From: a virus
Direction: 5' to 3' (one strand)
IMG/VR virus record: IMGVR_UViG_3300029787_005452
Coordinates: 1-64,000 of that record
Length of the DNA stretch: 64,000 nucleotides
The translations under genes and the position numbers were made by a program. Below are positions 1-64,000 of the stretch, in pieces. Positions within the stretch are counted from its first letter, which is position 1, and each line of letters opens with the position of its first letter. Under the pieces are notes generated by a model, which was given only the letters and a program-made list of their open reading frames with translations, did not search any database and was not told the DNA's origin.

Positions 1-165
1 GCCTACGATAAGAAGAGATTTATTCTTTATAGTGAGGATAGCCATACCGAATATCGTATAGATGGCGACGAAGTAATAAGGCTTATGAACGACCCAGATG
101 TAGAGCTTAGTAGTAGGGCTAAGGCAGAGATAGATAAACTTTTAGTAGCCTCATTTGCAATGTAG
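1..165 (+). CDS. 3' end of a gene that starts before the window
   Basis: The frame is open from the first base and closes at a TAG, giving the last 54 residues of a protein. The visible part is charged and probably helical, ends in LLVASFAM, and shows no motif I recognise. A strong hairpin with a T-run follows about 30 nt later, so this is the last gene of its transcription unit. No function is assigned. Confidence 0.75.
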   Translation, partial: AYDKKRFILYSEDSHTEYRIDGDEVIRLMNDPDVELSSRAKAEIDKLLVASFAM

Positions 166-194
166 GCCTAATTAAGATAGTGTGTTGTTGTTGT

Positions 195-230
195 AAGAGG
201 TCGTTCTTATTCGAGAGCGGCCTCTTTTTG
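195..230 (+). terminator. Rho-independent terminator after the first gene
   Basis: An AGAGGTCG arm and a CGGCCTCT arm pair (one G-U) around a short loop and are followed directly by TTTTT. It closes the transcription unit of the partial gene at the window start. Confidence 0.8.
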
Positions 231-390
231 TCTGCGGCAGCTTTTGCTGCGCAGCAACCCACCCCGCTGAGAGAAGTTACCGTGGGAGAATTCCAATATA
301 GAGAGCGGGTCTCGGGCCTTGGGAGGCCCCATGCCACTTATTTTTTTTGCTGCGCGGGAAAAACGTATATATAACCCCGGGGCTTTTTTA
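231..390 (+). ncRNA. GC-rich structured intergenic region, possible small RNA
   Basis: This gene-free stretch is far richer in G and C than the rest of the genome. It holds several compact hairpins: GCAGC-TTTT-GCTGC near 237-250, GAGA/TCTC at 301-313, and a perfect GGGCCT-TGGG-AGGCCC at 314-329. It ends in CCCCGGGGC plus a T-run (384-389) like an intrinsic terminator. It lies between convergent genes. Short open frames cross it on both strands but none resembles a protein. I read it as a candidate phage small RNA or other structured element; the class is unknown and the strand is chosen only from the terminal T-run. Confidence 0.4.
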
Positions 391-434
391 TATTAGGAAA
401 CCACCCTTGCAGAGGGTATTAGTTATAATACACT

Positions 435-857
435 TTATAAGGTAACTTCTTTACGCTCTATAAGAATGTTCCTATTAGCCAATTGCTCATCGGCTATCTC
501 ATCTTTAGATTTACCAAAGTAAGCTACACCATAATTGTTCTCTATAAGGAACGTATTAACATTAGTACCTTCTAGTGTAACTAGTTCACCTAAAATTCTA
601 CCATACTTACCTCTACTATCATCGGTTTTGGTTTGGAGTATAATACTTGAGCCTACCGGGCAATGTTCCAATACTTTAGACTTGGCTAGGTTACCAAATA
701 CCTTTTCTACTTTATCTCTAGTTCTACTCTCTGGAGTGTCTATACCGTAGAGGCGAATGCGCTGTTTCTTTAACCATACATTAAATCCTAAATCTATATC
801 CACATCAACGGTATCTCCATCAACAACTCGAGTTATAACTGCTTTATATTCGTACAT
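435..857 (-). CDS. Staphylococcal-nuclease-like (SNase) thermonuclease
   Basis: The 140-residue protein has the SNase OB-fold pattern: RVVDGDTVDVDIDLGF near the N-terminus, RIRLYGIDTPE (equivalent to the catalytic Arg/Glu strand of micrococcal nuclease) and DSRGKYGRILGEL carrying the second catalytic Arg. Such enzymes cut DNA or RNA using Ca2+. No signal peptide is seen, so it probably acts in the host cytoplasm, perhaps in host DNA breakdown. I chose the ATG of MYEYK because a TTAAATA element ends just upstream; a longer frame from 884 is possible. It is convergent with the partial gene at the window start. Confidence 0.88.
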   Translation of the reverse strand: MYEYKAVITRVVDGDTVDVDIDLGFNVWLKKQRIRLYGIDTPESRTRDKVEKVFGNLAKSKVLEHCPVGSSIILQTKTDDSRGKYGRILGELVTLEGTNVNTFLIENNYGVAYFGKSKDEIADEQLANRNILIERKEVTL

Positions 858-924
858 ATTTTTATTTAAGACCATCTGCGACAAATCCGCGCTTTGTTAG
901 GAGCTGGGGAAATTTGCGCGATAG

Positions 925-932
925 TATAAATA
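925..932 (+). promoter_or_regulatory. Late-type promoter TATAAATA
   Basis: A perfect match to the T4 late promoter core, ending 5 nt before the ATG at 938. No Shine-Dalgarno site fits in that space. Confidence 0.65.
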
Positions 933-937
933 TTAGT

Positions 938-1108
938 ATGAGTGAATATCCATTTTTACATAAAGAGAAGATCGTCGAACTTGGCCGCAGATATAATAAA
1001 GAGATAGATGATAGTCTTTCTAAATCTGATATGATTAAACAGCTTGAAGAGCATGTTGGTTCGTTAACTAAAGAAGAACAAGACAACTTATCCATAATAG
1101 GAAGCTAA
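938..1108 (+). CDS. Small SAP-like helical protein
   Basis: A 56-residue acidic/basic helical protein. Its core (IVELGRRYNKEIDDSLSKSDMI followed by QLEEHV, abridged) matches in spacing the paralogue at 1770-2072 (ELEALGREYGIEL, then LLKSRMVTQLQEHI). The helix-turn-helix pattern ending in K-S-x-M-x-x-Q-L resembles SAP or Rho-N motifs, which bind nucleic acid in some families; here this is only a resemblance. The start is the ATG right after the TATAAATA element. It heads a short run of late genes with the virion protein that follows. Confidence 0.65.
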   Translation: MSEYPFLHKEKIVELGRRYNKEIDDSLSKSDMIKQLEEHVGSLTKEEQDNLSIIGS

Positions 1109-1145
1109 ACTTTTAAATTTAAACTTAAATTGATTAAATAATTAC

Positions 1146-1766
1146 ATGGCTACATTTTTAAATACAACAGTTTTGTCGGCAGACGTTATGGCACACCCTC
1201 CAATTGGTGAAGGTAGTGGTTTCAGAAAGTTAACTAATTTAAATCCAGCTACCTTTGCAGCAGCTGATAGATTTAATATCGAACCTGGTAATACAGCAGT
1301 GTTTGAATTGTCCGCTAAGGGTAAGAATAACAGTAATGAAGACGTTTTATTATTTGTTGATAAAATAGGATCAATTAATAGACAACCAGTCGCTCAAATA
1401 TTATTTAACTCAGATGAAATTGTAACTTCTAAAAAGCATCATGGTACAGGCCAGCTATTTACTTATACATTAGTAACACCAGATGGTACTGAAATTAAGC
1501 ATAAGCACAAACATAAGCACAGACCTGCTACAACATCATATACATTTGCAGGTAATACAACTATTATGACTAATTTCTCTGGAGTTGATATCTATCTCAA
1601 GACTGCATCAGAAGAGCATGAAGTAGTAGGAGCTAATACATCAGTTAAATATACTTTAACAAGCCCACATAATGCAGCTGGTCGCACTATAGCAGCAGGC
1701 TTAAGTAGTAATCAAAATCAAATTCTAGGTCCTGAATTTATAAGAAAAAGATTCTTAGGTTATTAA
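1146..1766 (+). CDS. Putative virion protein with His/Lys-rich loop
   Basis: A 206-residue protein, beta-rich by eye, with no signal peptide. It carries a striking alternating run HKHKHKHR near residues 118-125, between stretches that look like beta strands (VLLFVDKIG; YTFAGNTTIM). It lies between the two SAP-like proteins and upstream of gp15 and portal, and its start follows a TTAAATA element, so I infer a late structural protein, possibly a decoration or tail component. I do not recognise the family. The His-rich loop could bind metal, but that is a guess. Confidence 0.6.
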   Translation: MATFLNTTVLSADVMAHPPIGEGSGFRKLTNLNPATFAAADRFNIEPGNTAVFELSAKGKNNSNEDVLLFVDKIGSINRQPVAQILFNSDEIVTSKKHHGTGQLFTYTLVTPDGTEIKHKHKHKHRPATTSYTFAGNTTIMTNFSGVDIYLKTASEEHEVVGANTSVKYTLTSPHNAAGRTIAAGLSSNQNQILGPEFIRKRFLGY

Positions 1767-1769
1767 AAA

Positions 1770-2072
1770 ATGTCTGATATTAAATCATTAGGTAAAGATG
1801 AACTTGAAGCTTTAGGTCGTGAATACGGCATAGAGCTAGATAGACGTTTATTAAAGTCTAGAATGGTAACTCAGTTACAGGAACATATAGATAGTATTCC
1901 TGCTGATGAAACTCCGGAACCTATAGTGGAGAGTTCCTTATCGGACGATCTTACTGAATTAGGAAGTTTAGATAATGCTAAATTATTATCATTAGCTAAA
2001 GACTATGGCATTGACACCTCAGTAATAGGAACAAAAGGTAAGTTAATTAGTTCCTTAATTGAAAAACTTTAA
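1770..2072 (+). CDS. Protein with two SAP-like helical repeats
   Basis: A 100-residue protein containing two copies of a SAP/Rho-N-like unit: ELEALGREYGIEL...KSRMVTQLQEHI at residues 9-39 and KLLSLAKDYGID...GKLISSLIEKL at 71-99, joined by an acidic Pro-rich linker. The first unit is clearly paralogous to the gene at 938-1108. It starts 3 nt after the stop of the upstream virion gene and is followed by a strong terminator. It may be a nucleic-acid-binding or scaffolding accessory protein; the function is not established. Confidence 0.65.
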   Translation: MSDIKSLGKDELEALGREYGIELDRRLLKSRMVTQLQEHIDSIPADETPEPIVESSLSDDLTELGSLDNAKLLSLAKDYGIDTSVIGTKGKLISSLIEKL

Positions 2073-2084
2073 TATATAATTTAG

Positions 2085-2114
2085 CCCGATCTTCCAGAAG
2101 ATCGGGTTCTTTAT
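2085..2114 (+). terminator. Strong Rho-independent terminator
   Basis: A perfect CCCGATCTTC/GAAGATCGGG hairpin with a 2-nt loop, then a T-rich tail. It ends the 938-2072 transcription unit. Confidence 0.9.
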
Positions 2115-2137
2115 GGGAACTGTGATATAATATTGTT

Positions 2138-2584
2138 GTGATTATAGTAAATTGTAAGTTTAATACGAAAGCAAGAAAGTTATATAAGTCTGTAAATGTT
2201 AAGGTTAAGGAACTGGAACGATTTACTAATTTTATATTGAACGAGTATAAAGCAACTAGAAAGATATGGAACTATGATCTGGAAATTAAAACTATAGATT
2301 GTGATACCTCTGGTTATTACTTTGGGTGTGATGAGATAGAAATAGGAAATAAAACCCCTAAACGTTCCTTGGCTAAAAAAAGAGAATGGTATCTTAGTTC
2401 CTATTTTCATGAGTTATGTCATTTTGCTCAAGATAATTTAGATAAAGTTAAAGAGTCTAAATTAAACTATACAGATAAAGATGCAGCAAATTGTACTAAT
2501 AAATATTATAAAAATCCTATGGAGATACAAGCCAGAGAGTTTGAAGACAAATATACAAAAATCTACTTAGAATTATATTCTTAA
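2138..2584 (+). CDS. Putative HEXXH zinc metallopeptidase-like protein
   Basis: A 148-residue protein with HELCHFAQ near residues 91-98 (HExxH zinc site) and a downstream NPMEIQAREFE, where the Glu could be the third ligand, as in gluzincin and ImmA/IrrE-like folds (H-E-x-x-H ... N-P-x-E-x-x-A). It starts with GTG; a TATAAT lies 6 nt upstream of that codon, which fits the leaderless pattern seen elsewhere in the window. It is convergent with the membrane protein at 2581-2973. Target and activity are unknown. Confidence 0.6.
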   Translation: MIIVNCKFNTKARKLYKSVNVKVKELERFTNFILNEYKATRKIWNYDLEIKTIDCDTSGYYFGCDEIEIGNKTPKRSLAKKREWYLSSYFHELCHFAQDNLDKVKESKLNYTDKDAANCTNKYYKNPMEIQAREFEDKYTKIYLELYS

Positions 2585-2973
2585 TCTGTTGGCCATAATC
2601 GAGCTTTCATATACTCGATATCTTTCTTTATTTCAGCAATATCTACTTCCATTTCTTTCATACTCTCAGTAATAATAACATCGCCATTGGGAGTTATAAA
2701 ATTACTAACTAATGTTTCTATTTTTTCTACTAATGGAAGTAACTCTCTAATTTCTGTTTGATTGGCTAAAGCCATAAATCGTAATGTTTGTGTCTCATTT
2801 TCTAAACTTTCAATTTTTAATCTTATTATTTCTTGATCTTTAACATAAACTTCTTGCGAAACATAATTGCTATTTAACCATAGAGCGGCTAAAGCCCCTA
2901 CTGCTGCTAAGAAAAAAGAAGCAAAATTAATATTTTCTAATAAGGAGCGAAAGAAAGTAATAGGCTTTTTCAT
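2581..2973 (-). CDS. Membrane-anchored coiled-coil protein
   Basis: From the ATG of MKKPITFF the protein has 130 residues: a short basic N-terminus, one membrane segment (about residues 15-35, rich in A, F and L) and a long heptad-like region (residues 36-130). It resembles in layout the small membrane coiled-coil proteins at 61829-62684. I preferred this start over the longer frame because that frame would run into the divergent gene at 3015 and its leader. A spanin-like or holin-accessory role is possible but unproven. Confidence 0.6.
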   Translation of the reverse strand: MKKPITFFRSLLENINFASFFLAAVGALAALWLNSNYVSQEVYVKDQEIIRLKIESLENETQTLRFMALANQTEIRELLPLVEKIETLVSNFITPNGDVIITESMKEMEVDIAEIKKDIEYMKARLWPTD

Positions 2974-3014
2974 TATAATATATTTATTAAATTTTCTTAT
3001 ATTAAATAATAATA

Positions 3015-3392
3015 ATGAGTGATCAAACAAAAATTTTTAATCTTTATGAAAGTAATTTAAATCAATCGGCTATAGGTTATGCTCAGCAAAGAGATCCAGC
3101 AAAAAATTTAAAATATAGACCAGGAGATGCAAAACCAGGACAGACTTATAGTAAGTATAATTTACCAACCACTAGTCCAGAAAAAGTTAAAGGAGCTGCA
3201 TTTACACCAAATGGTATAAGTGATGAGGAAATTACTATTAAAGGTTATGGTGTTATTGATAGCGAACAAGCTCTTGGTATGTTAAATAGATTAAAAAATG
3301 ATATTCATGATCTAATTAATAAAAATGTAACTGGTTCGGTGCTTAAAAGTAAAATAGATTTATATACATCTATTATAGAACAAATATCTTGA
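3015..3392 (+). CDS. Hypothetical protein, probable virion or assembly factor
   Basis: A 125-residue soluble protein. The N-terminal half is polar and Pro/Gly-rich, the C-terminal half looks alpha-helical (SEQALGMLNRLKNDIHDLINK). The ATG follows a TATTAAATAATAATA stretch, in line with a late promoter. It precedes the phosphoribosyltransferase and gp15. No family is recognised. Confidence 0.55.
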   Translation: MSDQTKIFNLYESNLNQSAIGYAQQRDPAKNLKYRPGDAKPGQTYSKYNLPTTSPEKVKGAAFTPNGISDEEITIKGYGVIDSEQALGMLNRLKNDIHDLINKNVTGSVLKSKIDLYTSIIEQIS

Positions 3393-3416
3393 TTATCATA
3401 AAATATATATTATAAT
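3389..3416 (+). promoter_or_regulatory. Sigma70-like promoter, TTGATT-N16-TATAAT
   Basis: The -10 element ends 6 nt before the GTG start at 3423, predicting a leaderless transcript for the phosphoribosyltransferase. The -35 element overlaps the stop region of the upstream gene. Confidence 0.65.
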
Positions 3417-3422
3417 TAATAT

Positions 3423-3887
3423 GTGGCTGATGTATTAGAACTAAACTGGGATAATGTAGACTTTTTACTTGACTGTTTAAGTGATGAATTGAAAAGAAAA
3501 TCTACTAAATATGATACTATTATTGCTTTAGGTAGAGGAGGTTTAATACCAGCGGCTATTTTAAGTTATAAATTAGGTATACTTAATCTTCATAATTTAG
3601 GTATAAGCACAAGAGAAGATCAAGGTAAATATAAAGAGACTATAGTTTATCAAAAACCTAATAACATAAGTAAAGATTCAAAAGTATTAGTTATAGATGA
3701 TATCAATGATAGTGGTCGAACGTTTACTGCAGTAAAGTCTATTCTTAATTATGGATATGAACTAGATGATACTAATGTATTATATGTTAGTTTAGTTCAG
3801 AGAGAAGGAACTGAATTTTTTAAAAATACTATTTCTGGTAATATTTTGCATACTTCTCGCTGGTTAGTGTTTCCTTGGGATAAATAA
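3423..3887 (+). CDS. Phosphoribosyltransferase, purine PRT-like
   Basis: A 154-residue type I PRTase. The PRPP-binding signature VLVIDDINDSGRT is at about residues 88-100, and the earlier ALGRGGLIPAAILSYKLG loop also matches the family. The short length and simple hood are closest to xanthine/hypoxanthine PRTases or to a generic purine salvage enzyme transferring phosphoribose from PRPP to a base. The start is GTG, because the ATG two bases upstream is out of frame and quickly stopped. It has its own sigma70-like promoter, so it is probably expressed early although it lies among virion genes. Confidence 0.85.
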   Translation: MADVLELNWDNVDFLLDCLSDELKRKSTKYDTIIALGRGGLIPAAILSYKLGILNLHNLGISTREDQGKYKETIVYQKPNNISKDSKVLVIDDINDSGRTFTAVKSILNYGYELDDTNVLYVSLVQREGTEFFKNTISGNILHTSRWLVFPWDK

Positions 3888-3891
3888 TTAA

Positions 3892-5076
3892 GTGAAAGCA
3901 CGACCTTTTTATTTCGAAATTAAAGATATGCTAACGCAGTTTGTTGCTGCGTTTGATGAAATAGTTATTGGTCGTTTCAATAGAGATAGGGAAGAACAAG
4001 ATAGAATTAAAGCGCGATATATATACGCTCCTAAACAAAGAGTTTTACATGATTTAATAAATGAAAATAAAACTTTAACATTACCAGTTGTATCAGTTAA
4101 TGTTACAGGTATATCTAGAGATCAAAATAGAGTTTTTAATAAACTTGATGGTTTTTATTATCAAGGTGTTATTGGAGAAGAAAAAGTATCTAGACGAATT
4201 AAAGCACCGGTACCTATTAATATTGCTTTATCAGTTTCAGTATTAACTAGATATCAAACTGATATGGATCAAATTTTAAGTAATTTTGTACCATTTTGTA
4301 ATCCGTATATAATTATCTCGTGGAAAGTTCCTGAAGCATTTAACTTAAGTGTCGATCAAGAAATCAGAAGTGAGGTATTATGGACCGGCGATGTAAGTAT
4401 GAATTACCCTACTGAGTTAAATGGTAATCAAAAAGCAAGAGTAACTGCAGATACAAGCTTTACTATTAAAGGTTGGCTTTTTAAAGATACAGATAACCCT
4501 GATGGTAATATATTCTTTATTGATAATAATTTTCATAATGAAACTCAGTTAGAAAATTATGATAACTATGAATCGTTGTCTGGTACTGATTATTCTTACC
4601 CATTATCTTCAGGTTTAATAGATAATATAGAGACAGTATCAATATCAGGTAGTCCTACCGTAACAGATATATTCTATAATAATGTGAGACTATTTGATAA
4701 TTTAACCTTAACTGCTGGTACAACTGGTAATGTTATTGTTAACGGTTATGGTTTTGAAAAGTTAGATAGTATATATTTAAGTAGTAATAAATTTGATAAA
4801 TTATCAGCCGATGGTATTTTTGTTAACGATAATTTATCTTATTTTGATAATTTTACAAATAATGTAAGTTTTTCAGGATTTGAATTATCATCTTATAATG
4901 TTTTTGGGGATAATGTATTATCATTTAATTTACCTTTATTTTCTGCTTCAAGTTCTTTAAGTGCTGACTTTACTTTTGTACTTTATAATTCTGCAGGTTA
5001 TGATTTAACTACCGATACATTGAACTCACAAACCTTAAGTAGTAATAACACTTTATTAACCTTTACTTTCCCGTAA
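3892..5076 (+). CDS. 15: gp15-like proximal tail sheath stabiliser
   Basis: The 394-residue protein begins with a region matching T4-type gp15: IKARYIYAPKQRVLHDLI, then a LPVVSVNVTGI strand, then PVPINIALSVSVLTRYQTDM and QILSNFVPFCNPY. In T4, gp15 caps the tail tube and sheath and joins the tail to the neck. The C-terminal half (about residues 215-394) is an extra Ser/Asn-rich beta region that T4 gp15 lacks; it looks like appended immunoglobulin-like domains. The start is GTG, 4 nt after the previous stop. The portal gene follows, as expected for a neck/head set. Confidence 0.8.
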   Translation: MKARPFYFEIKDMLTQFVAAFDEIVIGRFNRDREEQDRIKARYIYAPKQRVLHDLINENKTLTLPVVSVNVTGISRDQNRVFNKLDGFYYQGVIGEEKVSRRIKAPVPINIALSVSVLTRYQTDMDQILSNFVPFCNPYIIISWKVPEAFNLSVDQEIRSEVLWTGDVSMNYPTELNGNQKARVTADTSFTIKGWLFKDTDNPDGNIFFIDNNFHNETQLENYDNYESLSGTDYSYPLSSGLIDNIETVSISGSPTVTDIFYNNVRLFDNLTLTAGTTGNVIVNGYGFEKLDSIYLSSNKFDKLSADGIFVNDNLSYFDNFTNNVSFSGFELSSYNVFGDNVLSFNLPLFSASSSLSADFTFVLYNSAGYDLTTDTLNSQTLSSNNTLLTFTFP

Positions 5077-5095
5077 AATAAATTAAATAATAATA

Positions 5096-6838
5096 ATGGC
5101 TGACCAACAAAACAGTAAACCATCTGGTTTTTTAAAAAATCTAGTTAATAAACTACCATATCAGTCTGTAGACTTTAATAAAGTTTTAGGAGATTTAAAT
5201 CCTAAGTATAATACTTTTGAAGAAACAGGTATGAGAAGAGTAGAAGCTTTAGCAAAAAATTCTATCTTTTATAATAATGATTTTAATAACAATGGTGCTG
5301 GTCAAATAAGTGTTGATGGTAATTATAGTTCATTAGTATATGCCAATGTAGAAGAAAATAAAGGTGGTCGTATGAGAGACTACCGCATAATGGCTGCCTT
5401 TTCTGAGATTAGCGATGCTTTAGATGAAATATGCGATGAATGTATAAACAAAGATGATAATGGTAATATTGTTAATTTAATCTTTAGAAATACTGATATA
5501 GATGAAGAGAAGCAACAAAATATAAAAGATGAATTTGAAAAATATATTGATTATTTCAACTTTGAAAAGAAAGGGTTTGAATATTTTAGACAATTATTAA
5601 TTGAAGGTGAGCTATATTTTGAGCATATTATTCATCAAGGTTATACAAATGATGGTATTTTAGGTGCAGTTGCTTTACCTACAGATTTAATTGATCCTAT
5701 ATATGATAATATACAAAATATGATCATTAAAGGTTATATTTTACGTAAACCTATATTTGATCCTAATAAACCTGAAAAAATAGAAAAGTTTGATTTTATT
5801 CCAATGGATGATAATCAAGTTTCATATATTAATTCAGGTATATGGAATCAAGATAAGACATTTAGATTACCTTTTATTGAAAATGCTAGAAGAGCATATA
5901 GACAATTATCATTAGTAGAAGATGCTATTGTAATATATAGGTTAGTAAGAGCTCCAGAGCGTTTAGTGTTTAATGTAGATGTAGGTAATATGGCTCCACC
6001 AAAAGCTGAAGCATATCTTAGAAAGCTTATTCAAGAGTATTGGAGTAAAAAGACTTTTGATTCTAATCAGTCTGGTCAAGTTCAAAAATTTAACCCTCAA
6101 TCAATGTTAGATTCATTCTGGTTTGCTAAAAGAGCTGGTTCAGAAGGTACATCAGTTACGCAGTTAGCTGGTGGTGCTAATTTAGGTGAGTTAGCAGACT
6201 TAATATATTTTGTAAATAAACTTTACAAAGCATTAAAAGTACCTCTTAATAGATTAAATCCTGAATCTACATTTGACGATAGTCAAAATATTTTAAGAGA
6301 AGAATTAAAGTTTGCTAAATTTATTATTAGAATGCAACAGCAATTTGCAGGTGGTCTTAAAAATGGATTTATAACTCACCTAAAATTAAAAGGATTCTTT
6401 GATGAATATGATCTTAAAGCTCCTAACATACATTTAGAGTTTAATGTACCAACTAATTTCTATGAATTAAGAGAGAGTCAGAAGTTAGAACTTAAAGCTA
6501 CTAACTTTAATAGCTTAGCTTCTAATGAATTTGTAGCTGCTACATATGCTCAGAAAAGATATCTTGGTTGGAACGATGTTGATATAAAAGCTAATAGAGA
6601 GTTTTTACGTAAGGATGCTGAGTTACAATGGGAATTACAACAAATAGGTTCAGGTGGTCCTAATTGGAGAGATGAAATGCAACCTGCTGGGGGAGAAGAT
6701 GCTGGTGGCGGTTTACCTGATGCTGGTGCTGGTGGTGTTAGCCCTGAAACACCACCTGACTTTGGAGGGGGACCCGCTGATGTAGGGGCTCCTGAACCAG
6801 TTGCAGCTGAAGCTCCAGCTCCAGAGCCTGAAGTTTAA
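5096..6838 (+). CDS. 20: Portal vertex protein gp20
   Basis: A 580-residue protein with the T4-type portal pattern: RMRDYRIMAAFSEISDALDEICDE, GELYFEHIIHQG, a YRLVRAPERLVFNVDVGNM stretch, and PLNRLNPESTFDDS followed by REELKFAKFI. Portal dodecamers form the DNA entry vertex and nucleate head assembly. The last 60 residues are low-complexity (Gly, Ala, Pro, Glu). The ATG follows TTAAATAATAATA with no Shine-Dalgarno site, a late-gene layout. A candidate 3' exon of the minus-strand gene next door ends only 9 nt beyond the portal stop. Confidence 0.95.
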   Translation: MADQQNSKPSGFLKNLVNKLPYQSVDFNKVLGDLNPKYNTFEETGMRRVEALAKNSIFYNNDFNNNGAGQISVDGNYSSLVYANVEENKGGRMRDYRIMAAFSEISDALDEICDECINKDDNGNIVNLIFRNTDIDEEKQQNIKDEFEKYIDYFNFEKKGFEYFRQLLIEGELYFEHIIHQGYTNDGILGAVALPTDLIDPIYDNIQNMIIKGYILRKPIFDPNKPEKIEKFDFIPMDDNQVSYINSGIWNQDKTFRLPFIENARRAYRQLSLVEDAIVIYRLVRAPERLVFNVDVGNMAPPKAEAYLRKLIQEYWSKKTFDSNQSGQVQKFNPQSMLDSFWFAKRAGSEGTSVTQLAGGANLGELADLIYFVNKLYKALKVPLNRLNPESTFDDSQNILREELKFAKFIIRMQQQFAGGLKNGFITHLKLKGFFDEYDLKAPNIHLEFNVPTNFYELRESQKLELKATNFNSLASNEFVAATYAQKRYLGWNDVDIKANREFLRKDAELQWELQQIGSGGPNWRDEMQPAGGEDAGGGLPDAGAGGVSPETPPDFGGGPADVGAPEPVAAEAPAPEPEV

Positions 6839-6846
6839 TTAAACTT

Positions 6847-6895
6847 TTAAGTTGATACCCACGGCCAGAATAGAAGTCCACCAACTTTGTTATCG
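6847..6895 (-). CDS. Candidate 3' exon (C-terminus ending FWPWVST) after a group I intron
   Basis: Downstream of the intron core, the minus strand reads D-N-K-V-G-G-L-L-F-W-P-W-V-S-T followed by TAA, just before the portal gene ends on the other strand. The aromatic, well-formed C-terminus and its position make it a good candidate for the final codons of the split gene at 7124-7828. The frame is closed by a TAA upstream inside the intron. The exact 3' splice site is not fixed; a terminal intron G at 6896 or 6894 would be acceptable. Confidence 0.5.
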
Positions 6896-7123
6896 CATTT
6901 TTTTTAATTAATGCTTCTGTATGTTGCCATACAGTTCAGACTATATCTTCATCCTTTCGGATGCCGGACGCTCTTGGGTAGATTATTGTTGGGACTCACC
7001 ACCTAGTCGTTGCACCTTCCGCAGAACTTAAACCCTCTGCGGCTTGGCTCAGTATTGTCTCATAGAGAGTTCTACTGAATTCATCCAGTACGGGCATTAA
7101 AATTTAAAAGAACAAAAAAATAT
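6896..7123 (-). ncRNA. Group I intron (subgroup IA-like), without endonuclease gene
   Basis: The minus strand carries the conserved group I elements in order: P3/P4 region with GAATTCAG (7075-7082), the Q element ACTGAGCCAAGCC (7041-7053), the R element GGTGCAACGACTAG (7003-7016), a P8 hairpin CATCC-GAAA-GGATG (6951-6964), the S element AAGATATAGTCTGAAC (6934-6949) and a P9 hairpin CTGTATG-GCAA-CATACAG (6917-6934). GACTA of R pairs with TAGTC of S to form P7; TGCC and GGCA can form part of P3. The intron is short and has no homing endonuclease. Both ends are estimates, and P1 with its guide sequence was not found convincingly. Confidence 0.82.
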
Positions 7124-7828
7124 TTAAGCTACTTTAGCAAAAAAGCATTGATATGCAGAATCATCAACAATACCTCCACCACTACCAGTATTACTTCTTA
7201 TATAGCTATAATTAAAAACAAAAACATAGTAACCATCTTCTTTAGGAACAGGGTGGTTATTTTTAAAAACCTCAAATATATTATAATTTAAATCTCCTGG
7301 AGATTGAACTGAGAATATTTTCATCCCTACTCGACTACCTTTGAAAACTTCAAAAATTTGACCATCTTTAATTCGCATAGGTAGGCATCTAAATCTATGA
7401 CCATCTTTTAATTTTTGATTTTCACTTAACGCTCTATTTCGCTTTGCACCGTTAATTTGCGATAGAACATAAAGCTGTATTCTTTTAGTAGAATCATCAG
7501 CAAAGTCACCAAAGTCAGAAGCACTTCTAAAACTCTTAAATCCTATATCAAAAAGAGTAGGTAATATATATGCTTTTTTATGACCATCATTTGTTAAATA
7601 GTGATCAAATTCTACTAAATGACCATCCTTATGCAATGCATATGCTTTACCATCTTCTATACCATCAATAGCTAATTGGGTATCTCCTCTAAAACATGTT
7701 TTACCATTATTAAAATAAATACAATCATCTAAAATCTCTTGCATTGAAAAGACTTTTGAACCCGCCGAATCCTCTGCACCGGGACTTTCAAATGATTGTT
7801 TATTTATATGAGGTATAGAAGGTATCAT
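7124..7828 (-). CDS. Virion-associated protein, 5' exon of an intron-split gene
   Basis: A 234-residue soluble beta-rich protein. It contains spaced repeats of a Gly/Asp turn motif (IDGIEDGKAYAL, HKDGHLVEF, NDGHKKAYIL, KDGHRFRCL, KDGQIFEVF). The ATG overlaps the stop of the upstream gene, so the two are co-transcribed. Its TAA lies at the 5' edge of a group I intron, so after splicing the protein would probably continue for about 15 residues ending FWPWVST instead of stopping at AKVA. The pair sits against the direction of the surrounding head genes. A fibre or decoration role is likely; no family is recognised. Confidence 0.65.
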   Translation of the reverse strand: MIPSIPHINKQSFESPGAEDSAGSKVFSMQEILDDCIYFNNGKTCFRGDTQLAIDGIEDGKAYALHKDGHLVEFDHYLTNDGHKKAYILPTLFDIGFKSFRSASDFGDFADDSTKRIQLYVLSQINGAKRNRALSENQKLKDGHRFRCLPMRIKDGQIFEVFKGSRVGMKIFSVQSPGDLNYNIFEVFKNNHPVPKEDGYYVFVFNYSYIRSNTGSGGGIVDDSAYQCFFAKVA

Positions 7829-8130
7829 CAGAACTGATTTAGATTGCTGAAATAAGCAGATCTAAAGTAAACTGATCCAGAAATATATTGTGAATTAGTC
7901 TTAGCACTTACTTCATTTGTATTAGTAATACCTCTCAAAACCATACTTTCACTGGTTTTAATTAAAAAACGACGATCGTCAGTGGTATAATCATTATCAT
8001 AAATAAATAAATCTTGTCCTGATTTATTTGAAATTAAAACTTCACTAGCTGTAAAACCTGATAATGCAACCAAATTAGTATCAATTAGCATATTAAAAGT
8101 ATACGATTTATTTTTATTAACGAATGGCAT
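7828..8130 (-). CDS. Small beta-rich protein upstream of the split gene
   Basis: A 100-residue protein with alternating hydrophobic strands (SGFTASEVLISNKSGQDLFIYDN; ESMVLRGITN). It shares a divergent promoter region with gp13 and overlaps the start of the next gene by one base (TGATG). It looks like a small virion accessory protein. No family is recognised. Confidence 0.55.
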   Translation of the reverse strand: MPFVNKNKSYTFNMLIDTNLVALSGFTASEVLISNKSGQDLFIYDNDYTTDDRRFLIKTSESMVLRGITNTNEVSAKTNSQYISGSVYFRSAYFSNLNQF

Positions 8131-8170
8131 ATAATTATTTAATATAATTGATAACTAATTAAATAATTAT
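8131..8170. promoter_or_regulatory. Divergent late-type promoter pair
   Basis: Near-mirror TTAAATAATTAT elements lead directly into ATG on both strands (minus start at 8130, plus start at 8171). The minus TTAAATA is at 8136-8142 and the plus one at 8159-8165. There is no room for long leaders or Shine-Dalgarno sites. Confidence 0.55.
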
Positions 8171-9376
8171 ATGTCAAAATGTGAAATATCTCCTATATCC
8201 GGATTCCAAAGTACTAATCTAAATTCAAAAGTAGATAACTTTAATAGACTTAGTGATAGAATATTGAGAACGTTAGGTTATCCTTTTGCTAATGTAGAAA
8301 TACATAGAGATCAATTATTTGAAAATATAAGTATTGCTATAGAATATTTTAGTAAGTTTGCTGGCTACACAAAAGAATACCTTATATTCGATAGTAATTT
8401 ATATACAAAAGATTATGGCATTAAAATAGACGATTTATTTACTTTACAAAATACTGATACATTTAGAGAACAAAAAGATTTAAAAACTCTTAATAAAGAT
8501 TTCAACAAAGATATAGAAAATAATTCTCTTTTTGTATCAACTTCTGCAATACCAGGGTCTTTATTCCTGTCATCTTCAGCATTATCATCTACCTTTTACG
8601 ATAATATAACCGGTAGCTTTACTAGTATATCTGCTAATGATATATTTACAACTGATTTTTATAATGCATTAACCCAATTTTCAGATAATGAAACTCTATC
8701 TGGTATTGGTAGCTTATTTTTAGAAAAGAAACAGCAAGGGTTTACTGTAAAAGGTTCGTTAACATCTGTTGATGGTAATCCTAATACCGATAGTTCATAC
8801 AATAATAGCTTTGATTATGATATAATGGATTATAGAAAAGTAATGGCAGTTACTGATTTTGAAGAAGGTTCAACAACAGGTATCAATACTCTTTTTACTA
8901 TCGAGCAAACATTGGCTCAGCAAACATATTTTAGTTATGCTATGGGTAATTATGGTTTTGATTTAATTAGTTGGTATACTTTAAAGAACTGGTTAGAAAC
9001 TAGAGAAAAAATGTTAGCTACTAAACGTTCATATAGTTTTGATGAAAGAACGCAACTTCTAAGAATGTACCCTCAACCAAATGCAAGTAGTGATGTTAGA
9101 TTTTTTGGTGTAGTATCGTGCTACGTTGAACGACCTATAAGAGATATATTAAAAGAGCTTTGGGTATATCAATATTCATTAGCATTAACTAAAATGGCAG
9201 TTGCAAATATAAGAGGTAAGTATGGTAATGTAACTCTATTTGGAGGAGGTAGTTTAAATTCTTCAGACTTAATGACACAAGGATTAGCAGAGAAAGAAAA
9301 ATTAGAAGAACAGTTAATGACTGGTTCAGCTCCTGGTCAAGGAGATGCAGATCCACCTCTATTCTTTGTTGGTTAA
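8171..9376 (+). CDS. 13: gp13-like neck protein
   Basis: A 401-residue protein. The N-terminus resembles T4-type gp13 (RILRTLGYPFANVEIHRDQLFENISIAIEYF, abridged), and the second half keeps the family order: YFSYAMGNYGFDLISW, a FDERTQLLRMYPQP strand, VVSCYVERPIRD, KMAVANIRGKYGNVTLFGG and a C-terminus LFFVG. gp13 helps complete the head-neck joint. The middle (residues 100-200) is a Ser/Thr-rich insertion. It belongs with gp15, portal and gp4, and starts at a late-type element. Confidence 0.8.
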   Translation: MSKCEISPISGFQSTNLNSKVDNFNRLSDRILRTLGYPFANVEIHRDQLFENISIAIEYFSKFAGYTKEYLIFDSNLYTKDYGIKIDDLFTLQNTDTFREQKDLKTLNKDFNKDIENNSLFVSTSAIPGSLFLSSSALSSTFYDNITGSFTSISANDIFTTDFYNALTQFSDNETLSGIGSLFLEKKQQGFTVKGSLTSVDGNPNTDSSYNNSFDYDIMDYRKVMAVTDFEEGSTTGINTLFTIEQTLAQQTYFSYAMGNYGFDLISWYTLKNWLETREKMLATKRSYSFDERTQLLRMYPQPNASSDVRFFGVVSCYVERPIRDILKELWVYQYSLALTKMAVANIRGKYGNVTLFGGGSLNSSDLMTQGLAEKEKLEEQLMTGSAPGQGDADPPLFFVG

Positions 9377-9895
9377 TTATTTAGCGTTAAATACTTCTAT
9401 TAGCTTTTGAATAACTATACTTGCATCTTCAACATCAATTGTTTGTGTTGTAGTTGTAGAGGATTTAACAGAAATTTCTTCTTCCGTTTCATAATCGCCG
9501 TAAACGTCTTCACCCTCACTAAATGATAGATCAAGTTCTTCTTCTTTATCATCATCTATAATTTGAGTTATAGGTTGTGTACACCCAATATCGGTTAATA
9601 TTACACTTAATAATTGATTTGTATAGCTTTCTTCTTTAGCTCTACCAACAAAATCTATAATTTCTGATTGAGTAAATTTACCTTTTAAATCACTTATAGG
9701 ATTTTTAAAACTACCATACGATAGTAAAGGTAAATATTTTATAGTTATATCAGCCGAGTCTTTTATTAAGAAGTAAGCACCTTTTTTATTAATGGTTACT
9801 CCAGTATCAGGTTTATCAAATGCAATTTTAGCAGGTCGCATTAAATTTCTTTGTCTTATTTCACTATTTTTAATGATTTTCTCTTCAAATGTCAT
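9377..9895 (-). CDS. Hypothetical acidic protein between gp13 and gp4
   Basis: From MTFEEK the protein has 172 residues. It has a basic N-terminal half and a very acidic, Thr-rich linker (about residues 112-150), then a short C-terminal helix (ASIVIQKLIEVF). The ATG lies 5 nt from an AATAAATA late-type element, which decides this start over the longer frame. It is divergent to gp4, overlapping its likely 5' end. No function is recognised. Confidence 0.6.
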   Translation of the reverse strand: MTFEEKIIKNSEIRQRNLMRPAKIAFDKPDTGVTINKKGAYFLIKDSADITIKYLPLLSYGSFKNPISDLKGKFTQSEIIDFVGRAKEESYTNQLLSVILTDIGCTQPITQIIDDDKEEELDLSFSEGEDVYGDYETEEEISVKSSTTTTQTIDVEDASIVIQKLIEVFNAK

Positions 9896-10355
9896 AACTA
9901 TATTTATTAAAAAGAATAAAAAATTTAGACAAGGCATTTTTAAACCTATTAATTCAAAAAAATATATCGGTAAAGGTAACCCTACATATCGCTCTGGGTG
10001 GGAATTAAAATTTTTTAGATGGGCTGATTTAAACGAAAATATATTAGCGTGGGGAAGTGAGAATATTATTATACCTTATTTGAACCCTTTAGATGGTAAA
10101 GTTCATAGATATTTTGTTGATAATTATATTGTATTCAAAGATATAAATGGTAATAAAAATAAATTCTTAATAGAAATAAAACCAAGTAAGCAAACTCAAC
10201 GACCGGTTAAGACAAAATATAAAAAACAAAAAACTATATTATACGAGCAAAAAATGTATGTACAAAATACTGCAAAGTGGAAAGCTGCTAATGAATGGTC
10301 CAAAAAGAAAAATTGTAAGTTTCTTATACTAACTGAAAAAGAATTAAACATATAA
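9873..10355 (+). CDS. 4: gp4-like head completion protein
   Basis: About 160 residues matching T4-type gp4: NPTYRSGWELKFFRWADLN, AWGSENIIIPYLNPLDGKVHR (abridged), FVDNYIVFKD and FLIEIKPSKQT. The D...E-x-K arrangement suggests a restriction-endonuclease-like fold. gp4 acts at head completion and protection of DNA ends in T4. The start is uncertain: I used the ATG at 9873, which overlaps the divergent gene by 23 bp, but an ATT near 9907 is also possible since the conserved part begins soon after. Confidence 0.78.
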   Translation: MIFSSNVITIFIKKNKKFRQGIFKPINSKKYIGKGNPTYRSGWELKFFRWADLNENILAWGSENIIIPYLNPLDGKVHRYFVDNYIVFKDINGNKNKFLIEIKPSKQTQRPVKTKYKKQKTILYEQKMYVQNTAKWKAANEWSKKKNCKFLILTEKELNI

Positions 10356-10389
10356 TTGAATAACACATATTTTGACCTAAATATCCTAT

Positions 10390-13300
10390 ATGCATGCAGG
10401 TTGTCAAGTAAATAATATTGATATAGATTTAATCTATTCAGATACTATTGAAGAAAATATTATTTCTATCAATACAAAAAAAGAATTATTCTTTGACGTT
10501 TATGAATGCACGGTAAATGATGAAAAATTAGTTTTAGAAAAGGTAGGTGACTCTGAATTAGGTCCAAAAGTCTTACTAGAAATTAATATTGAAGGTAAAA
10601 AATATTCTGCAGAAGCTATTTTAGTAGATAATGGTACAACTTATATCGAGCTAAATAAAGAAAATATATATTTTATTAGAACTATACCTGAAGAAAATGT
10701 AACTGTTGAAAATAATGAAATTGAAGAGGTTAATACTGAAGAAGAAACATCAGATAACTTAGAAGTTAATTATGAAAATATAATTGAACATCATGTTAAT
10801 AATAAGTTAGTTTTTTTACATGAACTTGAAGAACAATTTGAAGAAAAAATTGTATCTTTAAAAGATGATATTTCTAATAAATTAGATTTATTTTTTGAAA
10901 AGTTAGAAGATAAAAAAAAAGTAATAGTTGAAAAAAAATTAGAAAAAATAACTGCTAATTTAGATGAAAAATTTACTACCCTTCGATCAGAACTTCAAGG
11001 GGTAGAAGACTTTAGTAAAGAAAATATCGATAAAATTTTAGAAAATAAGATTATTGAGATCGATAATAGTGTAAGTTTATTTTTAGAAGGTATAACTAAA
11101 GAGTATAAAAATAAAATTATTTCTAGTGATAAAAAAATTACTCATAATTTTTTAGAATTAAATTCTATAAAAGATAAATTAAAAGAAAGTAATAGTGTAA
11201 CAAACAAAAAATTTGAAGATTTAAATCTTTTAAAAGAAAAACTATTACAACAAGATGAATTAGTTTTAAAGAATCAGGAACTTAAAAAATTTATTACTGA
11301 AGAGTTTGAAAATATTGATAGTAAGTTTAAAAATTTATCAGAAGAAGAAAGTAAAAAATATGATGAATTATTAGCTGCAGTTAATAATAAAGATGTTGTA
11401 GAGTATAAAACTATCTTAAAAGAAAAAATACAAGATGTAGAACTAACTCAAATAAAAGAGTCTTTACAAGAAGAAATCAGTAGTGCATTAAAAGGTGATA
11501 TAGTTTCTTTAAAAAGGTATGTAGAAATGTCTTCCGGCGGCGGTAGTACTGCAAAACAATTCGCTGCTGGTGGTACAATGGACGGTACTTTAAATGTTAA
11601 TGGTGATATATTATCTGGAGGAACTAACTTAATTGATGTTTTTAATACTGATACTTCTATTAATTTACAAGATGTTACTAATAACGGGAATACTACTACA
11701 AATTTAATTAGTAGTAATAATACTATTGTTGCTGATACTATACTTGCTACTAATATTTTATCTAGTACTAATTTAGATATAGGGTTTGAATTATCAGGTT
11801 TTAATGTTACTGGTGATTTATCAGCTAGTGGTAATATATCTAGCAGTAGTTTAATTACATCAGCTTTATCTACAGATGGTATAGATGCAAAATTTACCGA
11901 TAATGTAATTATTGCTGGTGATTTAGATATCGGGTTTCCTAATGAAAATGAAAATCAATGTATAGTAATACATGGTAGTACCTCTTCTGGTAAAAGAACA
12001 ATGTTAAAGCAAGACGGCGATAAATTTTGTCTTTCACCTCAAGTAGGTAATCAAACTTTAATATTAGGTAGTGGTTCTAATAACGTAACTTGTATGTGTG
12101 GTAATGCATCTCATGAAGTAAGAATGCCAACTAAGGTTAGTATAGGTATAACAGGTGGTACTGAAAAATTAACCGTTGCAGGTAACATAAGTGCAAGTGG
12201 TAATTTATCTGCAGCAGAAATAAAAGGTACTAAATTAATCTCAACTGGTAATGTAGAACTTGGTGGTAATATTTTAGATACTGATGCAAATGAACTAATA
12301 AATATTGCGTCTAATGATATTACCTTTGTTGGTAAACATATTAAATCTGGTTTTGGTTTAGGAGTAAGAAATCAACGAGGTAATGCAAAAGGTATGGACT
12401 GTAGTACGGGTTCTAATACATATAATTTAGGAATTTTTAACTGTAGTGTGGAAGCTATAACTATAGATAATACTGGTAATGTTGGTATAGGTACTACAGC
12501 CCCTAATAATCAACTTACTGTTTCGGGTAGTATATCATCTACTAGTCTTGCATCTGTATCAGCATTAAATGTTGCAGGTGGCCAAATTAACTTTGGTGAT
12601 AGAACAAGCAATGATATACTTATAAAGGCTGAATCTGATTCAAACGATTTAACTTTATTTAGAGCTGCATCGTTTGCAGATAGTGTAGGGGTAAGTTTAA
12701 AATATCTGGGTTCGGGTAGTGATGATGAAAATATATTTGAAATTAAAACTGATGCTGGTGGTTCATTAAAAATAGATAATAGTGGTGACGTTGGCATTAA
12801 TACCGCTCCAATTGATGGTAAAGATTTAACTGCAGATGAAGTAGTGGTTAATACTAATTTAGGTATAGGAACTACAGCACCCTCACAATTATTACATGTA
12901 TCTGGTGGCAAAGCCCTTGTTGAACAAACTAGTTCTGCAGGCTCTGTTATAGTCAATAGAACTGATGGTAGATCTACTGCATTGGTTGCAGCTGGATTAG
13001 AGTCAGCGCTTTTATACGATAGTGGTGGATTTTTTAGTATTCAAGCTAGAAGTGGTAGTGATGTTTTGGTTGGCAATGGAGACACTAATGATGAGGTTAT
13101 AAGAATTGACTCTTCTGGCAACGTTGGTATAGGAAGAACAGATCCAAGTAAGTTATTAGATATAAAAGATGGCGATTTTAGAATTTCTTCTACTGAACCA
13201 AAAATATTTTTAAATGACACAAATAATAATTCCGATTTTAGTATTAAGAATAATAATGGTAGTTTTCAAATTTCCGATACAACCAATGGGCCGACTAGAC

Positions 13301-15219
13301 TGGCTATTGATTCTTCTGGTAATGTTGGTATAGGAACTAATTCACCTAATGAAGCTTTAACAGTTGTAGGTAGTATATCAGCAACTGGCCTTGCATCAGT
13401 ATCATCATTAGAAATTATTTCTGACGGAAGTTCTTCAAGCGATAACTCGCCATTCAAATTTGAAGTTGCTGCTGATAGAAAAAATACTGCGACTACTGCT
13501 CTGTACATTTACCCTAAAGATACAACCAACCATAGAGTATATTTTCAAAATCCTGCGCAAGATAGAAATTCATACGCAGTTAATTTTTCAGGGTTAACTC
13601 AAATTGAAGACACACCAGCATTTAACAATTTAACTGCAAAAAGTACTACCACAAATGGTGATAACTTTGGTTTAGGTACTGTTACAGCAGGTACAGGTGT
13701 AAGAAGAAGTGGTACAACTGACAATTTTGATTTATTTGTAAGTCATTCATCTAATACGCCAGACTTTGTATTCCATACTAAAACTGGTGGGTTCTTTTCA
13801 TCTGATAGTCAGCTTGATGGTACAAATGAGGTTATGAGACTAACCAATGATGGTAAAGTTGGGATAGGAACTGCAACACCTAATGTAGCTTTAACAGTTG
13901 CAGGTAACATATCAGCAACTAATACAATTGCTTCTTCAGCAGGTCATTTTGCAGATGCTGTTGGAGATGGCAAGGTTCTTATTGGTCATACAACATCATT
14001 GCATAACACCGCTGACTTAGAAATTTCGAGTGCTGGCACTGCTAGAATAATGTTAAAAGATTCAGATGATTCGGATCTACACGCATTTATAGATAAAAAT
14101 CACGCACAATTAAGCTTAATCTCTCAATATAATACCAGCCATGGTACAATAGCTCTTAGGTCTTTTAACGGAACAACTACCAGAACAAATTTATTCATTG
14201 CTGTAGATGGAGATGTTGGTATAGGAACTACAGCACCTGGTGCAAAATTAACAGTAGCTGGTAATATATCAGCAAGTGGAGGGTTATCAGCTACTAAAAT
14301 AATTGGAGGTATAAATAATAATAATTCAGGACCTGATTCTTTTATTGGTGGTGGTGCATCTTTAAGTGCATTAGGTAACTGTTCAGTAGTTACAGGTGGT
14401 AAACAAAATATAGCAACTGTAGCTTATGCTACTGTAGGTGGTGGTATTGGTAACCGTTCTACAGGTATTTATGGTTCAACCGTAGGAGGAGGTTACTTTA
14501 ACTTTGCTACCGGTTATTCTTCTACCGTAGCAGGTGGTCAAAACAATCGTGCTCAATGTACAGGTTCATTTATAGGGGGTGGTTCTAGTAATTATGCAAC
14601 TGGGTTTCGTTCATCTGCTGTAGGAGGTACATATAATAGAGCTATTGGGCAAAATAGTATTGTAGGTGGAGGTTATACTAATAGAGCATGTGCAAATAAT
14701 TCTTCGGTATTAGGGGGTCATAGTAATTTAAACTCAGGATTATGTAGTTCTATTTTAGGAGGTGCTAATAATTGTATTAATACTGGCCATAATTGTTCTT
14801 TTATTATTGGTACAGGTATAACATCTAGTGCAGCATGTACAACTTTTGTTAATAATTTAACTTCATTGGGAACATTAGATGGTTGTTCTATAGAATCAAA
14901 AAATGGATTTAAAATTGGAGAAGATGCAATAGTAACTTATAATACTTCATTTACTTTACCTTTATCAGATAATGGTAGAACCACTCTTTTAGATACAACT
15001 AGCGGTTCAATAGTCGTAACCGTTCCTAATTTAGAAACAGGCTTTAGTAATAGATTTATAAAGGAAGCTGGAGCAGCTCCTGTTGTATTTAGCGTAGGTA
15101 ATGGGTTAAGTGCACTTGGTAGTTATCAAGATAGAAATCAATTGAATATAATATATGCGCAAGCGGATATATTTTATAAGAATGAAAATTATGCATTTAT
15201 AGGGGGTAATTTAGAATGA
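10390..15219 (+). CDS. Giant modular tail fibre (1609 residues)
   Basis: Domain order by eye: an N-terminal beta domain (1-100), an acidic linker, a long coiled coil rich in K, E, L and I (about 125-380), then a beta-solenoid region containing about seven units of the form G-N-V-G-I-G-T-T-A-P...LTVxGxISA (about 700-1290), then a run of IxGGxxNxAxGxxSxVxGG repeats (about 1304-1477), then a globular C-terminus. This layout is typical of phage long fibres or adhesin shafts. A CTAAATA element lies just before the ATG. The next gene starts within its stop codon, so fibre and tip protein are co-expressed. Confidence 0.85.
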   Translation: MHAGCQVNNIDIDLIYSDTIEENIISINTKKELFFDVYECTVNDEKLVLEKVGDSELGPKVLLEINIEGKKYSAEAILVDNGTTYIELNKENIYFIRTIPEENVTVENNEIEEVNTEEETSDNLEVNYENIIEHHVNNKLVFLHELEEQFEEKIVSLKDDISNKLDLFFEKLEDKKKVIVEKKLEKITANLDEKFTTLRSELQGVEDFSKENIDKILENKIIEIDNSVSLFLEGITKEYKNKIISSDKKITHNFLELNSIKDKLKESNSVTNKKFEDLNLLKEKLLQQDELVLKNQELKKFITEEFENIDSKFKNLSEEESKKYDELLAAVNNKDVVEYKTILKEKIQDVELTQIKESLQEEISSALKGDIVSLKRYVEMSSGGGSTAKQFAAGGTMDGTLNVNGDILSGGTNLIDVFNTDTSINLQDVTNNGNTTTNLISSNNTIVADTILATNILSSTNLDIGFELSGFNVTGDLSASGNISSSSLITSALSTDGIDAKFTDNVIIAGDLDIGFPNENENQCIVIHGSTSSGKRTMLKQDGDKFCLSPQVGNQTLILGSGSNNVTCMCGNASHEVRMPTKVSIGITGGTEKLTVAGNISASGNLSAAEIKGTKLISTGNVELGGNILDTDANELINIASNDITFVGKHIKSGFGLGVRNQRGNAKGMDCSTGSNTYNLGIFNCSVEAITIDNTGNVGIGTTAPNNQLTVSGSISSTSLASVSALNVAGGQINFGDRTSNDILIKAESDSNDLTLFRAASFADSVGVSLKYLGSGSDDENIFEIKTDAGGSLKIDNSGDVGINTAPIDGKDLTADEVVVNTNLGIGTTAPSQLLHVSGGKALVEQTSSAGSVIVNRTDGRSTALVAAGLESALLYDSGGFFSIQARSGSDVLVGNGDTNDEVIRIDSSGNVGIGRTDPSKLLDIKDGDFRISSTEPKIFLNDTNNNSDFSIKNNNGSFQISDTTNGPTRLAIDSSGNVGIGTNSPNEALTVVGSISATGLASVSSLEIISDGSSSSDNSPFKFEVAADRKNTATTALYIYPKDTTNHRVYFQNPAQDRNSYAVNFSGLTQIEDTPAFNNLTAKSTTTNGDNFGLGTVTAGTGVRRSGTTDNFDLFVSHSSNTPDFVFHTKTGGFFSSDSQLDGTNEVMRLTNDGKVGIGTATPNVALTVAGNISATNTIASSAGHFADAVGDGKVLIGHTTSLHNTADLEISSAGTARIMLKDSDDSDLHAFIDKNHAQLSLISQYNTSHGTIALRSFNGTTTRTNLFIAVDGDVGIGTTAPGAKLTVAGNISASGGLSATKIIGGINNNNSGPDSFIGGGASLSALGNCSVVTGGKQNIATVAYATVGGGIGNRSTGIYGSTVGGGYFNFATGYSSTVAGGQNNRAQCTGSFIGGGSSNYATGFRSSAVGGTYNRAIGQNSIVGGGYTNRACANNSSVLGGHSNLNSGLCSSILGGANNCINTGHNCSFIIGTGITSSAACTTFVNNLTSLGTLDGCSIESKNGFKIGEDAIVTYNTSFTLPLSDNGRTTLLDTTSGSIVVTVPNLETGFSNRFIKEAGAAPVVFSVGNGLSALGSYQDRNQLNIIYAQADIFYKNENYAFIGGNLE

Positions 15220-17591
15220 TAGGAAGAACATTAGGACCAGCACCGTTATCAACATCTAACCTTGCTAATTTTTATTATAAAAGACCTCCAGAGTTTTTAG
15301 ACTTAGCAGTAATACCTAATAAAGGAGAGTCATCAGGAGTTACTGATATGTTTACATTTTTAGTAGCAGTATTTCCTGAACCTGATCCTAATGATTATCA
15401 ATACCAGATTTCAGGAGCTCCTTCTTTATCTGCTATTAATAATGTTGCTTTACATTGTGACGTTACCAATAGTGGTTCGTGGACAGTAGATTGGGGTGAT
15501 GGTAACCCAGCATTAACTGCATACCATTCTAACTTTTCTTCTGATACGGATGGGTTTGGGTCAAGCTATGGCATTACTGAATTATCTGCATCATATGAAG
15601 GTAAATCAGATGTTATAGTTCATACACCATTTGCCAGTGGTGATCCTAATAACGGAGGTGGTAGAGTAGAGATACAAAATACTTCTGTAAGTTTAGTTCA
15701 AGGAAATAATTATACAATTACCTTTGAATATTTTGCAGCTTCTGATTATAGTGGTAAATTTTGGGGGACTGAAGATGGTTTTTCAAATCGTGTAAGTATT
15801 TCTAATACACCAGCAATTGCCACAGGTTCGTGGTCAACTGCTACGCTTAATGTTTCTGCAACTCGGCCATCAAGTTCATCTATTCAGGATTTAAGAATAC
15901 GTCCGCAAGATACAACTGACGCATCATATGGTACTTTATCTGACCAAGTAGTTGGGGATAAACTAGCATTTAAAAATATAGAAGTAGTATTAGATAACAA
16001 CGGTTTAGGATATAGTTATCTTAACGGGGCAGAAATATACCATGTTTATAAATATGATGACTTACCAGCTTCAACAGAGTTTAGAGGTTATAGGCAAGTA
16101 GTTTTATCAGGGTTTCCTACTGATAGCAATAATTTATTTGGAGAAGTAAAAACTGATATAGATGGACCATTTGTACCTGGTTTTACAAGTAGTCATAGTA
16201 GAAACGGGTCAAATATTTTAGATATGGAAATAAGTAGTAGAAACGCTACTTCATTTGATATAGGTGGTAATTCTAGACCACATAAAATGTGCGAAAGGGT
16301 AGGGTTATATAATACAACAAGTAATAGATTAACTAATGCGCAAAATCAAATGTGGAGTGGTATGTCAAATTTGCAAGAAATAGCATTTGTACCTTATATG
16401 CATGTAGATAATACTGAAAGTCATTCTGGAGCATTTAGATATTGCAATAAACTAAGATATTTACCTGATGAATTTGCTGACCATACTAGATATTGGTTTT
16501 GGAATTCAGAGAGTTTTTATATTTGTTTTGATGCATGTTATAAATTAGAATATTTACCTGAAGGTATATTTACTGGCCGCGGCCATATAACTGAATTAAC
16601 CAATGTTAGAGAGTTTAGATATATGTTTAGATACTGTTATATGATAAAATATATACCAGAATTACCTACAAGAACAAGTGGTAGTTATATATCTGTAAGA
16701 GATGTATTCCGTGATTGTCAACATTTAAAACGACCACCTAAAAATTTTAGAGCTAATAATGTAACTTCATCATCAACAGATGGATTAAGAAATATGTTTT
16801 ATAATTGTATTGATTTTGAAGATTTTAACGATTGGAATTTATTAGATATGGATTCTACTGCTAAACAAAAAAATTCAATAAGAGTTGGAGGTTATATGTA
16901 TAATTGCGGTAGAGATTCTTTTTATACTGTTCCATGGGTAGGTTTATATTTAGATGAAATAAGTAAAGAAACTGATTATACTACTAATATTAATGGGGTT
17001 TGGAGATGCCATCGCGGTCCACAATTTTTTGCTAAAGAATATTATGAAAGAGGGTATATTGATTTTACTAGAGCAATAGATATGCAAGATCAGTTTAGCG
17101 GAAATTATTGTATTAAAGAATATCCAATAATACAAGTTTCACCTAATACATTAACTAATAATAATTCTATATATAGAACTTTTTTTGCTAACTATAATTT
17201 ACAAACTCTTACATTTTCAGGTTTTGCTGTAGATGAAACATTTGGTAATGGTGAATATTATCAAGCGTTCTATCAATGTCTTCAACTAAAAAGTATTATA
17301 GGTTTACCATGGAATGCTGCCAACGATAGTGGTGATTATAGTAATACTTTTAATAGTGTAAGAAATATAGGTCATTTTGGATTTCCTGGATTATCCTCTG
17401 ATCAAACTGGATTCAGTCAAAGTATAAATTTAAGTTATCAACCTCATGATTTACAAAGCATTGAAAATATATTTAGATATCTTAAAACTGGCTCTCATAC
17501 TATAACTTTAAATAATAATAATTATGCTGATGCAATACCGGCTACAATAGAGGCTATTGCAACGGATAAAGGCTGGACAGTAACACACTAA
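15216..17591 (+). CDS. Fibre or adhesin with BspA-like leucine-rich repeats
   Basis: A 791-residue protein overlapping the fibre gene by 4 nt (ATGA). The N-terminal third is beta-sandwich-like, with SGSWTVDWGDGNP resembling PKD or Ig-like domains. From about residue 385 it carries repeats such as AFRYCNKLRYLPDEF, CFDACYKLEYLPEGIF, MFRYCYMIKYIPELP, VFRDCQHLKRPPKNF, MFYNCIDFEDFNDW and AFYQCLQLKSIIGLP. This is the C-x-x-L-x-x-(I/L)-P pattern of BspA/DUF285-type LRRs found in bacterial surface proteins. It is probably the receptor-binding partner or tip of the giant fibre. Confidence 0.75.
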   Translation: MIGRTLGPAPLSTSNLANFYYKRPPEFLDLAVIPNKGESSGVTDMFTFLVAVFPEPDPNDYQYQISGAPSLSAINNVALHCDVTNSGSWTVDWGDGNPALTAYHSNFSSDTDGFGSSYGITELSASYEGKSDVIVHTPFASGDPNNGGGRVEIQNTSVSLVQGNNYTITFEYFAASDYSGKFWGTEDGFSNRVSISNTPAIATGSWSTATLNVSATRPSSSSIQDLRIRPQDTTDASYGTLSDQVVGDKLAFKNIEVVLDNNGLGYSYLNGAEIYHVYKYDDLPASTEFRGYRQVVLSGFPTDSNNLFGEVKTDIDGPFVPGFTSSHSRNGSNILDMEISSRNATSFDIGGNSRPHKMCERVGLYNTTSNRLTNAQNQMWSGMSNLQEIAFVPYMHVDNTESHSGAFRYCNKLRYLPDEFADHTRYWFWNSESFYICFDACYKLEYLPEGIFTGRGHITELTNVREFRYMFRYCYMIKYIPELPTRTSGSYISVRDVFRDCQHLKRPPKNFRANNVTSSSTDGLRNMFYNCIDFEDFNDWNLLDMDSTAKQKNSIRVGGYMYNCGRDSFYTVPWVGLYLDEISKETDYTTNINGVWRCHRGPQFFAKEYYERGYIDFTRAIDMQDQFSGNYCIKEYPIIQVSPNTLTNNNSIYRTFFANYNLQTLTFSGFAVDETFGNGEYYQAFYQCLQLKSIIGLPWNAANDSGDYSNTFNSVRNIGHFGFPGLSSDQTGFSQSINLSYQPHDLQSIENIFRYLKTGSHTITLNNNNYADAIPATIEAIATDKGWTVTH

Positions 17592-17606
17592 TTTATATAT
17601 ATTATT

Positions 17607-17909
17607 ATGAGCACTGAAACAGTAAGCCCTAGTACGTTTGATGGATTTTATATGAAGGATGGTCCAAGTGCAAGAACGGGAAGAATAATGTTATTTTGGG
17701 GTAAAAACTTAGTTAAATTTCCTGATGGTAATAAATTATTAAGAGAAAATCATGAATCATATTCTTATCCTATTAGTGGTTGGACTTGGTTTGATAGTTT
17801 ATCTGATTGCTGTAATAGTTTTGGTATTAATATTGAAGATTATGAACAAGAAATTTATGGTCCTTATTATGAAGCAATTACCGGTAAAGATCCTTTAGAG
17901 ATAATATAG
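17607..17909 (+). CDS. Small hypothetical protein between fibre and gp21
   Basis: A 100-residue acidic, aromatic-rich protein (WTWFDSLSDCCNSF; YGPYYEAITG). It begins shortly after the LRR fibre gene and precedes the late promoter of gp21. It could be a fibre assembly factor or virion component; no family is recognised. Confidence 0.55.
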   Translation: MSTETVSPSTFDGFYMKDGPSARTGRIMLFWGKNLVKFPDGNKLLRENHESYSYPISGWTWFDSLSDCCNSFGINIEDYEQEIYGPYYEAITGKDPLEII

Positions 17910-17929
17910 TGTAAAAATGTATACTTTTA

Positions 17930-17937
17930 TATAAATA
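17930..17937 (+). promoter_or_regulatory. Late-type promoter TATAAATA of gp21
   Basis: A perfect TATAAATA ends 5 nt before the ATG of the prohead protease gene, the same spacing as at 925, 60532 and 61819. Confidence 0.7.
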
Positions 17938-17942
17938 TTAAT

Positions 17943-18611
17943 ATGAGTTTAAACCTTATAGTAGAAACACCTGCTCCTAAAGAGGAATTCGAGTATATTG
18001 TCGAAGAAGGTAATTCTAAAGACAAGCAAAATTTCTTTATTAAAGGTCCTTATATGATGGCCGAAGGTGTTAATCGCAATAAAAGAATTTATCCATTAGA
18101 TGAAATGGTTCGTGAAACTAAGCGTTATGAAAATTTAATGGTTAAGACTGGAAGAGCAATGGGTGAGTTAAATCACCCTACAACAGCTGATGTTGACCTT
18201 GAAAGAGCATGTCATTTAGTTACTGAAATGAATCAAGATGGTAATGTTTTTTATGGTAAGAGTAAAGTTTTATCAACACCGACGGGTCTAATTGTAAGAA
18301 GTCTTATTAATGATGGTGTTAGAGTTGGTATGAGTTCAAGAGCTCTTGGTCAATTAATACCTGAATCAGGTAGCGATGGTGTTAATAGAGTTAAAGACTT
18401 TAAGTTAGTAGCTATTGATTGTGTAGCTGATCCATCTTTTCCAAAAGCATTTGTAAATGGCATCTTGGAAAGTAAACAATATGTAGTAAATAAATATGGA
18501 CAGTTCGAAGAAACATATGATCGTTTTGAAAATAATATTTCCGCTATGCCTCTAAAGAATAAAGATCAATTTTTAAGAGATAATATAATTAAATTTCTAA
18601 AAACCCTTTAA
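17943..18611 (+). CDS. 21: Prohead core protease gp21
   Basis: A 222-residue protein matching the T4-type prohead protease (assemblin-like serine protease). GRAMGELNHP holds the catalytic His near residue 78, and VRVGMSSRALG the catalytic Ser near 131. FKLVAIDCVADPSFPKAFV is also family-typical. It cleaves scaffold and capsid proteins during head maturation. It is the first gene of the 21-68-22-23 head operon and directly follows a late promoter. Confidence 0.93.
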   Translation: MSLNLIVETPAPKEEFEYIVEEGNSKDKQNFFIKGPYMMAEGVNRNKRIYPLDEMVRETKRYENLMVKTGRAMGELNHPTTADVDLERACHLVTEMNQDGNVFYGKSKVLSTPTGLIVRSLINDGVRVGMSSRALGQLIPESGSDGVNRVKDFKLVAIDCVADPSFPKAFVNGILESKQYVVNKYGQFEETYDRFENNISAMPLKNKDQFLRDNIIKFLKTL

Positions 18612-18614
18612 ATT

Positions 18615-18758
18615 ATGAAAGAAATAAAACAAGATATAAAAAAATTTATAAATAATGTTATGAATCGACATTATAAAAGTGCAAGTACTGATTTATCTAC
18701 TGTTATTGATAAAAAAATTCAACAGAAGATATTAAATAATAATATAAATATATTCTAA
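18615..18758 (+). CDS. Small prohead core peptide, gp68-like
   Basis: A 47-residue basic helical peptide starting 3 nt after the gp21 stop and ending 2 nt before the gp22 start. Its centre (MNRHYKSASTDLSTVIDKKI) resembles the small core proteins (gp67/gp68) that T4-type phages encode beside gp21 and gp22. Position and composition carry most of the weight. Confidence 0.65.
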   Translation: MKEIKQDIKKFINNVMNRHYKSASTDLSTVIDKKIQQKILNNNINIF

Positions 18759-18760
18759 TT

Positions 18761-19624
18761 ATGGACATAAAACAAATTTTATCTGAAGCTACTGGTGGAG
18801 CACTAAATGAAGAAGTGCTATCTGAAATTGAAAACGTTTTCGAGCAAAAAGTAAACGACAAGGTTGAGATCCATGTCGAATCAGCTCTTAACGATCAAGA
18901 TGAATTATATACAGAAAAGCTCAATGAGCTAGTAGTGAAAATTGATGAAGATCATTCTTCTAAATTAAAGAAAGTAGTTGGTGCAATTGATGCTGATAGA
19001 GCTAATAAATTAAAATTAGTTGTTGATAAGTATGAAACAGCTCTAGATAATGAAGCAGAAGGGTTTCAATCGCAATTAATTGAAAGCATTTCTGATTATT
19101 TAGATGTATATCTAGAAGAAAAAATACCAGTTGAAAGTGTTCAAGAAGCAGTAAAGAATACAAAAGCTAAGAAAATTTTAGAAGGTTTAAGAAGCCATCT
19201 AGCAGTTGATAGTGCTTTAGAGAAAGAAAGCATTAAAGAGGCCGTTATGGACGGTCATAATCAAATTAATGAAGCTTCTAAGAAGCTTGAGTCTGTTGCA
19301 GAAGAAAATGCAGTTTTAAAAGAAGAATTAGATACAGTTAAAGCTGGTCTAGTACTCGAACAAAAAACTGTTGGTCTTGATAAGAGAACAAAGCAATATA
19401 TAAACAAGGTATTAAAAGGTAAGAACGCTGAGTTCATTGCTGAAAACTTTGATTATACTTTGAAGCTTTTCAAGAAAAAAGAAAGTAGCAGACTCGAGAC
19501 TTTGAAAGAAGAGGCTTTAAGTACTAGAGAAGACGTCGATAGAGTAGTTTACGAAGACACAACACAAGAAATTGTTAGTGAAAGCGCAAGCTCACCATAT
19601 ATGGACGAGCTTTCTAAGTACTAA
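18761..19624 (+). CDS. 22: Prohead scaffold protein gp22
   Basis: A 287-residue, highly charged, nearly all-helical protein with coiled-coil character (residues 20-110 and 165-210). It lies between the protease and capsid genes, as gp22 does in T4-type phages. The C-terminus (SSRLETLKEEALS, then VVSESASSPYMDEL-like) fits the family. It forms the internal core that gp21 degrades. The start is ATG immediately after the gp68-like gene. Confidence 0.88.
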   Translation: MDIKQILSEATGGALNEEVLSEIENVFEQKVNDKVEIHVESALNDQDELYTEKLNELVVKIDEDHSSKLKKVVGAIDADRANKLKLVVDKYETALDNEAEGFQSQLIESISDYLDVYLEEKIPVESVQEAVKNTKAKKILEGLRSHLAVDSALEKESIKEAVMDGHNQINEASKKLESVAEENAVLKEELDTVKAGLVLEQKTVGLDKRTKQYINKVLKGKNAEFIAENFDYTLKLFKKKESSRLETLKEEALSTREDVDRVVYEDTTQEIVSESASSPYMDELSKY

Positions 19625-19627
19625 TTT

Positions 19628-19687
19628 CCTAAACTTTAGGTCTTCCTGAGTTTCCTGGTTTTTAAACCTTGGGGTCGAATATAAGGA
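19628..19687 (+). promoter_or_regulatory. 23: Structured leader and Shine-Dalgarno site of the capsid gene
   Basis: The 74-nt space before gp23 holds two small hairpins, CCTAAA/TTTAGG (19628-19640) and GGTTT-TT-AAACC (19657-19668), then TAAGGA (19682-19687) 11 nt before the ATG. Unlike most late genes here, the capsid gene has a real leader and ribosome-binding site, as expected for very high expression. Confidence 0.5.
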
Positions 19688-19698
19688 AAAATACAATT

Positions 19699-21177
19699 AT
19701 GAATTCAATTAGACCTACACAGGCTTATATTGATGAATCAAGAGCCGCACAACTTATGGAAAAGTGGGCTCCTGTACTTGACTACACTTCAAAGAGCGTT
19801 GCTCCTATTGAAGATAGCCATACTCGTTTAAATACTGCTATGCTTTTGGAAAACCAAGAGTCATGGTGTTTGAATGAAGCAGGTCCTAACTACGCAGGAT
19901 CCAGCAACGTTGCTGGTAATGGTGGTGCACTTGGTGACGCATCCTCGATCGGTGCTGCAACAAATGTAACTGGTACTCCAGGTACAGACAGTTATGCTAC
20001 TAGCGACTTCCGTCTTCCAAAGATCTTGATTCCTATGATTCGTCGTACTTTTCCCGAGTTAATTACAAATGAAATCGTTGGTGTTCAACCAATGGCGGGT
20101 CCTGTTGGACTTGCATTTGCTCTTCGTTACCGTTACTCAGGTGAAACACTTGGTGATGGAATCGATGGCAAGGGTGGTTCAAGCGCAGCAGCTCTAAATC
20201 CAGGCACAGTTAATGATGCTAAGGATAAAGAAGCTGGCTACCAAGAACTAAGAACATCTTACACCGGTACATCTGCAGGTTATCTCTCTGGTAATACAGA
20301 GTTTGGTGCCTATAATGCAGCTGATAATGGTGTTGCTAAGTTACTTCAAAACTTTGAAATAACTGGTAACATTCCTACAATGGAAGTCTCTTTCGAGAAG
20401 ACTGCTGTTGAAGCTGGTACAAGACGCCTTGGTGCACGCTGGTCGGTTGAACTTGAACAAGATCTTAAGAACATGAATGGTATCGATATCGATACTGAAT
20501 TAACAAACGCTATGTCGTATGAAATTCAGGCCGAAATCGACCGTGAAATGCTTATGAGAATGATTCAAGTTGCTCTTAATGCAGGATCCGGAAACGGATT
20601 TTCTGTATGGAGCCCTGCTTCTGCAGACGGCCGCTGGTTAGTAGAACGTAATCGCGACTTCTATCAAAGACTGATCGTTGAAGCAAACAGAATCGCAGTG
20701 AGAAATCGCCGTGGTGCTGCTAACTTCATCGTAGCTACACCTCGTGTATGCGCTATTCTTGAAATGCTCCCTGAATTCCAGTGGGTACCTGTTCAAGGTA
20801 ATGTTAATACACAACCAGTTGGTGTTGCTAAGATTGGTAATCTTGGTGGTCGTTTCAACGTTTACAGAGACACACGTACTGAAGGGCAGACAATGGGTAA
20901 TGACCTTGCAGCTGCTTCTAGCACGTCTGTTGAGTATGCGTTACTTGGTTACAAGGGTCCAGAGTTTTATGACACTGGTATCATCTACTGTCCATACATT
21001 CCAGTCATGGTTCAGAGAACAATTGGTCCTAATGACTTCGCGCCACGTGTTGGCTTGCTAACACGTTATGGTGTCGTAGACAATATCTTCGGAGCAAATC
21101 TCTACTACCACGTTATCATTGTAACAGGACTCGGAGAAGCATTTACACCGGGTACAAATTCGGTATACTTTGCGTAA
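19699..21177 (+). CDS. 23: Major capsid protein gp23
   Basis: A 492-residue T4-type capsid protein: LMEKWAPVLDYTSKSVAPI at the N-terminus, RLPKILIPMIRRTFPELI, IVGVQPMAGPVGLAFALRY, LKNMNGIDIDTELTNAMSYEI (abridged), and YCPYIPVMVQRTIGPNDF followed by PRVGLLTRYG. It forms the hexameric shell after gp21 cleavage. The ATG of MNSIRPTQ is used because a Shine-Dalgarno site precedes it. Codons are noticeably richer in C-ending forms than in neighbouring genes, a usual sign of strong expression. Confidence 0.97.
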   Translation: MNSIRPTQAYIDESRAAQLMEKWAPVLDYTSKSVAPIEDSHTRLNTAMLLENQESWCLNEAGPNYAGSSNVAGNGGALGDASSIGAATNVTGTPGTDSYATSDFRLPKILIPMIRRTFPELITNEIVGVQPMAGPVGLAFALRYRYSGETLGDGIDGKGGSSAAALNPGTVNDAKDKEAGYQELRTSYTGTSAGYLSGNTEFGAYNAADNGVAKLLQNFEITGNIPTMEVSFEKTAVEAGTRRLGARWSVELEQDLKNMNGIDIDTELTNAMSYEIQAEIDREMLMRMIQVALNAGSGNGFSVWSPASADGRWLVERNRDFYQRLIVEANRIAVRNRRGAANFIVATPRVCAILEMLPEFQWVPVQGNVNTQPVGVAKIGNLGGRFNVYRDTRTEGQTMGNDLAAASSTSVEYALLGYKGPEFYDTGIIYCPYIPVMVQRTIGPNDFAPRVGLLTRYGVVDNIFGANLYYHVIIVTGLGEAFTPGTNSVYFA

Positions 21178-21208
21178 CGATTAATCTTGATATAAGATAC
21201 AAAACTTT

Positions 21209-21241
21209 GAGACCTGGTTCTATGAGCCAGGTCTCATTTTA
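21209..21241 (+). terminator. Strong terminator after gp23
   Basis: A 10-bp perfect stem TGAGACCTGG/CCAGGTCTCA with an 8-nt loop, followed by TTTTAT. It closes the head operon. Confidence 0.95.
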
Positions 21242-21242
21242 T

Positions 21243-21314
21243 CTATACCATTGATATATACCATGAATATAATATGATGCATATAATTGCACCCCATATC
21301 ATTATTACTTCCAT
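21243..21314 (-). CDS. Possible 23-residue membrane peptide after queF
   Basis: A tiny frame whose ATG overlaps the queF stop (TAATG) encodes one hydrophobic helix (IMIWGAIICIILYSWYI). Coupling to the preceding stop and the clean hydrophobic segment favour a real membrane peptide, but length alone cannot prove it. Confidence 0.35.
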   Translation of the reverse strand: MEVIMIWGAIICIILYSWYISMV

Positions 21315-22243
21315 TATTGCTTAGAAGTTTTAATATGAACTGCTTCAGGATCAATTAGATTAGCAGCATACTTATCAATAAGGTCTTGACTTGAAGCCCT
21401 TACAGGGTTAATATCAATACCACCTCTACGAGCATATAAACACATTACTAATAGTTCAGAAGGATCGAAAGCATCTTTTAATCTTTTATAGAAACACTCA
21501 CATATTTCTTCATGAAAATGACACTCATCTCTATATGATACTACATAGTTTTTAATACTATGGGCATCAATAGCAGTCTTAGATTTAATATAGATAAATA
21601 CATCCCCCCAATCCGGTTGAGAAGTAACACGGCAATTACTCTTTAATAGACCAGAATAAAATTTCTGTTCTAAATCTCTTTTACGAGTAATACCTTCTAA
21701 TAAGCTAGGATCTTCAGTATATTGTGTATATATAAAATCTTTATGATCATCGAGTAAATCTACATTCAAATAATCATCAATTTCCCACTCCATATTAGGA
21801 CTATCATATTTCTTATTAACTCGATCACCATCTTGAAATTTAACTTGAACGTCTGTCTGTAATAATCTACTTAAGTCTCTACTCGAGGTTTCTTCAAATG
21901 AACGAATAGCTACATCTCTTTTAGCAGCCATTTTAGTCATATTAAAGGAATTAAAGTATAACTTAATACTTTTACTCTCAACAATATACTTACTACTACA
22001 AGAGTATACGCACTTTACAACACCAGTTACCGGGCGACCATTATCTAAAAGGAATGAACATTCATATGCATTCCATGTATCAGAACCTACAAAGGGTAAA
22101 TCATCATCAAATATATTTAAATATACTCGATTATTACTACGAGGTTCTCTTACAAGCAATCCTGAATCATACGTACTCTTATATTGAGACGTTTGACCTA
22201 AATGCTTACTAATTCTACTATTATCTAACTCTTTATTTGCCAT
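21314..22243 (-). CDS. queF: QueF-like NADPH-dependent 7-cyano-7-deazaguanine reductase
   Basis: About 309 residues, the long two-domain QueF form. Recognisable elements are DNGRPVTGVVKC, VESKSIKLYFNSFNMT, then CRVTSQPDWGDV with the thioimide-forming Cys and nearby Asp, then ECHFHEEICECFYKRL and LYARRGGIDINPVRAS. QueF reduces preQ0 to preQ1. In phages it occurs with DpdA-type transglycosylases that place deazaguanines in DNA. The start is the ATG of MANKELD, which overlaps the kinase stop upstream by 11 nt. It is the last main gene of a three-gene operon. Confidence 0.93.
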   Translation of the reverse strand: MANKELDNSRISKHLGQTSQYKSTYDSGLLVREPRSNNRVYLNIFDDDLPFVGSDTWNAYECSFLLDNGRPVTGVVKCVYSCSSKYIVESKSIKLYFNSFNMTKMAAKRDVAIRSFEETSSRDLSRLLQTDVQVKFQDGDRVNKKYDSPNMEWEIDDYLNVDLLDDHKDFIYTQYTEDPSLLEGITRKRDLEQKFYSGLLKSNCRVTSQPDWGDVFIYIKSKTAIDAHSIKNYVVSYRDECHFHEEICECFYKRLKDAFDPSELLVMCLYARRGGIDINPVRASSQDLIDKYAANLIDPEAVHIKTSKQ

Positions 22244-22781
22244 AATTATCAAATGTATTATATATTGTTTCCATACGAGTATCCACATCTCCTTTTAATC
22301 TAACAACATTTATCTTATAATGATCTATTGCTTCTTCAAATAGATCTATCATTTTATTTCTAAATTCCTTATTTGTACTTCTTTCTCCATCTTCTACTAA
22401 CGGTATATCAGGTTCAGTATAAAATATAATATCATACTTCTTAATTAATTTCTCAAATAGATAACTAGCCTGCAATGTAATAGCCTCAGGTATTTTATTT
22501 GTATAGTATTGATAAGTTGAATACATAAACCCATCTAATATACATCTATCTAATATTACATTTTTATCCCTATAAACCAAATAATTATGTAAATGACTAT
22601 TCAATATAGCTAACTGCGTAAATTCATCACCATCTTCATTATGATTTAAATTATACTGCTTCATTAATCGTCTAGTAATTTGCGGAACAAAATCAAACTT
22701 ACGAAATCTATCATCTGTTCTCATTTTATCAAGCAAAGTAGACTTACCTGTACTTTGAGCTCCTGTAAAACTAATAATCAT
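22233..22781 (-). CDS. P-loop nucleotide kinase, NadR/AAA_28-like
   Basis: About 182 residues. Walker A GAQSTGKST near the N-terminus, VILDRCILDGFMYSTYQYY as the Walker B/lid region typical of NadR-like and deoxynucleoside-type kinases, and a basic lid (EDGERSTNKEFRNKM). It lies between the TGT-like and QueF genes, overlapping both, so it may phosphorylate or process an intermediate of the deazaguanine pathway; this is inference. AAGGAG lies 10 nt before this ATG; a TTG two codons earlier is an alternative. The gene at 53553 is a distant paralogue. Confidence 0.75.
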   Translation of the reverse strand: MIISFTGAQSTGKSTLLDKMRTDDRFRKFDFVPQITRRLMKQYNLNHNEDGDEFTQLAILNSHLHNYLVYRDKNVILDRCILDGFMYSTYQYYTNKIPEAITLQASYLFEKLIKKYDIIFYTEPDIPLVEDGERSTNKEFRNKMIDLFEEAIDHYKINVVRLKGDVDTRMETIYNTFDNYGK

Positions 22782-23562
22782 GTCCAATTATCTCCTTAAA
22801 ACTATTAACATTATATTGTATATTTTCCCATTCTGTATCACTAACTTCATGATCAATTAAATCAGCTAACATTATAGAAGGTTTTTCATTTAATCCTAGA
22901 TCACTAGTATATCTGAGTTCCTTAATACCAGCAACAACCGGGTTAGATGTATCAACCGATCTAATTGATCTATCACCTCCATATTCTTTAAATTCTTTAG
23001 CAAGAGAGCATCCAAGTAGATGGTGAGGTTTACTTTTATTCCAAACTCCATCTTGTTTAAGGTCATTTATTAACTTTTGTCTACCAGTACACCATCTTTC
23101 TAATTTAGTTTTACCTCTACCGGTAACTATATAATAACTGAAGTCGAAACTTATTGCAATATAATCAGCATTTTCTGACATATAAGTATAACAATCTACT
23201 ATTTCATCATACGTTTTACCTTGAACAGCCCCAATTTTTAAACCTGGTAAATCAGGATACTTACTAATAAAGTCGTGAAAACTTTTAATAGTAGCGTAAC
23301 CGTCTTCTAATATATCAGGTACAATATAATATGAAGGTTTTAGTTCTTTTGCATATTTAGCAAACTTTTCAGGGTTAAATGATTCCCCGAGTTCAAAAAT
23401 ACTATTATCGAGCAAAACTTCTCTACCCAACTTTACGCTATTTTTAAAAAAATTATAATATTCAGGATGCGTTTCAAATAAATGAACTAATGCATAATCA
23501 TAATTATTATATGTTCGTGATTTATCTAAAATAGATATAGGACTTTCATGAGATACAATCAT
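22771..23562 (-). CDS. TGT/DpdA-like DNA deazaguanine transglycosylase
   Basis: About 263 residues with a TIM-barrel-like motif order: LLDNSIFELGE (cf. the DSGGF motif of tRNA-guanine transglycosylases), SYYIVPDILEDG, LKIGAVQGKT, DYIAISFDFSYY, KPHHLLGCSL and IRSVDTSNPV, where the Asp could be the nucleophile. With QueF in the same operon, the natural reading is a phage DpdA-type enzyme exchanging guanine in DNA for a 7-deazaguanine. The start MIVSHESP is chosen because the sigma70-like -10 element lies 6 nt upstream of it; the longer frame would begin inside the promoter. Confidence 0.78.
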   Translation of the reverse strand: MIVSHESPISILDKSRTYNNYDYALVHLFETHPEYYNFFKNSVKLGREVLLDNSIFELGESFNPEKFAKYAKELKPSYYIVPDILEDGYATIKSFHDFISKYPDLPGLKIGAVQGKTYDEIVDCYTYMSENADYIAISFDFSYYIVTGRGKTKLERWCTGRQKLINDLKQDGVWNKSKPHHLLGCSLAKEFKEYGGDRSIRSVDTSNPVVAGIKELRYTSDLGLNEKPSIMLADLIDHEVSDTEWENIQYNVNSFKEIIGHDY

Positions 23563-23568
23563 ACTATA

Positions 23569-23596
23569 ATTATACATACAAAATTGATAATATCAA
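23569..23596 (-). promoter_or_regulatory. Sigma70-like promoter TTGATA-N16-TATAAT
   Basis: The consensus promoter ends 6 nt before the ATG at 23562, predicting a leaderless mRNA for the TGT-like gene. The -35 is half of a near-palindrome TTGATA-A-TATCAA shared with the divergent gene at 23611. Confidence 0.75.
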
Positions 23597-23610
23597 GTAA
23601 ATAATTATAT

Positions 23611-24438
23611 ATGCCTTTAAAAATACCGAAAGCAGATAGTTTTACTGAAAAAATTAAAAACATTACCCCAGCTGGTTTAGATGGTAAGTCCGCAAAAGTA
23701 AAAACTGACTTTATTTCTGATACCGTTAATAGTATAACTTCAGAAATAAAAAATAAGGTATGCGGTTTAATTGATCTAGCTATAGATATACAAAGCGGCA
23801 TTTCAAAAATTGCTAATAGTATTGGTGATGTTAATTTAGAAAGTTTTATTAATACCGGGGTATCCGCAGTTAAAGATACATTAGAAGATGCTAAAAATTT
23901 AATAACAGATACAGCTGACACTTTAGCCGAAAACGCAAAAAATATATTATCTGAAATAGACGACCAAATACAAAATATAGATGATAATATTATAAAGGGA
24001 GTTGAGACTGCTAAATTAGCAGCTCAAGGTCTAGTAGATACTGCAGTAGATATTGCTAAATTTCCTAACAAATTAATAAGAGATATATCTCTTGACGGTG
24101 GTTTAAAAAGTGCTCTTTGTGATGAAGAAGTAAATAAAGCAAAAACTGATATGGTTAATTCAGCTAAAAAACAAGTTTCGCAGTTTAAAGTATCTACTGA
24201 TCAAAATGAAAAAATTAAATCAGCAGCTACAAATTTAGTAGACAATACTAAAATTTTAGAGACTGAACAATTGAGTGAGTTTGAAATAGAAAACAGCGAT
24301 TTAGGTACATTAAAAAATGCAGATGGAAAAATTATAGCTAGAACTGTTGAAATTAAAGGTGTAGATGAAGACGGATTTTCATTTACCGAAACAAAACAAA
24401 TAAAAGTTGACCCTAACACAGGTAAAGATATAACGTAA
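23611..24438 (+). CDS. Tail or baseplate protein upstream of gp5
   Basis: A 275-residue, mainly helical protein with repeated coiled-coil-like Asp/Lys/Ile segments (residues 25-150) and a beta-rich C-terminus (DGKIIARTVEIKGVDEDGFSF). It immediately precedes the gp5-like spike gene, on the same strand, with a TAAATAATTATAT element before its ATG. A baseplate hub or tape-measure-associated role is likely from context. I do not recognise the family. Confidence 0.55.
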   Translation: MPLKIPKADSFTEKIKNITPAGLDGKSAKVKTDFISDTVNSITSEIKNKVCGLIDLAIDIQSGISKIANSIGDVNLESFINTGVSAVKDTLEDAKNLITDTADTLAENAKNILSEIDDQIQNIDDNIIKGVETAKLAAQGLVDTAVDIAKFPNKLIRDISLDGGLKSALCDEEVNKAKTDMVNSAKKQVSQFKVSTDQNEKIKSAATNLVDNTKILETEQLSEFEIENSDLGTLKNADGKIIARTVEIKGVDEDGFSFTETKQIKVDPNTGKDIT

Positions 24439-24477
24439 CGTTGTAATGCATAGTAATTAATTTAAATATATAAAAAT

Positions 24478-26730
24478 ATGAAAGAATATAATAGCATTTA
24501 TTTTGGAATTGTAGTACAAAATAATGACCCAGAAAAAAGAGGAAGAGTTAAAGTTTTCGTACCTCATATAACATCTACTGTTTATAAAAAATGGGTTGAA
24601 GATAAAACAAATAAAAAATTTAATTTTCCGGGTGATAATATTGAATCAGACCTTACACCTATTTTAAACGATTTAAAACCTATATTACCTTGGGCTGATA
24701 TATCTGCCCCATTAACTAGTGAAAATGCTTCTGGTAGGTTTAATAATTTTAATTTAAAAGGAAATATATCAGATGCAAATTTTTATACTAATTTTGAAAA
24801 TGGCTCTGCAACAGCCCCGGGTGAGGTTTACGAAAAAAATATATTTCGATTAAATGATGCTTTTACCGGTAAAAATAAAGCTACTAATAATCCTAATCCA
24901 TATTCATATATGTATAAACCAAGTACATATTCAAATAAAGCAAAAGGCTCATTTGGTATACCTAATGTTGGTTCGCATGTATATGTTTTCTTTAGAGATG
25001 GAGATCCTCATTTTCCTACACTGATAGGGGTAAGTTATGGTAAATCAGATTGGAGCGGTATATATGACGATGCATTAGATTACCCTGGTAAGTTTGAAAA
25101 CTTTTCTCAATCTATAACTGAAGATGATGTTAATGTAAATAACTATAGAAACAAATACGTTTTAAATCAAAAAGGTGGTGTTTTTGAAATAGTAAATTCA
25201 GATTTAAATGAAAAAATAAAACTTACACATTATTCAGGTTCATTTAAAGAATTTAATAATCAAACTAATATTGAATTAGCTACGAAAAATGATCAAAAAT
25301 TAGTACTTAACGATCAATATAATACAGTTCAAGGAAATAAAAATGAATATACAGGTAAGACTTTAGATACTATAATAACTAGAGATAATTATAGGAAAGT
25401 GGGTAACCTAAATGAGGAATATTTTAATCAGTGGAAAGAAATAGCTGGCATAGTTCAAGATAATAAACAATTATTTGAAATAAAAAGAACTGGTATTAAC
25501 AATGTAAAAGACGCTAAAGGAAATACTATTATAAAAAGGAACAGTATTAAACAAACTAGGTCTGGTAAATTTGATACTTTTCCAGTAACAGATGGAAGAA
25601 CTAGTTATAAGGCTTTAGCTAATACTGATAATGCCCCAGGTACAGGATATAGTCAAATAACTCAATATGTAGCTGCAACAACTAACGCAGCAGTTGATGG
25701 CCCATCAGGTATGAATGATGCTAAAACCGCAGCAGGTGATACAACTACTGCTCCTAATGTTAGTAGATGGCCTGCTGAAAGTGGTAAAACATTTGTTAAT
25801 GGTTCTGGTAAAAGTTTATCAACCCAAGATGGTACTTGGGATGTAGAAGATAAAAAGGAAAAATTAAAAGATATTATAGATGTTAACTTAAAAAAATTAA
25901 CTGATATAGAATTAGAATTAGGATTAGGTGGTAGTGAAATTATAGAAATATCAAAACATAAATTAGAAACAATTGGTGTTTTAATGAATGATTTTGGAAG
26001 TATTAGATTAGATAAAATTGGTAAATTATTATCTAATGAAATTTTAGTAGATGATGACGGTGTATATGTTAATAAATCAGAAAGCCCAATGCTTGAATAC
26101 GTTCATGTACAGGACTTACCAGGTGGTAATTATACATTAAACGTTTGTAATAGATATAACGTTATGGTTGGGGCTGGCGGTTTAAGTATGAAATCATATG
26201 GACCGGTGAATATATCAGGAACTATTACCAACATTGCTGGTGAACAAATTAATCTTGGTTCCGATAATGAAATTAATATTGATGCAAATACTATTAATAT
26301 TAGTGCTGAAATTTTAAGATTAAGAAATAAAAGACAAAGACAAATCTTAATAGATAATAGTTTAGGTGTAAATAAAAATGTAATTATTGGTGGTGGGTTA
26401 CATGTTGAAGGTGAAACATTCTTGCAACACGTTACAGCCCCTAAGGAGTGGCAGAGAACAGAATTAACTCGACTATTCGGCAAATCAGTTGGTTCTCCTA
26501 AAATTGGTGAAGTTACTATTCCTGGCGGCTCTTCAGCTGGTACTTATGATGTAGTTGGAGATAATGCTGCTGAAAATAGTCTAATAATGTATGATCACTC
26601 TCATGCTTTTGTAAACTTACCTTTAACTCTAAAAGATACTAATGAAGAAGTAAGACAAGCTGCAAAAGAATTAAACTCTGGTAGTGATAGGAGTATTGCA
26701 GAAGCGCAACATAACGAGTATAAAGGTTAA
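24478..26730 (+). CDS. 5: gp5/VgrG-like baseplate central spike
   Basis: A 750-residue protein. The N-terminus IYFGIVVQNNDPEKRGRVKVFVP and a later IPNVGSHVYVFFRDGDPHFPTLIGVS form the gp5/VgrG OB-fold pattern. A C-terminal beta-helix-like region follows (NYTLNVCNRYNVMVGAGG; INLGSDNEINIDANTINISAEIL). In T4 the corresponding protein makes the membrane-piercing needle and carries a lysozyme domain; I see no lysozyme catalytic motif in the middle here. Its end overlaps the convergent 62-residue gene by 4 nt. Confidence 0.85.
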   Translation: MKEYNSIYFGIVVQNNDPEKRGRVKVFVPHITSTVYKKWVEDKTNKKFNFPGDNIESDLTPILNDLKPILPWADISAPLTSENASGRFNNFNLKGNISDANFYTNFENGSATAPGEVYEKNIFRLNDAFTGKNKATNNPNPYSYMYKPSTYSNKAKGSFGIPNVGSHVYVFFRDGDPHFPTLIGVSYGKSDWSGIYDDALDYPGKFENFSQSITEDDVNVNNYRNKYVLNQKGGVFEIVNSDLNEKIKLTHYSGSFKEFNNQTNIELATKNDQKLVLNDQYNTVQGNKNEYTGKTLDTIITRDNYRKVGNLNEEYFNQWKEIAGIVQDNKQLFEIKRTGINNVKDAKGNTIIKRNSIKQTRSGKFDTFPVTDGRTSYKALANTDNAPGTGYSQITQYVAATTNAAVDGPSGMNDAKTAAGDTTTAPNVSRWPAESGKTFVNGSGKSLSTQDGTWDVEDKKEKLKDIIDVNLKKLTDIELELGLGGSEIIEISKHKLETIGVLMNDFGSIRLDKIGKLLSNEILVDDDGVYVNKSESPMLEYVHVQDLPGGNYTLNVCNRYNVMVGAGGLSMKSYGPVNISGTITNIAGEQINLGSDNEINIDANTINISAEILRLRNKRQRQILIDNSLGVNKNVIIGGGLHVEGETFLQHVTAPKEWQRTELTRLFGKSVGSPKIGEVTIPGGSSAGTYDVVGDNAAENSLIMYDHSHAFVNLPLTLKDTNEEVRQAAKELNSGSDRSIAEAQHNEYKG

Positions 26731-26915
26731 GAGCACAACCTTTCCATCTTAGTATACCAAGCTTTTCTATGGTACCTACTCCATAAAAAAACCGCTTTAT
26801 GTTTTCCAATATCGCGGCCTAATTTCTCTGATTCTATCCATTTGAGTTTATCTATTTCTTGCTTTTCAAGCTTCAGAAATAAGTACATTTTGGAGTTCAT
26901 AAACTCAAAAGACAT
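26727..26915 (-). CDS. Small conserved-looking phage protein (GRDIG motif)
   Basis: A 62-residue protein with the core WIESEKLGRDIGKHKAVFLW, a pattern I associate with small conserved proteins of marine T4-like phages; I cannot name a function. The ATG of MSFEFM is chosen because a late-type AATAAATA lies shortly upstream. It overlaps the gp5 stop convergently. Confidence 0.6.
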   Translation of the reverse strand: MSFEFMNSKMYLFLKLEKQEIDKLKWIESEKLGRDIGKHKAVFLWSRYHRKAWYTKMERLCS

Positions 26916-26923
26916 ATATATAT

Positions 26924-27181
26924 TTATTTTTTCCGATAGTAAAAAAATGTAATAATCATAATTAAACTGCATAGGGAACCAAATATATAATTAGTTATTA
27001 AAATAATATTAAAACCTATTTCTCCTAAGGTATACACTATAGCAGCTATATATCCAGTTAGTGAAAGCATAAAAAGAGTCACGCTAACATCATCTACTTT
27101 TTTAGTTTTTAAACTTTTAACTATTTGAGGGATATAACAAATAGCAAAACATAGAGTATAAAACCAACCTATTACATCCAT
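26924..27181 (-). CDS. SemiSWEET/PQ-loop membrane transporter-like protein
   Basis: An 85-residue protein of three transmembrane helices. The first contains the PQ-loop signature FAICYIPQIVKSLKTKKVDDVS, abridged to YIPQ followed by a basic turn; the second and third are at about 38-56 and 61-80. Length and topology match bacterial SemiSWEETs, which dimerise to move sugars across the inner membrane. The ATG of MDVIGW sits 12 nt outside the upstream gene; an overlapping GTG start is possible. A phage-borne one is unusual. Confidence 0.75.
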   Translation of the reverse strand: MDVIGWFYTLCFAICYIPQIVKSLKTKKVDDVSVTLFMLSLTGYIAAIVYTLGEIGFNIILITNYIFGSLCSLIMIITFFYYRKK

Positions 27182-27192
27182 AATACTACTTA

Positions 27193-27723
27193 TTAATACC
27201 AAGCAGGTTTTTTAGTTCTAGTCCAAGTAGCAAATGGTTTATCTTTTCTAATATATTCTCTATATTTGTCAATAGTTGATAAATTATCAAACTCTTTATT
27301 TTTTCTACATTCGCAATTTTCTCCTATAGCTATAGCAAAAGGAGTTATACCTTCTTTAATTATAGTAGTATTATGTACGTTACTATAACACCATTCTATA
27401 AATGATAAAGTATGGTGAGTAGCACTACCAGGCCATCTAAAATTTCTTTCTTCAAACATTGCTAAAGTATGATCTACTAACCATAAAAAATTATCTTTAG
27501 TTTCTCTTGCCCATATACTACATTGATGATTAAAATAACCTTTACCACTTTTACGAGGTTTACCAAGTTTAGTTCTAGGACAGTCCTTATGATTTAATAC
27601 TTCTTGATCGAAAGCATGGGCTAACATTATAGCCCCTTCAATTTGCATTTTTGATCTTACATGCTGATCGCAAAGTTCAAAGGCAGCTATATCAGGATCA
27701 TTATTTGTACAAAAAATATTCAT
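27193..27723 (-). CDS. Conserved phage protein of the MNIF/CDxHVxK type, function unknown
   Basis: A 176-residue protein beginning MNIFCTNNDPDIAAFELCDQHVRSK (abridged in pattern: D-P-x-x-A-A...C-D-x-H-V-x-K-M), with CSIWARETKDNFLWLVDH and a C-terminus FATWTRTKKPAWY. This is the layout of a family I know from T4-like marine phages and large viruses, where function is undetermined. The conserved Cys, Asp and His suggest an enzyme. A TATAAT ends 6 nt before the ATG, so it is probably an early leaderless gene, co-transcribed with the SemiSWEET gene. Confidence 0.6.
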   Translation of the reverse strand: MNIFCTNNDPDIAAFELCDQHVRSKMQIEGAIMLAHAFDQEVLNHKDCPRTKLGKPRKSGKGYFNHQCSIWARETKDNFLWLVDHTLAMFEERNFRWPGSATHHTLSFIEWCYSNVHNTTIIKEGITPFAIAIGENCECRKNKEFDNLSTIDKYREYIRKDKPFATWTRTKKPAWY

Positions 27724-27761
27724 TACTCTATTATATTATAGTTCCTAAATTAAATAATAAT

Positions 27762-28823
27762 ATGGCTTTAATTACAATTAATTGTTTATCAGATGCAGCA
27801 ACTTTAACAGGTGATGAAAGTTTCTTACTTTATCAAAAAAATCAAACTCTCAAAACTAGTATTTCAGGTTTAAAAAATGTTACCAATTGTTTTGAAGGTT
27901 TTAATAATAGCGCAGTTTGTGACCCTTCTCCTACCGGTAGTGGTAGATCTGGTATTATAGGAGGTACGGGTGGAAGTTTATCAGGTTGTAATAGTGGTAT
28001 ATTATTTGGTAATTGTAATACTATTTTCAATAGCGGTGCATGTTTTCCTTTAAACAGTGCTATTTTAGGAGGTTATGGAAATAAAATATGTGATGATGTA
28101 GGTGGGGGCGCTATTATAGCAAGTCAATGTGCTGTATTAGCTGATACCGGTGGGTCAGGTAATCCATCATTTAATGCTATTATATCTTCAGCAAATTCGG
28201 CAATTTCAGGAGGTTTGAATGCATTTAATTTTATAGCTGGAGGTAAAGTTAATATTATTTCATGCGAATCTAGTGGTTATTATACTACAAATAGTTCAAT
28301 AATTGGGGGGAACAATAATAGAATATATGGTCAATCTAATGTTATTATTGGAGGTTCTTATAGTAAAGCTGGTTCATTAGCCAAAACTCAAAATAATAGA
28401 TTATGTGGTCAATATGCAGTCGTTATTGGTGGGGGAAAATTTGCTGATTTATTTTCAGGTGGAGGTAACGAAGCTGTAGCTGGTTTTACTAGTGTAATTA
28501 ATGGTACAAATAATTTAGCTTGTGCTGCGGGTGGAACTATTATAGGAGGCTGTAGTAATACTGTACAACAACATAGTGCTAGTTGTTTTCTAAATTTAGA
28601 ATCTGGAGGGACTATATTAGGCGGGGCTAATAATACTATATTAACAGGTCATGAAAATAGTAGTATTATAGGTGGCACTAGTATGTCAACGGTATCATCA
28701 AATATGTTACACACTAATACATTATTTTTAAGTGCAGATATATTACCTACTTCTAATCCTAATATTAAAGGTGTTGTATGGAATGATTCAGGTACTTTAA
28801 AAATTAGTCTTTCAACCCTATAA
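27762..28823 (+). CDS. Fibre protein with IIGG-type repeats
   Basis: A 353-residue protein. The N-terminus (LITINCLSDAATLTGDESFLLYQ) is like the attachment ends of short fibres and resembles the protein at 53233. Residues about 65-325 are repeats of the form IxGGxxNxIxGxxSxVIGG, rich in Gly, Asn and Cys, matching the repeat block near the end of the giant fibre at 10390. It is probably a trimeric beta-roll fibre. The ATG is preceded by TTAAATAATA. I took this ATG and not an earlier in-frame one, which would overlap the divergent gene. Confidence 0.75.
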   Translation: MALITINCLSDAATLTGDESFLLYQKNQTLKTSISGLKNVTNCFEGFNNSAVCDPSPTGSGRSGIIGGTGGSLSGCNSGILFGNCNTIFNSGACFPLNSAILGGYGNKICDDVGGGAIIASQCAVLADTGGSGNPSFNAIISSANSAISGGLNAFNFIAGGKVNIISCESSGYYTTNSSIIGGNNNRIYGQSNVIIGGSYSKAGSLAKTQNNRLCGQYAVVIGGGKFADLFSGGGNEAVAGFTSVINGTNNLACAAGGTIIGGCSNTVQQHSASCFLNLESGGTILGGANNTILTGHENSSIIGGTSMSTVSSNMLHTNTLFLSADILPTSNPNIKGVVWNDSGTLKISLSTL

Positions 28824-28835
28824 TATAAGTCTAAA

Positions 28836-31025
28836 ATGGCAATACCCCCTACACTAAAAGACCTTAATAGGGTAAAATCAAATCTAGTTAATCCAATTAG
28901 AAGATTTCCTATAGCAACTACAGGTGAAAATTTTATAGACATAAAATTAAATAAATTTGCTACACCTGATATATTAGCTGTTGACTCGACTAATACTTTA
29001 GGGGTCTCAGCAGATTTAAATCTTTCACCAAAAAATCTTAATACTGGAGATTTTATTTTAAATACAATTAGTGAAAATAATACTATATTTTCTCCAGGTA
29101 GTATAGAAGTTTCTAGAAACATAGGAGGTGATAAAGTAACTGATTCACCTAATCATGTGTTATATTATCAAGGTCCAAAGCCTATTGAAGTGAGTAATAA
29201 TTTAGTACAACCTTTACCCGATGAAAATTTTGAAATAAGAGTATCTTTTTATAATGAAGAAAATTCTAATCAATCAACTGCATCTTTTCCTATATCAGTA
29301 ATAAATTTTAGTAATACAGATAAATCTGAATTAAAAAAATTACAAGGTAGTTTATTTAATACTAACGTACTTACTATATCTACTAATAAATTTAATAATA
29401 CGGGTAGAAAAGTTGGTGTAGGTTTTAATATTACATTATTAGATAAAGCAAATAAAAGATTTTTAAAAAACAGTCTATTATTAACTGATCCTATTTCAGT
29501 TTTTAAAGATAATATATTTTTAACTTCAATTAATGAAAAAAGCTATCCTAATTTATCTCAATCGCGACCTATAAGCGCACAGAGTAACTATAGTCCAGGA
29601 AAATTTGTTAATAATGCTAGACTTTTTGCTTTTTGTAAAGACTATAGTGAATTTACTGTACCTTTGAGTTCTACAGGTATAGTTGAGGATTTAAAAACTA
29701 ACCCTGGAAAAGTTCAATCATTAGGTGATAGCACATCAGGTATTGAAGACTACAAGTATTCATTAGGTGCATATAAAAATATAGGATTAGAAGACGGTAT
29801 AATAATATATGAAGAATATCTTTCTGCAGGTAATTATGAATTTAAGTTTAATATAAAAGATAAAAATAATAAATTTAATAATAATAATATATCATCATCT
29901 TTTTCTTTAAGTGTAATTGAAGTTGAAAAAGAAATGGTTACCCCTTCGTTGAGTGCTATTGTCAGAGCTGTATCGGGTAACCCAAATTATACTAATTTTA
30001 ACCACTTAAGACTTTTTAGTGATACCCCAGCTACTACAGGAGCAACTTGGAATACAGATTTTTGGGGATTTTCCGCTAGAGATCTTTTAAATTTTTCAGG
30101 GGTTGCGTGGAGGGGTAATGGATCTAGTAATAATAATATTACCCTAATAACCCCCAGACACGGGGTAGCTGCTGAACATTATAAAAGATTCAATCAACAA
30201 TGTGAGGTAGGTCAAGTGGATACTTTTATTGATCATACTACCGGTAATCCGGTTTCAGCTACAGTTTTAAAAGTTTTTCATTTAGCCAATTTTGGTATAG
30301 GCAGTAATAGTCCATATGATGCTGAAAACAAGGGTAATAATTTTAGATCTATTTCTGCTTTTTTCGATATTGATGAATTGACCAATACAATAGATGATTT
30401 AAGCGGTTCTAGAACCGATGACCGTGGCGCAGTAATAAATGATTGTTCATTAGTTTTATTTGATAGAGATTTAACTTCCGGTGGTGATATAAAAGCTTAT
30501 CCAATAGCTAAAAATATGTATAATGATTATATACCTCATACATACCCAGCAATACCGACCGGGGGAAGATTAAGACATACCGATGGAGATAATGTAGGTT
30601 TAGGAACTATAAAAAATTTAAGTAGAAATAGAGATGATACATCATCGAAGCCCCCTGCTACAATTCCTTACTCTAAAGTAGGCCTTCCTAATGGACAAAC
30701 TTCATTAGTTGTAGAGGTAAATAATTTATCTGCTACTAACTTAAAAGATATTTTTACTGATAGTGGTCGGCTAACTGCTTATCAATTTGAAAAAGGTAAA
30801 GTAGGTGATAGTGGTAACCCTAATTTTTTAATTTTAGATAATAAATTATGTTTCATAATGGATAATAAATCAGAAGGTTATAACACAAATGATGAAGGCA
30901 TAAAGGTGAATGGTTTGTCCGGGCCTGATTTTACTAGTCCTGATACTCAAGTAGTTTTACAATCTGCAATAGATTTAATTGGTAATCCTGAAGGGTATGA
31001 ATTATCAGCTGTAGAAATGGTATAA
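28836..31025 (+). CDS. Large virion protein with Ig-like and beta regions
   Basis: A 729-residue protein. Residues 1-350 are beta-rich with repeated strands resembling Ig-like or cadherin-like domains; residues about 370-720 form a second domain with features such as LITPRHGVAAEHYKRF and AVINDCSLVLFDRDL, which looks like a trypsin-like or hydrolase-like beta domain, though no catalytic triad is assigned. It starts 12 nt after the IIGG fibre gene and ends at a hairpin. Tail spike or fibre is the likely role. Confidence 0.6.
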   Translation: MAIPPTLKDLNRVKSNLVNPIRRFPIATTGENFIDIKLNKFATPDILAVDSTNTLGVSADLNLSPKNLNTGDFILNTISENNTIFSPGSIEVSRNIGGDKVTDSPNHVLYYQGPKPIEVSNNLVQPLPDENFEIRVSFYNEENSNQSTASFPISVINFSNTDKSELKKLQGSLFNTNVLTISTNKFNNTGRKVGVGFNITLLDKANKRFLKNSLLLTDPISVFKDNIFLTSINEKSYPNLSQSRPISAQSNYSPGKFVNNARLFAFCKDYSEFTVPLSSTGIVEDLKTNPGKVQSLGDSTSGIEDYKYSLGAYKNIGLEDGIIIYEEYLSAGNYEFKFNIKDKNNKFNNNNISSSFSLSVIEVEKEMVTPSLSAIVRAVSGNPNYTNFNHLRLFSDTPATTGATWNTDFWGFSARDLLNFSGVAWRGNGSSNNNITLITPRHGVAAEHYKRFNQQCEVGQVDTFIDHTTGNPVSATVLKVFHLANFGIGSNSPYDAENKGNNFRSISAFFDIDELTNTIDDLSGSRTDDRGAVINDCSLVLFDRDLTSGGDIKAYPIAKNMYNDYIPHTYPAIPTGGRLRHTDGDNVGLGTIKNLSRNRDDTSSKPPATIPYSKVGLPNGQTSLVVEVNNLSATNLKDIFTDSGRLTAYQFEKGKVGDSGNPNFLILDNKLCFIMDNKSEGYNTNDEGIKVNGLSGPDFTSPDTQVVLQSAIDLIGNPEGYELSAVEMV

Positions 31026-31028
31026 AAA

Positions 31029-31049
31029 AAGACACCGGAGTGTCTTTAG
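31029..31049. terminator. Short terminator hairpin between convergent genes
   Basis: AGACAC-CGGA-GTGTCT with A-rich sequence on one side and TTTAG on the other; it separates the fibre gene from hsp20 and could serve either strand. Confidence 0.6.
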
Positions 31050-31110
31050 TTTGCCCACCATCCATCCCCTGTTTGATTATTAGTTATGCTCCGGCCTACT
31101 TTTATTTAAG

Positions 31111-31530
31111 TTAGACGGTGTACTTTTTAATGTATTCCTCTTTCTTTCTGCGAGGTACTTGTACTCTAAGCATACCATCAGCATATTTGAACTTAATCTT
31201 ATTAAGGTCATACTCTTTACCAATAGAAAAACTTCTATTATAAGTTTGAGTTTCTTCACTGTCATGTGTTAAGACAGATCTTTTACCTTCAATATAGACA
31301 TCTCTTCGTTCTGAATCAACCTTAAGGTCAAGATCATCTTTCTTGACACCAGGTATATCAATGTCTACGTTAAGCCCATCCTCTCGTTGAGCGAAACGAA
31401 CTTGATCACCAGTTCTATATACTTCTTCCAAATTATGGAAGACAGGGGTTATGTTAAAAAAGCCATTTAAGGCTTGCTCTATTTCATTTATGGGGTTGGT
31501 ATACCCTCTCATTGTAGTTAGTTTAGTCAT
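31111..31530 (-). CDS. hsp20: Hsp20-family small heat-shock chaperone
   Basis: A 139-residue protein with an alpha-crystallin domain at about 43-135: GLNVDIDIPGVKKDDLDLKV, RRDVYIEGKR, YNRSFSIGKEYDLNKIKFKYADG (abridged) and MLRVQVPRRKKEE. Such proteins are frequent in marine T4-like phages and probably hold folding intermediates of virion proteins. A TATAAATA element lies 7 nt before the ATG, so it looks like a late gene. Confidence 0.93.
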   Translation of the reverse strand: MTKLTTMRGYTNPINEIEQALNGFFNITPVFHNLEEVYRTGDQVRFAQREDGLNVDIDIPGVKKDDLDLKVDSERRDVYIEGKRSVLTHDSEETQTYNRSFSIGKEYDLNKIKFKYADGMLRVQVPRRKKEEYIKKYTV

Positions 31531-31537
31531 AGAAAAA

Positions 31538-31545
31538 TATTTATA
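31538..31545 (-). promoter_or_regulatory. Late-type promoter TATAAATA of hsp20
   Basis: A perfect TATAAATA on the minus strand, 7 nt upstream of the hsp20 ATG. Confidence 0.6.
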
Positions 31546-31594
31546 TTATAAAATAAAAAATCATATAATTCAACCTGAATTTGATTAAATATAT

Positions 31595-31678
31595 ATGAGT
31601 CGTTCATCTCTTTTAGAGATCTCTTTAAAGGAGACGGAAGTAAGAGACATAGTGTCCCTGAAGGAACGCGTGAATTAA
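31595..31678 (+). CDS. Possible 27-residue leader peptide
   Basis: A short ATG-started frame (MSRSSLLEISLKETEV, then RDIVSLKERVN) begins right after a TTAAATATAT element, 24 nt upstream of a second small gene. The same stretch can form several small hairpins (GACA/TGTC; CGTG/CACG). It may be a real peptide, a regulatory leader, or merely a structured 5' untranslated region. Confidence 0.3.
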   Translation: MSRSSLLEISLKETEVRDIVSLKERVN

Positions 31679-31701
31679 AAAACACGTACCAAAGGAAAAT
31701 T

Positions 31702-31839
31702 ATGAAAAAAATAAGTTGGAGAGGCGCTGAATACGATCCTAAAGAAAGATCGAAAAAGGTAGCTAAGCATACTGTTGAAGGTATATATAGAGGGGTAAAG
31801 CACCTTATAGAACTACCTAGTAAAAAAGTAAAAGTATAA
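31702..31839 (+). CDS. 45-residue basic protein (SWRGAEYDP)
   Basis: A small basic protein beginning KKISWRGAEYDPKERSKK. AAAGGAAAATT gives a good Shine-Dalgarno site before the ATG, and a strong terminator follows, so I consider it genuine. The W-R-G-x-x-Y start recalls small phage and cyanobacterial YRG-type proteins (DUF4278-like), but the match is too short to name. Confidence 0.6.
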   Translation: MKKISWRGAEYDPKERSKKVAKHTVEGIYRGVKHLIELPSKKVKV

Positions 31840-31859
31840 TAGCCTCGTAGTTAAAGTTC

Positions 31860-31892
31860 AAGAGCTGATTCCGGAGTCAGCTCTTTTTTTGC
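31860..31892 (+). terminator. Strong terminator
   Basis: AGAGCTGAtt-CCGG-agTCAGCTCT followed by TTTTTTT; ends the small-gene unit at 31595-31839. Confidence 0.92.
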
Positions 31893-31893
31893 G

Positions 31894-31925
31894 CAAAAAA
31901 AAGCGTGACCTAAGCCACGCTTTTA
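31894..31925 (-). terminator. Terminator of the outer-membrane-like gene, usable on both strands
   Basis: AAGCGTG/CACGCTT stem flanked by A8 on the left and TTTT on the right. On the minus strand it is a classic terminator just after the gene at 31943-32689. Confidence 0.85.
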
Positions 31926-31942
31926 AAATTATAATAATTAAA

Positions 31943-32689
31943 TTAAAAACTAAATGCTAAACCAGCAGTAATAGTTACATCAAAATCACCATCAGTGCCT
32001 TCAGATGAAATATTATTAACTACGCCTTGATTATTTTTAAGAGCATTAACTTGTACAAAGACCGGTAAGTCATTTGCTAAAGTATCAAATCTAACATAAC
32101 CATAAGTATATTCAAGCTCATCGTCATCAAGACCAATCGATTGACCATACTCTGCCCCTACAGTAACATCTACCGCATCCTTAACTGTAAAGGTCTTAGA
32201 TACTTCAATAGCAGGAGTTACAATAGTACTATCATATTCTGATCCAACTTCACTTCCATCTTCCAATGCAACTGTAAAAGTAGTATCAAAAGCTTTAAAC
32301 CAATTAAGGTCATAAGCCCCTTCTAACTCATAACTTGTATCAGCATTTTCAATAGAATGCATAACTAATCGTGTGTCAATTCCACCTACTGGGGTATCAA
32401 TATATGTTCCTAATGATGTATGAAACTGAGAATTATCTGAGTTTACATATTCAACACCGCTAACAAATGAAAGACCGGCAATGACACCAAGTTTGGTCGA
32501 TCCCTTAATATAGGCCACATCTTGCGCCCCGTAAAGACCGCCTGATATGCGCTTTTCATAATAACCCGTGGTAACATCAACCTTCCAGGTCTTTTCTTGT
32601 CTTGCTTCTTGAGCTTCTGCCTTACCACAAAATGCAAGTAATGCAATTATAGCTGCAGCAGCTCCAATAATAATATATTTTTTTTTCAT
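31943..32689 (-). CDS. Outer-membrane beta-barrel-like protein
   Basis: A 248-residue protein with a signal peptide (basic MKKKY, hydrophobic core, cleavage probably after AEA near residue 26). The rest is alternating amphipathic strands with aromatic ends (KVDVTTGYYEKRISGG; TSYELEGAYDLNWF; LEYTYGYVRFDTL) and a C-terminal strand VTITAGLAFSF ending in Phe, the classic Bam-recognised outer-membrane signature. It is porin- or OmpW-like in style. It would be placed in the host outer membrane, perhaps for superinfection exclusion or nutrient uptake. It has its own sigma70-like promoter and a terminator. Confidence 0.78.
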   Translation of the reverse strand: MKKKYIIIGAAAAIIALLAFCGKAEAQEARQEKTWKVDVTTGYYEKRISGGLYGAQDVAYIKGSTKLGVIAGLSFVSGVEYVNSDNSQFHTSLGTYIDTPVGGIDTRLVMHSIENADTSYELEGAYDLNWFKAFDTTFTVALEDGSEVGSEYDSTIVTPAIEVSKTFTVKDAVDVTVGAEYGQSIGLDDDELEYTYGYVRFDTLANDLPVFVQVNALKNNQGVVNNISSEGTDGDFDVTITAGLAFSF

Positions 32690-32697
32690 AGCTATCT

Positions 32698-32725
32698 ATT
32701 ATAGCTTATGATTCTTCAGTTTCAA
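32698..32725 (-). promoter_or_regulatory. Sigma70-like promoter TTGAAA-N16-TATAAT
   Basis: The promoter overlaps the 3' end of the upstream gene and its -10 ends 8 nt before the ATG of the outer-membrane-like protein. Confidence 0.7.
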
Positions 32726-32942
32726 CTGTTTCGGGTACTTCTTTTGGTGTAAAATACTTATCAATAGTATCAATCCTAGAATCAAGACTATCAATATTTT
32801 CTATTTTTTTCTCAATTTCTTCTCCTATATTTGGATGTTCTCCAATTGCTACTGGGTTACTTAGATATATTTCTAAATCAGCGATTTCAATATTTCGTTG
32901 ACCTGTTAGTTTTGTTTTAATTGCTTGAATGTAATTTGCCAT
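32706..32942 (-). CDS. Small hypothetical protein
   Basis: A 78-residue, acidic, mainly helical protein (ANYIQAIKTKLTGQRNIEIA; EEIEKKIENIDSLDSRID). The N-terminus recalls short helical phage proteins of unknown role. A TATAAATA lies 6 nt before its ATG, so it is likely a late gene even though the reductase genes upstream are metabolic. No function is assigned. Confidence 0.55.
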   Translation of the reverse strand: MANYIQAIKTKLTGQRNIEIADLEIYLSNPVAIGEHPNIGEEIEKKIENIDSLDSRIDTIDKYFTPKEVPETVETEES

Positions 32943-32956
32943 AGATAATATTTATA

Positions 32957-34036
32957 TTAAAGATCAAAATCATCAAATGCTTCTTCATCTATTTCTGTAT
33001 CTCTTGCACCTATTTTATAAGAACTAATTTCAGTTTCTTGAGGAGCTACCTGTACTTTAGAACTATCGGTATAACTATTTAACCAGCCTCCTATCGGATT
33101 AGTAGTTTGATCGAAAATCTTATTATATCCTAATGAACGTAATCTTGTATTAGCTAACCATTCGATATAACCATTAAGCATTTCAGTATTCAAACCTAAT
33201 AATGAACCTTCAGAAAATAAATATTCAGCCCATTTCTTTTCATTTTCAACTGCTAACCCATACATGTCATAAATTTTTTGCTCATTATCTTTAACTATTT
33301 GCTGAAAACCTTCATCTTTATTTTCTTTCCAATATTTCATAATATTTTGAGTAATAGCAGCATGTAAGTTTTCATCTCTTGCAATTAAACCTATAATTTT
33401 AGCATTACCTTCCATCTTACCTTTATAACCAAAAAAGTATGAGCAAGCAAATGAAACATAAAATGCTAAACCTTCTGTAATCTGAGTAGATAATACTGCA
33501 TTAAAGATCTTTTGTTTAATGTCGCCTTTATCATCTCCAAGTAAGGTATTATATGCTCCGCTTATTTCAGTGGCTCTTCTAGTTATCTCTTTATCTTCTA
33601 ATATAGAATCAAAAAATGCAGTTGCATCTTTAGCAATATTTTGTAAAGTATATGTGTATGAATAACTATGTATAGTTTCAAATCTAGCCCAGCTAGTCAT
33701 ACATATTTCTAATTCAGGGTTAGATACATAATTTTTAATATTATGAATACTTCTAGAAAGCATACTATCTGTCATAGTTTGCCATCTAAGATTACTATTA
33801 AAAATAAATCTTTCAGTGTCAGATAAATTTTCATAGTCATTACGATCTTTAGTTAAAGATACTTCTTCTGGCAACCAATGAAACTCTTCTTGCTTTCTCC
33901 ATAGATCGAAAAATTTAGGATATTTAAATCTATCATATCTTTGTAAAGCTAAATCTTCACCTAAGAACATAGGCTGCTTTGTAGTATCGACATTTTTAAC
34001 ATTTAGTACAGTTTCCATAAATTTATTATCCATCAT
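32957..34036 (-). CDS. nrdB: Class I ribonucleotide reductase, small subunit
   Basis: A 359-residue ferritin-like R2 protein. Metal-ligand helices are visible: LTDSERF-like LSDTERFIFNSNLRWQ, ICMTSWARFETIHSYSYTY (abridged) with the Glu-x-x-His pair, STQITEGLAFYVSFAC and LIARDENLHAAIT with the second Glu/Asp-x-x-His set. It makes the radical used by NrdA to reduce ribonucleotides to dNTPs for phage replication. AGGAG in the ferredoxin 3' end precedes two tandem ATGs; the gene overlaps the ferredoxin gene by 11 nt. Confidence 0.96.
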   Translation of the reverse strand: MMDNKFMETVLNVKNVDTTKQPMFLGEDLALQRYDRFKYPKFFDLWRKQEEFHWLPEEVSLTKDRNDYENLSDTERFIFNSNLRWQTMTDSMLSRSIHNIKNYVSNPELEICMTSWARFETIHSYSYTYTLQNIAKDATAFFDSILEDKEITRRATEISGAYNTLLGDDKGDIKQKIFNAVLSTQITEGLAFYVSFACSYFFGYKGKMEGNAKIIGLIARDENLHAAITQNIMKYWKENKDEGFQQIVKDNEQKIYDMYGLAVENEKKWAEYLFSEGSLLGLNTEMLNGYIEWLANTRLRSLGYNKIFDQTTNPIGGWLNSYTDSSKVQVAPQETEISSYKIGARDTEIDEEAFDDFDL

Positions 34037-34256
34037 CTCCTATTGCTTCAACTGGGCAACCTTCCATTGCCTCTACACATAACTCTAATTCTTCTTCGTT
34101 TTCAGGCTGTTTAAAAACGTATGAGTATCCTCCATCTTCTTCTGCAGTAAAATTATCGGGAGCAGTTTCTCTGCATAAGTCACAATCAATGCATTGTTCA
34201 TCTACATAGAACTTACCTTCGACATTTTCTGCCCACTTTTCTTCTTTATCCGCCAT
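34026..34256 (-). CDS. 4Fe-4S ferredoxin
   Basis: A 76-residue acidic ferredoxin with CIDCDLC near residues 17-23 and CPVEAIG near the end, giving four Cys for a single 3Fe-4S or 4Fe-4S cluster, as in short bacterial ferredoxins. It lies between nrdA and nrdB, overlapping nrdB. It probably supplies electrons in the reductase system or to another phage enzyme; a ferredoxin in the middle of a ribonucleotide reductase operon is a notable arrangement. Confidence 0.9.
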   Translation of the reverse strand: MADKEEKWAENVEGKFYVDEQCIDCDLCRETAPDNFTAEEDGGYSYVFKQPENEEELELCVEAMEGCPVEAIGDDG

Positions 34257-34267
34257 AGTTTATATAT

Positions 34268-36535
34268 TTAAAGCGCACAAGCTCCTGATTCACACCCATC
34301 TTCATTATTATTTTCAGATTCTCCATCATTTAAGCTCTGCTTATCCCCATCATCAGTATTGTTATAGTAACCAGTTCTCCAACCTAATTTATAAGCAAGT
34401 AATATTTCTTTTATTACTTTAGAATCAGGTAAAGCTCCCTTTTCATAATGAGCATAATTATAATACATATTTGCACTAATACTCATATCTACCCATTTTT
34501 GTAAAGCTCCTACTATTTTAATTAAACCAGTATTATCTTCCATGTCATAAGCTAAAGTATATTTATTTTTATATGATACATAGTTTGGAACGATAACCGG
34601 TAAGGTACGAGCTTTAGATTTTTTATAGGTAATATAGGATCTAATAGGTTCTATACCATTGGTAGAGCACTGAATTACTGAAGAGCTCTCGCAAGGCATT
34701 ATAGCCGATACAGTACTATGCCTTAAACCATGCTCTTTAATCCTATCTCTTAAACTTTCCCAGTCCATAGAATTTTTTCTGGTAACAAATTCATCTATTT
34801 CTTTCTTATAATTATCAATAGGTAACCATCCTTGACTATATTTTGTTTTATTAAACTTAGGACATCTACCTTTTTCACTAGATAAATTACAAGAAGAACT
34901 TAATAAGTAGTATTGAATCTTTTCCATTAACTCATCAGCAACATTAGGAGCTTCATCATCAGTATATTTTACTCCTTGCTTTGCAAGATATGCAGCAAAG
35001 TTAGTAATACCTATACCTAATGATCTACGATTCTTAGTAAAGTTTTCTGCAGCTGGTAAGAAATAATCTTGGTAATCAATTAACTGATCTAAAATTCTTA
35101 CTATAATATCACATACTTTTTCCATTTCTGCATCTGATTGAATTTCTAATACGTTAATTGCAGATAAAATACAAATACCTATTTCAGCATTCTTATCATC
35201 TGGATGCTGTAATGGTTGGGTAGGGTGTAATACCTCAACACAAAGATTAGTCATTTTAATATCATCATCCCATGCTGATCGTTGATTACAATGATCAATA
35301 TTCATAAAATATATACGACCGGTTTCAACCCTTTCTTTAATAAACAAAGACATTAGCTTTCTTGCTTTAATAGTCTTTTTAAATTTTAAACTTGTCTTAC
35401 GTTCATACGTCTCATACAATTCATCAAAATTTTCATGACCGAAAGCATCATATAATTCTTTAGCTTCGTAAGGAGAAAAAAGAGTTATATCTTCGTTCTT
35501 TAAAAATCTTTTATAAAATAATTCACTAAATTGAATACAATAATCTAACTTACGAACTCTATTATCGTCGGTACCAGAATTATTTTTTAATACTACCATA
35601 TCTTCAACTTCGTAATGCCAGAAAGGAAAGTTAACTGTAGCTGATCCTCCTCTTATACCATTTTGATGACAAGACTTAACAGTAGATTCCATTAGTTTTA
35701 AAAACGGAATTACTCCAGTATGAATAACCTCACCATTACGTATAGGAGAATTTATTGGACGTATACGACCTATATTTAAACCTATCCCATATCTTGAACC
35801 TGTAGCATAACCTGCAGCTGTAGATGAAGAGAAAATTGAAGGTAATGTATCATCTACATCTATTAAACAGCATGATGCATATTGTCTAACTTTGCTTCTT
35901 ACACCGGCCATTAAAGGGGTAGGTAAATTAATTTTAAACTTAGAAAAATAATCATAAGCTTTTTTAACATATGAAATACGAGTAGCACCTTCATATTGAC
36001 CAAAACATACCATAGCTATAATCATATATGCAAACTGAGGAGTCTCATAAATTTTAGTTTCAGATCTATCTTGAATTAGATACTTATCACATAACTGACG
36101 CATACCAGCATAGGTAAATAAATTATCACGTTCATGGTCTATATATTCATCAAGTTTATTAATCTCTTTATCGGAATAATGCATTAAAATATCTTCGTCA
36201 TATACGTCATGCTCATGAACGTTTTTATTAATAAAATCTACTAACTTAGGAGGATTCTTACCTCCCCATACATCCTTACGTAATTGATATGATAATAATC
36301 TAGAAGCTACATATTGATAATTAGGGTGCGTTAAACTAATTAAATTGACTGTCGAGTCAATAAGAACGTTATGTATTTCAGCAGTTGTCATTCCTTCTTT
36401 CTTTTGAAGATTAGCATTAATCTCTATATCCGAAGCTGTAACTCCTTTTATATTATCTACTGCCCAGTTTACAACTCTATGTATTTTATCTACATCATAT
36501 GGTACAGACTCCCCGCTTCTTTTCTTAATATTCAT
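34268..36535 (-). CDS. nrdA: Class I ribonucleotide reductase, large subunit
   Basis: A 755-residue R1 protein with an N-terminal ATP-cone (residues 1-90), then YASCCLIDVDD, SRYGIGLNIGRIR, HQNGIRGGSATVNFP, LCVEVLHPTQPL with catalytic residues, and MPCESSSVIQCSTNGIEPI. The C-terminal tail CESGACAL carries the redox Cys pair. It makes dNDPs, with NrdB as partner. It is the first gene of the nrdA-ferredoxin-nrdB operon. Confidence 0.97.
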   Translation of the reverse strand: MNIKKRSGESVPYDVDKIHRVVNWAVDNIKGVTASDIEINANLQKKEGMTTAEIHNVLIDSTVNLISLTHPNYQYVASRLLSYQLRKDVWGGKNPPKLVDFINKNVHEHDVYDEDILMHYSDKEINKLDEYIDHERDNLFTYAGMRQLCDKYLIQDRSETKIYETPQFAYMIIAMVCFGQYEGATRISYVKKAYDYFSKFKINLPTPLMAGVRSKVRQYASCCLIDVDDTLPSIFSSSTAAGYATGSRYGIGLNIGRIRPINSPIRNGEVIHTGVIPFLKLMESTVKSCHQNGIRGGSATVNFPFWHYEVEDMVVLKNNSGTDDNRVRKLDYCIQFSELFYKRFLKNEDITLFSPYEAKELYDAFGHENFDELYETYERKTSLKFKKTIKARKLMSLFIKERVETGRIYFMNIDHCNQRSAWDDDIKMTNLCVEVLHPTQPLQHPDDKNAEIGICILSAINVLEIQSDAEMEKVCDIIVRILDQLIDYQDYFLPAAENFTKNRRSLGIGITNFAAYLAKQGVKYTDDEAPNVADELMEKIQYYLLSSSCNLSSEKGRCPKFNKTKYSQGWLPIDNYKKEIDEFVTRKNSMDWESLRDRIKEHGLRHSTVSAIMPCESSSVIQCSTNGIEPIRSYITYKKSKARTLPVIVPNYVSYKNKYTLAYDMEDNTGLIKIVGALQKWVDMSISANMYYNYAHYEKGALPDSKVIKEILLAYKLGWRTGYYNNTDDGDKQSLNDGESENNNEDGCESGACAL

Positions 36536-36552
36536 ATTATTTTATTTACAAT

Positions 36553-37062
36553 TTAAGTTATTATTAATGATAGAATAGAACCAAATTTTTGAAAGTCAAA
36601 TTTATTTTCATTTAAGTTTAGCATATGCTGTAATATTTTTTTATCCTTAGATATTGAATCGTCGGTTAAATATCTAAATTTATTGAAATCGATGGGGTAA
36701 ATACCTCTTTTGAAATACCCATAACTATCATTACATGTAATGTTATATTGACTCAATAAATTTTGATAAACCACAAGATTAATATTATTTGCTTGTTCTT
36801 GTCTTTTAATTAAATTTATAATTTCTTCACCAGTTTCATTTAATTCTAAACATATACCATAAAGAGGTAACATTTTTATGGTACCATCTTCTTTATATAT
36901 TCTAAAAAACTTTTTTGGTTTAAATTTATCGCTTATATGCAACCGTTTATTATCGTATTCATTTTTCAGAATAAAACCTAAAAATATAGAAGGTAATAAA
37001 GGTATTTGACCTGAAAAGTTATCAGAAGATACAGGTTCATCAACTAAAGATACATCTATCAT
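36553..37062 (-). CDS. Hypothetical protein upstream of nrdA
   Basis: A 169-residue mixed alpha/beta protein without signal peptide or membrane segment. FRIYKEDGTIKMLPLYGICLEL and RGIYPIDFNKFRYLT are its most structured-looking parts. It follows the 73-residue gene by one base, so it is in the same transcription unit. No family is recognised. Confidence 0.6.
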   Translation of the reverse strand: MIDVSLVDEPVSSDNFSGQIPLLPSIFLGFILKNEYDNKRLHISDKFKPKKFFRIYKEDGTIKMLPLYGICLELNETGEEIINLIKRQEQANNINLVVYQNLLSQYNITCNDSYGYFKRGIYPIDFNKFRYLTDDSISKDKKILQHMLNLNENKFDFQKFGSILSLIIT

Positions 37063-37063
37063 A

Positions 37064-37285
37064 TTACATTGAAATTGATCTAATTAATCTACCAGTTTTA
37101 AGATTATAAGTGCGAATAACATCATTTGAGTTATTATGTTGTACGGTTAAAGATACTGTGTCTCCGGTAACGATAGGATTGCTATATGTAGCATTACTTG
37201 GTAATTGAGCTGTTCTATGTATTGAACCGTTATCAATATTATAAAATTTTAAAACGTTTCCGTCTATTCTTGGCATTATGTTCAT
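37064..37285 (-). CDS. Small beta-rich protein
   Basis: A 73-residue protein of regular short strands (NVLKFYNIDNGSIHRTAQL; TGDTVSLTVQH; VIRTYNLKTGRLIRSI). The last part looks like a single PQQ/WD-type blade. The ATG overlaps the upstream stop by 4 nt (ATGA). Function is unknown. Confidence 0.6.
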   Translation of the reverse strand: MNIMPRIDGNVLKFYNIDNGSIHRTAQLPSNATYSNPIVTGDTVSLTVQHNNSNDVIRTYNLKTGRLIRSISM

Positions 37286-37644
37286 GATTTAATTATATGA
37301 TTATTTATAAAAGATTCAACTTCGGGATCGGATTTATTATAGGTAAATGAAGATAAATTTTCATTTATAGTAGGCACCTTTAAACTACCAGTTTTAAATC
37401 TTTCTTCTAACTCAGATATTACGGTTTCATCTGGTATAGAAATATCGTCAGAAATATTTAAAATATTCCTTATTTCCATAACACCATAACCTCTTTTAAA
37501 TAAAGTTTTTACATCTCTACTAATATAAAGTCTTTGTAAGTTTTCTACATTATTATATTCATTTACCTTTTTCTTCAAATAGTCACCTGAGAATAAACTC
37601 TCTTTACCCGTAACTATACATTTAACCTTTAAAGATTTAACCAT
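37282..37644 (-). CDS. Hypothetical protein with possible zinc or DNA-binding N-terminus
   Basis: A 120-residue basic N-terminus (KCIVTGKESLFSGDYLKKK) followed by helices (LYISRDVKTLFKRGYGVMEIRNIL) that resemble a helix-turn-helix. The start is at the ATG 5 nt from a consensus -10 element, so it heads the operon leading to nrdA. It could be a small regulator, but this is only a fold impression. Confidence 0.55.
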   Translation of the reverse strand: MVKSLKVKCIVTGKESLFSGDYLKKKVNEYNNVENLQRLYISRDVKTLFKRGYGVMEIRNILNISDDISIPDETVISELEERFKTGSLKVPTINENLSSFTYNKSDPEVESFINNHIIKS

Positions 37645-37649
37645 ATCTT

Positions 37650-37677
37650 ATTATAAATATAAATATATGAATTTCAA
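37650..37677 (-). promoter_or_regulatory. Sigma70-like promoter TTGAAA-N16-TATAAT
   Basis: The -10 ends 5 nt before the ATG at 37644. The same intergenic stretch carries a TATAAATA for the divergent gene at 37667. Confidence 0.7.
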
Positions 37678-37903
37678 TACCTTAGTTAAAGATATATTAG
37701 AAGATTTTAAAGCTCCAACTGATACTAAAAGACGAACTAAAAGATCAGAAGGTAAATATGGTACAGTAAATCCTCAATTAAATGACCCTCATAATACTAA
37801 AGCTATATCAGGATTTAAAGGTCAACCTGGCGGCAAACAAAGAACTTTAAAATTTAAATTACCTACCAAGAAGAACGGATCCAAACAGCAGCAGCCATCG
37901 TAG
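37667..37903 (+). CDS. Small basic hypothetical protein
   Basis: A 78-residue basic, Pro/Gly-rich protein starting MNFNTLVKDILEDF, an N-terminus shared in style with MKFTTLVEKILLE at 55830 and MQTFNEYVIEE at 37863 (short amphipathic start found on many late proteins of marine T4-like phages). The last 41 nt overlap the convergent gene. A TATAAATA precedes it. Possibly a virion or DNA-associated protein. Confidence 0.5.
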   Translation: MNFNTLVKDILEDFKAPTDTKRRTKRSEGKYGTVNPQLNDPHNTKAISGFKGQPGGKQRTLKFKLPTKKNGSKQQQPS

Positions 37904-38414
37904 CAGCTAAAGTATCATTCTTTAATAATAGATCAGCCATTTGCTGCTCATTTAAACCTTGAAGACTTTGCAAGGCATCTTCACCAAATATTTTTCTAAA
38001 TTTAGGACCAAAATATGCGGATGAATTTTTAACTAAGTCCATTGCAGTTTTAGGTTCAACTTGCCAATAACTTCTAGCAGGCCCTCCACCCATTTGGGTT
38101 TTAGTTCTATAACCTGATTCAACAGCTCCAGTTTTTTCTAAATAATCTTTTATTTCTGCAGCACTATGACCATCATCACCATCGAATATAAATGATGCTG
38201 TATTAATAGGTTTGACTGCTTCAGATGGTACTTTAAAGCCTTGTTTTAAAACTGCAGTAGCTCTTGCTTCCTTTGCAGGGTCTTGACTAGTCTGATAATG
38301 TTTTGACCAATCTTGTACAAAATTACCAAATGCTGAACTAGCAGCTAAAGCACCCATTGCAGCTATTTTACCTAACTTACCTTCTTCAATAACATATTCA
38401 TTAAATGTCTGCAT
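37863..38414 (-). CDS. Virion-type peptidoglycan hydrolase-like protein
   Basis: A 183-residue helical protein. AVESGYRTKTQMGGGPARSY followed by WQVEPKTAMDLV resembles the ESG...GGGPARG-x-WQ-x-E core of phage lysozyme-like/lytic transglycosylase proteins, with the Glu of ESG as candidate catalytic acid. An Ala-rich helix near residue 20 is too weak for a signal peptide. It could be an internal virion lysin or the endolysin. Its stop region overlaps the convergent 78-residue gene by 41 nt. Confidence 0.55.
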   Translation of the reverse strand: MQTFNEYVIEEGKLGKIAAMGALAASSAFGNFVQDWSKHYQTSQDPAKEARATAVLKQGFKVPSEAVKPINTASFIFDGDDGHSAAEIKDYLEKTGAVESGYRTKTQMGGGPARSYWQVEPKTAMDLVKNSSAYFGPKFRKIFGEDALQSLQGLNEQQMADLLLKNDTLAATMAAAVWIRSSW

Positions 38415-40042
38415 TATACAAATCTTTCTATAAAGTATTTAGGCAATTTGTTCTTATTTCGGATGATAGCTTCGTATACACCTGCATCTAAAATATACGT
38501 TTTACAATGGTCTTGTTTACTTCGGATACCTCTACCACATTGCTGCACAACATTACTTAACATCTTATTTGAATACCATGCTTTATCTAATTCAAATAAC
38601 TTCTTAATTCTATTATCACCTAAAGGTAAGTAAGGAGCTTTAATTACTATTTGAAATCTTGCTAGATCATCTTTCAAGTCTATACCTAAACCTAAAGACG
38701 GGCTTACTAACACAGTCGGGTTCTTACTCTTTGAATGCTGTCTTAATATTTCTTCATTTCTTGTTTCTTTATCTCTATATAGAAAACGTTTACTCTTTAA
38801 ATTATTTTGCAAGTAAGACGCAATAAATCCTGTATGGGTATGGATAATACCTTTTTCAAACTCATGCTGATTACATATTTCTTCTATCTGTTTAACTATC
38901 TTAGGTAAAGTCTTTTTAAGATTATAATGGTTAATCTTTTGCTTAGTATTAATATAGATAGGAGCTTTTTGAGGATCAAAAGTACTATCAGACTCTACAT
39001 ACTCATACTGCTTTATACCTAAACTTTTAGCAAAATGCTTATGATCAATAATAGTAGCTGACATTAACAATACATTATCAGCATACTTAAAAATATATTT
39101 TGATAATACATCTACCTTCAAAGGCATAACTCTTGCAGTCTTGCCTTCCCTTTGAACTACATACTCACATTCTTCCCAAGTTTCATTAATTAAGTTTAAA
39201 CTTCTATGTAAATTTTTAAGATAACTTAATTTTATATTATCACTATTACTAAGTTTTAAGTCTTTATTATTACTTCTATTAGTTAAAGTATTAATATATT
39301 CACTAACTTCTAATACGCAAGAGCATATCCATTTATATATAGCATCTTGTTTTTCAGAATATAAACTTGGTACTTTTACTCCTAATAATTTTAAACGGTC
39401 AGGATCAATAAAGACTGAATATTGTTTTACTATTTCATCTTCAAGTTCAGATGCTTCGTCACATATAATAAAATTCTTACGTTTAACATGGCCAGGTAAA
39501 GATAAAAACATTTTATAATTTAACACGCCAAACTTTTCAATTAAACCTTCATTACGGGCATTATGATAATTACATTTATGAGCTTTTCTATGATCTTCTA
39601 ATATCTTACGAGGCATAACAGATGTCTCCATTTCTACATCTATATCAGGATTTAAAGTACTCATATAGTTACTCTTACCTTTCATAACCTTACTATCATC
39701 AAATAATTCTAAATATTGATCTTGTAAAGATTTAGTTATAGTTAATGCAAAAGCACCGCTAGCCGGCTCATCCAAACATTCAGGTTCATTGATATAGTTA
39801 CTAACATTATCCATTTTAAATGCGTCATAACTATCAATTAACTCTTTAAAACTATCAGTAGATTCATTGGATACATTAGCTAATGTTTTTGATATAAAAC
39901 TCTTACCACTACCAGTGGGAGCACTACAAATAACAAACTTATGACCTTTATTAAACGCATGCTCAACCTTCTTTATTATATTAATCTGCTGAGTACTCGG
40001 ATTATACCCATCGGGAAATTTATTAAGGTATCGGCTCAGCAT
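38414..40042 (-). CDS. SF2 DNA helicase, DinG/XPD-like
   Basis: About 542 residues. Walker A SAPTGSGKSF near the N-terminus, a Cys cluster region (KCNYHNARNEG; fewer Cys than canonical XPD), DEAS in NFIICDEASELEDE, motif LLMSATI, GIIHTHTGF, VSPSLGLGIDL and motif VI QQCGRGIRSKQDHC. It is the Rad3-like helicase type used in phage replication, recombination or late transcription. The ATG of MLSRYL is chosen because TTGTTT-N17-TATAAT ends 7 nt before it; a longer start at 40078 would overlap the upstream gene. Confidence 0.88.
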   Translation of the reverse strand: MLSRYLNKFPDGYNPSTQQINIIKKVEHAFNKGHKFVICSAPTGSGKSFISKTLANVSNESTDSFKELIDSYDAFKMDNVSNYINEPECLDEPASGAFALTITKSLQDQYLELFDDSKVMKGKSNYMSTLNPDIDVEMETSVMPRKILEDHRKAHKCNYHNARNEGLIEKFGVLNYKMFLSLPGHVKRKNFIICDEASELEDEIVKQYSVFIDPDRLKLLGVKVPSLYSEKQDAIYKWICSCVLEVSEYINTLTNRSNNKDLKLSNSDNIKLSYLKNLHRSLNLINETWEECEYVVQREGKTARVMPLKVDVLSKYIFKYADNVLLMSATIIDHKHFAKSLGIKQYEYVESDSTFDPQKAPIYINTKQKINHYNLKKTLPKIVKQIEEICNQHEFEKGIIHTHTGFIASYLQNNLKSKRFLYRDKETRNEEILRQHSKSKNPTVLVSPSLGLGIDLKDDLARFQIVIKAPYLPLGDNRIKKLFELDKAWYSNKMLSNVVQQCGRGIRSKQDHCKTYILDAGVYEAIIRNKNKLPKYFIERFV

Positions 40043-40058
40043 ATAGTTAATTATAATA

Positions 40059-40400
40059 TCAAACAGCTGATAAAACAACCATGTTATTATATAACTTACT
40101 TTTCTTTTTAAAATTTAATACTTTACCTTTAAACAAAACAAATTCATTATTTTTAGCAAATGATTCTAATGTATAATCAAAAAGCAAGTGATCATGTTTT
40201 AATTCCCATTTAAATGGCATAGGTAATTCATACTCTTTCAATTCATTTTTATCGTTTAGCAATGTTAAAACAAAGTAAAATTCCTTGACACTAAAAAGTT
40301 TTAGTTTACCTTTTTTAAGATTTTTTTCCGGGTTGATATATACAACTATATCTCTCAATAGTAAATTTGTTAAATCATCTTCTAATTTTTCAAATTTCAT
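40059..40400 (-). CDS. Hypothetical protein
   Basis: A 113-residue beta-rich basic protein (DIVVYINPEKNLKKGKLKLF; VLTLLNDKNELKEYELP; EFVLFKGKVLNF). Small OB- or SH3-like fold by eye. Its ATG overlaps the previous stop (ATGA). It belongs to the DUF366-to-helicase operon. Function is unknown. Confidence 0.55.
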   Translation of the reverse strand: MKFEKLEDDLTNLLLRDIVVYINPEKNLKKGKLKLFSVKEFYFVLTLLNDKNELKEYELPMPFKWELKHDHLLFDYTLESFAKNNEFVLFKGKVLNFKKKSKLYNNMVVLSAV

Positions 40401-40771
40401 GTACCCATATAATTCCTCTTTTCATCCGCAGACATTGGATATATATTTTCATTAAAATATTCAAAAAAATCATCTTGAGGTATTGTATTTACTATTGCAC
40501 AATTATCCATACTAACCATTCTCCAACCCTGCATCATAATGTCCCACACTGGTAATAAATTTTTACTTGTTGGATCATATTTAGGAGGACCGGAAGGAGG
40601 TTTATAATTTAATGTAGTCCTACCATTTACACTATTAAGTAAACTTTCATCTAGAGTACATAGCATTCTTCTTTGAGAACTATCACCGGGTTTTGGTCTT
40701 CGTTTTTCAAAAATTATTTCACAGACATTACCCTGTAAAGTATTTTTAAGATTCGGTAGACTTACTTTCAT
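40397..40771 (-). CDS. Hypothetical protein of an SH3-like phage family
   Basis: A 124-residue protein with CEIIFEKRRPKPGDSSQRRML and LPVWDIMMQGWRMVSMDNC. Short proteins with a K/R-rich beta strand, MLCTLDE and a W-D-x...WR-x-V-x-x-D pattern are common in T4-like phages (DUF2693-like), but function is not known. It overlaps the GroES-like gene by 26 nt and is co-transcribed. Confidence 0.55.
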   Translation of the reverse strand: MKVSLPNLKNTLQGNVCEIIFEKRRPKPGDSSQRRMLCTLDESLLNSVNGRTTLNYKPPSGPPKYDPTSKNLLPVWDIMMQGWRMVSMDNCAIVNTIPQDDFFEYFNENIYPMSADEKRNYMGT

Positions 40772-41180
40772 CTTTCTTTTTTGCTATACCAAATAGTCTA
40801 CTTTCATTTAAGAAAACACCTTTATTGAGTTTACCGTATCCTGATATATCTGCATTTGCAATACCTACGCCAAGATTATTAGGAAAAATTACAATTTCAC
40901 CACCTTTAATATATTTACATTCAGGACCAGCTAATATTACTTTAGCTTTTCTCCATGCCCTTTGAACTGAATTAGTAGGTATATAAACACCGCCTCTTAA
41001 AACAGCTTCCCCTTGACCATCTGATACTTCATCAATAAATTCAACTAAAATAATATCATCAAAGATAAAACCTAATTCATAATCTTGATCAATTATACCA
41101 TCTAATGAGTCATTATGTGCCCCACCTAAATCAATTATACTTTTTTTAGGTGCTAATACATCAATATTTGCTTGTGCCAT
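40746..41180 (-). CDS. GroES-like co-chaperonin, gp31 analogue
   Basis: A 144-residue protein with the Cpn10 pattern: DDIILVEFIDE, LRGGVYIPTN, WRKAKVILAGPECKYIKGGEIVIFPN (abridged) and a C-terminal strand GVFLNESRLFGIA. In T4, gp31 replaces host GroES so that GroEL can fold the major capsid protein. The mobile-loop region (about residues 45-60) is longer than in GroES. TAAATAGTTAT lies just before its ATG. Confidence 0.8.
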   Translation of the reverse strand: MAQANIDVLAPKKSIIDLGGAHNDSLDGIIDQDYELGFIFDDIILVEFIDEVSDGQGEAVLRGGVYIPTNSVQRAWRKAKVILAGPECKYIKGGEIVIFPNNLGVGIANADISGYGKLNKGVFLNESRLFGIAKKKDESKSTES

Positions 41181-41184
41181 ATAA

Positions 41185-41547
41185 CTATTTACTTATAAAA
41201 TTTTCTAATTCAACAAGTTGTTTATACTCACGTTGACTATAAAATTCAGGTATCAATTGCTTTTCTTCTTTACTCTTTTTTTCTTTCTTAATTTTTTTAA
41301 GATAGTTTAATCTTTTAAATTTTAATCTAGGTAATATAGAATAGATATAGTTATATTGAGATAATTTATCATCAAATAAATTCCAATACTTATTAGTAGT
41401 TTCATTTATGTATTCATTTAACTCTTTTGAATACATACTGGTCCATCTATTAACCATAAATAGATTAAACTGCGATTCATCATCACAGTTCATATCTATT
41501 TTTTTCTTACTAAAGAGTAAGCTATTAATATATTGAAATATTGTCAC
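41185..41547 (-). CDS. Possible clamp-loader small subunit (gp62-like)
   Basis: A 120-residue protein. FNLFMVNRWTSMYSKELNEYINE and YNYIYSILPRLKFKRLNYLKK follow the order of the T4 clamp-loader A subunit (F-M-x-N...N...Y-x-x-x-x-x-x-P-R). T4 gp62 loads the sliding clamp with gp44. Similarity is by pattern only, and no gp44, gp45 or polymerase is in the window. The start is GTG, overlapping the DUF366-like stop by 4 nt. Confidence 0.5.
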   Translation of the reverse strand: MTIFQYINSLLFSKKKIDMNCDDESQFNLFMVNRWTSMYSKELNEYINETTNKYWNLFDDKLSQYNYIYSILPRLKFKRLNYLKKIKKEKKSKEEKQLIPEFYSQREYKQLVELENFISK

Positions 41548-42131
41548 AGATTAATTTTAGTAGTCGCGATAAACATATCATCGTTTATTGCGTAAAATAA
41601 ATCAATAATATCTTGCATAAACTCTTCACACTTCTCATCTGATAGCTTTGTACTATAAGCAAAGTTTGGAGCTTTCGGCCCCGCATTTACGTTAATACCT
41701 GTATGCCCTATAGCTACATTATCCTTTGAATATGTAATACTAACACTGCATTTACCTACCTTTTGTAAGCTGCCATCACTGCCTTCAAATTCATCATGTA
41801 CCATAAGATCATCTCCATCCACTTCAATAGGCTTCTTAATATACTTTGAAGATAGAATATTAGCAATCTGCGTATTTAAAAGTCGCTGATACGCTACAGC
41901 ACCAAACTTATCCAGGTTGGGAATTTCCCAACAAAAACTAATTGCATCATCGCTTGCAATATAATCGTTTTGAAGTACGTCTTCTTGATCGATCATACCA
42001 TCAATACCTACGTTCATATAACCTCTAAAGGCTATAATATTCCCGATAGGTAAAGTTTTCTTTCGAAAGAAATTATACGCAAAACGTTTATGAATTAAAT
42101 CACCGTCATAATTAAGATTCTTAATAATCAT
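41544..42131 (-). CDS. DUF366-like protein
   Basis: A 195-residue protein matching my memory of the archaeal/phage DUF366 layout: YDGDLIHKRFAYNFF, IIAFRGYMNVGIDGMIDQEDV (abridged), ASDDAISFCWEIP, YQRLLNTQIANIL, VDGDDLMV and CSVSITYS...GHTGINV. The biochemical role is not known to me. It is first in an operon with the clamp-loader-like and GroES-like genes and has a textbook promoter ending 6 nt before the ATG. Confidence 0.6.
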   Translation of the reverse strand: MIIKNLNYDGDLIHKRFAYNFFRKKTLPIGNIIAFRGYMNVGIDGMIDQEDVLQNDYIASDDAISFCWEIPNLDKFGAVAYQRLLNTQIANILSSKYIKKPIEVDGDDLMVHDEFEGSDGSLQKVGKCSVSITYSKDNVAIGHTGINVNAGPKAPNFAYSTKLSDEKCEEFMQDIIDLFYAINDDMFIATTKINL

Positions 42132-42137
42132 ACATTA

Positions 42138-42166
42138 ATTATATGAACGTTCCTTAACTTAATCAA
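42138..42166 (-). promoter_or_regulatory. Sigma70-like promoter TTGATT-N17-TATAAT
   Basis: It ends 6 nt before the ATG at 42131 and overlaps the last codons of the sugar epimerase gene. It predicts a leaderless mRNA. Confidence 0.75.
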
Positions 42167-43136
42167 GTTGTGTTTTAATCCAATTATATGTTTTTTCTAT
42201 ACCTTTCGCGAGGGGGTAATTTGGAGACCATCCAATTTGTTCTTTAATAAATTTATTATCTGAATTTCTACCTCTGACACCTAAAGGTCCATCTATATGG
42301 TTTTTAACTAAAGATTTATTTTCAATAGAACACGCTATATCAACTAATTGATTGATAGTTACCATTTCATCTGAACCTATATTAACTGGCTCTAAACAAT
42401 CTGATTCCATTAAACGTCTTACCCCTTCTAAGCATTCATCAATATACAAAAATGATCTTGTTTGTTTACCGTCGCCCCATATTTCAATATCTGATTCAGC
42501 TTCAAGTACTTTACGACACATAGCTGCTGGAGCTTTTTCTTTACCACCCGTCCATGTACCTTTAGGTCCAAAAATATTATGAAAACGTGCAATTCGAACA
42601 TTTAATCCATAATTTCTATTATAAGCTAAATATAATCTTTCACTAAATAATTTTTCCCAACCATATTCAGAATCAGGATTAGCAGGGTATGCTGATGATT
42701 CTTCGCAGTTAGGGTTATCGGGATCTAATTGATTATGTTCGGGGTACATACAAGCAGATGATGAATAAAATATTTTACCCACTTTAGTTTCTACTGATCT
42801 TTTTGCTACATTCAAATTTACTAAAGCTGAATTATGCATAACATTAGCATCATTTTCTCCAGAGAATATGTAACCTGCACCGCCCATATCAGCTGCAAGT
42901 TGATATACTTCATCAAAACCTTGATAGGTAAAATCATCATTTACCCAAAATACATTTGTAACGACACTACTATCTTTTAAATCACCGATAACAAAATCAT
43001 CTGCATCTGATTTTTCTTGATATTCAGGGTATTTTATATCTACCCCTCTTACCCAATAACCCTCATTTTTAAGACGGGTAACCAAATGGTTTCCTATAAA
43101 TCCGCCTGCTCCTAATACTAATGCTGTTTTATTCAT
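42159..43136 (-). CDS. GDP-mannose 3,5-epimerase-like SDR
   Basis: A 325-residue extended short-chain dehydrogenase. Rossmann GAGGFIGNHL; AADMGGAGYI; YSSSACMYPEHNQL; the catalytic YGWEKL; RFHNIFGPKGTW; GKEKAPAAMCRKV; RSFLYIDECLEGV; EPVNIGSDEMVTI; GVRGRNSDN. This order is that of GDP-D-mannose 3,5-epimerase, best known from plants, making GDP-L-galactose or GDP-L-gulose. It is the last gene of the glycan operon, overlapping the previous one by 4 nt. The exact sugar product is inferred. Confidence 0.88.
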   Translation of the reverse strand: MNKTALVLGAGGFIGNHLVTRLKNEGYWVRGVDIKYPEYQEKSDADDFVIGDLKDSSVVTNVFWVNDDFTYQGFDEVYQLAADMGGAGYIFSGENDANVMHNSALVNLNVAKRSVETKVGKIFYSSSACMYPEHNQLDPDNPNCEESSAYPANPDSEYGWEKLFSERLYLAYNRNYGLNVRIARFHNIFGPKGTWTGGKEKAPAAMCRKVLEAESDIEIWGDGKQTRSFLYIDECLEGVRRLMESDCLEPVNIGSDEMVTINQLVDIACSIENKSLVKNHIDGPLGVRGRNSDNKFIKEQIGWSPNYPLAKGIEKTYNWIKTQLD

Positions 43137-43879
43137 TTTAAATTTATTATATAATCGAGAGCTAAACTATCAAAAAATTGTTTGCATAGTTCAGCATTTG
43201 GTACAACGCAATGACCTCCTATCTTTCCATCTTTAGGTGGGTATAATACTGGTCTTATAACATTTTCCATACCTAATTTATTATAACCTTCATTATAAGT
43301 TTTATTCCATTTAGTAGCTACTTCTTCATATTTAACATTATGTTCTTTACATAATTTGTTCATATCATCGTGAAAAGCTATACACAGCCCGTAATAAGTC
43401 GTCGATAATACTTTTGCTAATTCAGTAGCTTTACTCCCTTTAAACATTTCATAATTTATCTCTAGTTCATTATAATGTTCTTTTGTTGCAGCAGTTGCAA
43501 CTTTATTATCACTTCCAATAAATTTAGTAAACGTTTTTAAACCTTCGTATAAATTAGGATGTATACCTCTTACTGGTGAATGTACTACTAAATGTTCACC
43601 TTCAAGTTTATCTAAAACTTTTAATGTTGTACCTGGAGTTATCGTACTGTGAATAATTGTTAATTTCGGTTCTAAGTCTAGAATATAATGACTAACTATA
43701 CTAACAAATTTTTCTTGATCAGTAAACGGAATAGCTATATTTAGTACATCAACATCAGATGTTATCTGATTTAAATCTAACCCGGTATCATTAATTTGTA
43801 TTTCAAAATCTTTACCTAAATAAAGTTTTTCTAAAGATTGGCCAATTTCACCATAACCTATAATTCCTATTTTTTTCAT
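43133..43879 (-). CDS. Short nucleotide-sugar dehydrogenase-like protein
   Basis: A 248-residue protein with Rossmann GIIGYGEIGQSL, LNIAIPFT, IIHSTITPGTT (the Thr/Gly strand of UDP-glucose/GDP-mannose dehydrogenases), KATELAKVLSTTYYGL and KIGGHCVVPNAEL, which holds the Cys/His of the active-site region. It lacks the C-terminal substrate domain of full-length enzymes. It is likely a nucleotide-sugar oxidoreductase. It is flanked by two SDR enzymes with 4-nt overlaps. Confidence 0.72.
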   Translation of the reverse strand: MKKIGIIGYGEIGQSLEKLYLGKDFEIQINDTGLDLNQITSDVDVLNIAIPFTDQEKFVSIVSHYILDLEPKLTIIHSTITPGTTLKVLDKLEGEHLVVHSPVRGIHPNLYEGLKTFTKFIGSDNKVATAATKEHYNELEINYEMFKGSKATELAKVLSTTYYGLCIAFHDDMNKLCKEHNVKYEEVATKWNKTYNEGYNKLGMENVIRPVLYPPKDGKIGGHCVVPNAELCKQFFDSLALDYIINLK

Positions 43880-44832
43880 TTGTTTTTAAAATATTCAATA
43901 ACATCATTTACAATATAATCAATATCGTATTTTGGTTTCCAGTTTAACATCTTTTTAATTTTTGAAGGTTCAGGTACTTTATCCCAGGCTTCTTCATATA
44001 AAGGGCCGTGAATAGTTTTAGGGTCAACTAATTTAATTTCCGATGCAGTATCAATTTTTTGTTTTACCATATCAGCTAATTCCTTTATAGTACATTCATT
44101 ATCAGGGTTACCTATATTCCATATCTCATTACCGTCTTCATATTGAGATATTAAGTATATACCCTCAACGATATCCTTAACATGGGTAAAAGCTCTTATT
44201 TGTTCACCGTCACCGAAAACTGTTATATCTTCACCTTTCAAAGATTGGGTAACAAATGTCGGTAGTACAAAACCGCCTGTTACTTGTTGACGTGCGCCGC
44301 TAATATTAAATGGTCTAATTATTTGATATTTTAGATTAGATACTTTTGATGTATTGGATAATACTATTTCAGATAATAGTTTTGATACACTATATTCATT
44401 TCTTACTTTATAATCACCGACAAGAATTTTTTCTTCATCTTCATTTAATCTTACAGCACTGTCACGAAAGCCGTAAATTTCTGAAGTACTCATAAACAAT
44501 AATGGGCAATTATTTTTTAATGCACCTTCTATTGCCCAATAAACATCATCCATAATATACCTTGCCATATTACCAGAATGCTTTAAAACCCCTGCAGGTC
44601 CAACTGGACTAGCCATGTGTAATATTAAATCATAATCTTCAAGATCATCCCATTTATAATCTAATATATCACCTTTAATTAAATTTACATCTTCAAATAT
44701 TTTGTCATTATCATTTTGTCCAGTAGTAGAAAAGTTATCTAAAACTGTAACACTATACCCTTCATTTTTAAATTTTTCAACACAATAAGAGCCGATAAAA
44801 CCAGCACCTCCAGTTATTAGTATTTTTTCCAT
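43876..44832 (-). CDS. NAD-dependent sugar epimerase/decarboxylase (SDR)
   Basis: A 318-residue extended SDR: GGAGFIGSYC, MASPVGPAGVL, LFMSTSEIYGF, then the catalytic Tyr-x-x-x-Lys in EYSVSKLLSE, RPFNISGARQ, FGDGEQIRAFTHVKDIVEG and IWNIGNPDNE. It is nearest to UDP-glucuronate decarboxylase or 4-epimerase types. It has its own promoter in the 29-nt gap after the GT gene, so the three sugar-nucleotide genes could be expressed separately from the transferases. Confidence 0.85.
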   Translation of the reverse strand: MEKILITGGAGFIGSYCVEKFKNEGYSVTVLDNFSTTGQNDNDKIFEDVNLIKGDILDYKWDDLEDYDLILHMASPVGPAGVLKHSGNMARYIMDDVYWAIEGALKNNCPLLFMSTSEIYGFRDSAVRLNEDEEKILVGDYKVRNEYSVSKLLSEIVLSNTSKVSNLKYQIIRPFNISGARQQVTGGFVLPTFVTQSLKGEDITVFGDGEQIRAFTHVKDIVEGIYLISQYEDGNEIWNIGNPDNECTIKELADMVKQKIDTASEIKLVDPKTIHGPLYEEAWDKVPEPSKIKKMLNWKPKYDIDYIVNDVIEYFKNK

Positions 44833-44837
44833 AATAT

Positions 44838-44865
44838 ATTTTATATTATAAATTTATTATTTCAA
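44838..44865 (-). promoter_or_regulatory. Sigma70-like promoter TTGAAA-N16-TAAAAT
   Basis: It lies in the only sizeable gap inside the glycan cluster and ends 5 nt before the ATG at 44832. Confidence 0.6.
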
Positions 44866-45845
44866 GTGTTATCCTGCATTACTCTGAGTATATGAGTTGC
44901 CCTTGCTTCAGTGGTACCTACATTTAATAACCATTTCATTTGTTCATCTAAATAAAACATATATTCATCAGTAGGTTTATTATTTACTACCAATCTATTT
45001 GTAATTTCATCTAACTCTTCCTTGGACGAATACCATAAGCAAGGTATACATTGTGGTGAACATGTAGCTGCTTTTAAATTATAATCTTTAAATAATAAAA
45101 CAGATCTAGCTGCAATAATTTCATAATGTCTTAAGCAGTCCCATCCTCCTTTTTTGCATGTAAGTCCGAACCACGATTTATTTAAATCATTATAATAATC
45201 TTCTTCAACTGTAAATTTATGATGAGAAAAACCTCCCCCTAGATCTTTTACCTCATTAAAAATAGCATTATCTGGTGCAGTCTTTTGATATAACTGTTCT
45301 TTTTTAGATACATCAAACTCCATAATTCTATGTTTAGGTATACCAAAACCCGTAGGGTATACATCTTCTACCTTTTCAATTAATTCTCTCTTGAATGACT
45401 TTCTAAATTGCACACCAATAACATTTAATTCTTCTTCACCTTCTTTTATATCAATTTTTCTTGGAGCATCACCATGTAAATCATGACCATCTAAAACCCA
45501 TACATTACCATTAGCAAGTTTGTTTAATTCTTTATCAGTGCTTTCACCATACATATGACCATCTCCATATAATATAGCATCAAATTTATCAAGGTTACGC
45601 TGTTCTTGAGTTAGATCTTTAATTGGTTTTGTTAATAAGCTAAAACCTCTACCATGAAGACCATCTTTAGGTGACTCAGAAAAATCATGGTACATTATTT
45701 TCTTTTTTGGGTAATCGACACAATTTTCTCCCATGATAGTTCTTAAACCGTTTAATATACCAACTTCAAGTAAATCATTTTGAGGTCCAGGATTTTTAGT
45801 TGGTACGAATAAAATTTTATAATTATTATTTTTCATATTTTGCAT
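44862..45845 (-). CDS. Glycosyltransferase-like protein
   Basis: A 327-residue protein. The C-terminal half contains FGLTCKKGGWDCLRHYEIIA, the G-W-(D/E)-(T/C)-x-R-x-(Y/F)-E pattern seen in phage and bacterial glycosyltransferases with a GT-B-like donor domain. The N-terminal part holds AILYGDGHMYGES and VLDGHDLHGDA. Donor and acceptor are unknown. An ATG at 45836 is an alternative start; the gene overlaps the formyltransferase gene by 20 nt. Confidence 0.65.
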   Translation of the reverse strand: MQNMKNNNYKILFVPTKNPGPQNDLLEVGILNGLRTIMGENCVDYPKKKIMYHDFSESPKDGLHGRGFSLLTKPIKDLTQEQRNLDKFDAILYGDGHMYGESTDKELNKLANGNVWVLDGHDLHGDAPRKIDIKEGEEELNVIGVQFRKSFKRELIEKVEDVYPTGFGIPKHRIMEFDVSKKEQLYQKTAPDNAIFNEVKDLGGGFSHHKFTVEEDYYNDLNKSWFGLTCKKGGWDCLRHYEIIAARSVLLFKDYNLKAATCSPQCIPCLWYSSKEELDEITNRLVVNNKPTDEYMFYLDEQMKWLLNVGTTEARATHILRVMQDNT

Positions 45846-46518
45846 TTGTTAAAAATAGTTTTGAACCATTTTTGCATTTTATATATGCATTTGGGTATGG
45901 ATCTTGTAGCCCTATTATTTTATTAAAAATTTGTTCTGCGGTAAAATATTTAAAATCTGATAAATTTATTTCACTTTGTTTAGGGGTTCTTCTTTTATAA
46001 TAACTACCTTTCTCTTTTTGAACGATAAATTTAAGTTCATCATCTTTAATTAGATCTAATATAATTTTTTTCAATCCTCTCACCCCTAAATTAGTAATTT
46101 TTTTATATATGCCGTTTAAACCTGATAATTTAACTTCTTTTAAATTGAATTCTTCTTGATATATAATTGGACCTTTATCTAACGATTCATCCATTTTAAA
46201 TAGAGTTATACCAGATTTTTTCTCATTATTAATTAATTGATTTTGTAATGGACTACCACCTCTATATAATGGTAATAAAGAAGGATGCAAACATATGCAT
46301 AAATTATTATCTACTATATCTTTTTGTATAATATCGCTCCACCCTATAAAAAATATTATATCAAATTTATCTTTTTTTAATAAATTGAGAAATTTTTCTT
46401 GTGTATTACATCTTATAAATTTAACATTATCATATGAAAATGTAAATTCAATTTTCTTACAGATTTCATCAGACCAATCCCTATAAGAACATAATAAGAC
46501 TTTTTTTAATCCACCCAT
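45826..46518 (-). CDS. Sugar N-formyltransferase-like protein
   Basis: A 230-residue protein with the formyl-transferase N-domain: LHPSLLPLYRGGSPLQNQLI, GITLFKMDE and LDKGPIIYQ with the catalytic Asp. In the usual N-x-H-x-S-L-L-P motif the Asn two residues before His is replaced by Cys (ICLHPSLLP), which may alter activity. It overlaps the PIG-L deacetylase gene by 13 nt: removal of an N-acetyl followed by N-formylation would give a formamido sugar. The second domain is short, so a sugar and not a tRNA substrate is likely. Confidence 0.8.
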   Translation of the reverse strand: MGGLKKVLLCSYRDWSDEICKKIEFTFSYDNVKFIRCNTQEKFLNLLKKDKFDIIFFIGWSDIIQKDIVDNNLCICLHPSLLPLYRGGSPLQNQLINNEKKSGITLFKMDESLDKGPIIYQEEFNLKEVKLSGLNGIYKKITNLGVRGLKKIILDLIKDDELKFIVQKEKGSYYKRRTPKQSEINLSDFKYFTAEQIFNKIIGLQDPYPNAYIKCKNGSKLFLTNAKYEK

Positions 46519-47129
46519 CTTAATATTTGAAATGATTCTGCATTTTTGTAATTAGATTGCACTCCTCTCATTCGAGCTATTAATTTTAACATTTCTGGAC
46601 TTCTATGACCTCTTACTTGAGATTTTAAAAACTTATATGATTTTATTTTATCATCAATATCAATTGGTACAAAATAATTACCTTTGAATGTACTATTAAT
46701 ATCATGGGTATAGTCCCATAAAAAGCTATGTACTTCTTCATACGCTAAAACCTTTTTTACAAAATGATTTTCATCATGATGTCTTAAAGCAACTAAGCTT
46801 GCATCATATACAGTAACGTGATCTTGATTATATGAAGGATATGGTATAAAAATTTTATCAGGTTTAATTAAATTAATTTGCTCTTCAATTTGATGTATTA
46901 AATCTCTAATCGCATAATTATTAACTCTGTTATCAAAAACTTCAAAAGTAAATTTTTTATATTTTTGTAAATCTTTTAATTCTTCTATTCTTTCTTCCCT
47001 ATTTACTACATGAAATTTATCTACACCACATTCCATTACATGAGCATTATCATGTAATGCGCAGTAACAACCTAATACTTCATCGTCAATATGCGGAGAT
47101 ATTATTAATGTTCTTTCTTTATTACTCAT
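46506..47129 (-). CDS. PIG-L/LmbE-family N-acetylsugar deacetylase
   Basis: A 207-residue protein with ISPHIDDEVLGC (the zinc-binding H-x-D-D motif) near the N-terminus, FIPYPSYNQDHVTVYDA with the second His, and a long loop between. The family removes acetyl groups from N-acetylglucosamine-type sugars. It overlaps both the GT2-like gene upstream and the formyltransferase downstream, so it probably provides the free amine for formylation. Confidence 0.88.
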   Translation of the reverse strand: MSNKERTLIISPHIDDEVLGCYCALHDNAHVMECGVDKFHVVNREERIEELKDLQKYKKFTFEVFDNRVNNYAIRDLIHQIEEQINLIKPDKIFIPYPSYNQDHVTVYDASLVALRHHDENHFVKKVLAYEEVHSFLWDYTHDINSTFKGNYFVPIDIDDKIKSYKFLKSQVRGHRSPEMLKLIARMRGVQSNYKNAESFQILRWVD

Positions 47130-47850
47130 ATTCTACAAAAATTTCTCGACCACCAATTAAGCTCGAACTTGATGGACCAGCTCCTTCAGCATCTGGTTTT
47201 ACATCCAATATTGATTCACTCCACGTTTGCCAGCTATCACTTATATCTTTTCTTTCTTTTCCTAAAAATTGATCCCAATGAAAATATTCCTCATCTGGTA
47301 TATGTTTTACTATCCTATGACCTTGATCGGTATATTTTTTTAACCAAAAAGGAGTCGATTGATGGCCGCCTGGTACATTAAGATGTGATTTCCAACTTTG
47401 ATCATATTCTGCTTCATGACCTTCATATATACGTAAGTTAGCAATTTTTAGTCTATAAACCCAATCCCTATCTTCCCATCCACCGTTAATAAATCTTTCA
47501 TCCCACCAACCAATTTTTCTAACTAGTTCTTTTGAAAAGGCCATAAAAGCAACACCCCAAAAAGTTGTCCATGCATAACCATTTTCTAAATGTTCAATCA
47601 TTTTTTCTACTTCTTCTGGTTTAGGAAAAGTTCTATCATTTATAAAAAATACCCACTCAGTTGGTGATGTAACTATAGAATGATTAATTAGTTGAGAATA
47701 CGATGGGTATATACCTGGGTGTCTATCTATTCTATTATTCCAATGTACTTTATACTTATCGGTTATAGGTTTAAGCATTTCAATCTGCTTATCAGTGACC
47801 TTTCTATCACTTCCACAGTGCAAGCAAATAGTAAATTCTTCTATTTTCAT
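47122..47850 (-). CDS. Glycosyltransferase, GT-A (GT2-like)
   Basis: A 242-residue protein. YPSYSQLINHSIVTSPTEW and VFFINDRTFP give the nucleotide-binding half; FINGGWEDRDWVYRL gives the ED-x-D acceptor motif of GT2 and GT7-like enzymes. No membrane segment. It is part of the overlapping transferase run. Confidence 0.75.
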   Translation of the reverse strand: MKIEEFTICLHCGSDRKVTDKQIEMLKPITDKYKVHWNNRIDRHPGIYPSYSQLINHSIVTSPTEWVFFINDRTFPKPEEVEKMIEHLENGYAWTTFWGVAFMAFSKELVRKIGWWDERFINGGWEDRDWVYRLKIANLRIYEGHEAEYDQSWKSHLNVPGGHQSTPFWLKKYTDQGHRIVKHIPDEEYFHWDQFLGKERKDISDSWQTWSESILDVKPDAEGAGPSSSSLIGGREIFVEYE

Positions 47851-48656
47851 AATGGATATTTTATACTATATTCTTCAAATCTCCAGGGTTGCCCTCCAGC
47901 AAAATGTCTATAAATTGTTTTTTCAGGTGTTGTTCTATTAATGTCATATGTATTAGGTTTACCTATTTTATGGTCTCCTGTTTCTTCATAAAGTTGAGTT
48001 ACATTCCATTCTGTTGGTAAAACTTGAACATTTTCTTTTAATTCCTCTAATGAAAATAATGTATGTTCAGTTGGGTAAGAATGAAAACCTAAGTTTTCTA
48101 TTTCATAAAATGATTTCCAACTATGAGGCTTAATACCTGCACATGTATAATACATTTGCTGATCTGCAATATGCCATTTGCCTTTTTCATTATTATGCTC
48201 ATTAAAAAATTCATAGTTACTTACTTTAAGCCATCTCTCTCTATTAATAATTGCATTAATTAATTTTCTACTAAATTCATTAATTTTTAATGCAAAAAAT
48301 CCAAAACAATGTGTATTTCCAGAATCTATAGCGTAAGTAAATCCTTTATCTACATCTATAAATTCATCCATTTTATTTATAAAAATATCTGCATCATAGT
48401 TATAAATTACATCGCCATCTTTTAACGAACCTTTATCTAAAAGATCTTTAAAAAGCATCCACCTGTTAAAATGCATATTTTCTCTTTGATCAAATTCAGG
48501 ATGCAATGTTCTAATATTAAAATTAGAATGATTCATTTCAATAAATTTTAGACCATGCATCTCAGCATATTTTTCAAAACGAGGTCTAATATATTTTTCA
48601 TACATGGCCTGTCTATGCGGGTCATATAATACAAATGTAGTTAAAAATTTTTTCAT
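47847..48656 (-). CDS. Glycosyltransferase, GT-A fold
   Basis: A 269-residue protein with FNRWMLFKDLLDKG and VIYNYDADIFINKM, the DxD donor-binding motif, and a later HIADQQMYYTCAG. The order resembles GT34-like or capsular galactosyltransferases. It has ATGA overlaps on both sides. Confidence 0.72.
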   Translation of the reverse strand: MKKFLTTFVLYDPHRQAMYEKYIRPRFEKYAEMHGLKFIEMNHSNFNIRTLHPEFDQRENMHFNRWMLFKDLLDKGSLKDGDVIYNYDADIFINKMDEFIDVDKGFTYAIDSGNTHCFGFFALKINEFSRKLINAIINRERWLKVSNYEFFNEHNNEKGKWHIADQQMYYTCAGIKPHSWKSFYEIENLGFHSYPTEHTLFSLEELKENVQVLPTEWNVTQLYEETGDHKIGKPNTYDINRTTPEKTIYRHFAGGQPWRFEEYSIKYPL

Positions 48657-49399
48657 AATAAGTTCATATATTTTTTAGTATGACCTTGGAAGTGTAAACC
48701 ATAAAATTCGACTTCTTTATTATTATAATTAATACCAAAAACTTTATTATCAATTTTTTTTAATTGTTTAATTTCATTTTTCATTTTAAATTCATCTTCA
48801 ATGTTATTTTTAGACATACCTATACCTCTATCAAATACACCACCTTCTAATTTATAAAGATTCTTATTACTTTTATACCAATGGTACATTAAAGTCATAT
48901 CGCATATACCCCCTCCCGTCTGGGTAGATACATGCCATTGCCATTTAGGCATTAATATTTCAATATTTTTTTTATACGTTTCAATTAAAAAATTACAAAA
49001 GTCTTCTATACCATTTTTTGTCCATATCGAATTGTGTATACATACTATATCATCAAACCTAGATTGATCTTTAGGTTTACAAGCAACGCATAATTCATCA
49101 TCTAAAATTTTTTCAAAGTCTAAAAATTTAAGAAATATTGCATCAGTATCACACATTAAAAATTTATCTATTTTGTTTTCAGTTGCATATTTTAATGCTG
49201 AAAAATATCTATAAAAACAAAACCTTTCAAAGTATTCAGCATTATAAGACATATGTTTATAAACTGAATCAAATAATGGAAAATTATTATCTTTTAATCT
49301 AACAATATTTTTAAAAATTTTACCATTTAATGATAAACTTTTTTCAAGATAATCAACATCATTCGGCTGATAATAAAATAATGGTAAATCACTTTTCAT
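48653..49399 (-). CDS. Glycosyltransferase-like, DxD protein
   Basis: A 248-residue protein with RFCFYRYFSALKYATENKIDKF (abridged) preceding LMCDTDAIFLKF, the DxD motif, and STQTGGGICDMTLMYHW as candidate acceptor loop. C-terminal YGLHFQGHTKKYM fits GT-A enzymes that act on short glycans. It overlaps the exostosin-like gene by 11 nt. Confidence 0.68.
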   Translation of the reverse strand: MKSDLPLFYYQPNDVDYLEKSLSLNGKIFKNIVRLKDNNFPLFDSVYKHMSYNAEYFERFCFYRYFSALKYATENKIDKFLMCDTDAIFLKFLDFEKILDDELCVACKPKDQSRFDDIVCIHNSIWTKNGIEDFCNFLIETYKKNIEILMPKWQWHVSTQTGGGICDMTLMYHWYKSNKNLYKLEGGVFDRGIGMSKNNIEDEFKMKNEIKQLKKIDNKVFGINYNNKEVEFYGLHFQGHTKKYMNLL

Positions 49400-50252
49400 C
49401 TTGCAAATATCTTAAAATTGTTTTACTCATACCTTCCATAGTAAAATATTCATTATATACTTCTTTACCCCGTTTAAGCATATTTTCTATATCTTTTTCA
49501 GAATAACTTTCTAGTTTACTCTTCAAATTAGGTATTTCATCCTCATGTATACAAACAGCAAACTCAGACCAATCAATATATTTTTTGAAAGGAAACCATT
49601 CAGGGTTGTAAATAAATACCGGTATACTACCTAATTGCATTACTTCATAAAATCTAAAACTTTGTTTACCATAACCACGTGGACATAAAGAAAAAATTGA
49701 TCTTTGAGTAGTATAAATAAATTCTTTCAAATGATCATTTTGTACTTTATCAGTCCACATTCTCGGCTCATTAAAATAAAAACTATTATCATCATAATAA
49801 GTTTTATATAATTTAACTCTAGCAGATGCATTATGAGATATAGTACCAACAAAAGAACAGAAAATATCTTTATTCACTTCTTTAATAAGATTTTTTTCTA
49901 TAGGGCTACATATTAAAGGTAAAGGTATACCATTTTTATTACCACCTGCTTCGAAGCTCAAAGTACCAGGGGGGAGTATTTCTTGTACTGCATCATCATG
50001 TTGCGATACTGTAAAATATTTTTTATCTTTCGGTAACCAATTTAAATATGGTTGTAATAATTCTTTGTTTTTACTCGTAATATATACACTTGTCCAATAA
50101 ACAGGAATATAGGTATAACCTGTTTTATCGAACGTATCCTTATGGTTTTTATAAAACTTATAAAAGTATTCTTCTAAGTAATCACCTTTGTGATAAGGTG
50201 GATACGTAGGATAGTCTGCTGGTACTCTTAAATTTTTAAAATTAACTTCCAT
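49389..50252 (-). CDS. Exostosin-like (GT47) glycosyltransferase
   Basis: A 287-residue protein with FTVSQHDDAVQEILP, DIFCSFVGTISHNA, RSIFSLCPRGYGKQSFRFYEVM (abridged), LGSIPVFIYNPEW. SLCPRG...R-x-x-E-x-x-x-x-G-x-I-P-V is the exostosin C-terminal signature. It likely adds a sugar to a growing glycan, with unknown donor. Confidence 0.8.
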   Translation of the reverse strand: MEVNFKNLRVPADYPTYPPYHKGDYLEEYFYKFYKNHKDTFDKTGYTYIPVYWTSVYITSKNKELLQPYLNWLPKDKKYFTVSQHDDAVQEILPPGTLSFEAGGNKNGIPLPLICSPIEKNLIKEVNKDIFCSFVGTISHNASARVKLYKTYYDDNSFYFNEPRMWTDKVQNDHLKEFIYTTQRSIFSLCPRGYGKQSFRFYEVMQLGSIPVFIYNPEWFPFKKYIDWSEFAVCIHEDEIPNLKSKLESYSEKDIENMLKRGKEVYNEYFTMEGMSKTILRYLQDEK

Positions 50253-50940
50253 TTATTCTTTTTCTAACTATATCTAAAATTTTATACTTATCATCTTTTG
50301 TACGAGTCCAGTTACCATGGTGTATAAAAATATTATCTGGTATTGGAAAAGTTTCATCTGTATTAAACCAATGACCTTTTAAACCACCTTTACCGTCTGG
50401 TTGACCTGCTATGTGTCCGTAGGTCCAATATTCATCAGGTAAAACTGCCCATTTAATTTGTATCGATGGAAAGTTATGTAGGTTGCGTAATAAATAATTT
50501 GCAGTTCTTTGTTCTTCTTCAAATTTAGTTAAATTACCTAATACAGTTTTAAAAAATGATCTTGTAGTTTTATTATTTCTAACGCAGAAAAAACCAGTAT
50601 TGACTCCACCTGGTCCGTCATTTTGCCATACAACGTCTTTACCTTCCATCCTTTTTATAATATCATCATAAAAATCTCTGTATATTACTATATCAGGATC
50701 TATAAACATAAAATATTCTTTTTCTTCATCACATCTTTTTAAATTTTCATAAAAGCATGAAGCTTTATATTCCATAGTAGCATTCCAGCCATCAGTACCA
50801 AACTCTGCAGTATCGCAAAGCTGTGGTTTATTAATAATAGTTAAATCTATATTTGGGTTATATTTAAAAGAATCTAAAAGATATTCTTTTAAAAACTTTT
50901 CATGCGAGGGGGTAAATAAAGTATATGCTTTAATTTTCAT
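50242..50940 (-). CDS. Nucleotide-diphospho-sugar transferase-like protein
   Basis: A 232-residue GT-A protein: ATMEYKASCFYENL, FMFIDPDIVIYRDF (DxD-like DPD), GPGGVNTGFFCVRNN, and a conserved HHGNW near the C-terminus. It resembles GT77-like transferases. It is co-transcribed with 11-nt overlaps. Confidence 0.75.
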   Translation of the reverse strand: MKIKAYTLFTPSHEKFLKEYLLDSFKYNPNIDLTIINKPQLCDTAEFGTDGWNATMEYKASCFYENLKRCDEEKEYFMFIDPDIVIYRDFYDDIIKRMEGKDVVWQNDGPGGVNTGFFCVRNNKTTRSFFKTVLGNLTKFEEEQRTANYLLRNLHNFPSIQIKWAVLPDEYWTYGHIAGQPDGKGGLKGHWFNTDETFPIPDNIFIHHGNWTRTKDDKYKILDIVRKRINGS

Positions 50941-51700
50941 TATTTAAAATCTTTCTTTCTAATTGTAGCTCATTTTCAAAAGGTTTCCACCATAATATAT
51001 CATTTACAGTTTGTCTTTTAAGTAAAACGTTTTGAACAAAATTCCACCATCTACTCATTTCAGGTACTGTCTGTGCAATATTAGTATTATGCTGCTCATA
51101 CTCATCTGTATCTTTACATGAAACAGAATCATGTTCTATGTGAAAAATTACTGGTGGTTGTTTATTTAAAATTTTATATTTACTATTTATTACCGATATA
51201 ATAAAAAATACTGTATCCCAATATGGTTTACCCAAATAAAGAAAAGGAAATTTATATGAATTTTTTACCCACCAATCTCGTTTAAAAGCAAAAAGATCAA
51301 AACCATGTACACTATATGATTGTATTTTAAGTTCTTCATCTAAAGAATTAAGTTCATGTAAATGACCTCTACTTGCTGGATATGATTCAATATCATCTTC
51401 AAGTTGTTTAAAGAATGTATTATTTAAAACTATATCGTTGTTAATAAAAACAATTAAGTCATTATCTGTTTTTGATAATGCGTTTAGTAGATCGTTTACG
51501 AAGGGATACTTACCTTCTTGTTTAATTTTTATAGTTTCAAAATCATTAAAATTTATATCATCTTCATCAGATATAATATTATATAAAGTAACATTATCGT
51601 TTTTATCTTTACATTTTCGTAAAGATTCTAAACATAATTCTTCTCTTCTACTGAGATCTTTTTCATTTTTAAAACTATTGATTCCTATTGCTATTTTCAT
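50930..51700 (-). CDS. GT2-like glycosyltransferase
   Basis: A 256-residue protein starting MKIAIGINSF, with LIVFINNDIVLNNTFF (the DxD-like N-D-I) and GFDLFAFKRDWWVKN. The N-terminus matches its neighbours at 51675 and 52442 (K-I-x-I-G-I), so the three probably arose by duplication and divergence. Confidence 0.75.
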   Translation of the reverse strand: MKIAIGINSFKNEKDLSRREELCLESLRKCKDKNDNVTLYNIISDEDDINFNDFETIKIKQEGKYPFVNDLLNALSKTDNDLIVFINNDIVLNNTFFKQLEDDIESYPASRGHLHELNSLDEELKIQSYSVHGFDLFAFKRDWWVKNSYKFPFLYLGKPYWDTVFFIISVINSKYKILNKQPPVIFHIEHDSVSCKDTDEYEQHNTNIAQTVPEMSRWWNFVQNVLLKRQTVNDILWWKPFENELQLERKILNNEN

Positions 51701-52445
51701 AAATTTTACTTTTTACTTCTTCCTTAGATAATTTAGGGATAGTTTGAATATTATCATGATGTTTATCGAAAAACATTTTATATTCAGCTGAAAGTTTTTT
51801 ATCTCTTGCCCCACCCTCATTAATTCTTGTTTCAGTTTCAGGGTGATTCATAATTAAATCATCTGAATTTTTTATATCTGGAAAATACCAAAATGCTGGT
51901 ATATGTTTAGTTTTTGATATTCTATATACATTTTCTACATCAAAAATATATCTAAATTTATTATCATAAAGACCGGTATCATTTAAACATTCTTTAGTTT
52001 TAAAAGTAAATTCATTACACATATTAGGATATAAACCGACTGATACATCTTTACTATATTGTAATTCAACTGCAGGTGTCCTATTACCAGGTTCACCCGA
52101 ACCCCAACTGGTACTTGCAAAACAAAAATAACCTATTTTACTCTTTTCAGCTGCTTCAATATATTTTTCAAATATATCTGGATCTTTAATAACCATATCA
52201 TCTTCTAAAGTAATATAATAATCACAATCTCTTTCTTGTAAAAATCTTAGATTATCATTTCTACAAACTGAGGGATAATAATTTTTTTTATGCTGTATCC
52301 AATGTGCATCTTTATAATTACCTTTGTAAGGTTTACCTCCGTTAACTACTACTAATTCATCAATTTTATCTAAAGGTAAAGAATCGTAAAGATCCTTAAA
52401 ATAATGCTCTGCATTATATGTTGTTATACCTATACCTATTTTCAT
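51675..52445 (-). CDS. GT2-like glycosyltransferase
   Basis: A 256-residue protein: IGIGITTYNAEHYF at the start, YYPSVCRNDNLRFLQERDCD, then YYITLEDDMVIKDPDIFEKYIEA (abridged) with the EDD motif, and a C-terminal charged tail. Clearly paralogous to 52442-53209. It overlaps the next gene by 26 nt. Confidence 0.82.
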   Translation of the reverse strand: MKIGIGITTYNAEHYFKDLYDSLPLDKIDELVVVNGGKPYKGNYKDAHWIQHKKNYYPSVCRNDNLRFLQERDCDYYITLEDDMVIKDPDIFEKYIEAAEKSKIGYFCFASTSWGSGEPGNRTPAVELQYSKDVSVGLYPNMCNEFTFKTKECLNDTGLYDNKFRYIFDVENVYRISKTKHIPAFWYFPDIKNSDDLIMNHPETETRINEGGARDKKLSAEYKMFFDKHHDNIQTIPKLSKEEVKSKIYENSNRNQ

Positions 52446-53209
52446 AATTCTTTAAAATATTTTATTACACTATTAATATCATCATATTGTTGGTTAGCGT
52501 TTGTTACATCTATATTAAATTTATTTTTAAACCTTTCAACCCCCTCTTTAAAATGTTTTAACCAATCACCTTTTCTTATTGTTGATTTTCCATGATTTTC
52601 ATCTTGATCATCCATGTATTGATTACTATTTTCAATATCAATAAACCATCTAAAGGGAGGGTGATATCCTTTATTAATTGCTTCCATAGTATGGTCTACA
52701 TGTTCCATAGCATTGTAATAAACTTCATCCATTAAACCTATATCTTTCAATACTGAACTGTGATAATACGAGCATGCTCCATAAACATTAAAATATAAAG
52801 CAACTTTTACACCTCTTATATCAAATATTTTTCTCGGATTAGGTTTGGCCCCATTTATTTTATTATCATGCCCGTGTAAACAATAATTAAAATGTTTAAC
52901 TTTTGTTTTTTTAGATGCTTCTATATATTTTTCAAATACATTTTCTTTAAAAACAACATCATCTTCAACTATAAATATATGTTCACATTCATTATCTAGC
53001 AAATGCTGTAATGCTTTATTTTTTGTTTTACCTACACCTAGATTTTTTTCATTATTAATTATATTTTTATTTGAATCTTGTAAAGGTATTTCACCGTCAT
53101 TAATTATAACTAATTCATCATACCAATCTTTTTTTATACTTTTAATACAATTTTTTAAAAAATTATTACGATTACACGTTATAACTCCAATTCCAATCTT
53201 TGATATCAT
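52442..53209 (-). CDS. GT2-like glycosyltransferase, first gene of the glycan operon
   Basis: A 255-residue protein: KIGIGVITCNRNNFLKNCI, LGVGKTKNKALQHLL, IFIVEDDVVFKENVFEKYIEAS (abridged), and EHVDHTMEAINKGY as acceptor loop. A classic GT2 arrangement. It begins 6 nt after a -10 element, so it is the leader gene of the 13-gene cluster. Confidence 0.88.
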   Translation of the reverse strand: MISKIGIGVITCNRNNFLKNCIKSIKKDWYDELVIINDGEIPLQDSNKNIINNEKNLGVGKTKNKALQHLLDNECEHIFIVEDDVVFKENVFEKYIEASKKTKVKHFNYCLHGHDNKINGAKPNPRKIFDIRGVKVALYFNVYGACSYYHSSVLKDIGLMDEVYYNAMEHVDHTMEAINKGYHPPFRWFIDIENSNQYMDDQDENHGKSTIRKGDWLKHFKEGVERFKNKFNIDVTNANQQYDDINSVIKYFKEL

Positions 53210-53215
53210 GATAAA

Positions 53216-53244
53216 TATATATAAATAAAGTTATGGCAGATCAA
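53216..53244 (-). promoter_or_regulatory. Sigma70-like promoter TTGATC-N17-TATATA
   Basis: It ends 6 nt before the ATG at 53209 and its -35 overlaps the first codons of the divergent virion gene. It would drive the whole glycan operon. Confidence 0.6.
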
Positions 53245-53547
53245 GTAAGCATTAAACAATTACCACAAGTAACCGAAATTAATACAGGAGATTTACTTCT
53301 AGTACAAACACCTAACGCGACAAATACATTATTATTTGAAAATTTCATTATAGGTTTAAACAATACTACGTTTTCATCAACTGTATCTGGTCAAAGAAGT
53401 GATATCGATTCTCTTTCATCATCTATTTTTAGCAACGATATAAAAGCAGTTCCTTTAACAAAAGATGATGCTTTAAATTTAAGTGGTATTCCAATAGTTA
53501 TAGGTGGTAAAACGTTCAATATTCTATTATCTGGAGTACATGTATAA
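53233..53547 (+). CDS. Small fibre-type virion protein
   Basis: A 104-residue protein. VSIKQLPQVTEINTGDLLLVQTP is the type of N-terminal attachment motif found on phage short fibres and is similar to the start of the fibre at 27762. It ends convergently 5 nt from the kinase gene. Probably a fibre attachment or structural subunit. Confidence 0.6.
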   Translation: MADQVSIKQLPQVTEINTGDLLLVQTPNATNTLLFENFIIGLNNTTFSSTVSGQRSDIDSLSSSIFSNDIKAVPLTKDDALNLSGIPIVIGGKTFNILLSGVHV

Positions 53548-53552
53548 AAAAA

Positions 53553-54317
53553 TTATTTTTTAGATTTTTCATGTAGCTCTTTAAAAGTTTCCATTTGATC
53601 TTTTAATTCCTTTTCTTCTTTTTTAGCCATACCTTGAGATTCTAAAAGTTGCTCCATTAGATCTAAATTTTCTGGACTAAACACATCTGAACTACTACCA
53701 TCTCCACCTACTAGATCCCCTTCTACATCCACATATAATTTAATCATTTGCATCCGTTCTTGTGGGTTACCAAATACTTCAATTAACGCTGGGGCTGTAT
53801 CTCTTGGAAAAAATGGATTTTCTTGTGGATTCTCATGATAATGTCTCTGTAAAACTTTAAAAAAGTTATCTATTTCTTTAATATAGTTTTCATCAGTTTC
53901 TCTTACACCATCACTTTCGACTTGTATTTTATTAAATTTAGTAATTGGTATAAAGAAAATTATATCAATATTTTCTAAAGCTTCTCTAACAATTGGTATA
54001 CATTCATCGACGAAAGCCTCATCGATATCACTGTCTTCTTGACTCATAGCCCACATTGAGTATACTAAGTTATCTAACGGGCATCTGTCAAAAATAACTT
54101 TATCATCCCTATCGAATTCCTTTAAGGATTCTGCCATATAGTCCAAGATAGCTTTCTGGGTTTCTTTTGTAGTATGCTTACTATGAGGTAGTTGTTTTTC
54201 TTTTAATATATCTCTATAAGAATTAACCTCGTATCCATACATTGGCCATTCTTGTAAAAAATCTTTAATTAAGGTACTTTTACCTAAGTTTGCGGATCCG
54301 CTAATTGCAATTCTCAT
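53553..54317 (-). CDS. P-loop kinase/ATPase, NadR/AAA_28-like
   Basis: A 254-residue protein with Walker A GSANLGKST, KVIFDRCPLDNLVYSMWAM and DIIFFIPITKF, the NadR-like kinase pattern shared with 22233-22781, plus an acidic coiled-coil C-terminus (EKELKDQMETFKELHEKS) not found in that paralogue. A nucleotide or nucleoside kinase role is likely. Its sigma70-like promoter shares a palindromic -35 with the divergent nuclease gene. Confidence 0.72.
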   Translation of the reverse strand: MRIAISGSANLGKSTLIKDFLQEWPMYGYEVNSYRDILKEKQLPHSKHTTKETQKAILDYMAESLKEFDRDDKVIFDRCPLDNLVYSMWAMSQEDSDIDEAFVDECIPIVREALENIDIIFFIPITKFNKIQVESDGVRETDENYIKEIDNFFKVLQRHYHENPQENPFFPRDTAPALIEVFGNPQERMQMIKLYVDVEGDLVGGDGSSSDVFSPENLDLMEQLLESQGMAKKEEKELKDQMETFKELHEKSKK

Positions 54318-54323
54318 ACTATT

Positions 54324-54367
54324 ATTTTATAATAAAAATTTGATATATCAAGTCTATATACTATAAT
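54324..54367. promoter_or_regulatory. Divergent sigma70-like promoters sharing a palindromic -35
   Basis: TTGATATATCAA (54340-54351) supplies TTGATA to both strands. Minus: N16, TAAAAT (54324-54329), 6 nt, ATG at 54317. Plus: N16, TATAAT (54362-54367), 6 nt, ATG at 54374. RNA polymerase cannot easily use both at once, so the two genes may be mutually exclusive in timing. Confidence 0.75.
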
Positions 54368-54373
54368 TAATAT

Positions 54374-55081
54374 ATGATAACGTTTGACGAAAAGTCTCAT
54401 ACTTACAAGTGTAGTAAGACTGGTAGAGAGTTAATATCAGCAACTACTTTAATAGGTAAGTATAAAAAGCCATTCGATAAAATGGAAAATGCAACTCGTG
54501 TAGCCAATAGAGAAGGTTTAGATGTTGAGTTTGTATTAGATATGTGGGAGAAAGAAAAGAATCGAGCTTGTGATTATGGCACTAATATTCATAAGGTTAT
54601 GGAGGACTATTTAACTGAAGGGGTAGTAGAAGAAGAGCATGAATCTTTATACATTTCTTTTAATAAATGGAATCATATCTTTAAAAAGTTTCCTACTTTA
54701 TTATGTGAAGAAAAATTACATGATTTAGATAATTTTATTGCTGGTACTGCAGATTTAATTTACGAAAATAAAACTCATTTTATGGTTGGTGATTTTAAGA
54801 CTAATAAAGCATTTAATTTCTTCTCTCCTTATAATGAGTTTATGCTAAAACCAATGGACCATTTAAGTGTATGTGAATTCAATACATACGGGTTGCAGTT
54901 ATCTTTATATGCATATTTACATGAAAAGAGTTCAGGTAAAAAATGCACTGGATGTGTTATATTCTATAAGGATAAAGAAAATAGATTTTACCCTATTAGG
55001 GTCAACTATATGAAGAAAGAAATTATTTCTCTAATAGAAGATTACAATAATCCCAATTCACTATCTTCAAAAATTGATTAA
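54374..55081 (+). CDS. PD-(D/E)XK nuclease, RecB/Cas4-like
   Basis: A 235-residue protein: GTNIHKVMEDYL (the His/Glu of motif 1), FIAGTADLIYEN, MVGDFKTNKA (D-x-K catalytic core) and YGLQLSLYAYLHEK (Q-x-x-x-Y motif). This is the exonuclease domain type of RecB, AddB and Cas4. It probably processes DNA ends in recombination or packaging. It has no SD site and begins 6 nt after a consensus -10. Its 3' end overlaps the convergent SOD gene by 59 nt. Confidence 0.85.
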   Translation: MITFDEKSHTYKCSKTGRELISATTLIGKYKKPFDKMENATRVANREGLDVEFVLDMWEKEKNRACDYGTNIHKVMEDYLTEGVVEEEHESLYISFNKWNHIFKKFPTLLCEEKLHDLDNFIAGTADLIYENKTHFMVGDFKTNKAFNFFSPYNEFMLKPMDHLSVCEFNTYGLQLSLYAYLHEKSSGKKCTGCVIFYKDKENRFYPIRVNYMKKEIISLIEDYNNPNSLSSKID

Positions 55082-55643
55082 TATATTTTTCTCTATCTGG
55101 TCCATATTTCTTGTAATATGCGTGTTCCCAAACGTCAATACCTAATATAGGGGTTCCCATATTATACATTAATGGGTTATCTTGGTTGTCGGTGGGAACT
55201 ATTTTTAATTTATTTCCTCTTTTTACTAACCAAACCCAACCGGAACCAAAATGCGTTTTTGCTTGTTCCTTAAATTGTTCCTTAAATTTATCAACAGTCC
55301 CGTATTGTTTTTCCAGTAACTCTTTGATATTTCCCTTTATTGTGGGTCTATCAGGGGACATCATGTTCCAGAATAGTTGATGATTGTAAGCCCCACCTGC
55401 ATTGTTCCTTATAGCTGGTTTTTTCTTAGCTGATTTTGTAACTAATTGTTCCAGTTCCATTTTTTTAGTTCCTATAGCTTCATTTAATTTTTTTATGTAC
55501 CCTTTATAGTGTTTATTGAAGTGTAATTTCATTGTTTCTTGATCAATAAATGGTTCTAAACTATTAAAATCATAAGGTAGTTTTATGGGTTTGTACCCAT
55601 TTAATTCTTCTAAAAGTAAATCTGTTAAATTATCGTAATTCAT
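55023..55643 (-). CDS. Fe/Mn superoxide dismutase
   Basis: A 206-residue protein of the Fe/Mn SOD family: LPYDFNSLEPFIDQETMKLHF with metal ligand His41, NNAGGAYNHQLFWNMMSP with His88, HFGSGWVWLV, and GIDVWEHAYYKKYG with Asp170 and His174. All four ligands are present, so it should convert superoxide to H2O2 and O2; Fe or Mn preference cannot be told. No signal peptide. GGGAGG 5 nt before the ATG, inside the end of the preceding gene, gives a strong ribosome-binding site. Confidence 0.93.
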   Translation of the reverse strand: MNYDNLTDLLLEELNGYKPIKLPYDFNSLEPFIDQETMKLHFNKHYKGYIKKLNEAIGTKKMELEQLVTKSAKKKPAIRNNAGGAYNHQLFWNMMSPDRPTIKGNIKELLEKQYGTVDKFKEQFKEQAKTHFGSGWVWLVKRGNKLKIVPTDNQDNPLMYNMGTPILGIDVWEHAYYKKYGPDREKYINQFLKIVNWDYCNLLLEK

Positions 55644-55837
55644 TTCTTACCTCCCTTCATATTTGCACACCAATGATACATTTTTCCTTTTTCTCCTCCG
55701 TATTTTTTTGCTTTTCTCCTCAATTCAGTAACAGACCCCTTACAACTTGCACCAGACTTCTTAACTCTGCCCGGTCTACTCTTTCCTTTGACCTTTTTAT
55801 CGGCATAATTTTCAAAATATGTACTGAAATTAATCAT
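55640..55837 (-). CDS. Small basic Cys/His protein
   Basis: A 65-residue basic protein with GASCKGSVTELRRKAKKYGG (the Cys) and KMYHWCANMKGGKK (His, Cys). I remember this sequence type as a conserved small protein of cyanophages, function unknown; the Cys-His-Cys set could bind zinc or nucleic acid. It overlaps both neighbours by a few bases in a three-gene late unit. Confidence 0.65.
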   Translation of the reverse strand: MINFSTYFENYADKKVKGKSRPGRVKKSGASCKGSVTELRRKAKKYGGEKGKMYHWCANMKGGKK

Positions 55838-56192
55838 TTTCTCTCATTCTCTGTGTCTTTTTCTTGCTAGCTTCTTTCTTTTTACTAATATATTTAAAAG
55901 CTGACCGTAAACTTTTTTTCTTTTTAGGGTCTTTTGTTCTACCTACTGCAGCTCTAACGCGCTGATGTATTAAATTTATAATTTGCGACTGTCTTTTATG
56001 TGATTTTGATTTAAAAGATGGTTTATTCAATGTATCTCTTACATCAGCTGCTGAGCTAAACTTTACACCTACAGTATCTTTAGGATTTTCATCGGTATAT
56101 AATCTTCTACCTGAACCTTTAGGCTTTTTACCAGTACCTTTTTTAGGGTCAGCTTCTAATAATATTTTTTCTACTAAAGTAGTAAACTTCAC
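55830..56192 (-). CDS. Basic conserved phage protein (GSGRRLYTDENPKDT)
   Basis: A 120-residue very basic protein. GSGRRLYTDENPKDTVGVKF, KSHKRQSQIINLIHQRVRAA and EASKKKTQRMR are features I associate with a conserved cyanophage protein of unknown role. The start is GTG, 5 nt from an ATAAATA element, so it is likely expressed late together with the Cys/His protein and SOD. DNA binding is plausible given its charge. Confidence 0.65.
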   Translation of the reverse strand: MKFTTLVEKILLEADPKKGTGKKPKGSGRRLYTDENPKDTVGVKFSSAADVRDTLNKPSFKSKSHKRQSQIINLIHQRVRAAVGRTKDPKKKKSLRSAFKYISKKKEASKKKTQRMREND

Positions 56193-56228
56193 CTAAATAT
56201 TTATTAGAGAAAGATAGATTAAAATGTT

Positions 56229-56711
56229 ATGTTTGGACTTATTACAATGTTACTTACAACGCTCGGCGCAACGGGTATGGGATCAATGCTTAAAATTGTC
56301 GGAGGCCTCTTTGCAGGTATATCAGATGCTAAAGAAGCAAAACATAAAAGAGAGCTTATTAGGGATATGCAAATGCAAAAAGCCGATCTTGAGTTTCAAA
56401 AAGCCGTCTTCGGTGATATGGATAAAGACACATCTGTTTTTACCAGGGGTACTCGTAGGCTCATTGCTCTTATCGGGATGTGTAACTTTTTCGTCATCTC
56501 AGTCCTCTGCACCCTCTGGCCAGGGGTCGAACTTATTACCTTCACCCCTCCAGAAAACAAAGAGTCGATCAAGCTCATCTGGGGATTGGTTACTTTCCCC
56601 TCAGGAGCAGACATTACCACCTCAATTACGACAGGGCACATTGCTTTGGTCTCAATCGCCACTCTGGGAGCGATAATAGGTTTTTACTTTACACCGGGTG
56701 GTAAAAGATGA
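56229..56711 (+). CDS. Holin-like membrane protein
   Basis: A 160-residue protein with a hydrophobic N-terminus (residues 1-30), a charged helical middle (KEAKHKRELIRDMQMQKADL), and two further membrane segments (RLIALIGMCNFFVISVLCTL; TGHIALVSIATLGAIIGFYF), ending in a basic tail. This fits several phage holins or holin-like proteins. Codon use is markedly richer in C-ending codons than in its neighbours, suggesting a different origin. It overlaps the next small frame by 4 nt (ATGA). Confidence 0.7.
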   Translation: MFGLITMLLTTLGATGMGSMLKIVGGLFAGISDAKEAKHKRELIRDMQMQKADLEFQKAVFGDMDKDTSVFTRGTRRLIALIGMCNFFVISVLCTLWPGVELITFTPPENKESIKLIWGLVTFPSGADITTSITTGHIALVSIATLGAIIGFYFTPGGKR

Positions 56712-56800
56712 TTGCAGAAATAATATCTTGTATAGTAGTGGGAATTATTGTATTTTGGATGTCTACTGATCTATATAAAGCATTAAAAAATAAAAAATAA
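56708..56800 (+). CDS. 30-residue single-membrane peptide coupled to the holin-like gene
   Basis: Starts by ATGA overlap with the holin-like gene and encodes one hydrophobic helix (IISCIVVGIIVFWMSTDLY) and a basic tail. Its position suggests an antiholin, pinholin or small lysis accessory. It ends 3 nt before the convergent cyclase stop. Confidence 0.55.
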   Translation: MIAEIISCIVVGIIVFWMSTDLYKALKNKK

Positions 56801-56803
56801 CTT

Positions 56804-58852
56804 TTATTTAGATTTAGCTCTATATACTTGATCCCAATCTTTACCTGGGTCATTTACCTTAAGATCAGCAACTCTTTCTTTCATCATATTATAATAATAT
56901 TCCAATATAGGGTTTATTTTAATGCATTTATTAAGTAATTTATTAGCCTCTAACCATTTTCTTTCTTTATATAGTTTTAAGAATAAATCATGTTGTAAAT
57001 AATCAAATTTTCCATCAATCACTGTATATACTTTTATACCTTCTTTCTTACCCTTAACAGCAATTTTATCTAATTCTATAAATTTAAATTTATTACCTAT
57101 TAGTTTAGTAGTTTCTTGACCTAATAGAATACCTACTCCATATGATTTTGTCTGACCTTCAAGTCTTGCAGCTAAATTAACACCATCCCCTAAACATGTA
57201 TAATCAAATCTTTGTTCTGAACCCATATTACCAACTACAACTCTACCAGTATTAATGCCTATACCAATTGCTAATGGTTTCTTACCTTCTTCAATTAACT
57301 GTATATTAAGATTAGAAAGTTCTAATTGCATTTTTATTGCAACTTCTATAGCTTTAATGCGATGAGATAATTGATCTTCAGGTAAAGGTGCATTCCAAAA
57401 TGCCATTAACGCATCGCCGATATATTTGTCTATTGTACCACCGGATTCCATAACTATTTGAGTCATGGGTGTGAGATATCGATTAATAAGATAAGTTAAC
57501 CCTTGAGGGTTATCTTTAAACTGCTCACTAATAGTGGTAAAACCTCTGATATCGGAAAATAATATAGTTAAGTCTTGTGTATCACCTCCAAGTTTTAACA
57601 TATTAGGATTTTTTTGTAATTTCTTAACTATTTCAGGGGCTAGGTAATGCTCAAACTGTTTTTTAATTAACATCTTACCCTTATATTCATGTATAAATCT
57701 AAAGAATATAGCTAATGTAAATACTAAAAAAGTACTATAAATTGGGTATGTAAAATCGTATAATAAATTATGAAAACTAAATAACCAAAAGCCATATATA
57801 GGTAAAGCAACTATAACTACACCTATTAGTAAACTGTTAATAACCCATAGAAACCTAAGCGCACATAGCGTCAACAGTAAGCTCAGTGCTATAGTAAATA
57901 GTATTTCATATAAGGTTGCTTCAACTGGTCTTACTAATATATTTTCATTAGCTAATGTTTCGACGACTTGTAAATTTAATTCATGACCACTACTAACCTT
58001 TATAGGGGTTGCTACTGAATTAGATAACCCTTCCGCTGTTAAAGCTATTACTGCTATAGTATCCTTTACAGAAGACCAATCTTCACTAGTTAGTGAAATT
58101 TTATTAAACTCAGTATCATAATTAATCCATACTCTTGCGTTTTCATCTGTTTCAAAAGTCCCAACATTTCTTAATCTAATAGCACTTACACCAGCATGGT
58201 CTACTTTAACCTGATACGATCTATCATCTACTAAAGTTCTTAAAATTTCTAAAGGTAAAGTTGGGTATACTTCATCTTTAACTTGTATCATTAAAGGCAC
58301 CCGTCTAACCACCCCATCAAGCTCGGGTGCAGTAACAGTCATACCCACTCCTTTAGAAAACATACCTACACTTTCAATAGGACCTATACCATTAGGGTAA
58401 TCAAATAACCAATCATTTAACTTTACCGAACCTATTGTTGTAATATTCTGTTTTACTAATACACCTTTACCTTGTAATGCAGCAGACTGAGTAGTAACGA
58501 CTGGGTAATGATATAAAATATCAGTAAAAGTTTTATCTCCTCCTAATCTATCTTCTTCAGCAAATAAGATAGGTAAAACTACTAATCCTGCCCCATGGTA
58601 ATAAGCTTTTTCTATATAATGAGCTAAGACATCTCTCTTCCATGGCCATTGACCATATTTTTCTAAACTTGATTCATCTATTTCTATAATAGTAAATAAA
58701 TCAGATTTTTTTACTTTTTGTGTTTTTTGATAATAGTCTAAACCTTTTAATCTTAAGATTTCTACAGGATAGGGGTCATATATTCTAAGTACTGAAAATA
58801 AAACTGCAGCTATAGTACAATATATGAATGGTTTGAATTTATTAAGTTTCAT
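56804..58852 (-). CDS. CHASE2-domain membrane adenylate/guanylate cyclase
   Basis: A 682-residue protein. An N-terminal membrane helix (8-25), an extracytoplasmic CHASE2 sensor (about 30-300; IIEIDESSLEKYGQWPWKRD, VSSGHELNLQVV), three membrane helices (about 313-385), then a class III cyclase domain: LTILFSDIRGFTTISE with metal Asp434, YIGDALMAFWN with Asp480, and YTCLGDGVNLAARLEG with Asn559 and Arg563. All key residues are present, so it should make cAMP or cGMP. A short C-terminal helical region follows. It overlaps the FecR-like gene by 4 nt, as the last gene of the curli-like operon. Confidence 0.95.
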   Translation of the reverse strand: MKLNKFKPFIYCTIAAVLFSVLRIYDPYPVEILRLKGLDYYQKTQKVKKSDLFTIIEIDESSLEKYGQWPWKRDVLAHYIEKAYYHGAGLVVLPILFAEEDRLGGDKTFTDILYHYPVVTTQSAALQGKGVLVKQNITTIGSVKLNDWLFDYPNGIGPIESVGMFSKGVGMTVTAPELDGVVRRVPLMIQVKDEVYPTLPLEILRTLVDDRSYQVKVDHAGVSAIRLRNVGTFETDENARVWINYDTEFNKISLTSEDWSSVKDTIAVIALTAEGLSNSVATPIKVSSGHELNLQVVETLANENILVRPVEATLYEILFTIALSLLLTLCALRFLWVINSLLIGVVIVALPIYGFWLFSFHNLLYDFTYPIYSTFLVFTLAIFFRFIHEYKGKMLIKKQFEHYLAPEIVKKLQKNPNMLKLGGDTQDLTILFSDIRGFTTISEQFKDNPQGLTYLINRYLTPMTQIVMESGGTIDKYIGDALMAFWNAPLPEDQLSHRIKAIEVAIKMQLELSNLNIQLIEEGKKPLAIGIGINTGRVVVGNMGSEQRFDYTCLGDGVNLAARLEGQTKSYGVGILLGQETTKLIGNKFKFIELDKIAVKGKKEGIKVYTVIDGKFDYLQHDLFLKLYKERKWLEANKLLNKCIKINPILEYYYNMMKERVADLKVNDPGKDWDQVYRAKSK

Positions 58853-59757
58853 TGTTGAATAATATTTATAGACACGCTACCACCTGCATTTAGAACGCCT
58901 TCAGTTATGGTACCTTTATTATCATATTTTAATGATACGTCAGAAACTGAAGGTACAATTAATTTAATTTTATTTTCATTATCAGATGTAAATGTAGCTT
59001 TATCATCTTCTATCTCAAAAATTGAGTTTTGATCATCATCTTCAAATTCTATAAATGATGCTTCTTCTAAAAAATCATCATTATTATCTTTTTCTACTGT
59101 TTCATCTTCAACGTTTTCGTTTATTTCATTTTTGATTTCAATAGTTTGATTTTTTCTATTATTATCAATTATAGGTTTGGATGGGGAAGAAAAAGTAGAG
59201 GCAACTGAAGTTACTTCAAATGCTTTAGTTAGAACTACTGAACCTATATTATTAAAAACTTCTATAGAACCAACGTAAGTATTACCATTACTATCTTCTG
59301 ACGGTAATAAAGTAAACGTACTTTCACCGGATTCTTTAACTATAACTTCAAAATCAGTACCTCTAACTGATACAGAAGCTGTAGGAGTAGTTATCTTTAT
59401 ATTTTCTTTACTATTTTTAGCAATTAAACCTGATGTATATCTTAGTTTACCGAAAGATGCTTTTAAACTTACTTTACCCTTTTTTGTATTATTGTCATAC
59501 ACGAATTCATCTATTATTAACGTTGAATATTTTGCAATAGTAACTTTGGTATCATCTACAAATATTATTTTTATATTACCGTCTAAGGTTTCTATTTCAT
59601 CATACATTTCAACTGGCGTACCTAAACCAGTTAAGTATTTTTCTGTACCTCTAGTAATTTGCCCGGGTTGAGACTGAAAAGAAACCTCCCCAACTTTAGA
59701 AAAAGCAGAGGAGGTTATAAAAACAAATACTAAAAAAAGATTAAGGACCGACTTCAA
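58849..59757 (-). CDS. FecR-domain periplasmic protein
   Basis: About 302 residues when started at the TTG inside the curlin stop region, giving a clean signal peptide (MKSVLNLFLVFVF then ITSSAFS). The FecR domain spans about 30-150: VTIAKYSTLIIDEFVYD, KASFGKLRYTSG, ITTPTASVSVRGTDFEV. It is followed by an acidic linker (about 185-255) and a small C-terminal beta domain. FecR domains are sensor or scaffold modules, often encoded beside CHASE2 cyclases in bacteria, so it may signal to the cyclase. A longer ATG start at 59814 would lie well inside the curlin gene. Confidence 0.85.
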   Translation of the reverse strand: MKSVLNLFLVFVFITSSAFSKVGEVSFQSQPGQITRGTEKYLTGLGTPVEMYDEIETLDGNIKIIFVDDTKVTIAKYSTLIIDEFVYDNNTKKGKVSLKASFGKLRYTSGLIAKNSKENIKITTPTASVSVRGTDFEVIVKESGESTFTLLPSEDSNGNTYVGSIEVFNNIGSVVLTKAFEVTSVASTFSSPSKPIIDNNRKNQTIEIKNEINENVEDETVEKDNNDDFLEEASFIEFEDDDQNSIFEIEDDKATFTSDNENKIKLIVPSVSDVSLKYDNKGTITEGVLNAGGSVSINIIQQ

Positions 59758-60526
59758 TAAATGTACCTTGTGCGAAATCAGGTGTTGGTACCGGTTGTGT
59801 ATAACTTCCATCAAAATTACTTATAGTACCAAGACCTTCCAATCCAGCAGTATAATTACCATCAGACTGTATAATTGTAAAAGTTGTATCATTACCATAA
59901 TGGGTAAGCTCTAATGTTTGGTATTCAGATCCTGATTGTACCAAGTTAAGAATATTACTATCACCTTGAAGTTGTACGATTTGGCTATGACCTAAACCAA
60001 GATTACCTCCTTCTTGAATAGATGTAATTGTATTACCATTACCAATTAGGGAAATATCTGATACTGCTGCAATATTATCATTAAGATAAAAATCTAATAT
60101 ATTACTGTTACCAATAATATAATTTTTAAGATATTGCTGAGAAATATTTGAAGCTTCAGCTGTTGTATCATCTTTCTTAATTGAAATATCGTTACCATCA
60201 CCTAATAAGGTATTAGTAAATGTATTTTGATCACCTGATACTAAAATATCTTGCTTATTACCATTACCTTCAATATATAAATCGAAATCTGTTTGATCTC
60301 CAGACCATTCAATATCTAATTCATTAGCGTTACCGATTTGAGAAATATCAAAATCACTACTATCTCCTGCAATAGTAGAAATGTCAGTTGAAGCTCCTAT
60401 TCTATTTCCTGAACCTACTTGAGTAATATCGAAGGTACCTGTTGAACCTTCTTGTTCTAAGTAAATTTCGTTATTTGCAAATGCAATAGAAGTTGTTAAT
60501 AATAATGCTAGTAATGTTGTTTTCAT
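59741..60526 (-). CDS. Curlin-like (CsgA/CsgB type) amyloid subunit
   Basis: About 261 residues with a signal peptide (MKTTLLALLLTTSIAFA) followed by imperfect repeats of the curlin pattern I-x-Q-x-G-x-x-N: DITQVGSGNRIG, DISQIGNANELD, YIEGNGNKQDI, LLGDGNDISI, IIGNSNILDF, LIGNGNTITSIQEGG, VQLQGDSNILNLVQSG, THYGNDTTFTIIQSDGN. Around eight to ten strands would stack as a beta-solenoid, as in amyloid curli. The length is greater than E. coli CsgA. It has its own TATAAATA promoter 5 nt before the ATG. Confidence 0.85.
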   Translation of the reverse strand: MKTTLLALLLTTSIAFANNEIYLEQEGSTGTFDITQVGSGNRIGASTDISTIAGDSSDFDISQIGNANELDIEWSGDQTDFDLYIEGNGNKQDILVSGDQNTFTNTLLGDGNDISIKKDDTTAEASNISQQYLKNYIIGNSNILDFYLNDNIAAVSDISLIGNGNTITSIQEGGNLGLGHSQIVQLQGDSNILNLVQSGSEYQTLELTHYGNDTTFTIIQSDGNYTAGLEGLGTISNFDGSYTQPVPTPDFAQGTFIEVGP

Positions 60527-60531
60527 AATTA

Positions 60532-60539
60532 TATTTATA
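60532..60539 (-). promoter_or_regulatory. Late-type promoter TATAAATA of the curlin gene
   Basis: Perfect TATAAATA 5 nt before the curlin ATG, in the 34-nt gap after csgG. Confidence 0.7.
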
Positions 60540-60560
60540 AAAATATAACTATAATTTTTA

Positions 60561-61352
60561 CTATTCAACAAAATTCCACAAGCCTTTTTCGTCTCCTTGT
60601 AACATTAAATCAATTATGCATGCATCTATAGCTTTTCTTGTTGCAATTGAAACTCTTTCATTTCTAGCATAACCTATTTCAGCTTCACCATAATCATTAA
60701 ATTCACCCAAACCTAATTCATCAGTATCAAAATACTTAAAAAATGTTGCGCCGGCACTAACACTTAAAATAGTTTTACTTACTGTGGATGATAATAATAT
60801 TTGACCTGAATTAACACTAACAAATCTCATTGAAACTGTCACATTATCTTTTCTATATTGTTTTTGACCACCTATACCTAAGTAACTGGCACCAATACCA
60901 CCTGATACAATATTACTTTCATATGAAATAATTCCCCCCTCGACCAACATACCAGCAAATAATAAAGCTCCTAAATCTTCTTCTTTATCATTAAAAGATT
61001 TTCTATTAGTTTTAATAATATTTCTTTCGTTAAGTAAATTAGCAAGATTAGCTCTTTCAACCACTTTAAACCATTTACTATTACCAGCTTCTATTAATGA
61101 TTCTATAACCCAAGCTTCCCCACCTTGGGTAACTGCTGATGAAAAAGATGCATAATTATCAGCTGTCTTTCTTTGACCAGTTTTATCGTCAAAAGAATAA
61201 ACTGCAACAAATATAGGAGCTTCTTTTACTTCTTTCATATCCCCTTGTTCAATCATATAAGGTGGTTTTTGAACCCATGGAGGATTTTGTACAGGTGTCG
61301 ATACACAACCTACCATTAATAATAAACTTAAACTAATTAAAAATTTTATCAT
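60561..61352 (-). CDS. csgG: CsgG-like curli secretion channel lipoprotein
   Basis: A 263-residue lipoprotein: signal peptide with lipobox LMVGC (Cys16), then a mature part matching CsgG: PIFVAVYSFDDKTGQRK, VVERANLANLLNERNII, FAGMLVEGGIISYESN, GGIGASYLGIGG, VTVSMRFVSVNSGQILLSSTVSK (abridged), TILSVSAGATFF and a C-terminus LMLQGDEKGLWNF. CsgG forms the nonameric outer-membrane pore that exports curlin. It overlaps csgF by 4 nt (ATGA), so the two are translationally coupled. Confidence 0.96.
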   Translation of the reverse strand: MIKFLISLSLLLMVGCVSTPVQNPPWVQKPPYMIEQGDMKEVKEAPIFVAVYSFDDKTGQRKTADNYASFSSAVTQGGEAWVIESLIEAGNSKWFKVVERANLANLLNERNIIKTNRKSFNDKEEDLGALLFAGMLVEGGIISYESNIVSGGIGASYLGIGGQKQYRKDNVTVSMRFVSVNSGQILLSSTVSKTILSVSAGATFFKYFDTDELGLGEFNDYGEAEIGYARNERVSIATRKAIDACIIDLMLQGDEKGLWNFVE

Positions 61353-61813
61353 GGGGTCTCAGTTGCTGCTGGTGGTATGTATAAAGAACCTATTGGTATA
61401 ATAATACTTGTAGTCGAACCATCAGTTAAATCGTTTATAGTCAAATAAATTTGATCGTCAGCAGATTTATACCATGTTATAGTACTATTCTCAATCGAAA
61501 AAGTACCTGTCTCTAATCCATCATCAGCAAATAATTGCTCTGTAACTTGTTTAGCTAATTCAGAATAAATTCTAGCCTGCAAACTTGATAAAAATGTATT
61601 TACCGCTGATCGATCTTCAGCTAATTGAGCTTGCAATTCAGCTGATTCAATTTCATCTTCTATAGCTTTTTTTCTATTAAATGAAATTTGCTCTAAAGTT
61701 AATTTATGAGCAGAATAACCAATACCTGTAAATGTCGGTGATTTAAATTGAAATACTAATTCACTTCCTAATAAAGTTAATGGAAGTAACAAACATAGAA
61801 TAATCTTATTCAT
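61349..61813 (-). CDS. csgF: CsgF-like curli assembly factor
   Basis: A 154-residue secreted protein: signal peptide (NKIILCLLLPLTLLGS) then LVFQFKSPTFTG, the N-terminal motif by which CsgF inserts into the CsgG pore, a helical middle (FLSSLQARIYSELAKQV) and a beta C-terminus (TINDLTDGSTTSIIIPIG). CsgF extends the CsgG channel and links secretion to nucleation. It is the first gene of the operon, with a perfect TATAAATA upstream. Confidence 0.9.
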   Translation of the reverse strand: MNKIILCLLLPLTLLGSELVFQFKSPTFTGIGYSAHKLTLEQISFNRKKAIEDEIESAELQAQLAEDRSAVNTFLSSLQARIYSELAKQVTEQLFADDGLETGTFSIENSTITWYKSADDQIYLTINDLTDGSTTSIIIPIGSLYIPPAATETP

Positions 61814-61818
61814 AGAAT

Positions 61819-61826
61819 TATTTATA
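61819..61826 (-). promoter_or_regulatory. Late-type promoter TATAAATA of the curli-like operon
   Basis: Perfect TATAAATA ending 5 nt before the csgF ATG, identical in sequence and spacing to those of gp21 and the gene at 938. Confidence 0.72.
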
Positions 61827-61828
61827 TG

Positions 61829-62137
61829 TTACTTTGTCTTTTTCAATAATTCTTCTTCTTTTGCTTTAAACTCTTTTTCTAAAATTTCTCTTCTTTCTTT
61901 TTCTTGAAGTATCATTTTAAGTTTAATGTTTAAACGAATCATATCGTTATCTAACATTCTAACTTTATCTATTAAACCTATAAGAGTTTTTTTAGATGAT
62001 CCAATGGTAGGAGATATTTCTTTTGTAACCCATTGCCATACATAATATACAAAATAACCTAAACCTATTGCAGCTATAATTGGAAATCCAAAGTCATTAA
62101 CTAACTTTGAAAAGTGGTCTATCATTTGATCATTCAT
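61829..62137 (-). CDS. Small membrane protein with coiled-coil tail
   Basis: A 102-residue protein: a short N-terminus, one membrane helix (FPIIAAIGLGYFVYYVWQW), then a long charged helix (KKTLIGLIDKVRMLDNDMIRL and a KE-rich end). It is the third in a row of similar small membrane proteins, and directly upstream of csgF with 15 nt between, so it may share that transcription unit. Role unknown; holin-like or structural anchor. Confidence 0.6.
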   Translation of the reverse strand: MNDQMIDHFSKLVNDFGFPIIAAIGLGYFVYYVWQWVTKEISPTIGSSKKTLIGLIDKVRMLDNDMIRLNIKLKMILQEKERREILEKEFKAKEEELLKKTK

Positions 62138-62145
62138 ATTTTTTA

Positions 62146-62403
62146 TTATTTAGAAGCGAGACCACCACCCATTCTATTTTCTAAGAATTTTTTTATTTGC
62201 TCTAGTCGTGAACGGTGTACCATAAGCGTGTCCATTTGACTACTAATTCTTACATCATGGTAACCAAGTTGTTTTTTTAAATCGTCAATTTGTATTTGTT
62301 GTTCTTGTACTATTTGAGAATATTTATTTATATCTCTATCTAATAGATAAAAAGATGTTACTACAAGTAAACCTAATACGGTAAATATTATATTTTTTTT
62401 CAT
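62146..62403 (-). CDS. Small membrane coiled-coil protein
   Basis: An 85-residue protein with an N-terminal membrane helix (NIIFTVLGLLVVTSFYLL) and a heptad-rich helix (VQEQQIQIDDLKKQL; HRSRLEQIKKFLENR). The single N-terminal anchor plus periplasmic coiled coil is like an i-spanin, but no lipoprotein partner is beside it. It starts by overlap with the upstream stop. Confidence 0.6.
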   Translation of the reverse strand: MKKNIIFTVLGLLVVTSFYLLDRDINKYSQIVQEQQIQIDDLKKQLGYHDVRISSQMDTLMVHRSRLEQIKKFLENRMGGGLASK

Positions 62404-62684
62404 TAATCTTTTCTTGCGTCCTCCTTTCCTTCAGATGCTGCTATCCTATCTAAGTTTGGTTCAACATTAAATGCATGAGATATTAAAGTATCAATTTTAA
62501 CTATTTCATTAGTCATAACATCGACTCTATTTTGTAAACTTGCTATCATTCCTCCTAGACCAGCTACACCGCCTTTTACCCCGTTTAATATAAATTTTAA
62601 AATAATAAAAATAAATACACCACCAGATAATGCCCCTGCAATAGGAAAGCCAACCTCGGTAAGAAATCTAATAAAACCACTCAT
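62403..62684 (-). CDS. Small membrane protein
   Basis: A 93-residue protein with one Gly-rich membrane segment (GFPIAGALSGGVFIFIILKF) and an amphipathic remainder. The N-terminal EVGFPIAGAL is like DFGFPIIAAI in the protein at 61829, suggesting paralogy. ATAAATA precedes its ATG, so it starts a late unit that leads through two more membrane proteins towards csgF. Confidence 0.6.
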   Translation of the reverse strand: MSGFIRFLTEVGFPIAGALSGGVFIFIILKFILNGVKGGVAGLGGMIASLQNRVDVMTNEIVKIDTLISHAFNVEPNLDRIAASEGKEDARKD

Positions 62685-62764
62685 TAAAAATATTTATTAA
62701 AAATAACATGTTGAAATATATATTATTATAAGTAAATATAAAAGATAAATAATATACCGGGGAT

Positions 62765-63145
62765 ATGGAACAATTAATTTTACACTTGACAGGAGATTAC
62801 CTGTTACAGAGTGACTGGATGGCTCTTAATAAGATTAAAAATAGTAGGGCCGCAGCTACCCATGCTTTTGTATATTCATTACCATTTTTATTGTTACAAC
62901 CATCATGGGAAGCATGGTTTGTAATATTTTTTACACACTTTTTAATTGATCGTTTTGCTATTGCTAAATATATAGCATTTGCTAAAACTAAAATAGCTCC
63001 TAATAAATGGTGGCCATCATGGAAAGATTGTTCTGTAAATGGTTATAATAAAGATATACCTGTTTGGTTATCAACTTGGTTATTAATTATAACTGACAAT
63101 ACTATCCATCTTATTATAAATTACTTAGCTTTAAAGTATCTATAA
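62765..63145 (+). CDS. DUF3307-like membrane protein
   Basis: A 126-residue protein with LILHLTGDYLLQSDWMALNK, AATHAFVYSLPFLLL, FFTHFLIDRFAIAKYI and a C-terminal membrane segment (WLLIITDNTIHLIIN). The H-x-x-x-D and THFLIDR motifs match DUF3307 phage membrane proteins as I remember them. Function is not known. CCGGGGAT just before the ATG may be a weak ribosome-binding site. Confidence 0.75.
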   Translation: MEQLILHLTGDYLLQSDWMALNKIKNSRAAATHAFVYSLPFLLLQPSWEAWFVIFFTHFLIDRFAIAKYIAFAKTKIAPNKWWPSWKDCSVNGYNKDIPVWLSTWLLIITDNTIHLIINYLALKYL

Positions 63146-63170
63146 AAAAAGCCCTACCAAAGTAGAGCTT
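63144..63170 (-). terminator. Terminator after the 66-residue membrane protein
   Basis: On the minus strand AGCTCTACTTTGGTAGGGCT forms a CTAC/GTAG-based hairpin followed by TTTTTTT. It lies at the 3' end of the gene at 63197. Confidence 0.75.
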
Positions 63171-63196
63171 GTTATAATAATTAATTAATAATTAAA

Positions 63197-63397
63197 TTAT
63201 TTTTTTACAGTAGGTTTTCTACCTCTTTTTTTTGCAGTTGGCTTTGCCTTGCTTTTTAGTTCAGCTAATTCTTCTTCTGCTTTAGCAGCTAGCTCCTTAG
63301 CTTCAGTAACTAATAGATTGACTTTATCTAAATGTTTTCTTGCGACTAAAAGGCCAACAACAAAACCTACCACAAACGTTGCGATTAATGTTAACAT
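63197..63397 (-). CDS. Small membrane protein with basic tail
   Basis: A 66-residue protein from the ATG of MLTLIATF: one membrane helix (LIATFVVGFVVGLLVA), then a charged helix (EAKELAAKAEEELAELKSKA) and a basic AT-hook-like end (KKRGRKPTVKK). The tail R-G-R-K-P is the AT-hook core, so it may tether DNA or ribosomes to the membrane, but this is speculative. A longer frame from 63433 is possible. Confidence 0.55.
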   Translation of the reverse strand: MLTLIATFVVGFVVGLLVARKHLDKVNLLVTEAKELAAKAEEELAELKSKAKPTAKKRGRKPTVKK

Positions 63398-63432
63398 AAG
63401 AAAATTATTTAAACTAATTTTTATACATATCA

Positions 63433-63462
63433 ATAAAAAAAGCCACCTCTTTCGAGGTGACT
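63433..63462 (-). terminator. Terminator after the small hydrophobic gene
   Basis: Minus strand GTCACCTCGAAAGAGGTGGC forms a strong CACCTC/GAGGTG hairpin with a small loop, then TTTTTTA. It ends the unit with the gene at 63504. Confidence 0.85.
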
Positions 63463-63503
63463 TGAAAAATATTATAACTACCGCGGAGACTGTATAATAT
63501 TTT

Positions 63504-63731
63504 TTATTTCTTTAGTAATGCAACTAAAACAAAAAGAGCAACTAGCCCGATAAGACCGTTTTCTCCTCCTATAGAACCAACTAATGTGGTTATATTTCCA
63601 ATAACGTCTGCTCCAAAAAGAGCTCCTTTACCGAATAATATTTCAGCGAGTACACTAATAGAAACCAGTGCCACGCCTATGTCAGTGATAGCGGATGTAC
63701 CGCTTTTTATATATGTAATTATGTTATCCAT
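63504..63731 (-). CDS. Small hydrophobic protein, holin-like
   Basis: A 75-residue protein with two membrane segments (SAITDIGVALVSISVLAEIL, abridged; ENGLIGLVALFVLVALLKK) joined by a Gly-rich loop. Small two-span hydrophobic proteins next to phage lysis genes are often holins; I also cannot exclude a minor structural role. TTAAATA lies 7 nt before the ATG. Confidence 0.6.
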   Translation of the reverse strand: MDNIITYIKSGTSAITDIGVALVSISVLAEILFGKGALFGADVIGNITTLVGSIGGENGLIGLVALFVLVALLKK

Positions 63732-63771
63732 AGATAAGTATTTAATCTTCTCGCGGAGATTTTACTTATCT

Positions 63772-64000
63772 TTTGTTTTCCAGAAATATTCATCAGTGTC
63801 TCCTAAACGGTATTCAAAACCATTTTCAACTTGATAAAATTCAGTACTAACCATAAAATCAGGTGTTTTAGGAGTTTGAGGCGTTAATGAATTATCATAA
63901 ACTCTCATTCTATTATTAGGGTATAAAGCATACTGTCCATTTTCTAATTCAATAACATTAAACGATTTATGTTCTGCAGGTACTTCAGCTGTGGAATAAT
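63772..64000 (-). CDS. C-terminal part of a conserved phage protein, cut by the window end
   Basis: The frame enters from the right edge and stops at TAA, giving about 76 residues. ELENGQYALYPNNRMRVYDNSL and FYQVENGFEYRLGDTDEYFW resemble a small conserved protein of marine T4-like phages, function unknown to me. The start is outside the window. Confidence 0.7.

Follow-up and report, generated by a model that had tools for sequence, protein, structure and literature searches.

The 64,000-nucleotide stretch of viral DNA analysed here (the window) lies within a 185,197-base virus record in which T4-like head genes are present. Behind the stop codon of a 234-codon open reading frame (ORF) on its minus strand stands a real group I catalytic core. 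We propose, with moderate confidence, that the element is a naturally occurring, circularly permuted group I ribozyme located within the 3′ UTR of a fibre-type gene; its core would make it a group I ribozyme, and its P1 would make it permuted. This proposal is read from the sequence of the core, the order of the pairing segments, the covariation of the permuted P1 and the intactness of the preceding ORF. The features of the region are listed below; a slash marks a splice site here and throughout.

5096–6838, plus strand: convergent portal gene (T4 gp20-like), stop codon 6836–6838
7828–8130, minus strand: 100-codon gene, upstream partner in the minus-strand pair; homologues recur at the gp20–gp13 site in relatives
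7124–7828, minus strand: 234-codon ORF for a probable virion/fibre-type protein, ending in TAA; C-terminus ..YQCFFAKVA-stop judged native
7098–7123, minus strand: A/T-rich spacer from the stop codon to the guide
7090–7097, minus strand: internal guide sequence AUGCCCGU, putative 3′ strand of the permuted P1; G 7095 would pair with the splice-site U
6917–7088, minus strand: group I core (RF00028 and alignment)
7088–7082 with 6970–6964, minus strand: P3
7079–7015, minus strand: P4–P6
7008–7004 with 6943–6939, minus strand: P7
6963–6950, minus strand: P8
6934–6917, minus strand: P9 with a GNRA loop
6885–6916, minus strand: P9.2-like hairpin with conserved GAUAAC, candidate 3′ splice site, placed by analogy with introns of known exons (psbA, terminase)
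6857–6884, minus strand: candidate permuted exon and predicted circle, 28 nt with omega G at 6885, 25 nt with omega G at 6882
6855–6862, minus strand: putative permuted 5′ splice site GUGGGU/AU, GUGGGUAU, canonical for group I and pairing with the guide AUGCCCGU; predicted cleavage between 6857 and 6856

The initial annotation had placed a group I core on the minus strand after the stop of the 234-residue gene, and the covariance-model check with RF00028 bears this out. The model matches positions 7151–6917 over its full length (1–253) with 84.4 bits (gathering threshold 50; E 5e-20 in the 64 kb), the sole group I match in the entire 185,197-base record. Helices P3, P4–P6, P7, P8 and P9 are all found; P3, P4–P6, P8 and P9 covary among nine relatives, and the GNRA loops of P9 are kept with paired changes across them, indicating an RNA under selection. 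The candidate omega G is 6885, with 6882 as an alternative, in a GAUAACA..G context as in introns with known exons. The structured element spans approximately 7123–6855, between two convergent genes and outside the portal gene. No ORF for a transposase, TnpB or homing endonuclease occurs in 7124–6838, which agrees with the reported lack of an endonuclease gene; identification as an IStron or homing intron was rejected for the same reason.

The portal protein corresponds to gp20 (Pfam Portal_T4, E 8e-100) and shares ~30% identity with those of named phages. Other T4-like head genes in the window encode a gp13-like head–tail adaptor and a gp15-like tail sheath stabiliser. The 100-codon and 234-codon ORFs lie between the portal and adaptor genes on the opposite strand, at a variable site whose set of minus-strand genes changes from locus to locus (80 loci from an IMG/VR scan with the portal). 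The second gene of this interval (window 6838–8171, loci L010–L081) often possesses the N-terminal motif M(I/L)P.(I/V)P..N(K/R), followed by very different C-terminal domains. Homologues of the 234-residue protein were not detected in INPHARED (tblastn), PHROGs or Pfam, nor were homologues of its L121 counterpart in GTDB genomes, and a fold search yielded no match at E ≤ 0.001. At L054 7151–9168 (also in L052 and L053), the gp13-like adaptor gene carries an insert of ~800 nt without a group I intron and consists of two overlapping ORFs in different frames, pointing to a frameshift or an inserted domain. Elsewhere in the window (31599–31672, plus strand), a glutamine riboswitch aptamer was recognized (RF01739, 48.3 bits).

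Nine related elements on marine virus contigs were compared: the window element, L006 introns 1 and 2, L121, L110, L115, L117, L111 and L127. Introns beyond those of the portal scan were gathered using a core-sequence pattern. In eight contigs of one population (L002–L009), a ~56% identical homologue of the 234-residue protein is encoded, and behind its single stop codon stand two group I introns in tandem (L006 7245–6675, minus strand), ~73% alike. The second of these and the window intron share 93% identity. Each L006 unit begins at TTAAATATT, and the single unit of the window is joined directly to the stop codon; recombination that removed the first unit could explain the difference, and so could acquisition of a second. 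L121 encodes another homologue of the 234-residue protein, and L110/L120, L115 and L117 encode proteins distantly related to its C-terminal domain; the core follows the stop codon of the ORF in each of these. No intronless homologue was found: a DNA scan of IMG/VR for DGYYVF(V/I/M)F, made without regard to introns, returned only the L006 group and L121, all intron-bearing. In L111 and L109/L127, a related RNA stands behind other ORFs that appear fibre-like in make-up by sequence reading, and family searches gave no confirmation of their function. Plasmids yielded no related element. Five regions of named phages with annotated context represent polymerase, terminase or head genes split by ordinary introns and were discarded as permuted cases; pYD6-A, Vibrio 249E41-1 and a fecal contig are outside the count.

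Several other arrangements were seen during this survey. Six group I introns are packed into 2.2 kb of the L105 record (20600–22808). In L121 (4605–4570, minus strand), there are two copies of TTTATGCCAAAGTG around the stop codon, the second of which forms a perfect hairpin before the ribozyme. In a T4-like relative (L177/L178), a glycosyltransferase-like gene is interrupted by an ordinary group I intron whose P1, GGCU, is situated upstream.

The order of guide, core, 3′ splice site, a spacer of 15–69 nt and 5′ splice site is common to all nine elements. In each of them, a sequence exactly complementary to that element's guide lies 15–69 nt past the candidate omega G, and such a sequence is present within 165 nt upstream in only one; the chance of an exact complement is 0.04–0.31 per flank. 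The downstream sequence varies with the guide: GGGUA accompanies UGCCC (window, L006 intron 2, L121, L110, L115 and L117), GGGUC accompanies GGCCC (L006 intron 1 and L111) and GGCUC accompanies GGGCC (L127). Among ten standard introns used as a control, an exact complement was present downstream in one. The same type of guide has its complement 8–9 nt upstream in S-CBWM1 psbA intron 1, the terminase gene of Vibrio phage R16F and the glycosyltransferase-like gene of L177.

In a composite alignment of the nine sequences, the splice-site G-U of the permuted P1 is invariant, and the neighbouring pairs are U-A (six) or G-C (three) and C-G (eight) or G-C (one). Over the whole structure, 19 double-change pairs were counted, versus a mean of 10.0 in shuffled alignments and 0–2 when the alignment was slid. 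The downstream sites were picked by a complementarity search, so the covariation of the permuted P1 is partly selected rather than blind, and ancestry is shared within the sample (L110, L115 and L117 together; the window and L006 intron 2 together). In a best-score scan, the downstream GGGU helices had individual p values of 0.12–0.44, none significant, and another helix or register scored top for L006 intron 1 and L121. DNA identity between the window and L006 stops at GGGTA. A P10 helix joining the guide to the exon start looks weak or absent by eye, with at most two pairs, depending on the choice of omega G.

We infer the reaction itself, the exact omega G, the formation of a circle and the role of the element from this arrangement. 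The RNA would present, in order, the stop codon, a spacer of ~28 nt, the guide, the P3–P9 core, omega G, 25–28 nt and GGGU/A. A guanosine would first attack GGGU/A, paired with the guide through its U-G, and sever the RNA 3′ of it. The U-OH exposed in this way would then react at the position following omega G, which would close the 25–28 nt between the two sites into a circle, and the fibre mRNA would end in the folded core. The role of the element may be to trim or protect this end, or to separate the mRNA from RNA that is downstream or antisense. Cleavage in the window would, in addition, release RNA antisense to gp20; in L121, the ATG of the next gene directly follows the GGGU/A site, so that the cut would fall just before a start codon. 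The distance from the stop codon to the guide G is 23–28 nt in six of eight elements, 38 nt in L117 and 51 nt in L121, a distance that perhaps suffices to keep the guide clear of a terminating ribosome. Exon folding is strong for the 69 nt of L127 and absent for the 15 nt of L006 intron 1; given this uneven folding and the 15–69 nt range of exon lengths, the circle may be less important than the cut. The L006 intron 1 exon may lack the length needed to circularise.

The core could also serve as a 3′-UTR element without ligation, hydrolysing only the 3′ splice site or GGGU/A, or simply protecting the fibre mRNA as a stable fold. Such a function would fit the guide position 23–51 nt past the stop codon in all elements measured, the selection acting on the core and the difficulty of circularising 15 nt in L006 intron 1. 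However, a passive structure needs no conserved, covarying guide/GGGU pair with an invariant U-G, and we regard this explanation as unlikely.

The initial annotation had instead described a conventional intron near the end of a virion gene, with splicing that replaces an early stop by a tiny last exon ending in FWPWVST. On this model, the 5′ splice site would fall within the final codons (e.g., UGCUUU/UUUGCU), and FAKVA-stop would be the ending replaced. In its favour, RF00028 aligns end to end including an upstream P1, the GLLFWPWV frame is common to the window and L006, and L110 and L115 permit GUAUU/ or AUAUU/ with GAUAU as P1. We scanned for U-G-centred helices upstream and scored them against shuffled sequence, a procedure that put the genuine site at the top of its ranking for two terminase introns (L107 and L112). 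No conventional upstream P1 in the window rose above the shuffles. The P1 of the RF00028 model (7147–7130) stems from a forced global alignment, contains mismatches including one beside the splice site and resembles those of shuffled sequences. The possible upstream P1 of L115 and L110 (ATATT with GATAT) had p values of 0.28–0.30, and a single upstream GGGTA in L110 is situated within its coding sequence.

The C-terminus of the protein also argues against this model. The ending ..(F/Y)xAKVx-stop is conserved, with differing codons, in homologues 21–59% identical to the window protein (L117 has NLKID). In an AlphaFold model built from a six-sequence alignment (pLDDT 65.8 overall, pTM 0.70), the last strand, residues 219–232, is confident, with pLDDT 79–92 for the block; the model of the L115 homologue, of low overall confidence, also ends in a strand. 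Because of this conserved end and confident terminal β-strand, the 234-residue protein looks complete, the supposed early stop is its normal end, and the neighbouring gene, a probable virion gene as had been suggested and here read as fibre-type, is probably not interrupted.

The ~15-codon frame does exist in the window (..GLLFWPWVST-stop, with its TAA before the portal stop); as a last exon, it is not kept in relatives. In L006 the frame has no nearby stop and runs on antisense to the portal gene, and the downstream peptides of L121, L110, L115 and L117 are unrelated to FWPWVST, their frames and lengths varying; no conserved coding exon was found 3′ of the element in these five or in the window. 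The three differences between the window and L006 in the GLLFWPWV frame are all synonymous, although three changes prove little. A degenerate DNA scan for relatives with an uninterrupted gene ending in FWPWVST hit nothing beyond the L006 group and five unrelated contigs, the latter judged chance matches from their context. The FWPWVST codons overlap GUGGGUAU, a segment more readily accounted for by a 5′ splice site belonging to a permuted ribozyme, and we consider a conventional intron with a tiny last exon quite unlikely. A variant with the 5′ site further upstream, which would place the 234-codon ORF within a large P1 loop, was rejected because the upstream 100-codon gene ends alike in intron-free relatives.

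It is very improbable that the downstream GGGUA is leftover common sequence in ordinary introns whose true 5′ exon lies far upstream or in trans: the flank-wise chance of 4–31% and the recent relatedness of several elements would allow it, but the match is found in 9/9 elements versus 1/10 standard introns and shifts with the guide in L111 and L006 intron 1 (GGGUC) and in L127 (GGCUC).

Returning to the circularly permuted ribozyme, a broader claim can be made from the nine elements, namely that they represent a natural permuted group I lineage among marine phages, located directly behind the stop codons of fibre-type (host-recognition) genes, trimming their mRNA and releasing a small circle, with a tandem pair in L006. 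We hold this to be about evenly balanced between right and wrong. If true, such a family would show how permutation arises and would be a source of very compact circularising ribozymes; phage use of small circular RNAs or of ribozyme-made mRNA ends would become testable; and the attachment to fibre-type genes, which evolve via 3′-end exchange, would also be new.

A 2023 list of natural RNA circular permutations comprises hammerhead and twister ribozymes, 5S rRNA and group II introns, and group I introns are absent from it (PMC10085705). Our literature search found no natural circularly permuted group I intron in phages, with incomplete coverage of preprints and subscription sources that leaves priority uncertain. 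A natural permuted splicing ribozyme of another class shares natural permutation and predicted RNA circles with the window element. Group I back-splicing at coral mitochondrial ND5-717 (PMC6545197) likewise involves a natural group I intron on a permuted precursor; there, the permutation results from the circular mitochondrial genome and the mRNA is restored, whereas in the window it would be local and after a stop codon. Phage introns matching RF00028 (S-CBWM1 psbA and Vibrio phage terminase) have in common with our element the P3–P9 core, the guanosine site in P7, the GNRA loop of P9 and a guide G(C/G)CC with a GG(G/C)U site. They differ in having the 5′ splice site upstream and an interrupted gene, in contrast to the putative site downstream of the core and the intact ORF described here. 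Permuted group I introns are known as a laboratory tool for circular RNA production. Engineered permuted intron–exon (PIE) constructs and the end-to-end circularising ribozyme from Tetrahymena (PMC10415121) have the same order of guide, core, 3′ site, exon and 5′ site, and a circular exon is the expected product; the engineered ribozyme of identical order circularises RNA placed downstream of itself (PMC10415121). Compared with PIE, the putative permuted element of the window is natural and viral and would have a very short exon.

Follow-up and report, generated by a model that had tools for sequence, protein, structure and literature searches.

The unit lies on the minus strand of a 64,000-nt window (the whole stretch of DNA that was analysed) from the 185-kb record of a divergent T4-like phage, an ocean virus of bacteria whose gp23 is at most ~35% identical to that of named phages among the matches listed. 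Read 5′ to 3′ on that strand, it contains csgF (61349-61813; Pfam PF10614), csgG (60561-61352; PF03783), a curlin-repeat gene (59741-60526, ATG start; PF07012), a FecR-domain gene (58849-59757, TTG start; PF04773) and a gene assigned by Pfam to a CHASE2 protein with a class III cyclase domain (56804-58852). csgF and csgG overlap by 4 nt, csgG and the curlin gene are separated by 34 nt, the curlin and FecR genes overlap by 17 nt, and the FecR and cyclase genes by 4 nt. The coordinates, overlaps and gap bear out the sequence-only reading, which had described the five genes as a single overlapping unit with intact motifs. All five are present, but the true start of the unit is further upstream, at two small conserved genes: S1 (62403-62684), which was recognized by its conservation with the unit and forms its head, and S2 (61829-62137; phrog_18771). 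An ORF for an 85-residue membrane/coiled-coil protein, identified by hydropathy, is found between them (62146..62403). All three are on the same minus strand, and the gene content of the unit includes neither a sigma factor nor a TonB receptor.

CsgF matches its Pfam profile above the cut-off (3.1e-18), and the alignment of its N-terminal F-x-x-P-x-F-x-G motif with the solved CsgF is weak (E 0.09). CsgG is recognized by Pfam at 1.9e-49 and in a profile comparison with the solved E. coli CsgG at 2.2e-65; its lipobox, MVGC, is intact, as had been claimed. CsgE and CsgC, previously noted as absent from the window, gave zero profile matches across the whole 185-kb record, and export may therefore be ungated. 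Alphaproteobacterial curli systems likewise lack both proteins (PMC9599517). The curlin-repeat protein, of 261 residues, has a signal peptide and a Gly/Asn periodicity of 11 and 22 residues. Its repeats reach 29 bits against PF07012 (Curlin_rpt; cut-off 20.7) when scored with neighbouring repeats and 18.2 bits, below the cut-off, in a single-protein scan; the NCBIfam CsgA model is matched at 6e-6. In the AlphaFold model (pLDDT 75), which has no significant structural match in the PDB, strand pairs recur every ~22 residues, forming a predicted β-solenoid. The 29-bit score, the signal peptide and this model uphold the assignment of curlin repeats to a secreted-type substrate. Most relatives have a curlin strand at the C-terminus; the curlin of this clade lacks it, and this copy contains a single curlin gene instead of two. 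The second curlins of Pelagibacter phage HTVC008M and of the related locus L009 carry PA14 domains, as expected for a displayed adhesive fibre.

Viral loci were compared among the nearest 80 of 405 viral csgG contigs from a pattern scan. The five genes occur together in all 49 dereplicated loci with enough flank, so the curli-type export genes are stably linked to FecR and the CHASE2 cyclase; a lack of co-conservation in related phages, which the sequence-only reading had named as grounds for abandoning its proposal, clearly did not appear. With respect to the two nearest relatives, L084 and L085, dN/dS is ~0.04-0.18 for all seven genes, which indicates purifying selection. Because of this co-occurrence and this selection, the unit is not a chance assembly.

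The same module is carried by HTVC008M (NC_020484) and by the methylophage Melnitz (MZ577097). The suspicion that the csgG/csgF pair might not be new was well founded, and the novelty suggested for the five-gene signalling unit was rejected after PMC9599517, PMC9004378 and PMC7029224: CsgF, CsgG, CsgA/B, FecR and an adenylate cyclase were reported in 2022 in many pelagiphages, both podo- and myoviruses (PMC9599517). The pelagiphage T8SS module shares with the present one the order csgF-csgG-curlin-FecR-(curlin)-cyclase, the upstream small genes and the absence of CsgE. Compared with HTVC008M, here there is one curlin instead of two, FecR has 302 residues instead of 368, a third small ORF is inserted between S1 and S2, and identity is only 41-43% in CsgG and the cyclase. 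The Melnitz-type unit (PMC9004378) has the gene set and order found here, S1/S2 included, but its cyclase carries Ser in place of the transition-state Asn, which is intact in our phage. The Melnitz paper reports no csgA/B and no clumping of infected cultures (PMC9004378); record MZ577097 annotates two curlin-repeat proteins. Bacterial curli operons (E. coli csgBAC/csgDEFG and alphaproteobacterial csgF-csgG-curlin) likewise group the genes for CsgF, CsgG and curlin-repeat proteins. At 14 cellular csgG loci, however, the flanks (≤10 kb) contain no FecR or CHASE2 cyclase match; the curlins there are larger, and a locus often has several of them.

S1 is a 93-residue protein with one N-terminal membrane helix, a predicted coiled coil and an invariant C-terminal GKxDAR[RK]D motif. 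S2, a 102-residue paralogue that shares phrog_18771, has a membrane helix and a coiled coil as well. The two accompany the unit in 47 of the 49 dereplicated full loci and are conserved together even where the pair is inverted and located downstream of the cyclase. Each of the 22 S1 loci that have full flanks adjoins the unit and, among 50,697 phage records, S1 is found only in the 6 that carry it (S1 dN/dS 0.04-0.08). No 85-residue gene separates S1 from S2 in Melnitz and HTVC008M, and in L002 and L003 the two are direct neighbours. This constancy of S1/S2 as members of the module goes beyond the cited papers. By position, the “histidine kinase” label of PMC9599517 probably refers to them; that function is ruled out by the absence of a kinase domain: neither protein, at only 93 and 102 residues, has a kinase-family match (HisKA, HATPase), and S1 has no match in Pfam or NCBIfam. 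This amends the annotation of both small genes, which are near-constant companions of the module. They were also considered as BhlA-type holins and rejected, with zero profile matches in the record.

Regarding expression, the late promoter of marine T4-like phages is NATAAATA (PMC2984593). Copies of the T4-type late promoter element TATAAATA are located on the minus strand 5 nt before csgF (61819..61826), 5 nt before the curlin ATG (60532..60539) and 10 nt before the cyclase ATG (58863..58870). TATAAATA shows no overall enrichment in the window and is informative only by its position before start codons; since some other AT-rich octamers reach similar pre-start fractions in the window alone, the weight of the promoter assignment rests on gene-specific counts in related loci. 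There, NATAAATA precedes S1 in 25/86 cases, the cyclase in 22/112, csgF in 18/104 and the curlin in 14/161, and it is never found upstream of csgG (0/110) or FecR (0/116), the background being 0.57% of all ATG triplets. A sigma-70 promoter scan gave counts equal to those of shuffled sequences. Putative T4-type late promoters (NATAAATA) at the unit head, before the curlin and before the cyclase are a further feature beyond the cited papers.

Late promoters would also fit lysis timing, and the CsgG/CsgF pore might be the useful part of the module, allowing the late passage of solutes or of lysis triggers across the outer membrane (for lysis timing or uptake), with the curlin and the sensor secondary. 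This was proposed for Melnitz, where CsgG was likened to a pinholin (PMC9004378), and S1/S2, as small membrane proteins, are in the size range of holins. We regard it as unlikely. The curlin and FecR match CsgG in constancy and are under purifying selection, the curlin-type strand of FecR and the PA14 domains of second curlins are hard to explain without an exported fibre, and S1/S2 lack the BhlA-holin match. In addition, the glutamine riboswitch that is central to the Melnitz idea is here on the plus strand at 31599-31672, 25 kb from the unit, and its control of the unit was rejected on this account.

The FecR protein (Pfam 1.3e-9) contains a signal peptide, a FecR fold, an acidic disordered linker and a C-terminal curlin-type strand (GGSVSINIIQQ). 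The predicted model shows the folded domain, the disordered linker and terminal strands, those of the tail at low confidence (pLDDT ~54). The tail motif, hydrophobic-x-hydrophobic-x-Q (hxhxQ) at the C-terminus, is present in 87 of 88 viral FecR homologues and 90 of 127 curlins, compared with 2/93 CsgG, 2/90 CsgF, 8/94 cyclases and 53/1,249 other viral ORFs, and only one of 14 bacterial FecR proteins. This tail, which goes beyond the cited papers, suggests that FecR carries a piece of the fibre, so that fibre assembly and signalling would be physically linked, and it supports such a link independently. In a Foldseek search the model matches the PupR periplasmic signalling domain (6ovk; E 1.6e-4, probability 1.00) and also an adhesin cell-surface anchoring domain (5ix9), a use of the fold to which the match with the Lsa33 model also points. 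The FecR domain and the PupR match, together with a suggestion in PMC9599517, could indicate an iron/citrate regulator as in Fec systems, the module managing iron uptake or iron-responsive expression. This is highly improbable, as the signal-peptide-like N-terminus runs straight into the FecR domain with no anti-sigma domain, the unit encodes no sigma factor or TonB receptor, the tail is of curlin type and the same fold occurs in adhesin anchoring domains. The probable role of FecR is to dock on the fibre or pore, not to regulate iron.

The cyclase gene product comprises CHASE2 (PF05226, 6.5e-34; residues 17-326) and a class III cyclase domain (4.8e-24), with hydrophobic windows at 6 and 310-346, so that CHASE2 is flanked by a helix at the N-terminus and by additional membrane helices. 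The catalytic set is complete, as had been read earlier: two metal-binding Asp (D434, D480), the purine-binding Lys/Thr pair (K476, T552), the transition-state Asn (N559) and Arg (R563). The Lys/Thr pair predicts an adenylyl cyclase, and the best solved relatives are adenylyl cyclases. Ser replaces the Asn, as in the Melnitz type, in 23 of 81 viral cyclases, so cyclase activity may not be needed everywhere; no cNMP-binding domain was found in the record. The pairing of FecR with CHASE2 cyclases does exist in bacteria, though less often than the sequence-only reading had held: of the 20 closest alphaproteobacterial cyclases examined, only 3 have a divergent FecR next to them, in loci without curli genes, and many such cyclases have no neighbouring FecR. 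These loci would favour a stand-alone device that floods or reprograms the host with cAMP, its link to curli being genomic hitch-hiking, but we give this little credence, as the pair is never found without curli genes in viral loci with enough flank (0 loci) and a curlin-type FecR tail would not be expected. Conversely, the curlin fibre could be made with the FecR tail serving as an export or capping strand and FecR as a minor, CsgB-like subunit, without cyclase signalling. The identical tail type on both curlins and FecR and the curlin-FecR-curlin order in many relatives agree with such a subunit; the constancy of the CHASE2 cyclase (49/49 loci) and the bacterial precedent for FecR beside CHASE2 make it improbable.

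Taken as a whole, the locus may represent a late-expressed, phage-borne type VIII (curli) secretion/display module with a built-in sensor, a reading to which we assign an even chance. We infer secretion, fibre formation, docking, a FecR-to-CHASE2 contact, cyclase activity and a host effect as follows. CsgG and CsgF would make up a pore in the outer membrane; the curlin-repeat protein would exit through it and stack into a β-solenoid fibre on the infected cell late in infection. FecR would reside in the periplasm, where its long flexible acidic linker would end in a strand that docks on curlin or enters the pore, thereby anchoring or nucleating the fibre and reporting on its assembly. The periplasmic CHASE2 domain of the inner-membrane cyclase would read the state of FecR and set cytoplasmic cAMP synthesis, and the S1/S2 pair would be accessory components of this machinery in the inner membrane. 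Against this reading stand the missing CsgE and CsgC, the missing cNMP-binding protein, the single curlin without its terminal strand, the lack of a significant PDB match for the curlin model, the low confidence of the FecR tail strands, the Ser-bearing viral cyclases and the failure of Melnitz-infected cultures to clump. The stricter version, in which engagement of the FecR strand on growing curlin or in the CsgG pore is read by the adenylyl cyclase, the phage reports its own fibre state by cAMP and S1/S2 are obligatory, is more tentative, and we hold it as possible though somewhat doubtful. The strand shared by the FecR and curlin C-termini offers a concrete hypothesis for the presence of FecR and a cyclase inside a curli operon, in a module of several kilobases that is kept by phages of very abundant ocean bacteria. 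Related arrangements have been described in bacteria. In Burkholderia BiofilmReg, a periplasmic FecR adjoins a CHASE2 membrane receptor, as here, but with a kinase instead of a cyclase, LysM instead of the curlin-type tail and no curli genes, and this FecR-CHASE2 kinase operon controls biofilm (PMC5192318). Sinorhizobium CHASE2 cyclases respond to a protein through an outer-membrane barrel (PMC13001267).

The curli-like operon described in the sequence-only reading is encoded on the minus strand, within an IMG/VR record of 185,197 bases, of which the window covers bases 1–64000. Transcriptionally ordered, it comprises csgF (61349–61813), csgG (60561–61352), a curlin gene with degenerate repeats (59741–60526), a FecR-domain gene with a TTG start (58849–59757) and a CHASE2 cyclase gene (56804–58852). 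CsgF, CsgG, FecR and both the CHASE2 and cyclase domains score above the curated Pfam cut-offs. All five genes lie in the place assigned by that reading, and its junctions are exact: 4-nt overlaps between csgF and csgG and between FecR and the cyclase, a 17-nt overlap between curlin and FecR, and a 34-nt gap between csgG and curlin. The observation is thus confirmed, and its interpretation, an amyloid surface layer whose status is reported through a cyclic nucleotide, is reasonable. An iron/manganese superoxide dismutase gene (55023–55643, minus strand; Pfam 1.3e-36 and 2.4e-24) is found about 1.2 kb past the downstream end of the unit.

The same gene order occurs in Pelagibacter phage HTVC008M and four Melnitz-type methylophage records; among 50,697 phage records, no other matched both FecR and the full-length cyclase. 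The earlier caution that the csgG/csgF pair might not be new was right: a curli operon has been reported in pelagimyophages (PMC7029224), and CsgG/CsgF of Melnitz were discussed with a proposed role in lysis (PMC9004378). Prior description extends beyond the pair to the entire five-gene unit, since the whole module is known from podo- and myovirus pelagiphages as a “histidine kinase” followed by CsgF, CsgG, CsgA/B and FecR, frequently an additional CsgA/B, and an adenylate cyclase (PMC9599517). What is added here is a strand common to the FecR and curlin C-termini, a near-constant pair of small genes with a corrected kinase label, the late promoters of the unit, and the divergent single-curlin variant in the window.

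IMG/VR scans with CsgG and cyclase alignments yielded 405 and 439 relatives, respectively, of which the top 80 from either scan were retrieved. After dereplication, all five genes were present in every locus with enough flank (21/21 CsgG-anchored and 28/28 cyclase-anchored), so that the co-conservation expected in related phages held, in sets that may share contigs and that are biased towards the nearest relatives (about 40–90% identity). At 14 csgG loci of cellular origin (among them Olleya, Sphingomonadaceae and Erythrobacter), csgF adjoins csgG and most have curlins; neither FecR nor the CHASE2 cyclase was matched in the flanks covered (up to 10 kb). The sole cellular exception, a 3-kb Pelagibacter-bin contig with phage-type CsgF, CsgG, curlin and FecR, is probably viral. 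A CsgG-type protein (36% identity) is also encoded at 229–948 of OR851715.1, a 1.5-kb record labelled Salmonella phage that is possibly host DNA.

Two small genes upstream of csgF, S1 (62403–62684) and its paralogue S2 (61829–62137), each encode a protein with a single membrane helix and a predicted coiled coil. Both belong to the unit: the pair is found in 47 of 49 full loci, including loci where it is relocated behind the cyclase on the opposite strand, and among named phages it is confined to those with the unit. An independent S1 scan gave 22 full-flank loci, 20 of them with csgF/csgG and the other two with cyclase and FecR near the edge of the stretch. Between named phages, S1 is more conserved (57% and 52%) than CsgG (45% and 43%), and all seven genes are under purifying selection (dN/dS 0.04–0.18, window versus its nearest relatives, L084 and L085). 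Their position suggests that S1/S2 are the “HK” of PMC9599517; Pfam and NCBIfam profiles found no kinase domain in either, so the histidine kinase label does not fit them.

Almost all viral FecR proteins end in a curlin-type strand. The pattern hydrophobic-x-hydrophobic-x-Gln (hxhxQ) is found in the last 20 residues of 87 of 88 distinct viral FecR proteins, and a stricter N-x-h-x-h-x-Q in 43. The curlin repeat of CsgA is G-x-x-N-x-A-x-x-x-Q, and its second half has the same spacing as the FecR tail. Curlins share the hxhxQ tail (90/127), which is rare in CsgG (2/93), CsgF (2/90), the cyclase (8/94) and S1 (1/63); other viral C-termini carry it in 53 of 1,249 cases and the stricter motif in one. 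Internal 20-mers of viral FecR proteins gave 9% and 0.5%, respectively, alphaproteobacterial FecR proteins 1/14 and 0/14, and shuffled FecR tails a mean of 13/80 (maximum 23). In the model of the window FecR, the domain (residues 22–195) is confident, followed by a disordered acidic linker (215–264) and terminal strands of low confidence. Structure comparison matches this domain to the PupR periplasmic signalling domain (6ovk, E 1.6e-4) and to the domain that anchors an ice-binding adhesin at the cell surface (5ix9; 62 residues, 1.3 Å, E 0.008). FecR would then be a sensor domain carrying a tethered anchor or nucleator strand, which may dock on curlin or CsgG as its putative partner.

The curlin repeats score 18.2 bits in the Pfam protein scan, versus 29 bits when in-frame neighbouring repeats are summed; the NCBIfam model for CsgA gives 6e-6. 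Gly/Asn periodicity appears at lags 11 and 22, the lag-22 value being reached in 3 of 2,000 shuffles. The predicted structure is a β-solenoid with strand pairs approximately every 22 residues (pLDDT 75), for which a search of solved structures returned no significant match. Second curlins with an N-terminal PA14 (GLEYA-like) domain are encoded in HTVC008M (10638–11963 of its locus, annotated as hypothetical; Pfam 2.7e-6) and in another viral locus, L009 (12643–13950; Pfam 4e-10), which suggests a fibre-borne adhesin, whereas the clade of the window has a single, PA14-free curlin. Published ideas for the role of phage curli are sibling capture, competitor exclusion, uptake and lysis.

The late promoter of marine T4-like phages is NATAAATA (PMC2984593). 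In the relatives, this element lies at most 22 nt from the ATG of S1 (25/86), the cyclase (22/112), csgF (18/104) and curlin (14/161), against a background of 0.57% of all ATG triplets, and within that distance it precedes neither csgG (0/110) nor FecR (0/116) nor S2 (0/88). In the window, exact TATAAATA stands ahead of csgF, curlin and the cyclase, as well as ahead of the genes at 17943 (prohead protease) and 18761, and S1 is preceded by AATAAATA. Because such elements precede S1, csgF, curlin and the cyclase, the unit is most likely expressed late.

The window cyclase retains the full catalytic set D-K-D-T-N-R; cAMP is the predicted product, given its Lys/Thr pair and the fact that its best solved relatives are adenylyl cyclases. 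In 23 of 81 viral cyclases, including that of Melnitz (12655–14706 of its locus), the transition-state Asn is replaced by Ser and an Asp occupies the purine position, the other catalytic residues being kept. There are bacterial precedents: Sinorhizobium CHASE2 cyclases respond to a protein via the outer-membrane barrel NsrA (PMC13001267), and a FecR protein adjoins a CHASE2 kinase in a biofilm-regulating operon of Burkholderia (PMC5192318). Of the 20 closest CHASE2 cyclases examined from alphaproteobacteria, three have a divergent FecR next to them. No cNMP-binding protein was detected in the 185,197-base record; the receptor is therefore the host's, is encoded outside the record, or does not exist.

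Elsewhere in the window, about a dozen short overlapping ORFs are densely packed at 42159–53209 (minus strand), probably a glycan-modifying cluster because the two tested ends encode a sugar epimerase/dehydratase and a glycosyltransferase. A group I intron (6917–7151, minus strand; Rfam 84.4 bits) overlaps the end of the ORF at 7124–7828. A glutamine riboswitch (31599–31672, plus strand; 48.3 bits) is separated from the curli unit by about 25 kb; Melnitz has one roughly 4 kb upstream of the corresponding unit. The Melnitz locus also contains, upstream of its curli unit, a permuted tmRNA of alphaproteobacterial type (3803–4220); the host of this phage, OM43, lies outside the alphaproteobacteria.

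Follow-up and report, generated by a model that had tools for sequence, protein, structure and literature searches.

T4 is the textbook case of leadered late translation driven by Shine-Dalgarno (SD) sequences, and in E. coli csgBA is placed under a separate promoter. Leaderless genes of mycobacteria, Deinococcus-Thermus and phage phiYS40 place their -10 box about 12 nt upstream of AUG, lack an SD and start with AUG only. The late octamer of T4 occupies positions -13 to -6 relative to the transcription start site (PMC1524935). Among marine phages, PMC9599517 describes CsgF, CsgG, CsgA/B, FecR and cyclase in pelagiphages, while PMC7029224 and PMC9004378 describe csgF and csgG; one of these studies reports that detection of late promoters failed in pelagimyophages (PMC7029224). 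Further literature was also used (PMC2984593, PMC3037559, PMC2988020, PMC2704228, PMC5312081). Given that the same cluster content and order has already been published, the phage curli cluster is not new.

The window, meaning the whole stretch of DNA analyzed here, comprises bases 1-64,000 of a virus record of 185,197 bases (G000), and the genome hosting the curli genes is a marine relative of phage T4. Judged by its genes, the locus is one of curli (type VIII secretion), with CsgG, CsgF and curlin-repeat proteins encoded in one operon. The features discussed below are, in window coordinates:

925 to 932, plus strand: TATAAATA box, 5 nt ahead of a 56-codon open reading frame (ORF) at 938
5096 to 6838, plus strand: portal gene gp20, which encodes a virion protein and shares this promoter class, with a TTAAATA box 6 nt before its ATG
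17930 to 17937, plus strand: TATAAATA box of gp21, with a 5-nt spacer to the ATG at 17943
17943 to 18611, plus strand: gp21, prohead protease, assigned by homology
53220 to 53227, plus strand: TATAAATA box, 5 nt ahead of the ORF at 53233-53547
54374 to 55081, plus strand: exonuclease gene with TTGA...TATAAT-N6-ATG, an early-type contrast case at matching distance
56804 to 58852, minus strand: CHASE2-adenylate/guanylate cyclase (Pfam CHASE2 and Guanylate_cyc)
58849 to 59757, minus strand: FecR-domain protein (Pfam FecR PF04773)
58863 to 58870, minus strand: TATAAATA box, 10 nt before the cyclase ATG and within the 3' end of the FecR gene
59741 to 60526, minus strand: curlin-repeat protein (csgA/B-like) of 261 aa (Pfam Curlin_rpt PF07012, E 3e-4, searched with residues 1-255, P0005)
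60532 to 60539, minus strand: late-type box TATAAATA of curlin, with a 5-nt spacer to the ATG at 60526, within the 34-nt csgG-curlin gap
60561 to 61352, minus strand: csgG (Pfam CsgG PF03783, E 2e-49), without a box of its own
61349 to 61813, minus strand: csgF (Pfam CsgF PF10614, E 3e-18)
61819 to 61826, minus strand: late-type box TATAAATA of csgF, with a 5-nt spacer to the csgF ATG at 61813
61829 to 62684, minus strand: three small ORFs (102, 85 and 93 aa) preceding csgF in the same orientation, for which a Pfam search returned no match
62691 to 62698, minus strand: AATAAATA box, 6 nt before the first of these three small genes

The TTG start of the FecR gene at 59757 was placed on account of a signal peptide; the ORF tool opens this gene at 59814.

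The initial annotation of this DNA had reported perfect TATAAATA elements exactly 5 nt before csgF and curlin and had matched them to those of gp21 and the gene at 938. The coordinates confirm both placements, and the latter two boxes have the same 5-nt spacing. What the annotation had missed is that this spacing is a genome-wide rule and points to leaderless mRNAs, the more surprising aspect. Raw abundance of TATAAATA was dropped as evidence, since the 20 copies in the window lie below the shuffle mean of 28 and thus show no enrichment. In terms of position, the distance from the box to the ATG of an ORF with 40 codons or more is exactly 5 nt for 5 of these 20 boxes, where 0.06 would be expected (p = 4e-9). 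In the whole record, TATAAATA-N5-ATG occurs 16 times and the reversed pattern 0 times, and 25 of the 119 NATAAATA boxes are at N5 before ATG (0.35 expected, p = 2e-38). Counted in the same manner, NATAAATA boxes at N5 amount to 19/60 in the relative G003 (0.19 expected), 9/45 in HTVC008M (0.20 expected), 3/42 in Melnitz (0.23 expected), 0/65 in T4, 1/59 in S-PM2 and 0/38 in Syn9. When boxes within 44 nt of the nearest called-gene ATG were considered, 21 of 43 in this virus have a spacing of 5, with 6, 7 and 10 also present, and those of T4 (22), S-PM2 (16) and Syn9 (16) are almost all 13-39 nt from ATG. The reversed control is uninformative for this nearest-ATG count because ATAAATA is its own mirror image; anagram controls for the same count, and pooled across relatives, showed no peak at 5. 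Our gene calls (204 genes) were simple in-house ones made with no published caller, and in HTVC008M the start codons annotated by the depositors agree with N5 in 9/9 cases.

A scan of viral contigs with TerL yielded 108 relatives, 80 of which were kept. Among boxes within 44 nt, the fraction at exactly 5 was 50/80 at 84-96% TerL identity (SD 9%), 41/56 at 71-81% (SD 6%), 13/17 at 66-70% (SD 7%) and 14/25 at 54-56% (SD 1%), with genes sharing their first 45 bases counted once; the loci of relatives partly overlap via near-identical contigs. Judging from these counts, the N5 rule persists in relatives to 54% TerL identity and is partial in the Pelagibacter phage HTVC008M, but it does not hold in T4 or two cyanophages. 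All TerL and portal matches in cultured phages fall below 60% identity. In other T4-like phages, the N5 pattern was found 0 times in phiM9 and Atu_ph04, once in X1, 3 times in XG4 (with 1 reversed control) and 8 times in Pelagibacter phage Mosig (with 0 reversed controls). Two divergent genes of the record (118955-119371 and 119394-119774) are separated by a 22-nt gap with an N5 box in each direction, leaving little space for a leader or a further promoter; the same divergent pair is present in G003, G005, G006, G007, G016, G017, G018, G020, G021 and G022.

Allowing a spacing of 5-7 nt (4-7 nt for TTAAATA), we sorted the 204 called genes into 30 with ATAAATA, 29 with TTAAATA, 18 with TATAAT and 13 with other variants, the TTAAATA and "other" lists holding some gene-internal ATGs because any ATG within the first 60 codons was allowed. 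A PHROGs scan covered 10/30 ATAAATA, 10/29 TTAAATA (20/59 of the WTAAATA class together) and 10/18 TATAAT proteins. The scanned ATAAATA proteins included a tail tube, a tail protein and one radical SAM protein (7 unmatched), the TTAAATA proteins a portal, head-tail adaptor, tail sheath, tail tube, baseplate wedge and tail fibre (4 unmatched), and the TATAAT proteins an exonuclease, QueE, UvsX, SSB and dUTPase (2 of function unknown, 3 unmatched). gp21 belongs to the ATAAATA class and the gp55 gene itself to the TATAAT class. Box class thus follows function, virion vs. replication, in support of the virion-timing idea. A TTGA at -40 to -29 was found in 13/18 TATAAT, 6/30 ATAAATA and 1/29 TTAAATA genes (background 5.6%); with 6 of 30 ATAAATA genes carrying TTGA near -35 where about 1.7 are expected, the late/early split is imperfectly clean. 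Homologues of gp55 and gp45 are encoded, the former sharing 37-47% identity with annotated late sigma factors among the first matches; queries with gp33 of T4 and Syn9, a short and divergent protein, found no homologue in this virus or in G003. The octamer TATAAATA/NATAAATA takes the -10 position and heads virion and not replication genes, as T4-type late promoters do. As a separate observation, GGAAC precedes the -10 box by a few nt in 6/18 TATAAT-class vs. 0/59 late-class genes (e.g. window 41544-42131 and 27193-27723), and this element could be a middle-promoter box like that of MotA.

With the T4 octamer at -13 to -6, a 5-nt spacer sets +1 on the A of the ATG. SD cores at gene starts are at background both in this virus (7% vs. 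6%) and in G003 (7% vs. 6%), and amount to 48% in HTVC008M, 58% in Melnitz, 56% in T4, 33% in S-PM2 and 34% in Syn9. Downstream of the 329 [AT]TAAATA sites, N5 is followed by ATG 49 times vs. 5.8 expected, by GTG 3 times (1.9 expected) and by TTG 4 times (5.6 expected), with enrichment of ATG alone. In an unbiased count of 6-mers, TAAATA peaked at -11 in 40/204 genes (0.27 expected) and TATAAT at -12 in 16/204 (0.39 expected), so that the sigma70-like box is likewise at leaderless distance; bare TATAAT-N6-ATG, with gene starts ignored, is weakly enriched (21 vs. 13 reversed). Because SD is at background, ATG alone is enriched and TATAAT is at the matching offset, we infer that late and early mRNAs are both leaderless. 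The fixed distance between box and AUG, the lack of SD and the strong preference for AUG over GUG/UUG are the traits of leaderless genes, and messages probably begin at the start codon without a leader here and throughout the lineage. In a search of mostly open-access literature, we found no report of leaderless late transcripts in a T4-like phage. As a point against this reading, a host of the proteobacterial type would not usually rely chiefly on leaderless translation.

Taking these data together, we consider it likely that both curli elements are real gp55-dependent T4-type late promoters with the -10 box fused to the start codon, giving leaderless mRNA in a lineage-wide mode. The sequence, spacing and conservation of the boxes, the functional segregation of their classes and the absence of SD come from the analysis itself. 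In the mechanism that we envision, gp55-RNAP would use [A/T]TAAATA boxes and start transcription on the A of AUG, and the resulting mRNAs without leader would be translated by ribosomes able to initiate at a 5'-terminal AUG in the absence of SD. Late genes would follow [A/T]TAAATA-N5-ATG and early genes TTGA...TATAAT-N6-ATG, and leaderless expression would be the general mode of a deep uncultivated lineage of marine T4-like phages. The curli genes would belong to the late class, with csgF having its own late start, csgG following csgF without a box and curlin having a second start; we surmise that this second box gives curlin its own supply or extra output, similar to the csgBA promoter of E. 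coli, an arrangement specific to the clade of the window. A broader scenario, in which the whole T4-like lineage has dropped 5' leaders and SD in all temporal classes and infection shifts host ribosomes to leaderless messages, favoring phage genes (curli included) over host genes, strikes us as quite unlikely.

The start position in this mechanism is carried over from T4, and the spacings of 6, 7 and 10 also leave room for late promoters from which the gp55-RNAP of this lineage starts at another distance, e.g. with ends within the ORF or a few nt ahead of it, and yields mRNAs that are not leaderless. We regard this as unlikely, since the sharp one-nucleotide peak needs a cause (the peaks of T4, Syn9 and S-PM2 are broad), SD is missing, AUG alone is enriched at N5 and TATAAT is at a matching offset. 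The missing SD might in turn lead one to expect some other start signal, so that NATAAATA-N5-ATG would be an A/T-rich signal for translation initiation and no promoter. However, this proposal is very improbable in view of the following: 1) the box is the late motif of T4 and cyanophages; 2) it heads virion genes, and TATAAT heads replication genes; 3) it is absent from csgG (0/54) and fecR (0/51) in the same operons; 4) anagram controls have no N5 peak; 5) in other curli phages, csgF is preceded by the same box at a distance of 14-21 nt, and the intervening leader is SD-like. A generic translation signal was rejected on the class segregation and the boxless operon-internal genes.

A further possibility concerns timing, namely that the boxes can function while read-through from upstream genes transcribes curli mainly early or constitutively, in which case late promoters say little on timing. 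Such read-through would fit the position of the three small genes, immediately upstream in the same orientation, and the lack of a csgF box in many relatives; yet the small genes themselves start with a late-type box, and the list of TATAAT-class genes has no entry between that box and csgF. We deem read-through unlikely, and there are good grounds to expect that the curli genes are expressed within the late program. The predicted tie to virion-gene timing drawn by the initial annotation is partly supported, by the match to the late motif, the gp55 and gp45 homologues, a box class shared with portal, tail sheath, tail tube and baseplate genes, and the recurrence of the csgF box in HTVC008M and of both curli boxes in the clade.

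To place the curli promoters among relatives, 80 of 405 CsgG relatives in viral contigs were kept and, together with HTVC008M and Melnitz and after removal of near-copies, gave 54 loci. The csgF box lies at 5 nt in 5 loci, at 12-21 nt in 10 and at 3, 4 or 44 nt in 3, and is absent in 36; a box within 45 nt was found for 18/54 csgF vs. 0/54 csgG genes (Fisher p = 1.4e-6) and for 0/51 fecR genes. HTVC008M csgF reads TATAAATA-GTAGC-ATG, with a spacing identical to that of csgF in the window. In most loci with a csgF box at 14-21 nt, an SD-like leader separates box and gene; in L086, L089, L093, L087 and others, the same late box is set 17-21 nt before csgF and followed by a GGAGG-like leader, which represents a leadered version of the same wiring. 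The curlin box is rare outside the window's clade, being at N5 in 3/53 loci (two in that clade) and at 27 nt in 1/53; it is missing in HTVC008M and Melnitz, and csgF of Melnitz is likewise boxless. For the cyclase (37 genes), the box is at N5 in 3, at 4 nt in 7 and at other distances in 7, with a spacing of 10 in L078 and L079 as in the window. In L086, L087, L122, L124, L139, L145 and L156, NATAAATA is exactly 4 nt before the cyclase ATG, which would put +1 one base into the codon if the T4 spacing held.

Both curli boxes are present in 5/5 clade genomes found with curli (the window, G001, G002, G003 and G006). The csgF box is at N5 also in three close relatives and the curlin box is conserved in four clade relatives, with varying spacer letters and constant boxes; G001 and G003 are alike at these sites and may count as one state. 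In G006, CsgG is 50% identical and the csgF spacer is 7, but the curlin box is kept. CsgG was present in 3/18 clade records searched, all being fragments or of unknown completeness. The motif conservation upstream of csgF that the initial annotation had named as a check is therefore seen in part: N5 in HTVC008M and a box in 5/5 clade curli genomes, vs. 36/54 boxless loci including Melnitz. On a CsgG tree made by a quick method (55 rows, 3 rows with odd spacings unlabelled), the N5 state takes 3 changes and strongly supported branches force just 1, so that repeated origin of N5 is suggested rather than shown.

With respect to the host, the TTGA/TATAAT promoters and the bacterial-type late sigma argue for a bacterium; no host conclusion was drawn, and TerL found no relative in bacterial and archaeal genomes. 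An Fe/Mn superoxide dismutase gene (window 55023-55643) is located near the curli cluster, and its closest counterparts are found mostly in genomes of marine Group II Euryarchaeota (best 43-49% identity). The tRNA scan revealed only tRNA-Leu and tRNA-Asn near the end of the record. Phage-borne translation factors were rejected as the cause of the leaderless mode based on the distribution of: 1) bS21, absent in 9/9 records of the SD-less clade, in T4 and in 4 cyanophages, and present in HTVC008M, Melnitz, Mosig, G013 and G014; 2) IF3, found in 0/11 records; 3) deformylase, found in 1/11 records (Melnitz only). Elsewhere in the genome, QueF, DUF366 and QueE-like genes (window 21314-22288 and 41544-42131; G000 65935-66675) suggest a 7-deazaguanine pathway, perhaps for DNA modification, and a minus-strand run of sugar-nucleotide epimerase, glycosyltransferase and formyltransferase genes (window 42159-53209) is a probable island for surface-glycan modification.

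A box fixed 5 nt from ATG provides a simple rule for late genes in uncultured phages, curli among them. If the leaderless reading is true, diverse marine relatives of T4 have switched their mode of initiation, and both the evolution of this switch and the type of ribosome involved become testable; HTVC008M, as a cultured phage with both modes, is a natural test case.

In comparison with known systems, the promoters described here resemble leaderless expression in mycobacteria, Deinococcus-Thermus and the Thermus phage phiYS40 in the position of the -10 box, about 12 nt ahead of AUG, in the lack of SD and in the restriction to AUG, but here in a T4-like marine phage lineage with a putative gp55-type promoter. 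They share with the gp55-dependent late promoters of T4, S-PM2 and Syn9 the octamer NATAAATA before virion genes and the encoded gp55 and gp45, and differ from them in that the box is 5 nt from ATG vs. mostly 13-39 nt, SD is lacking and the TTAAATA form is common. The curli genes match the type VIII secretion cluster of pelagiphages and methylophages (HTVC008M, Melnitz, HTVC023P-type) in their csgF-csgG-curlin-FecR-cyclase content and order. In contrast to Melnitz, which has a second curlin gene between FecR and cyclase, there is none here; CsgG is 43-45% identical to that of the pelagiphage/methylophage cluster, and curlin in this virus has a box of its own.
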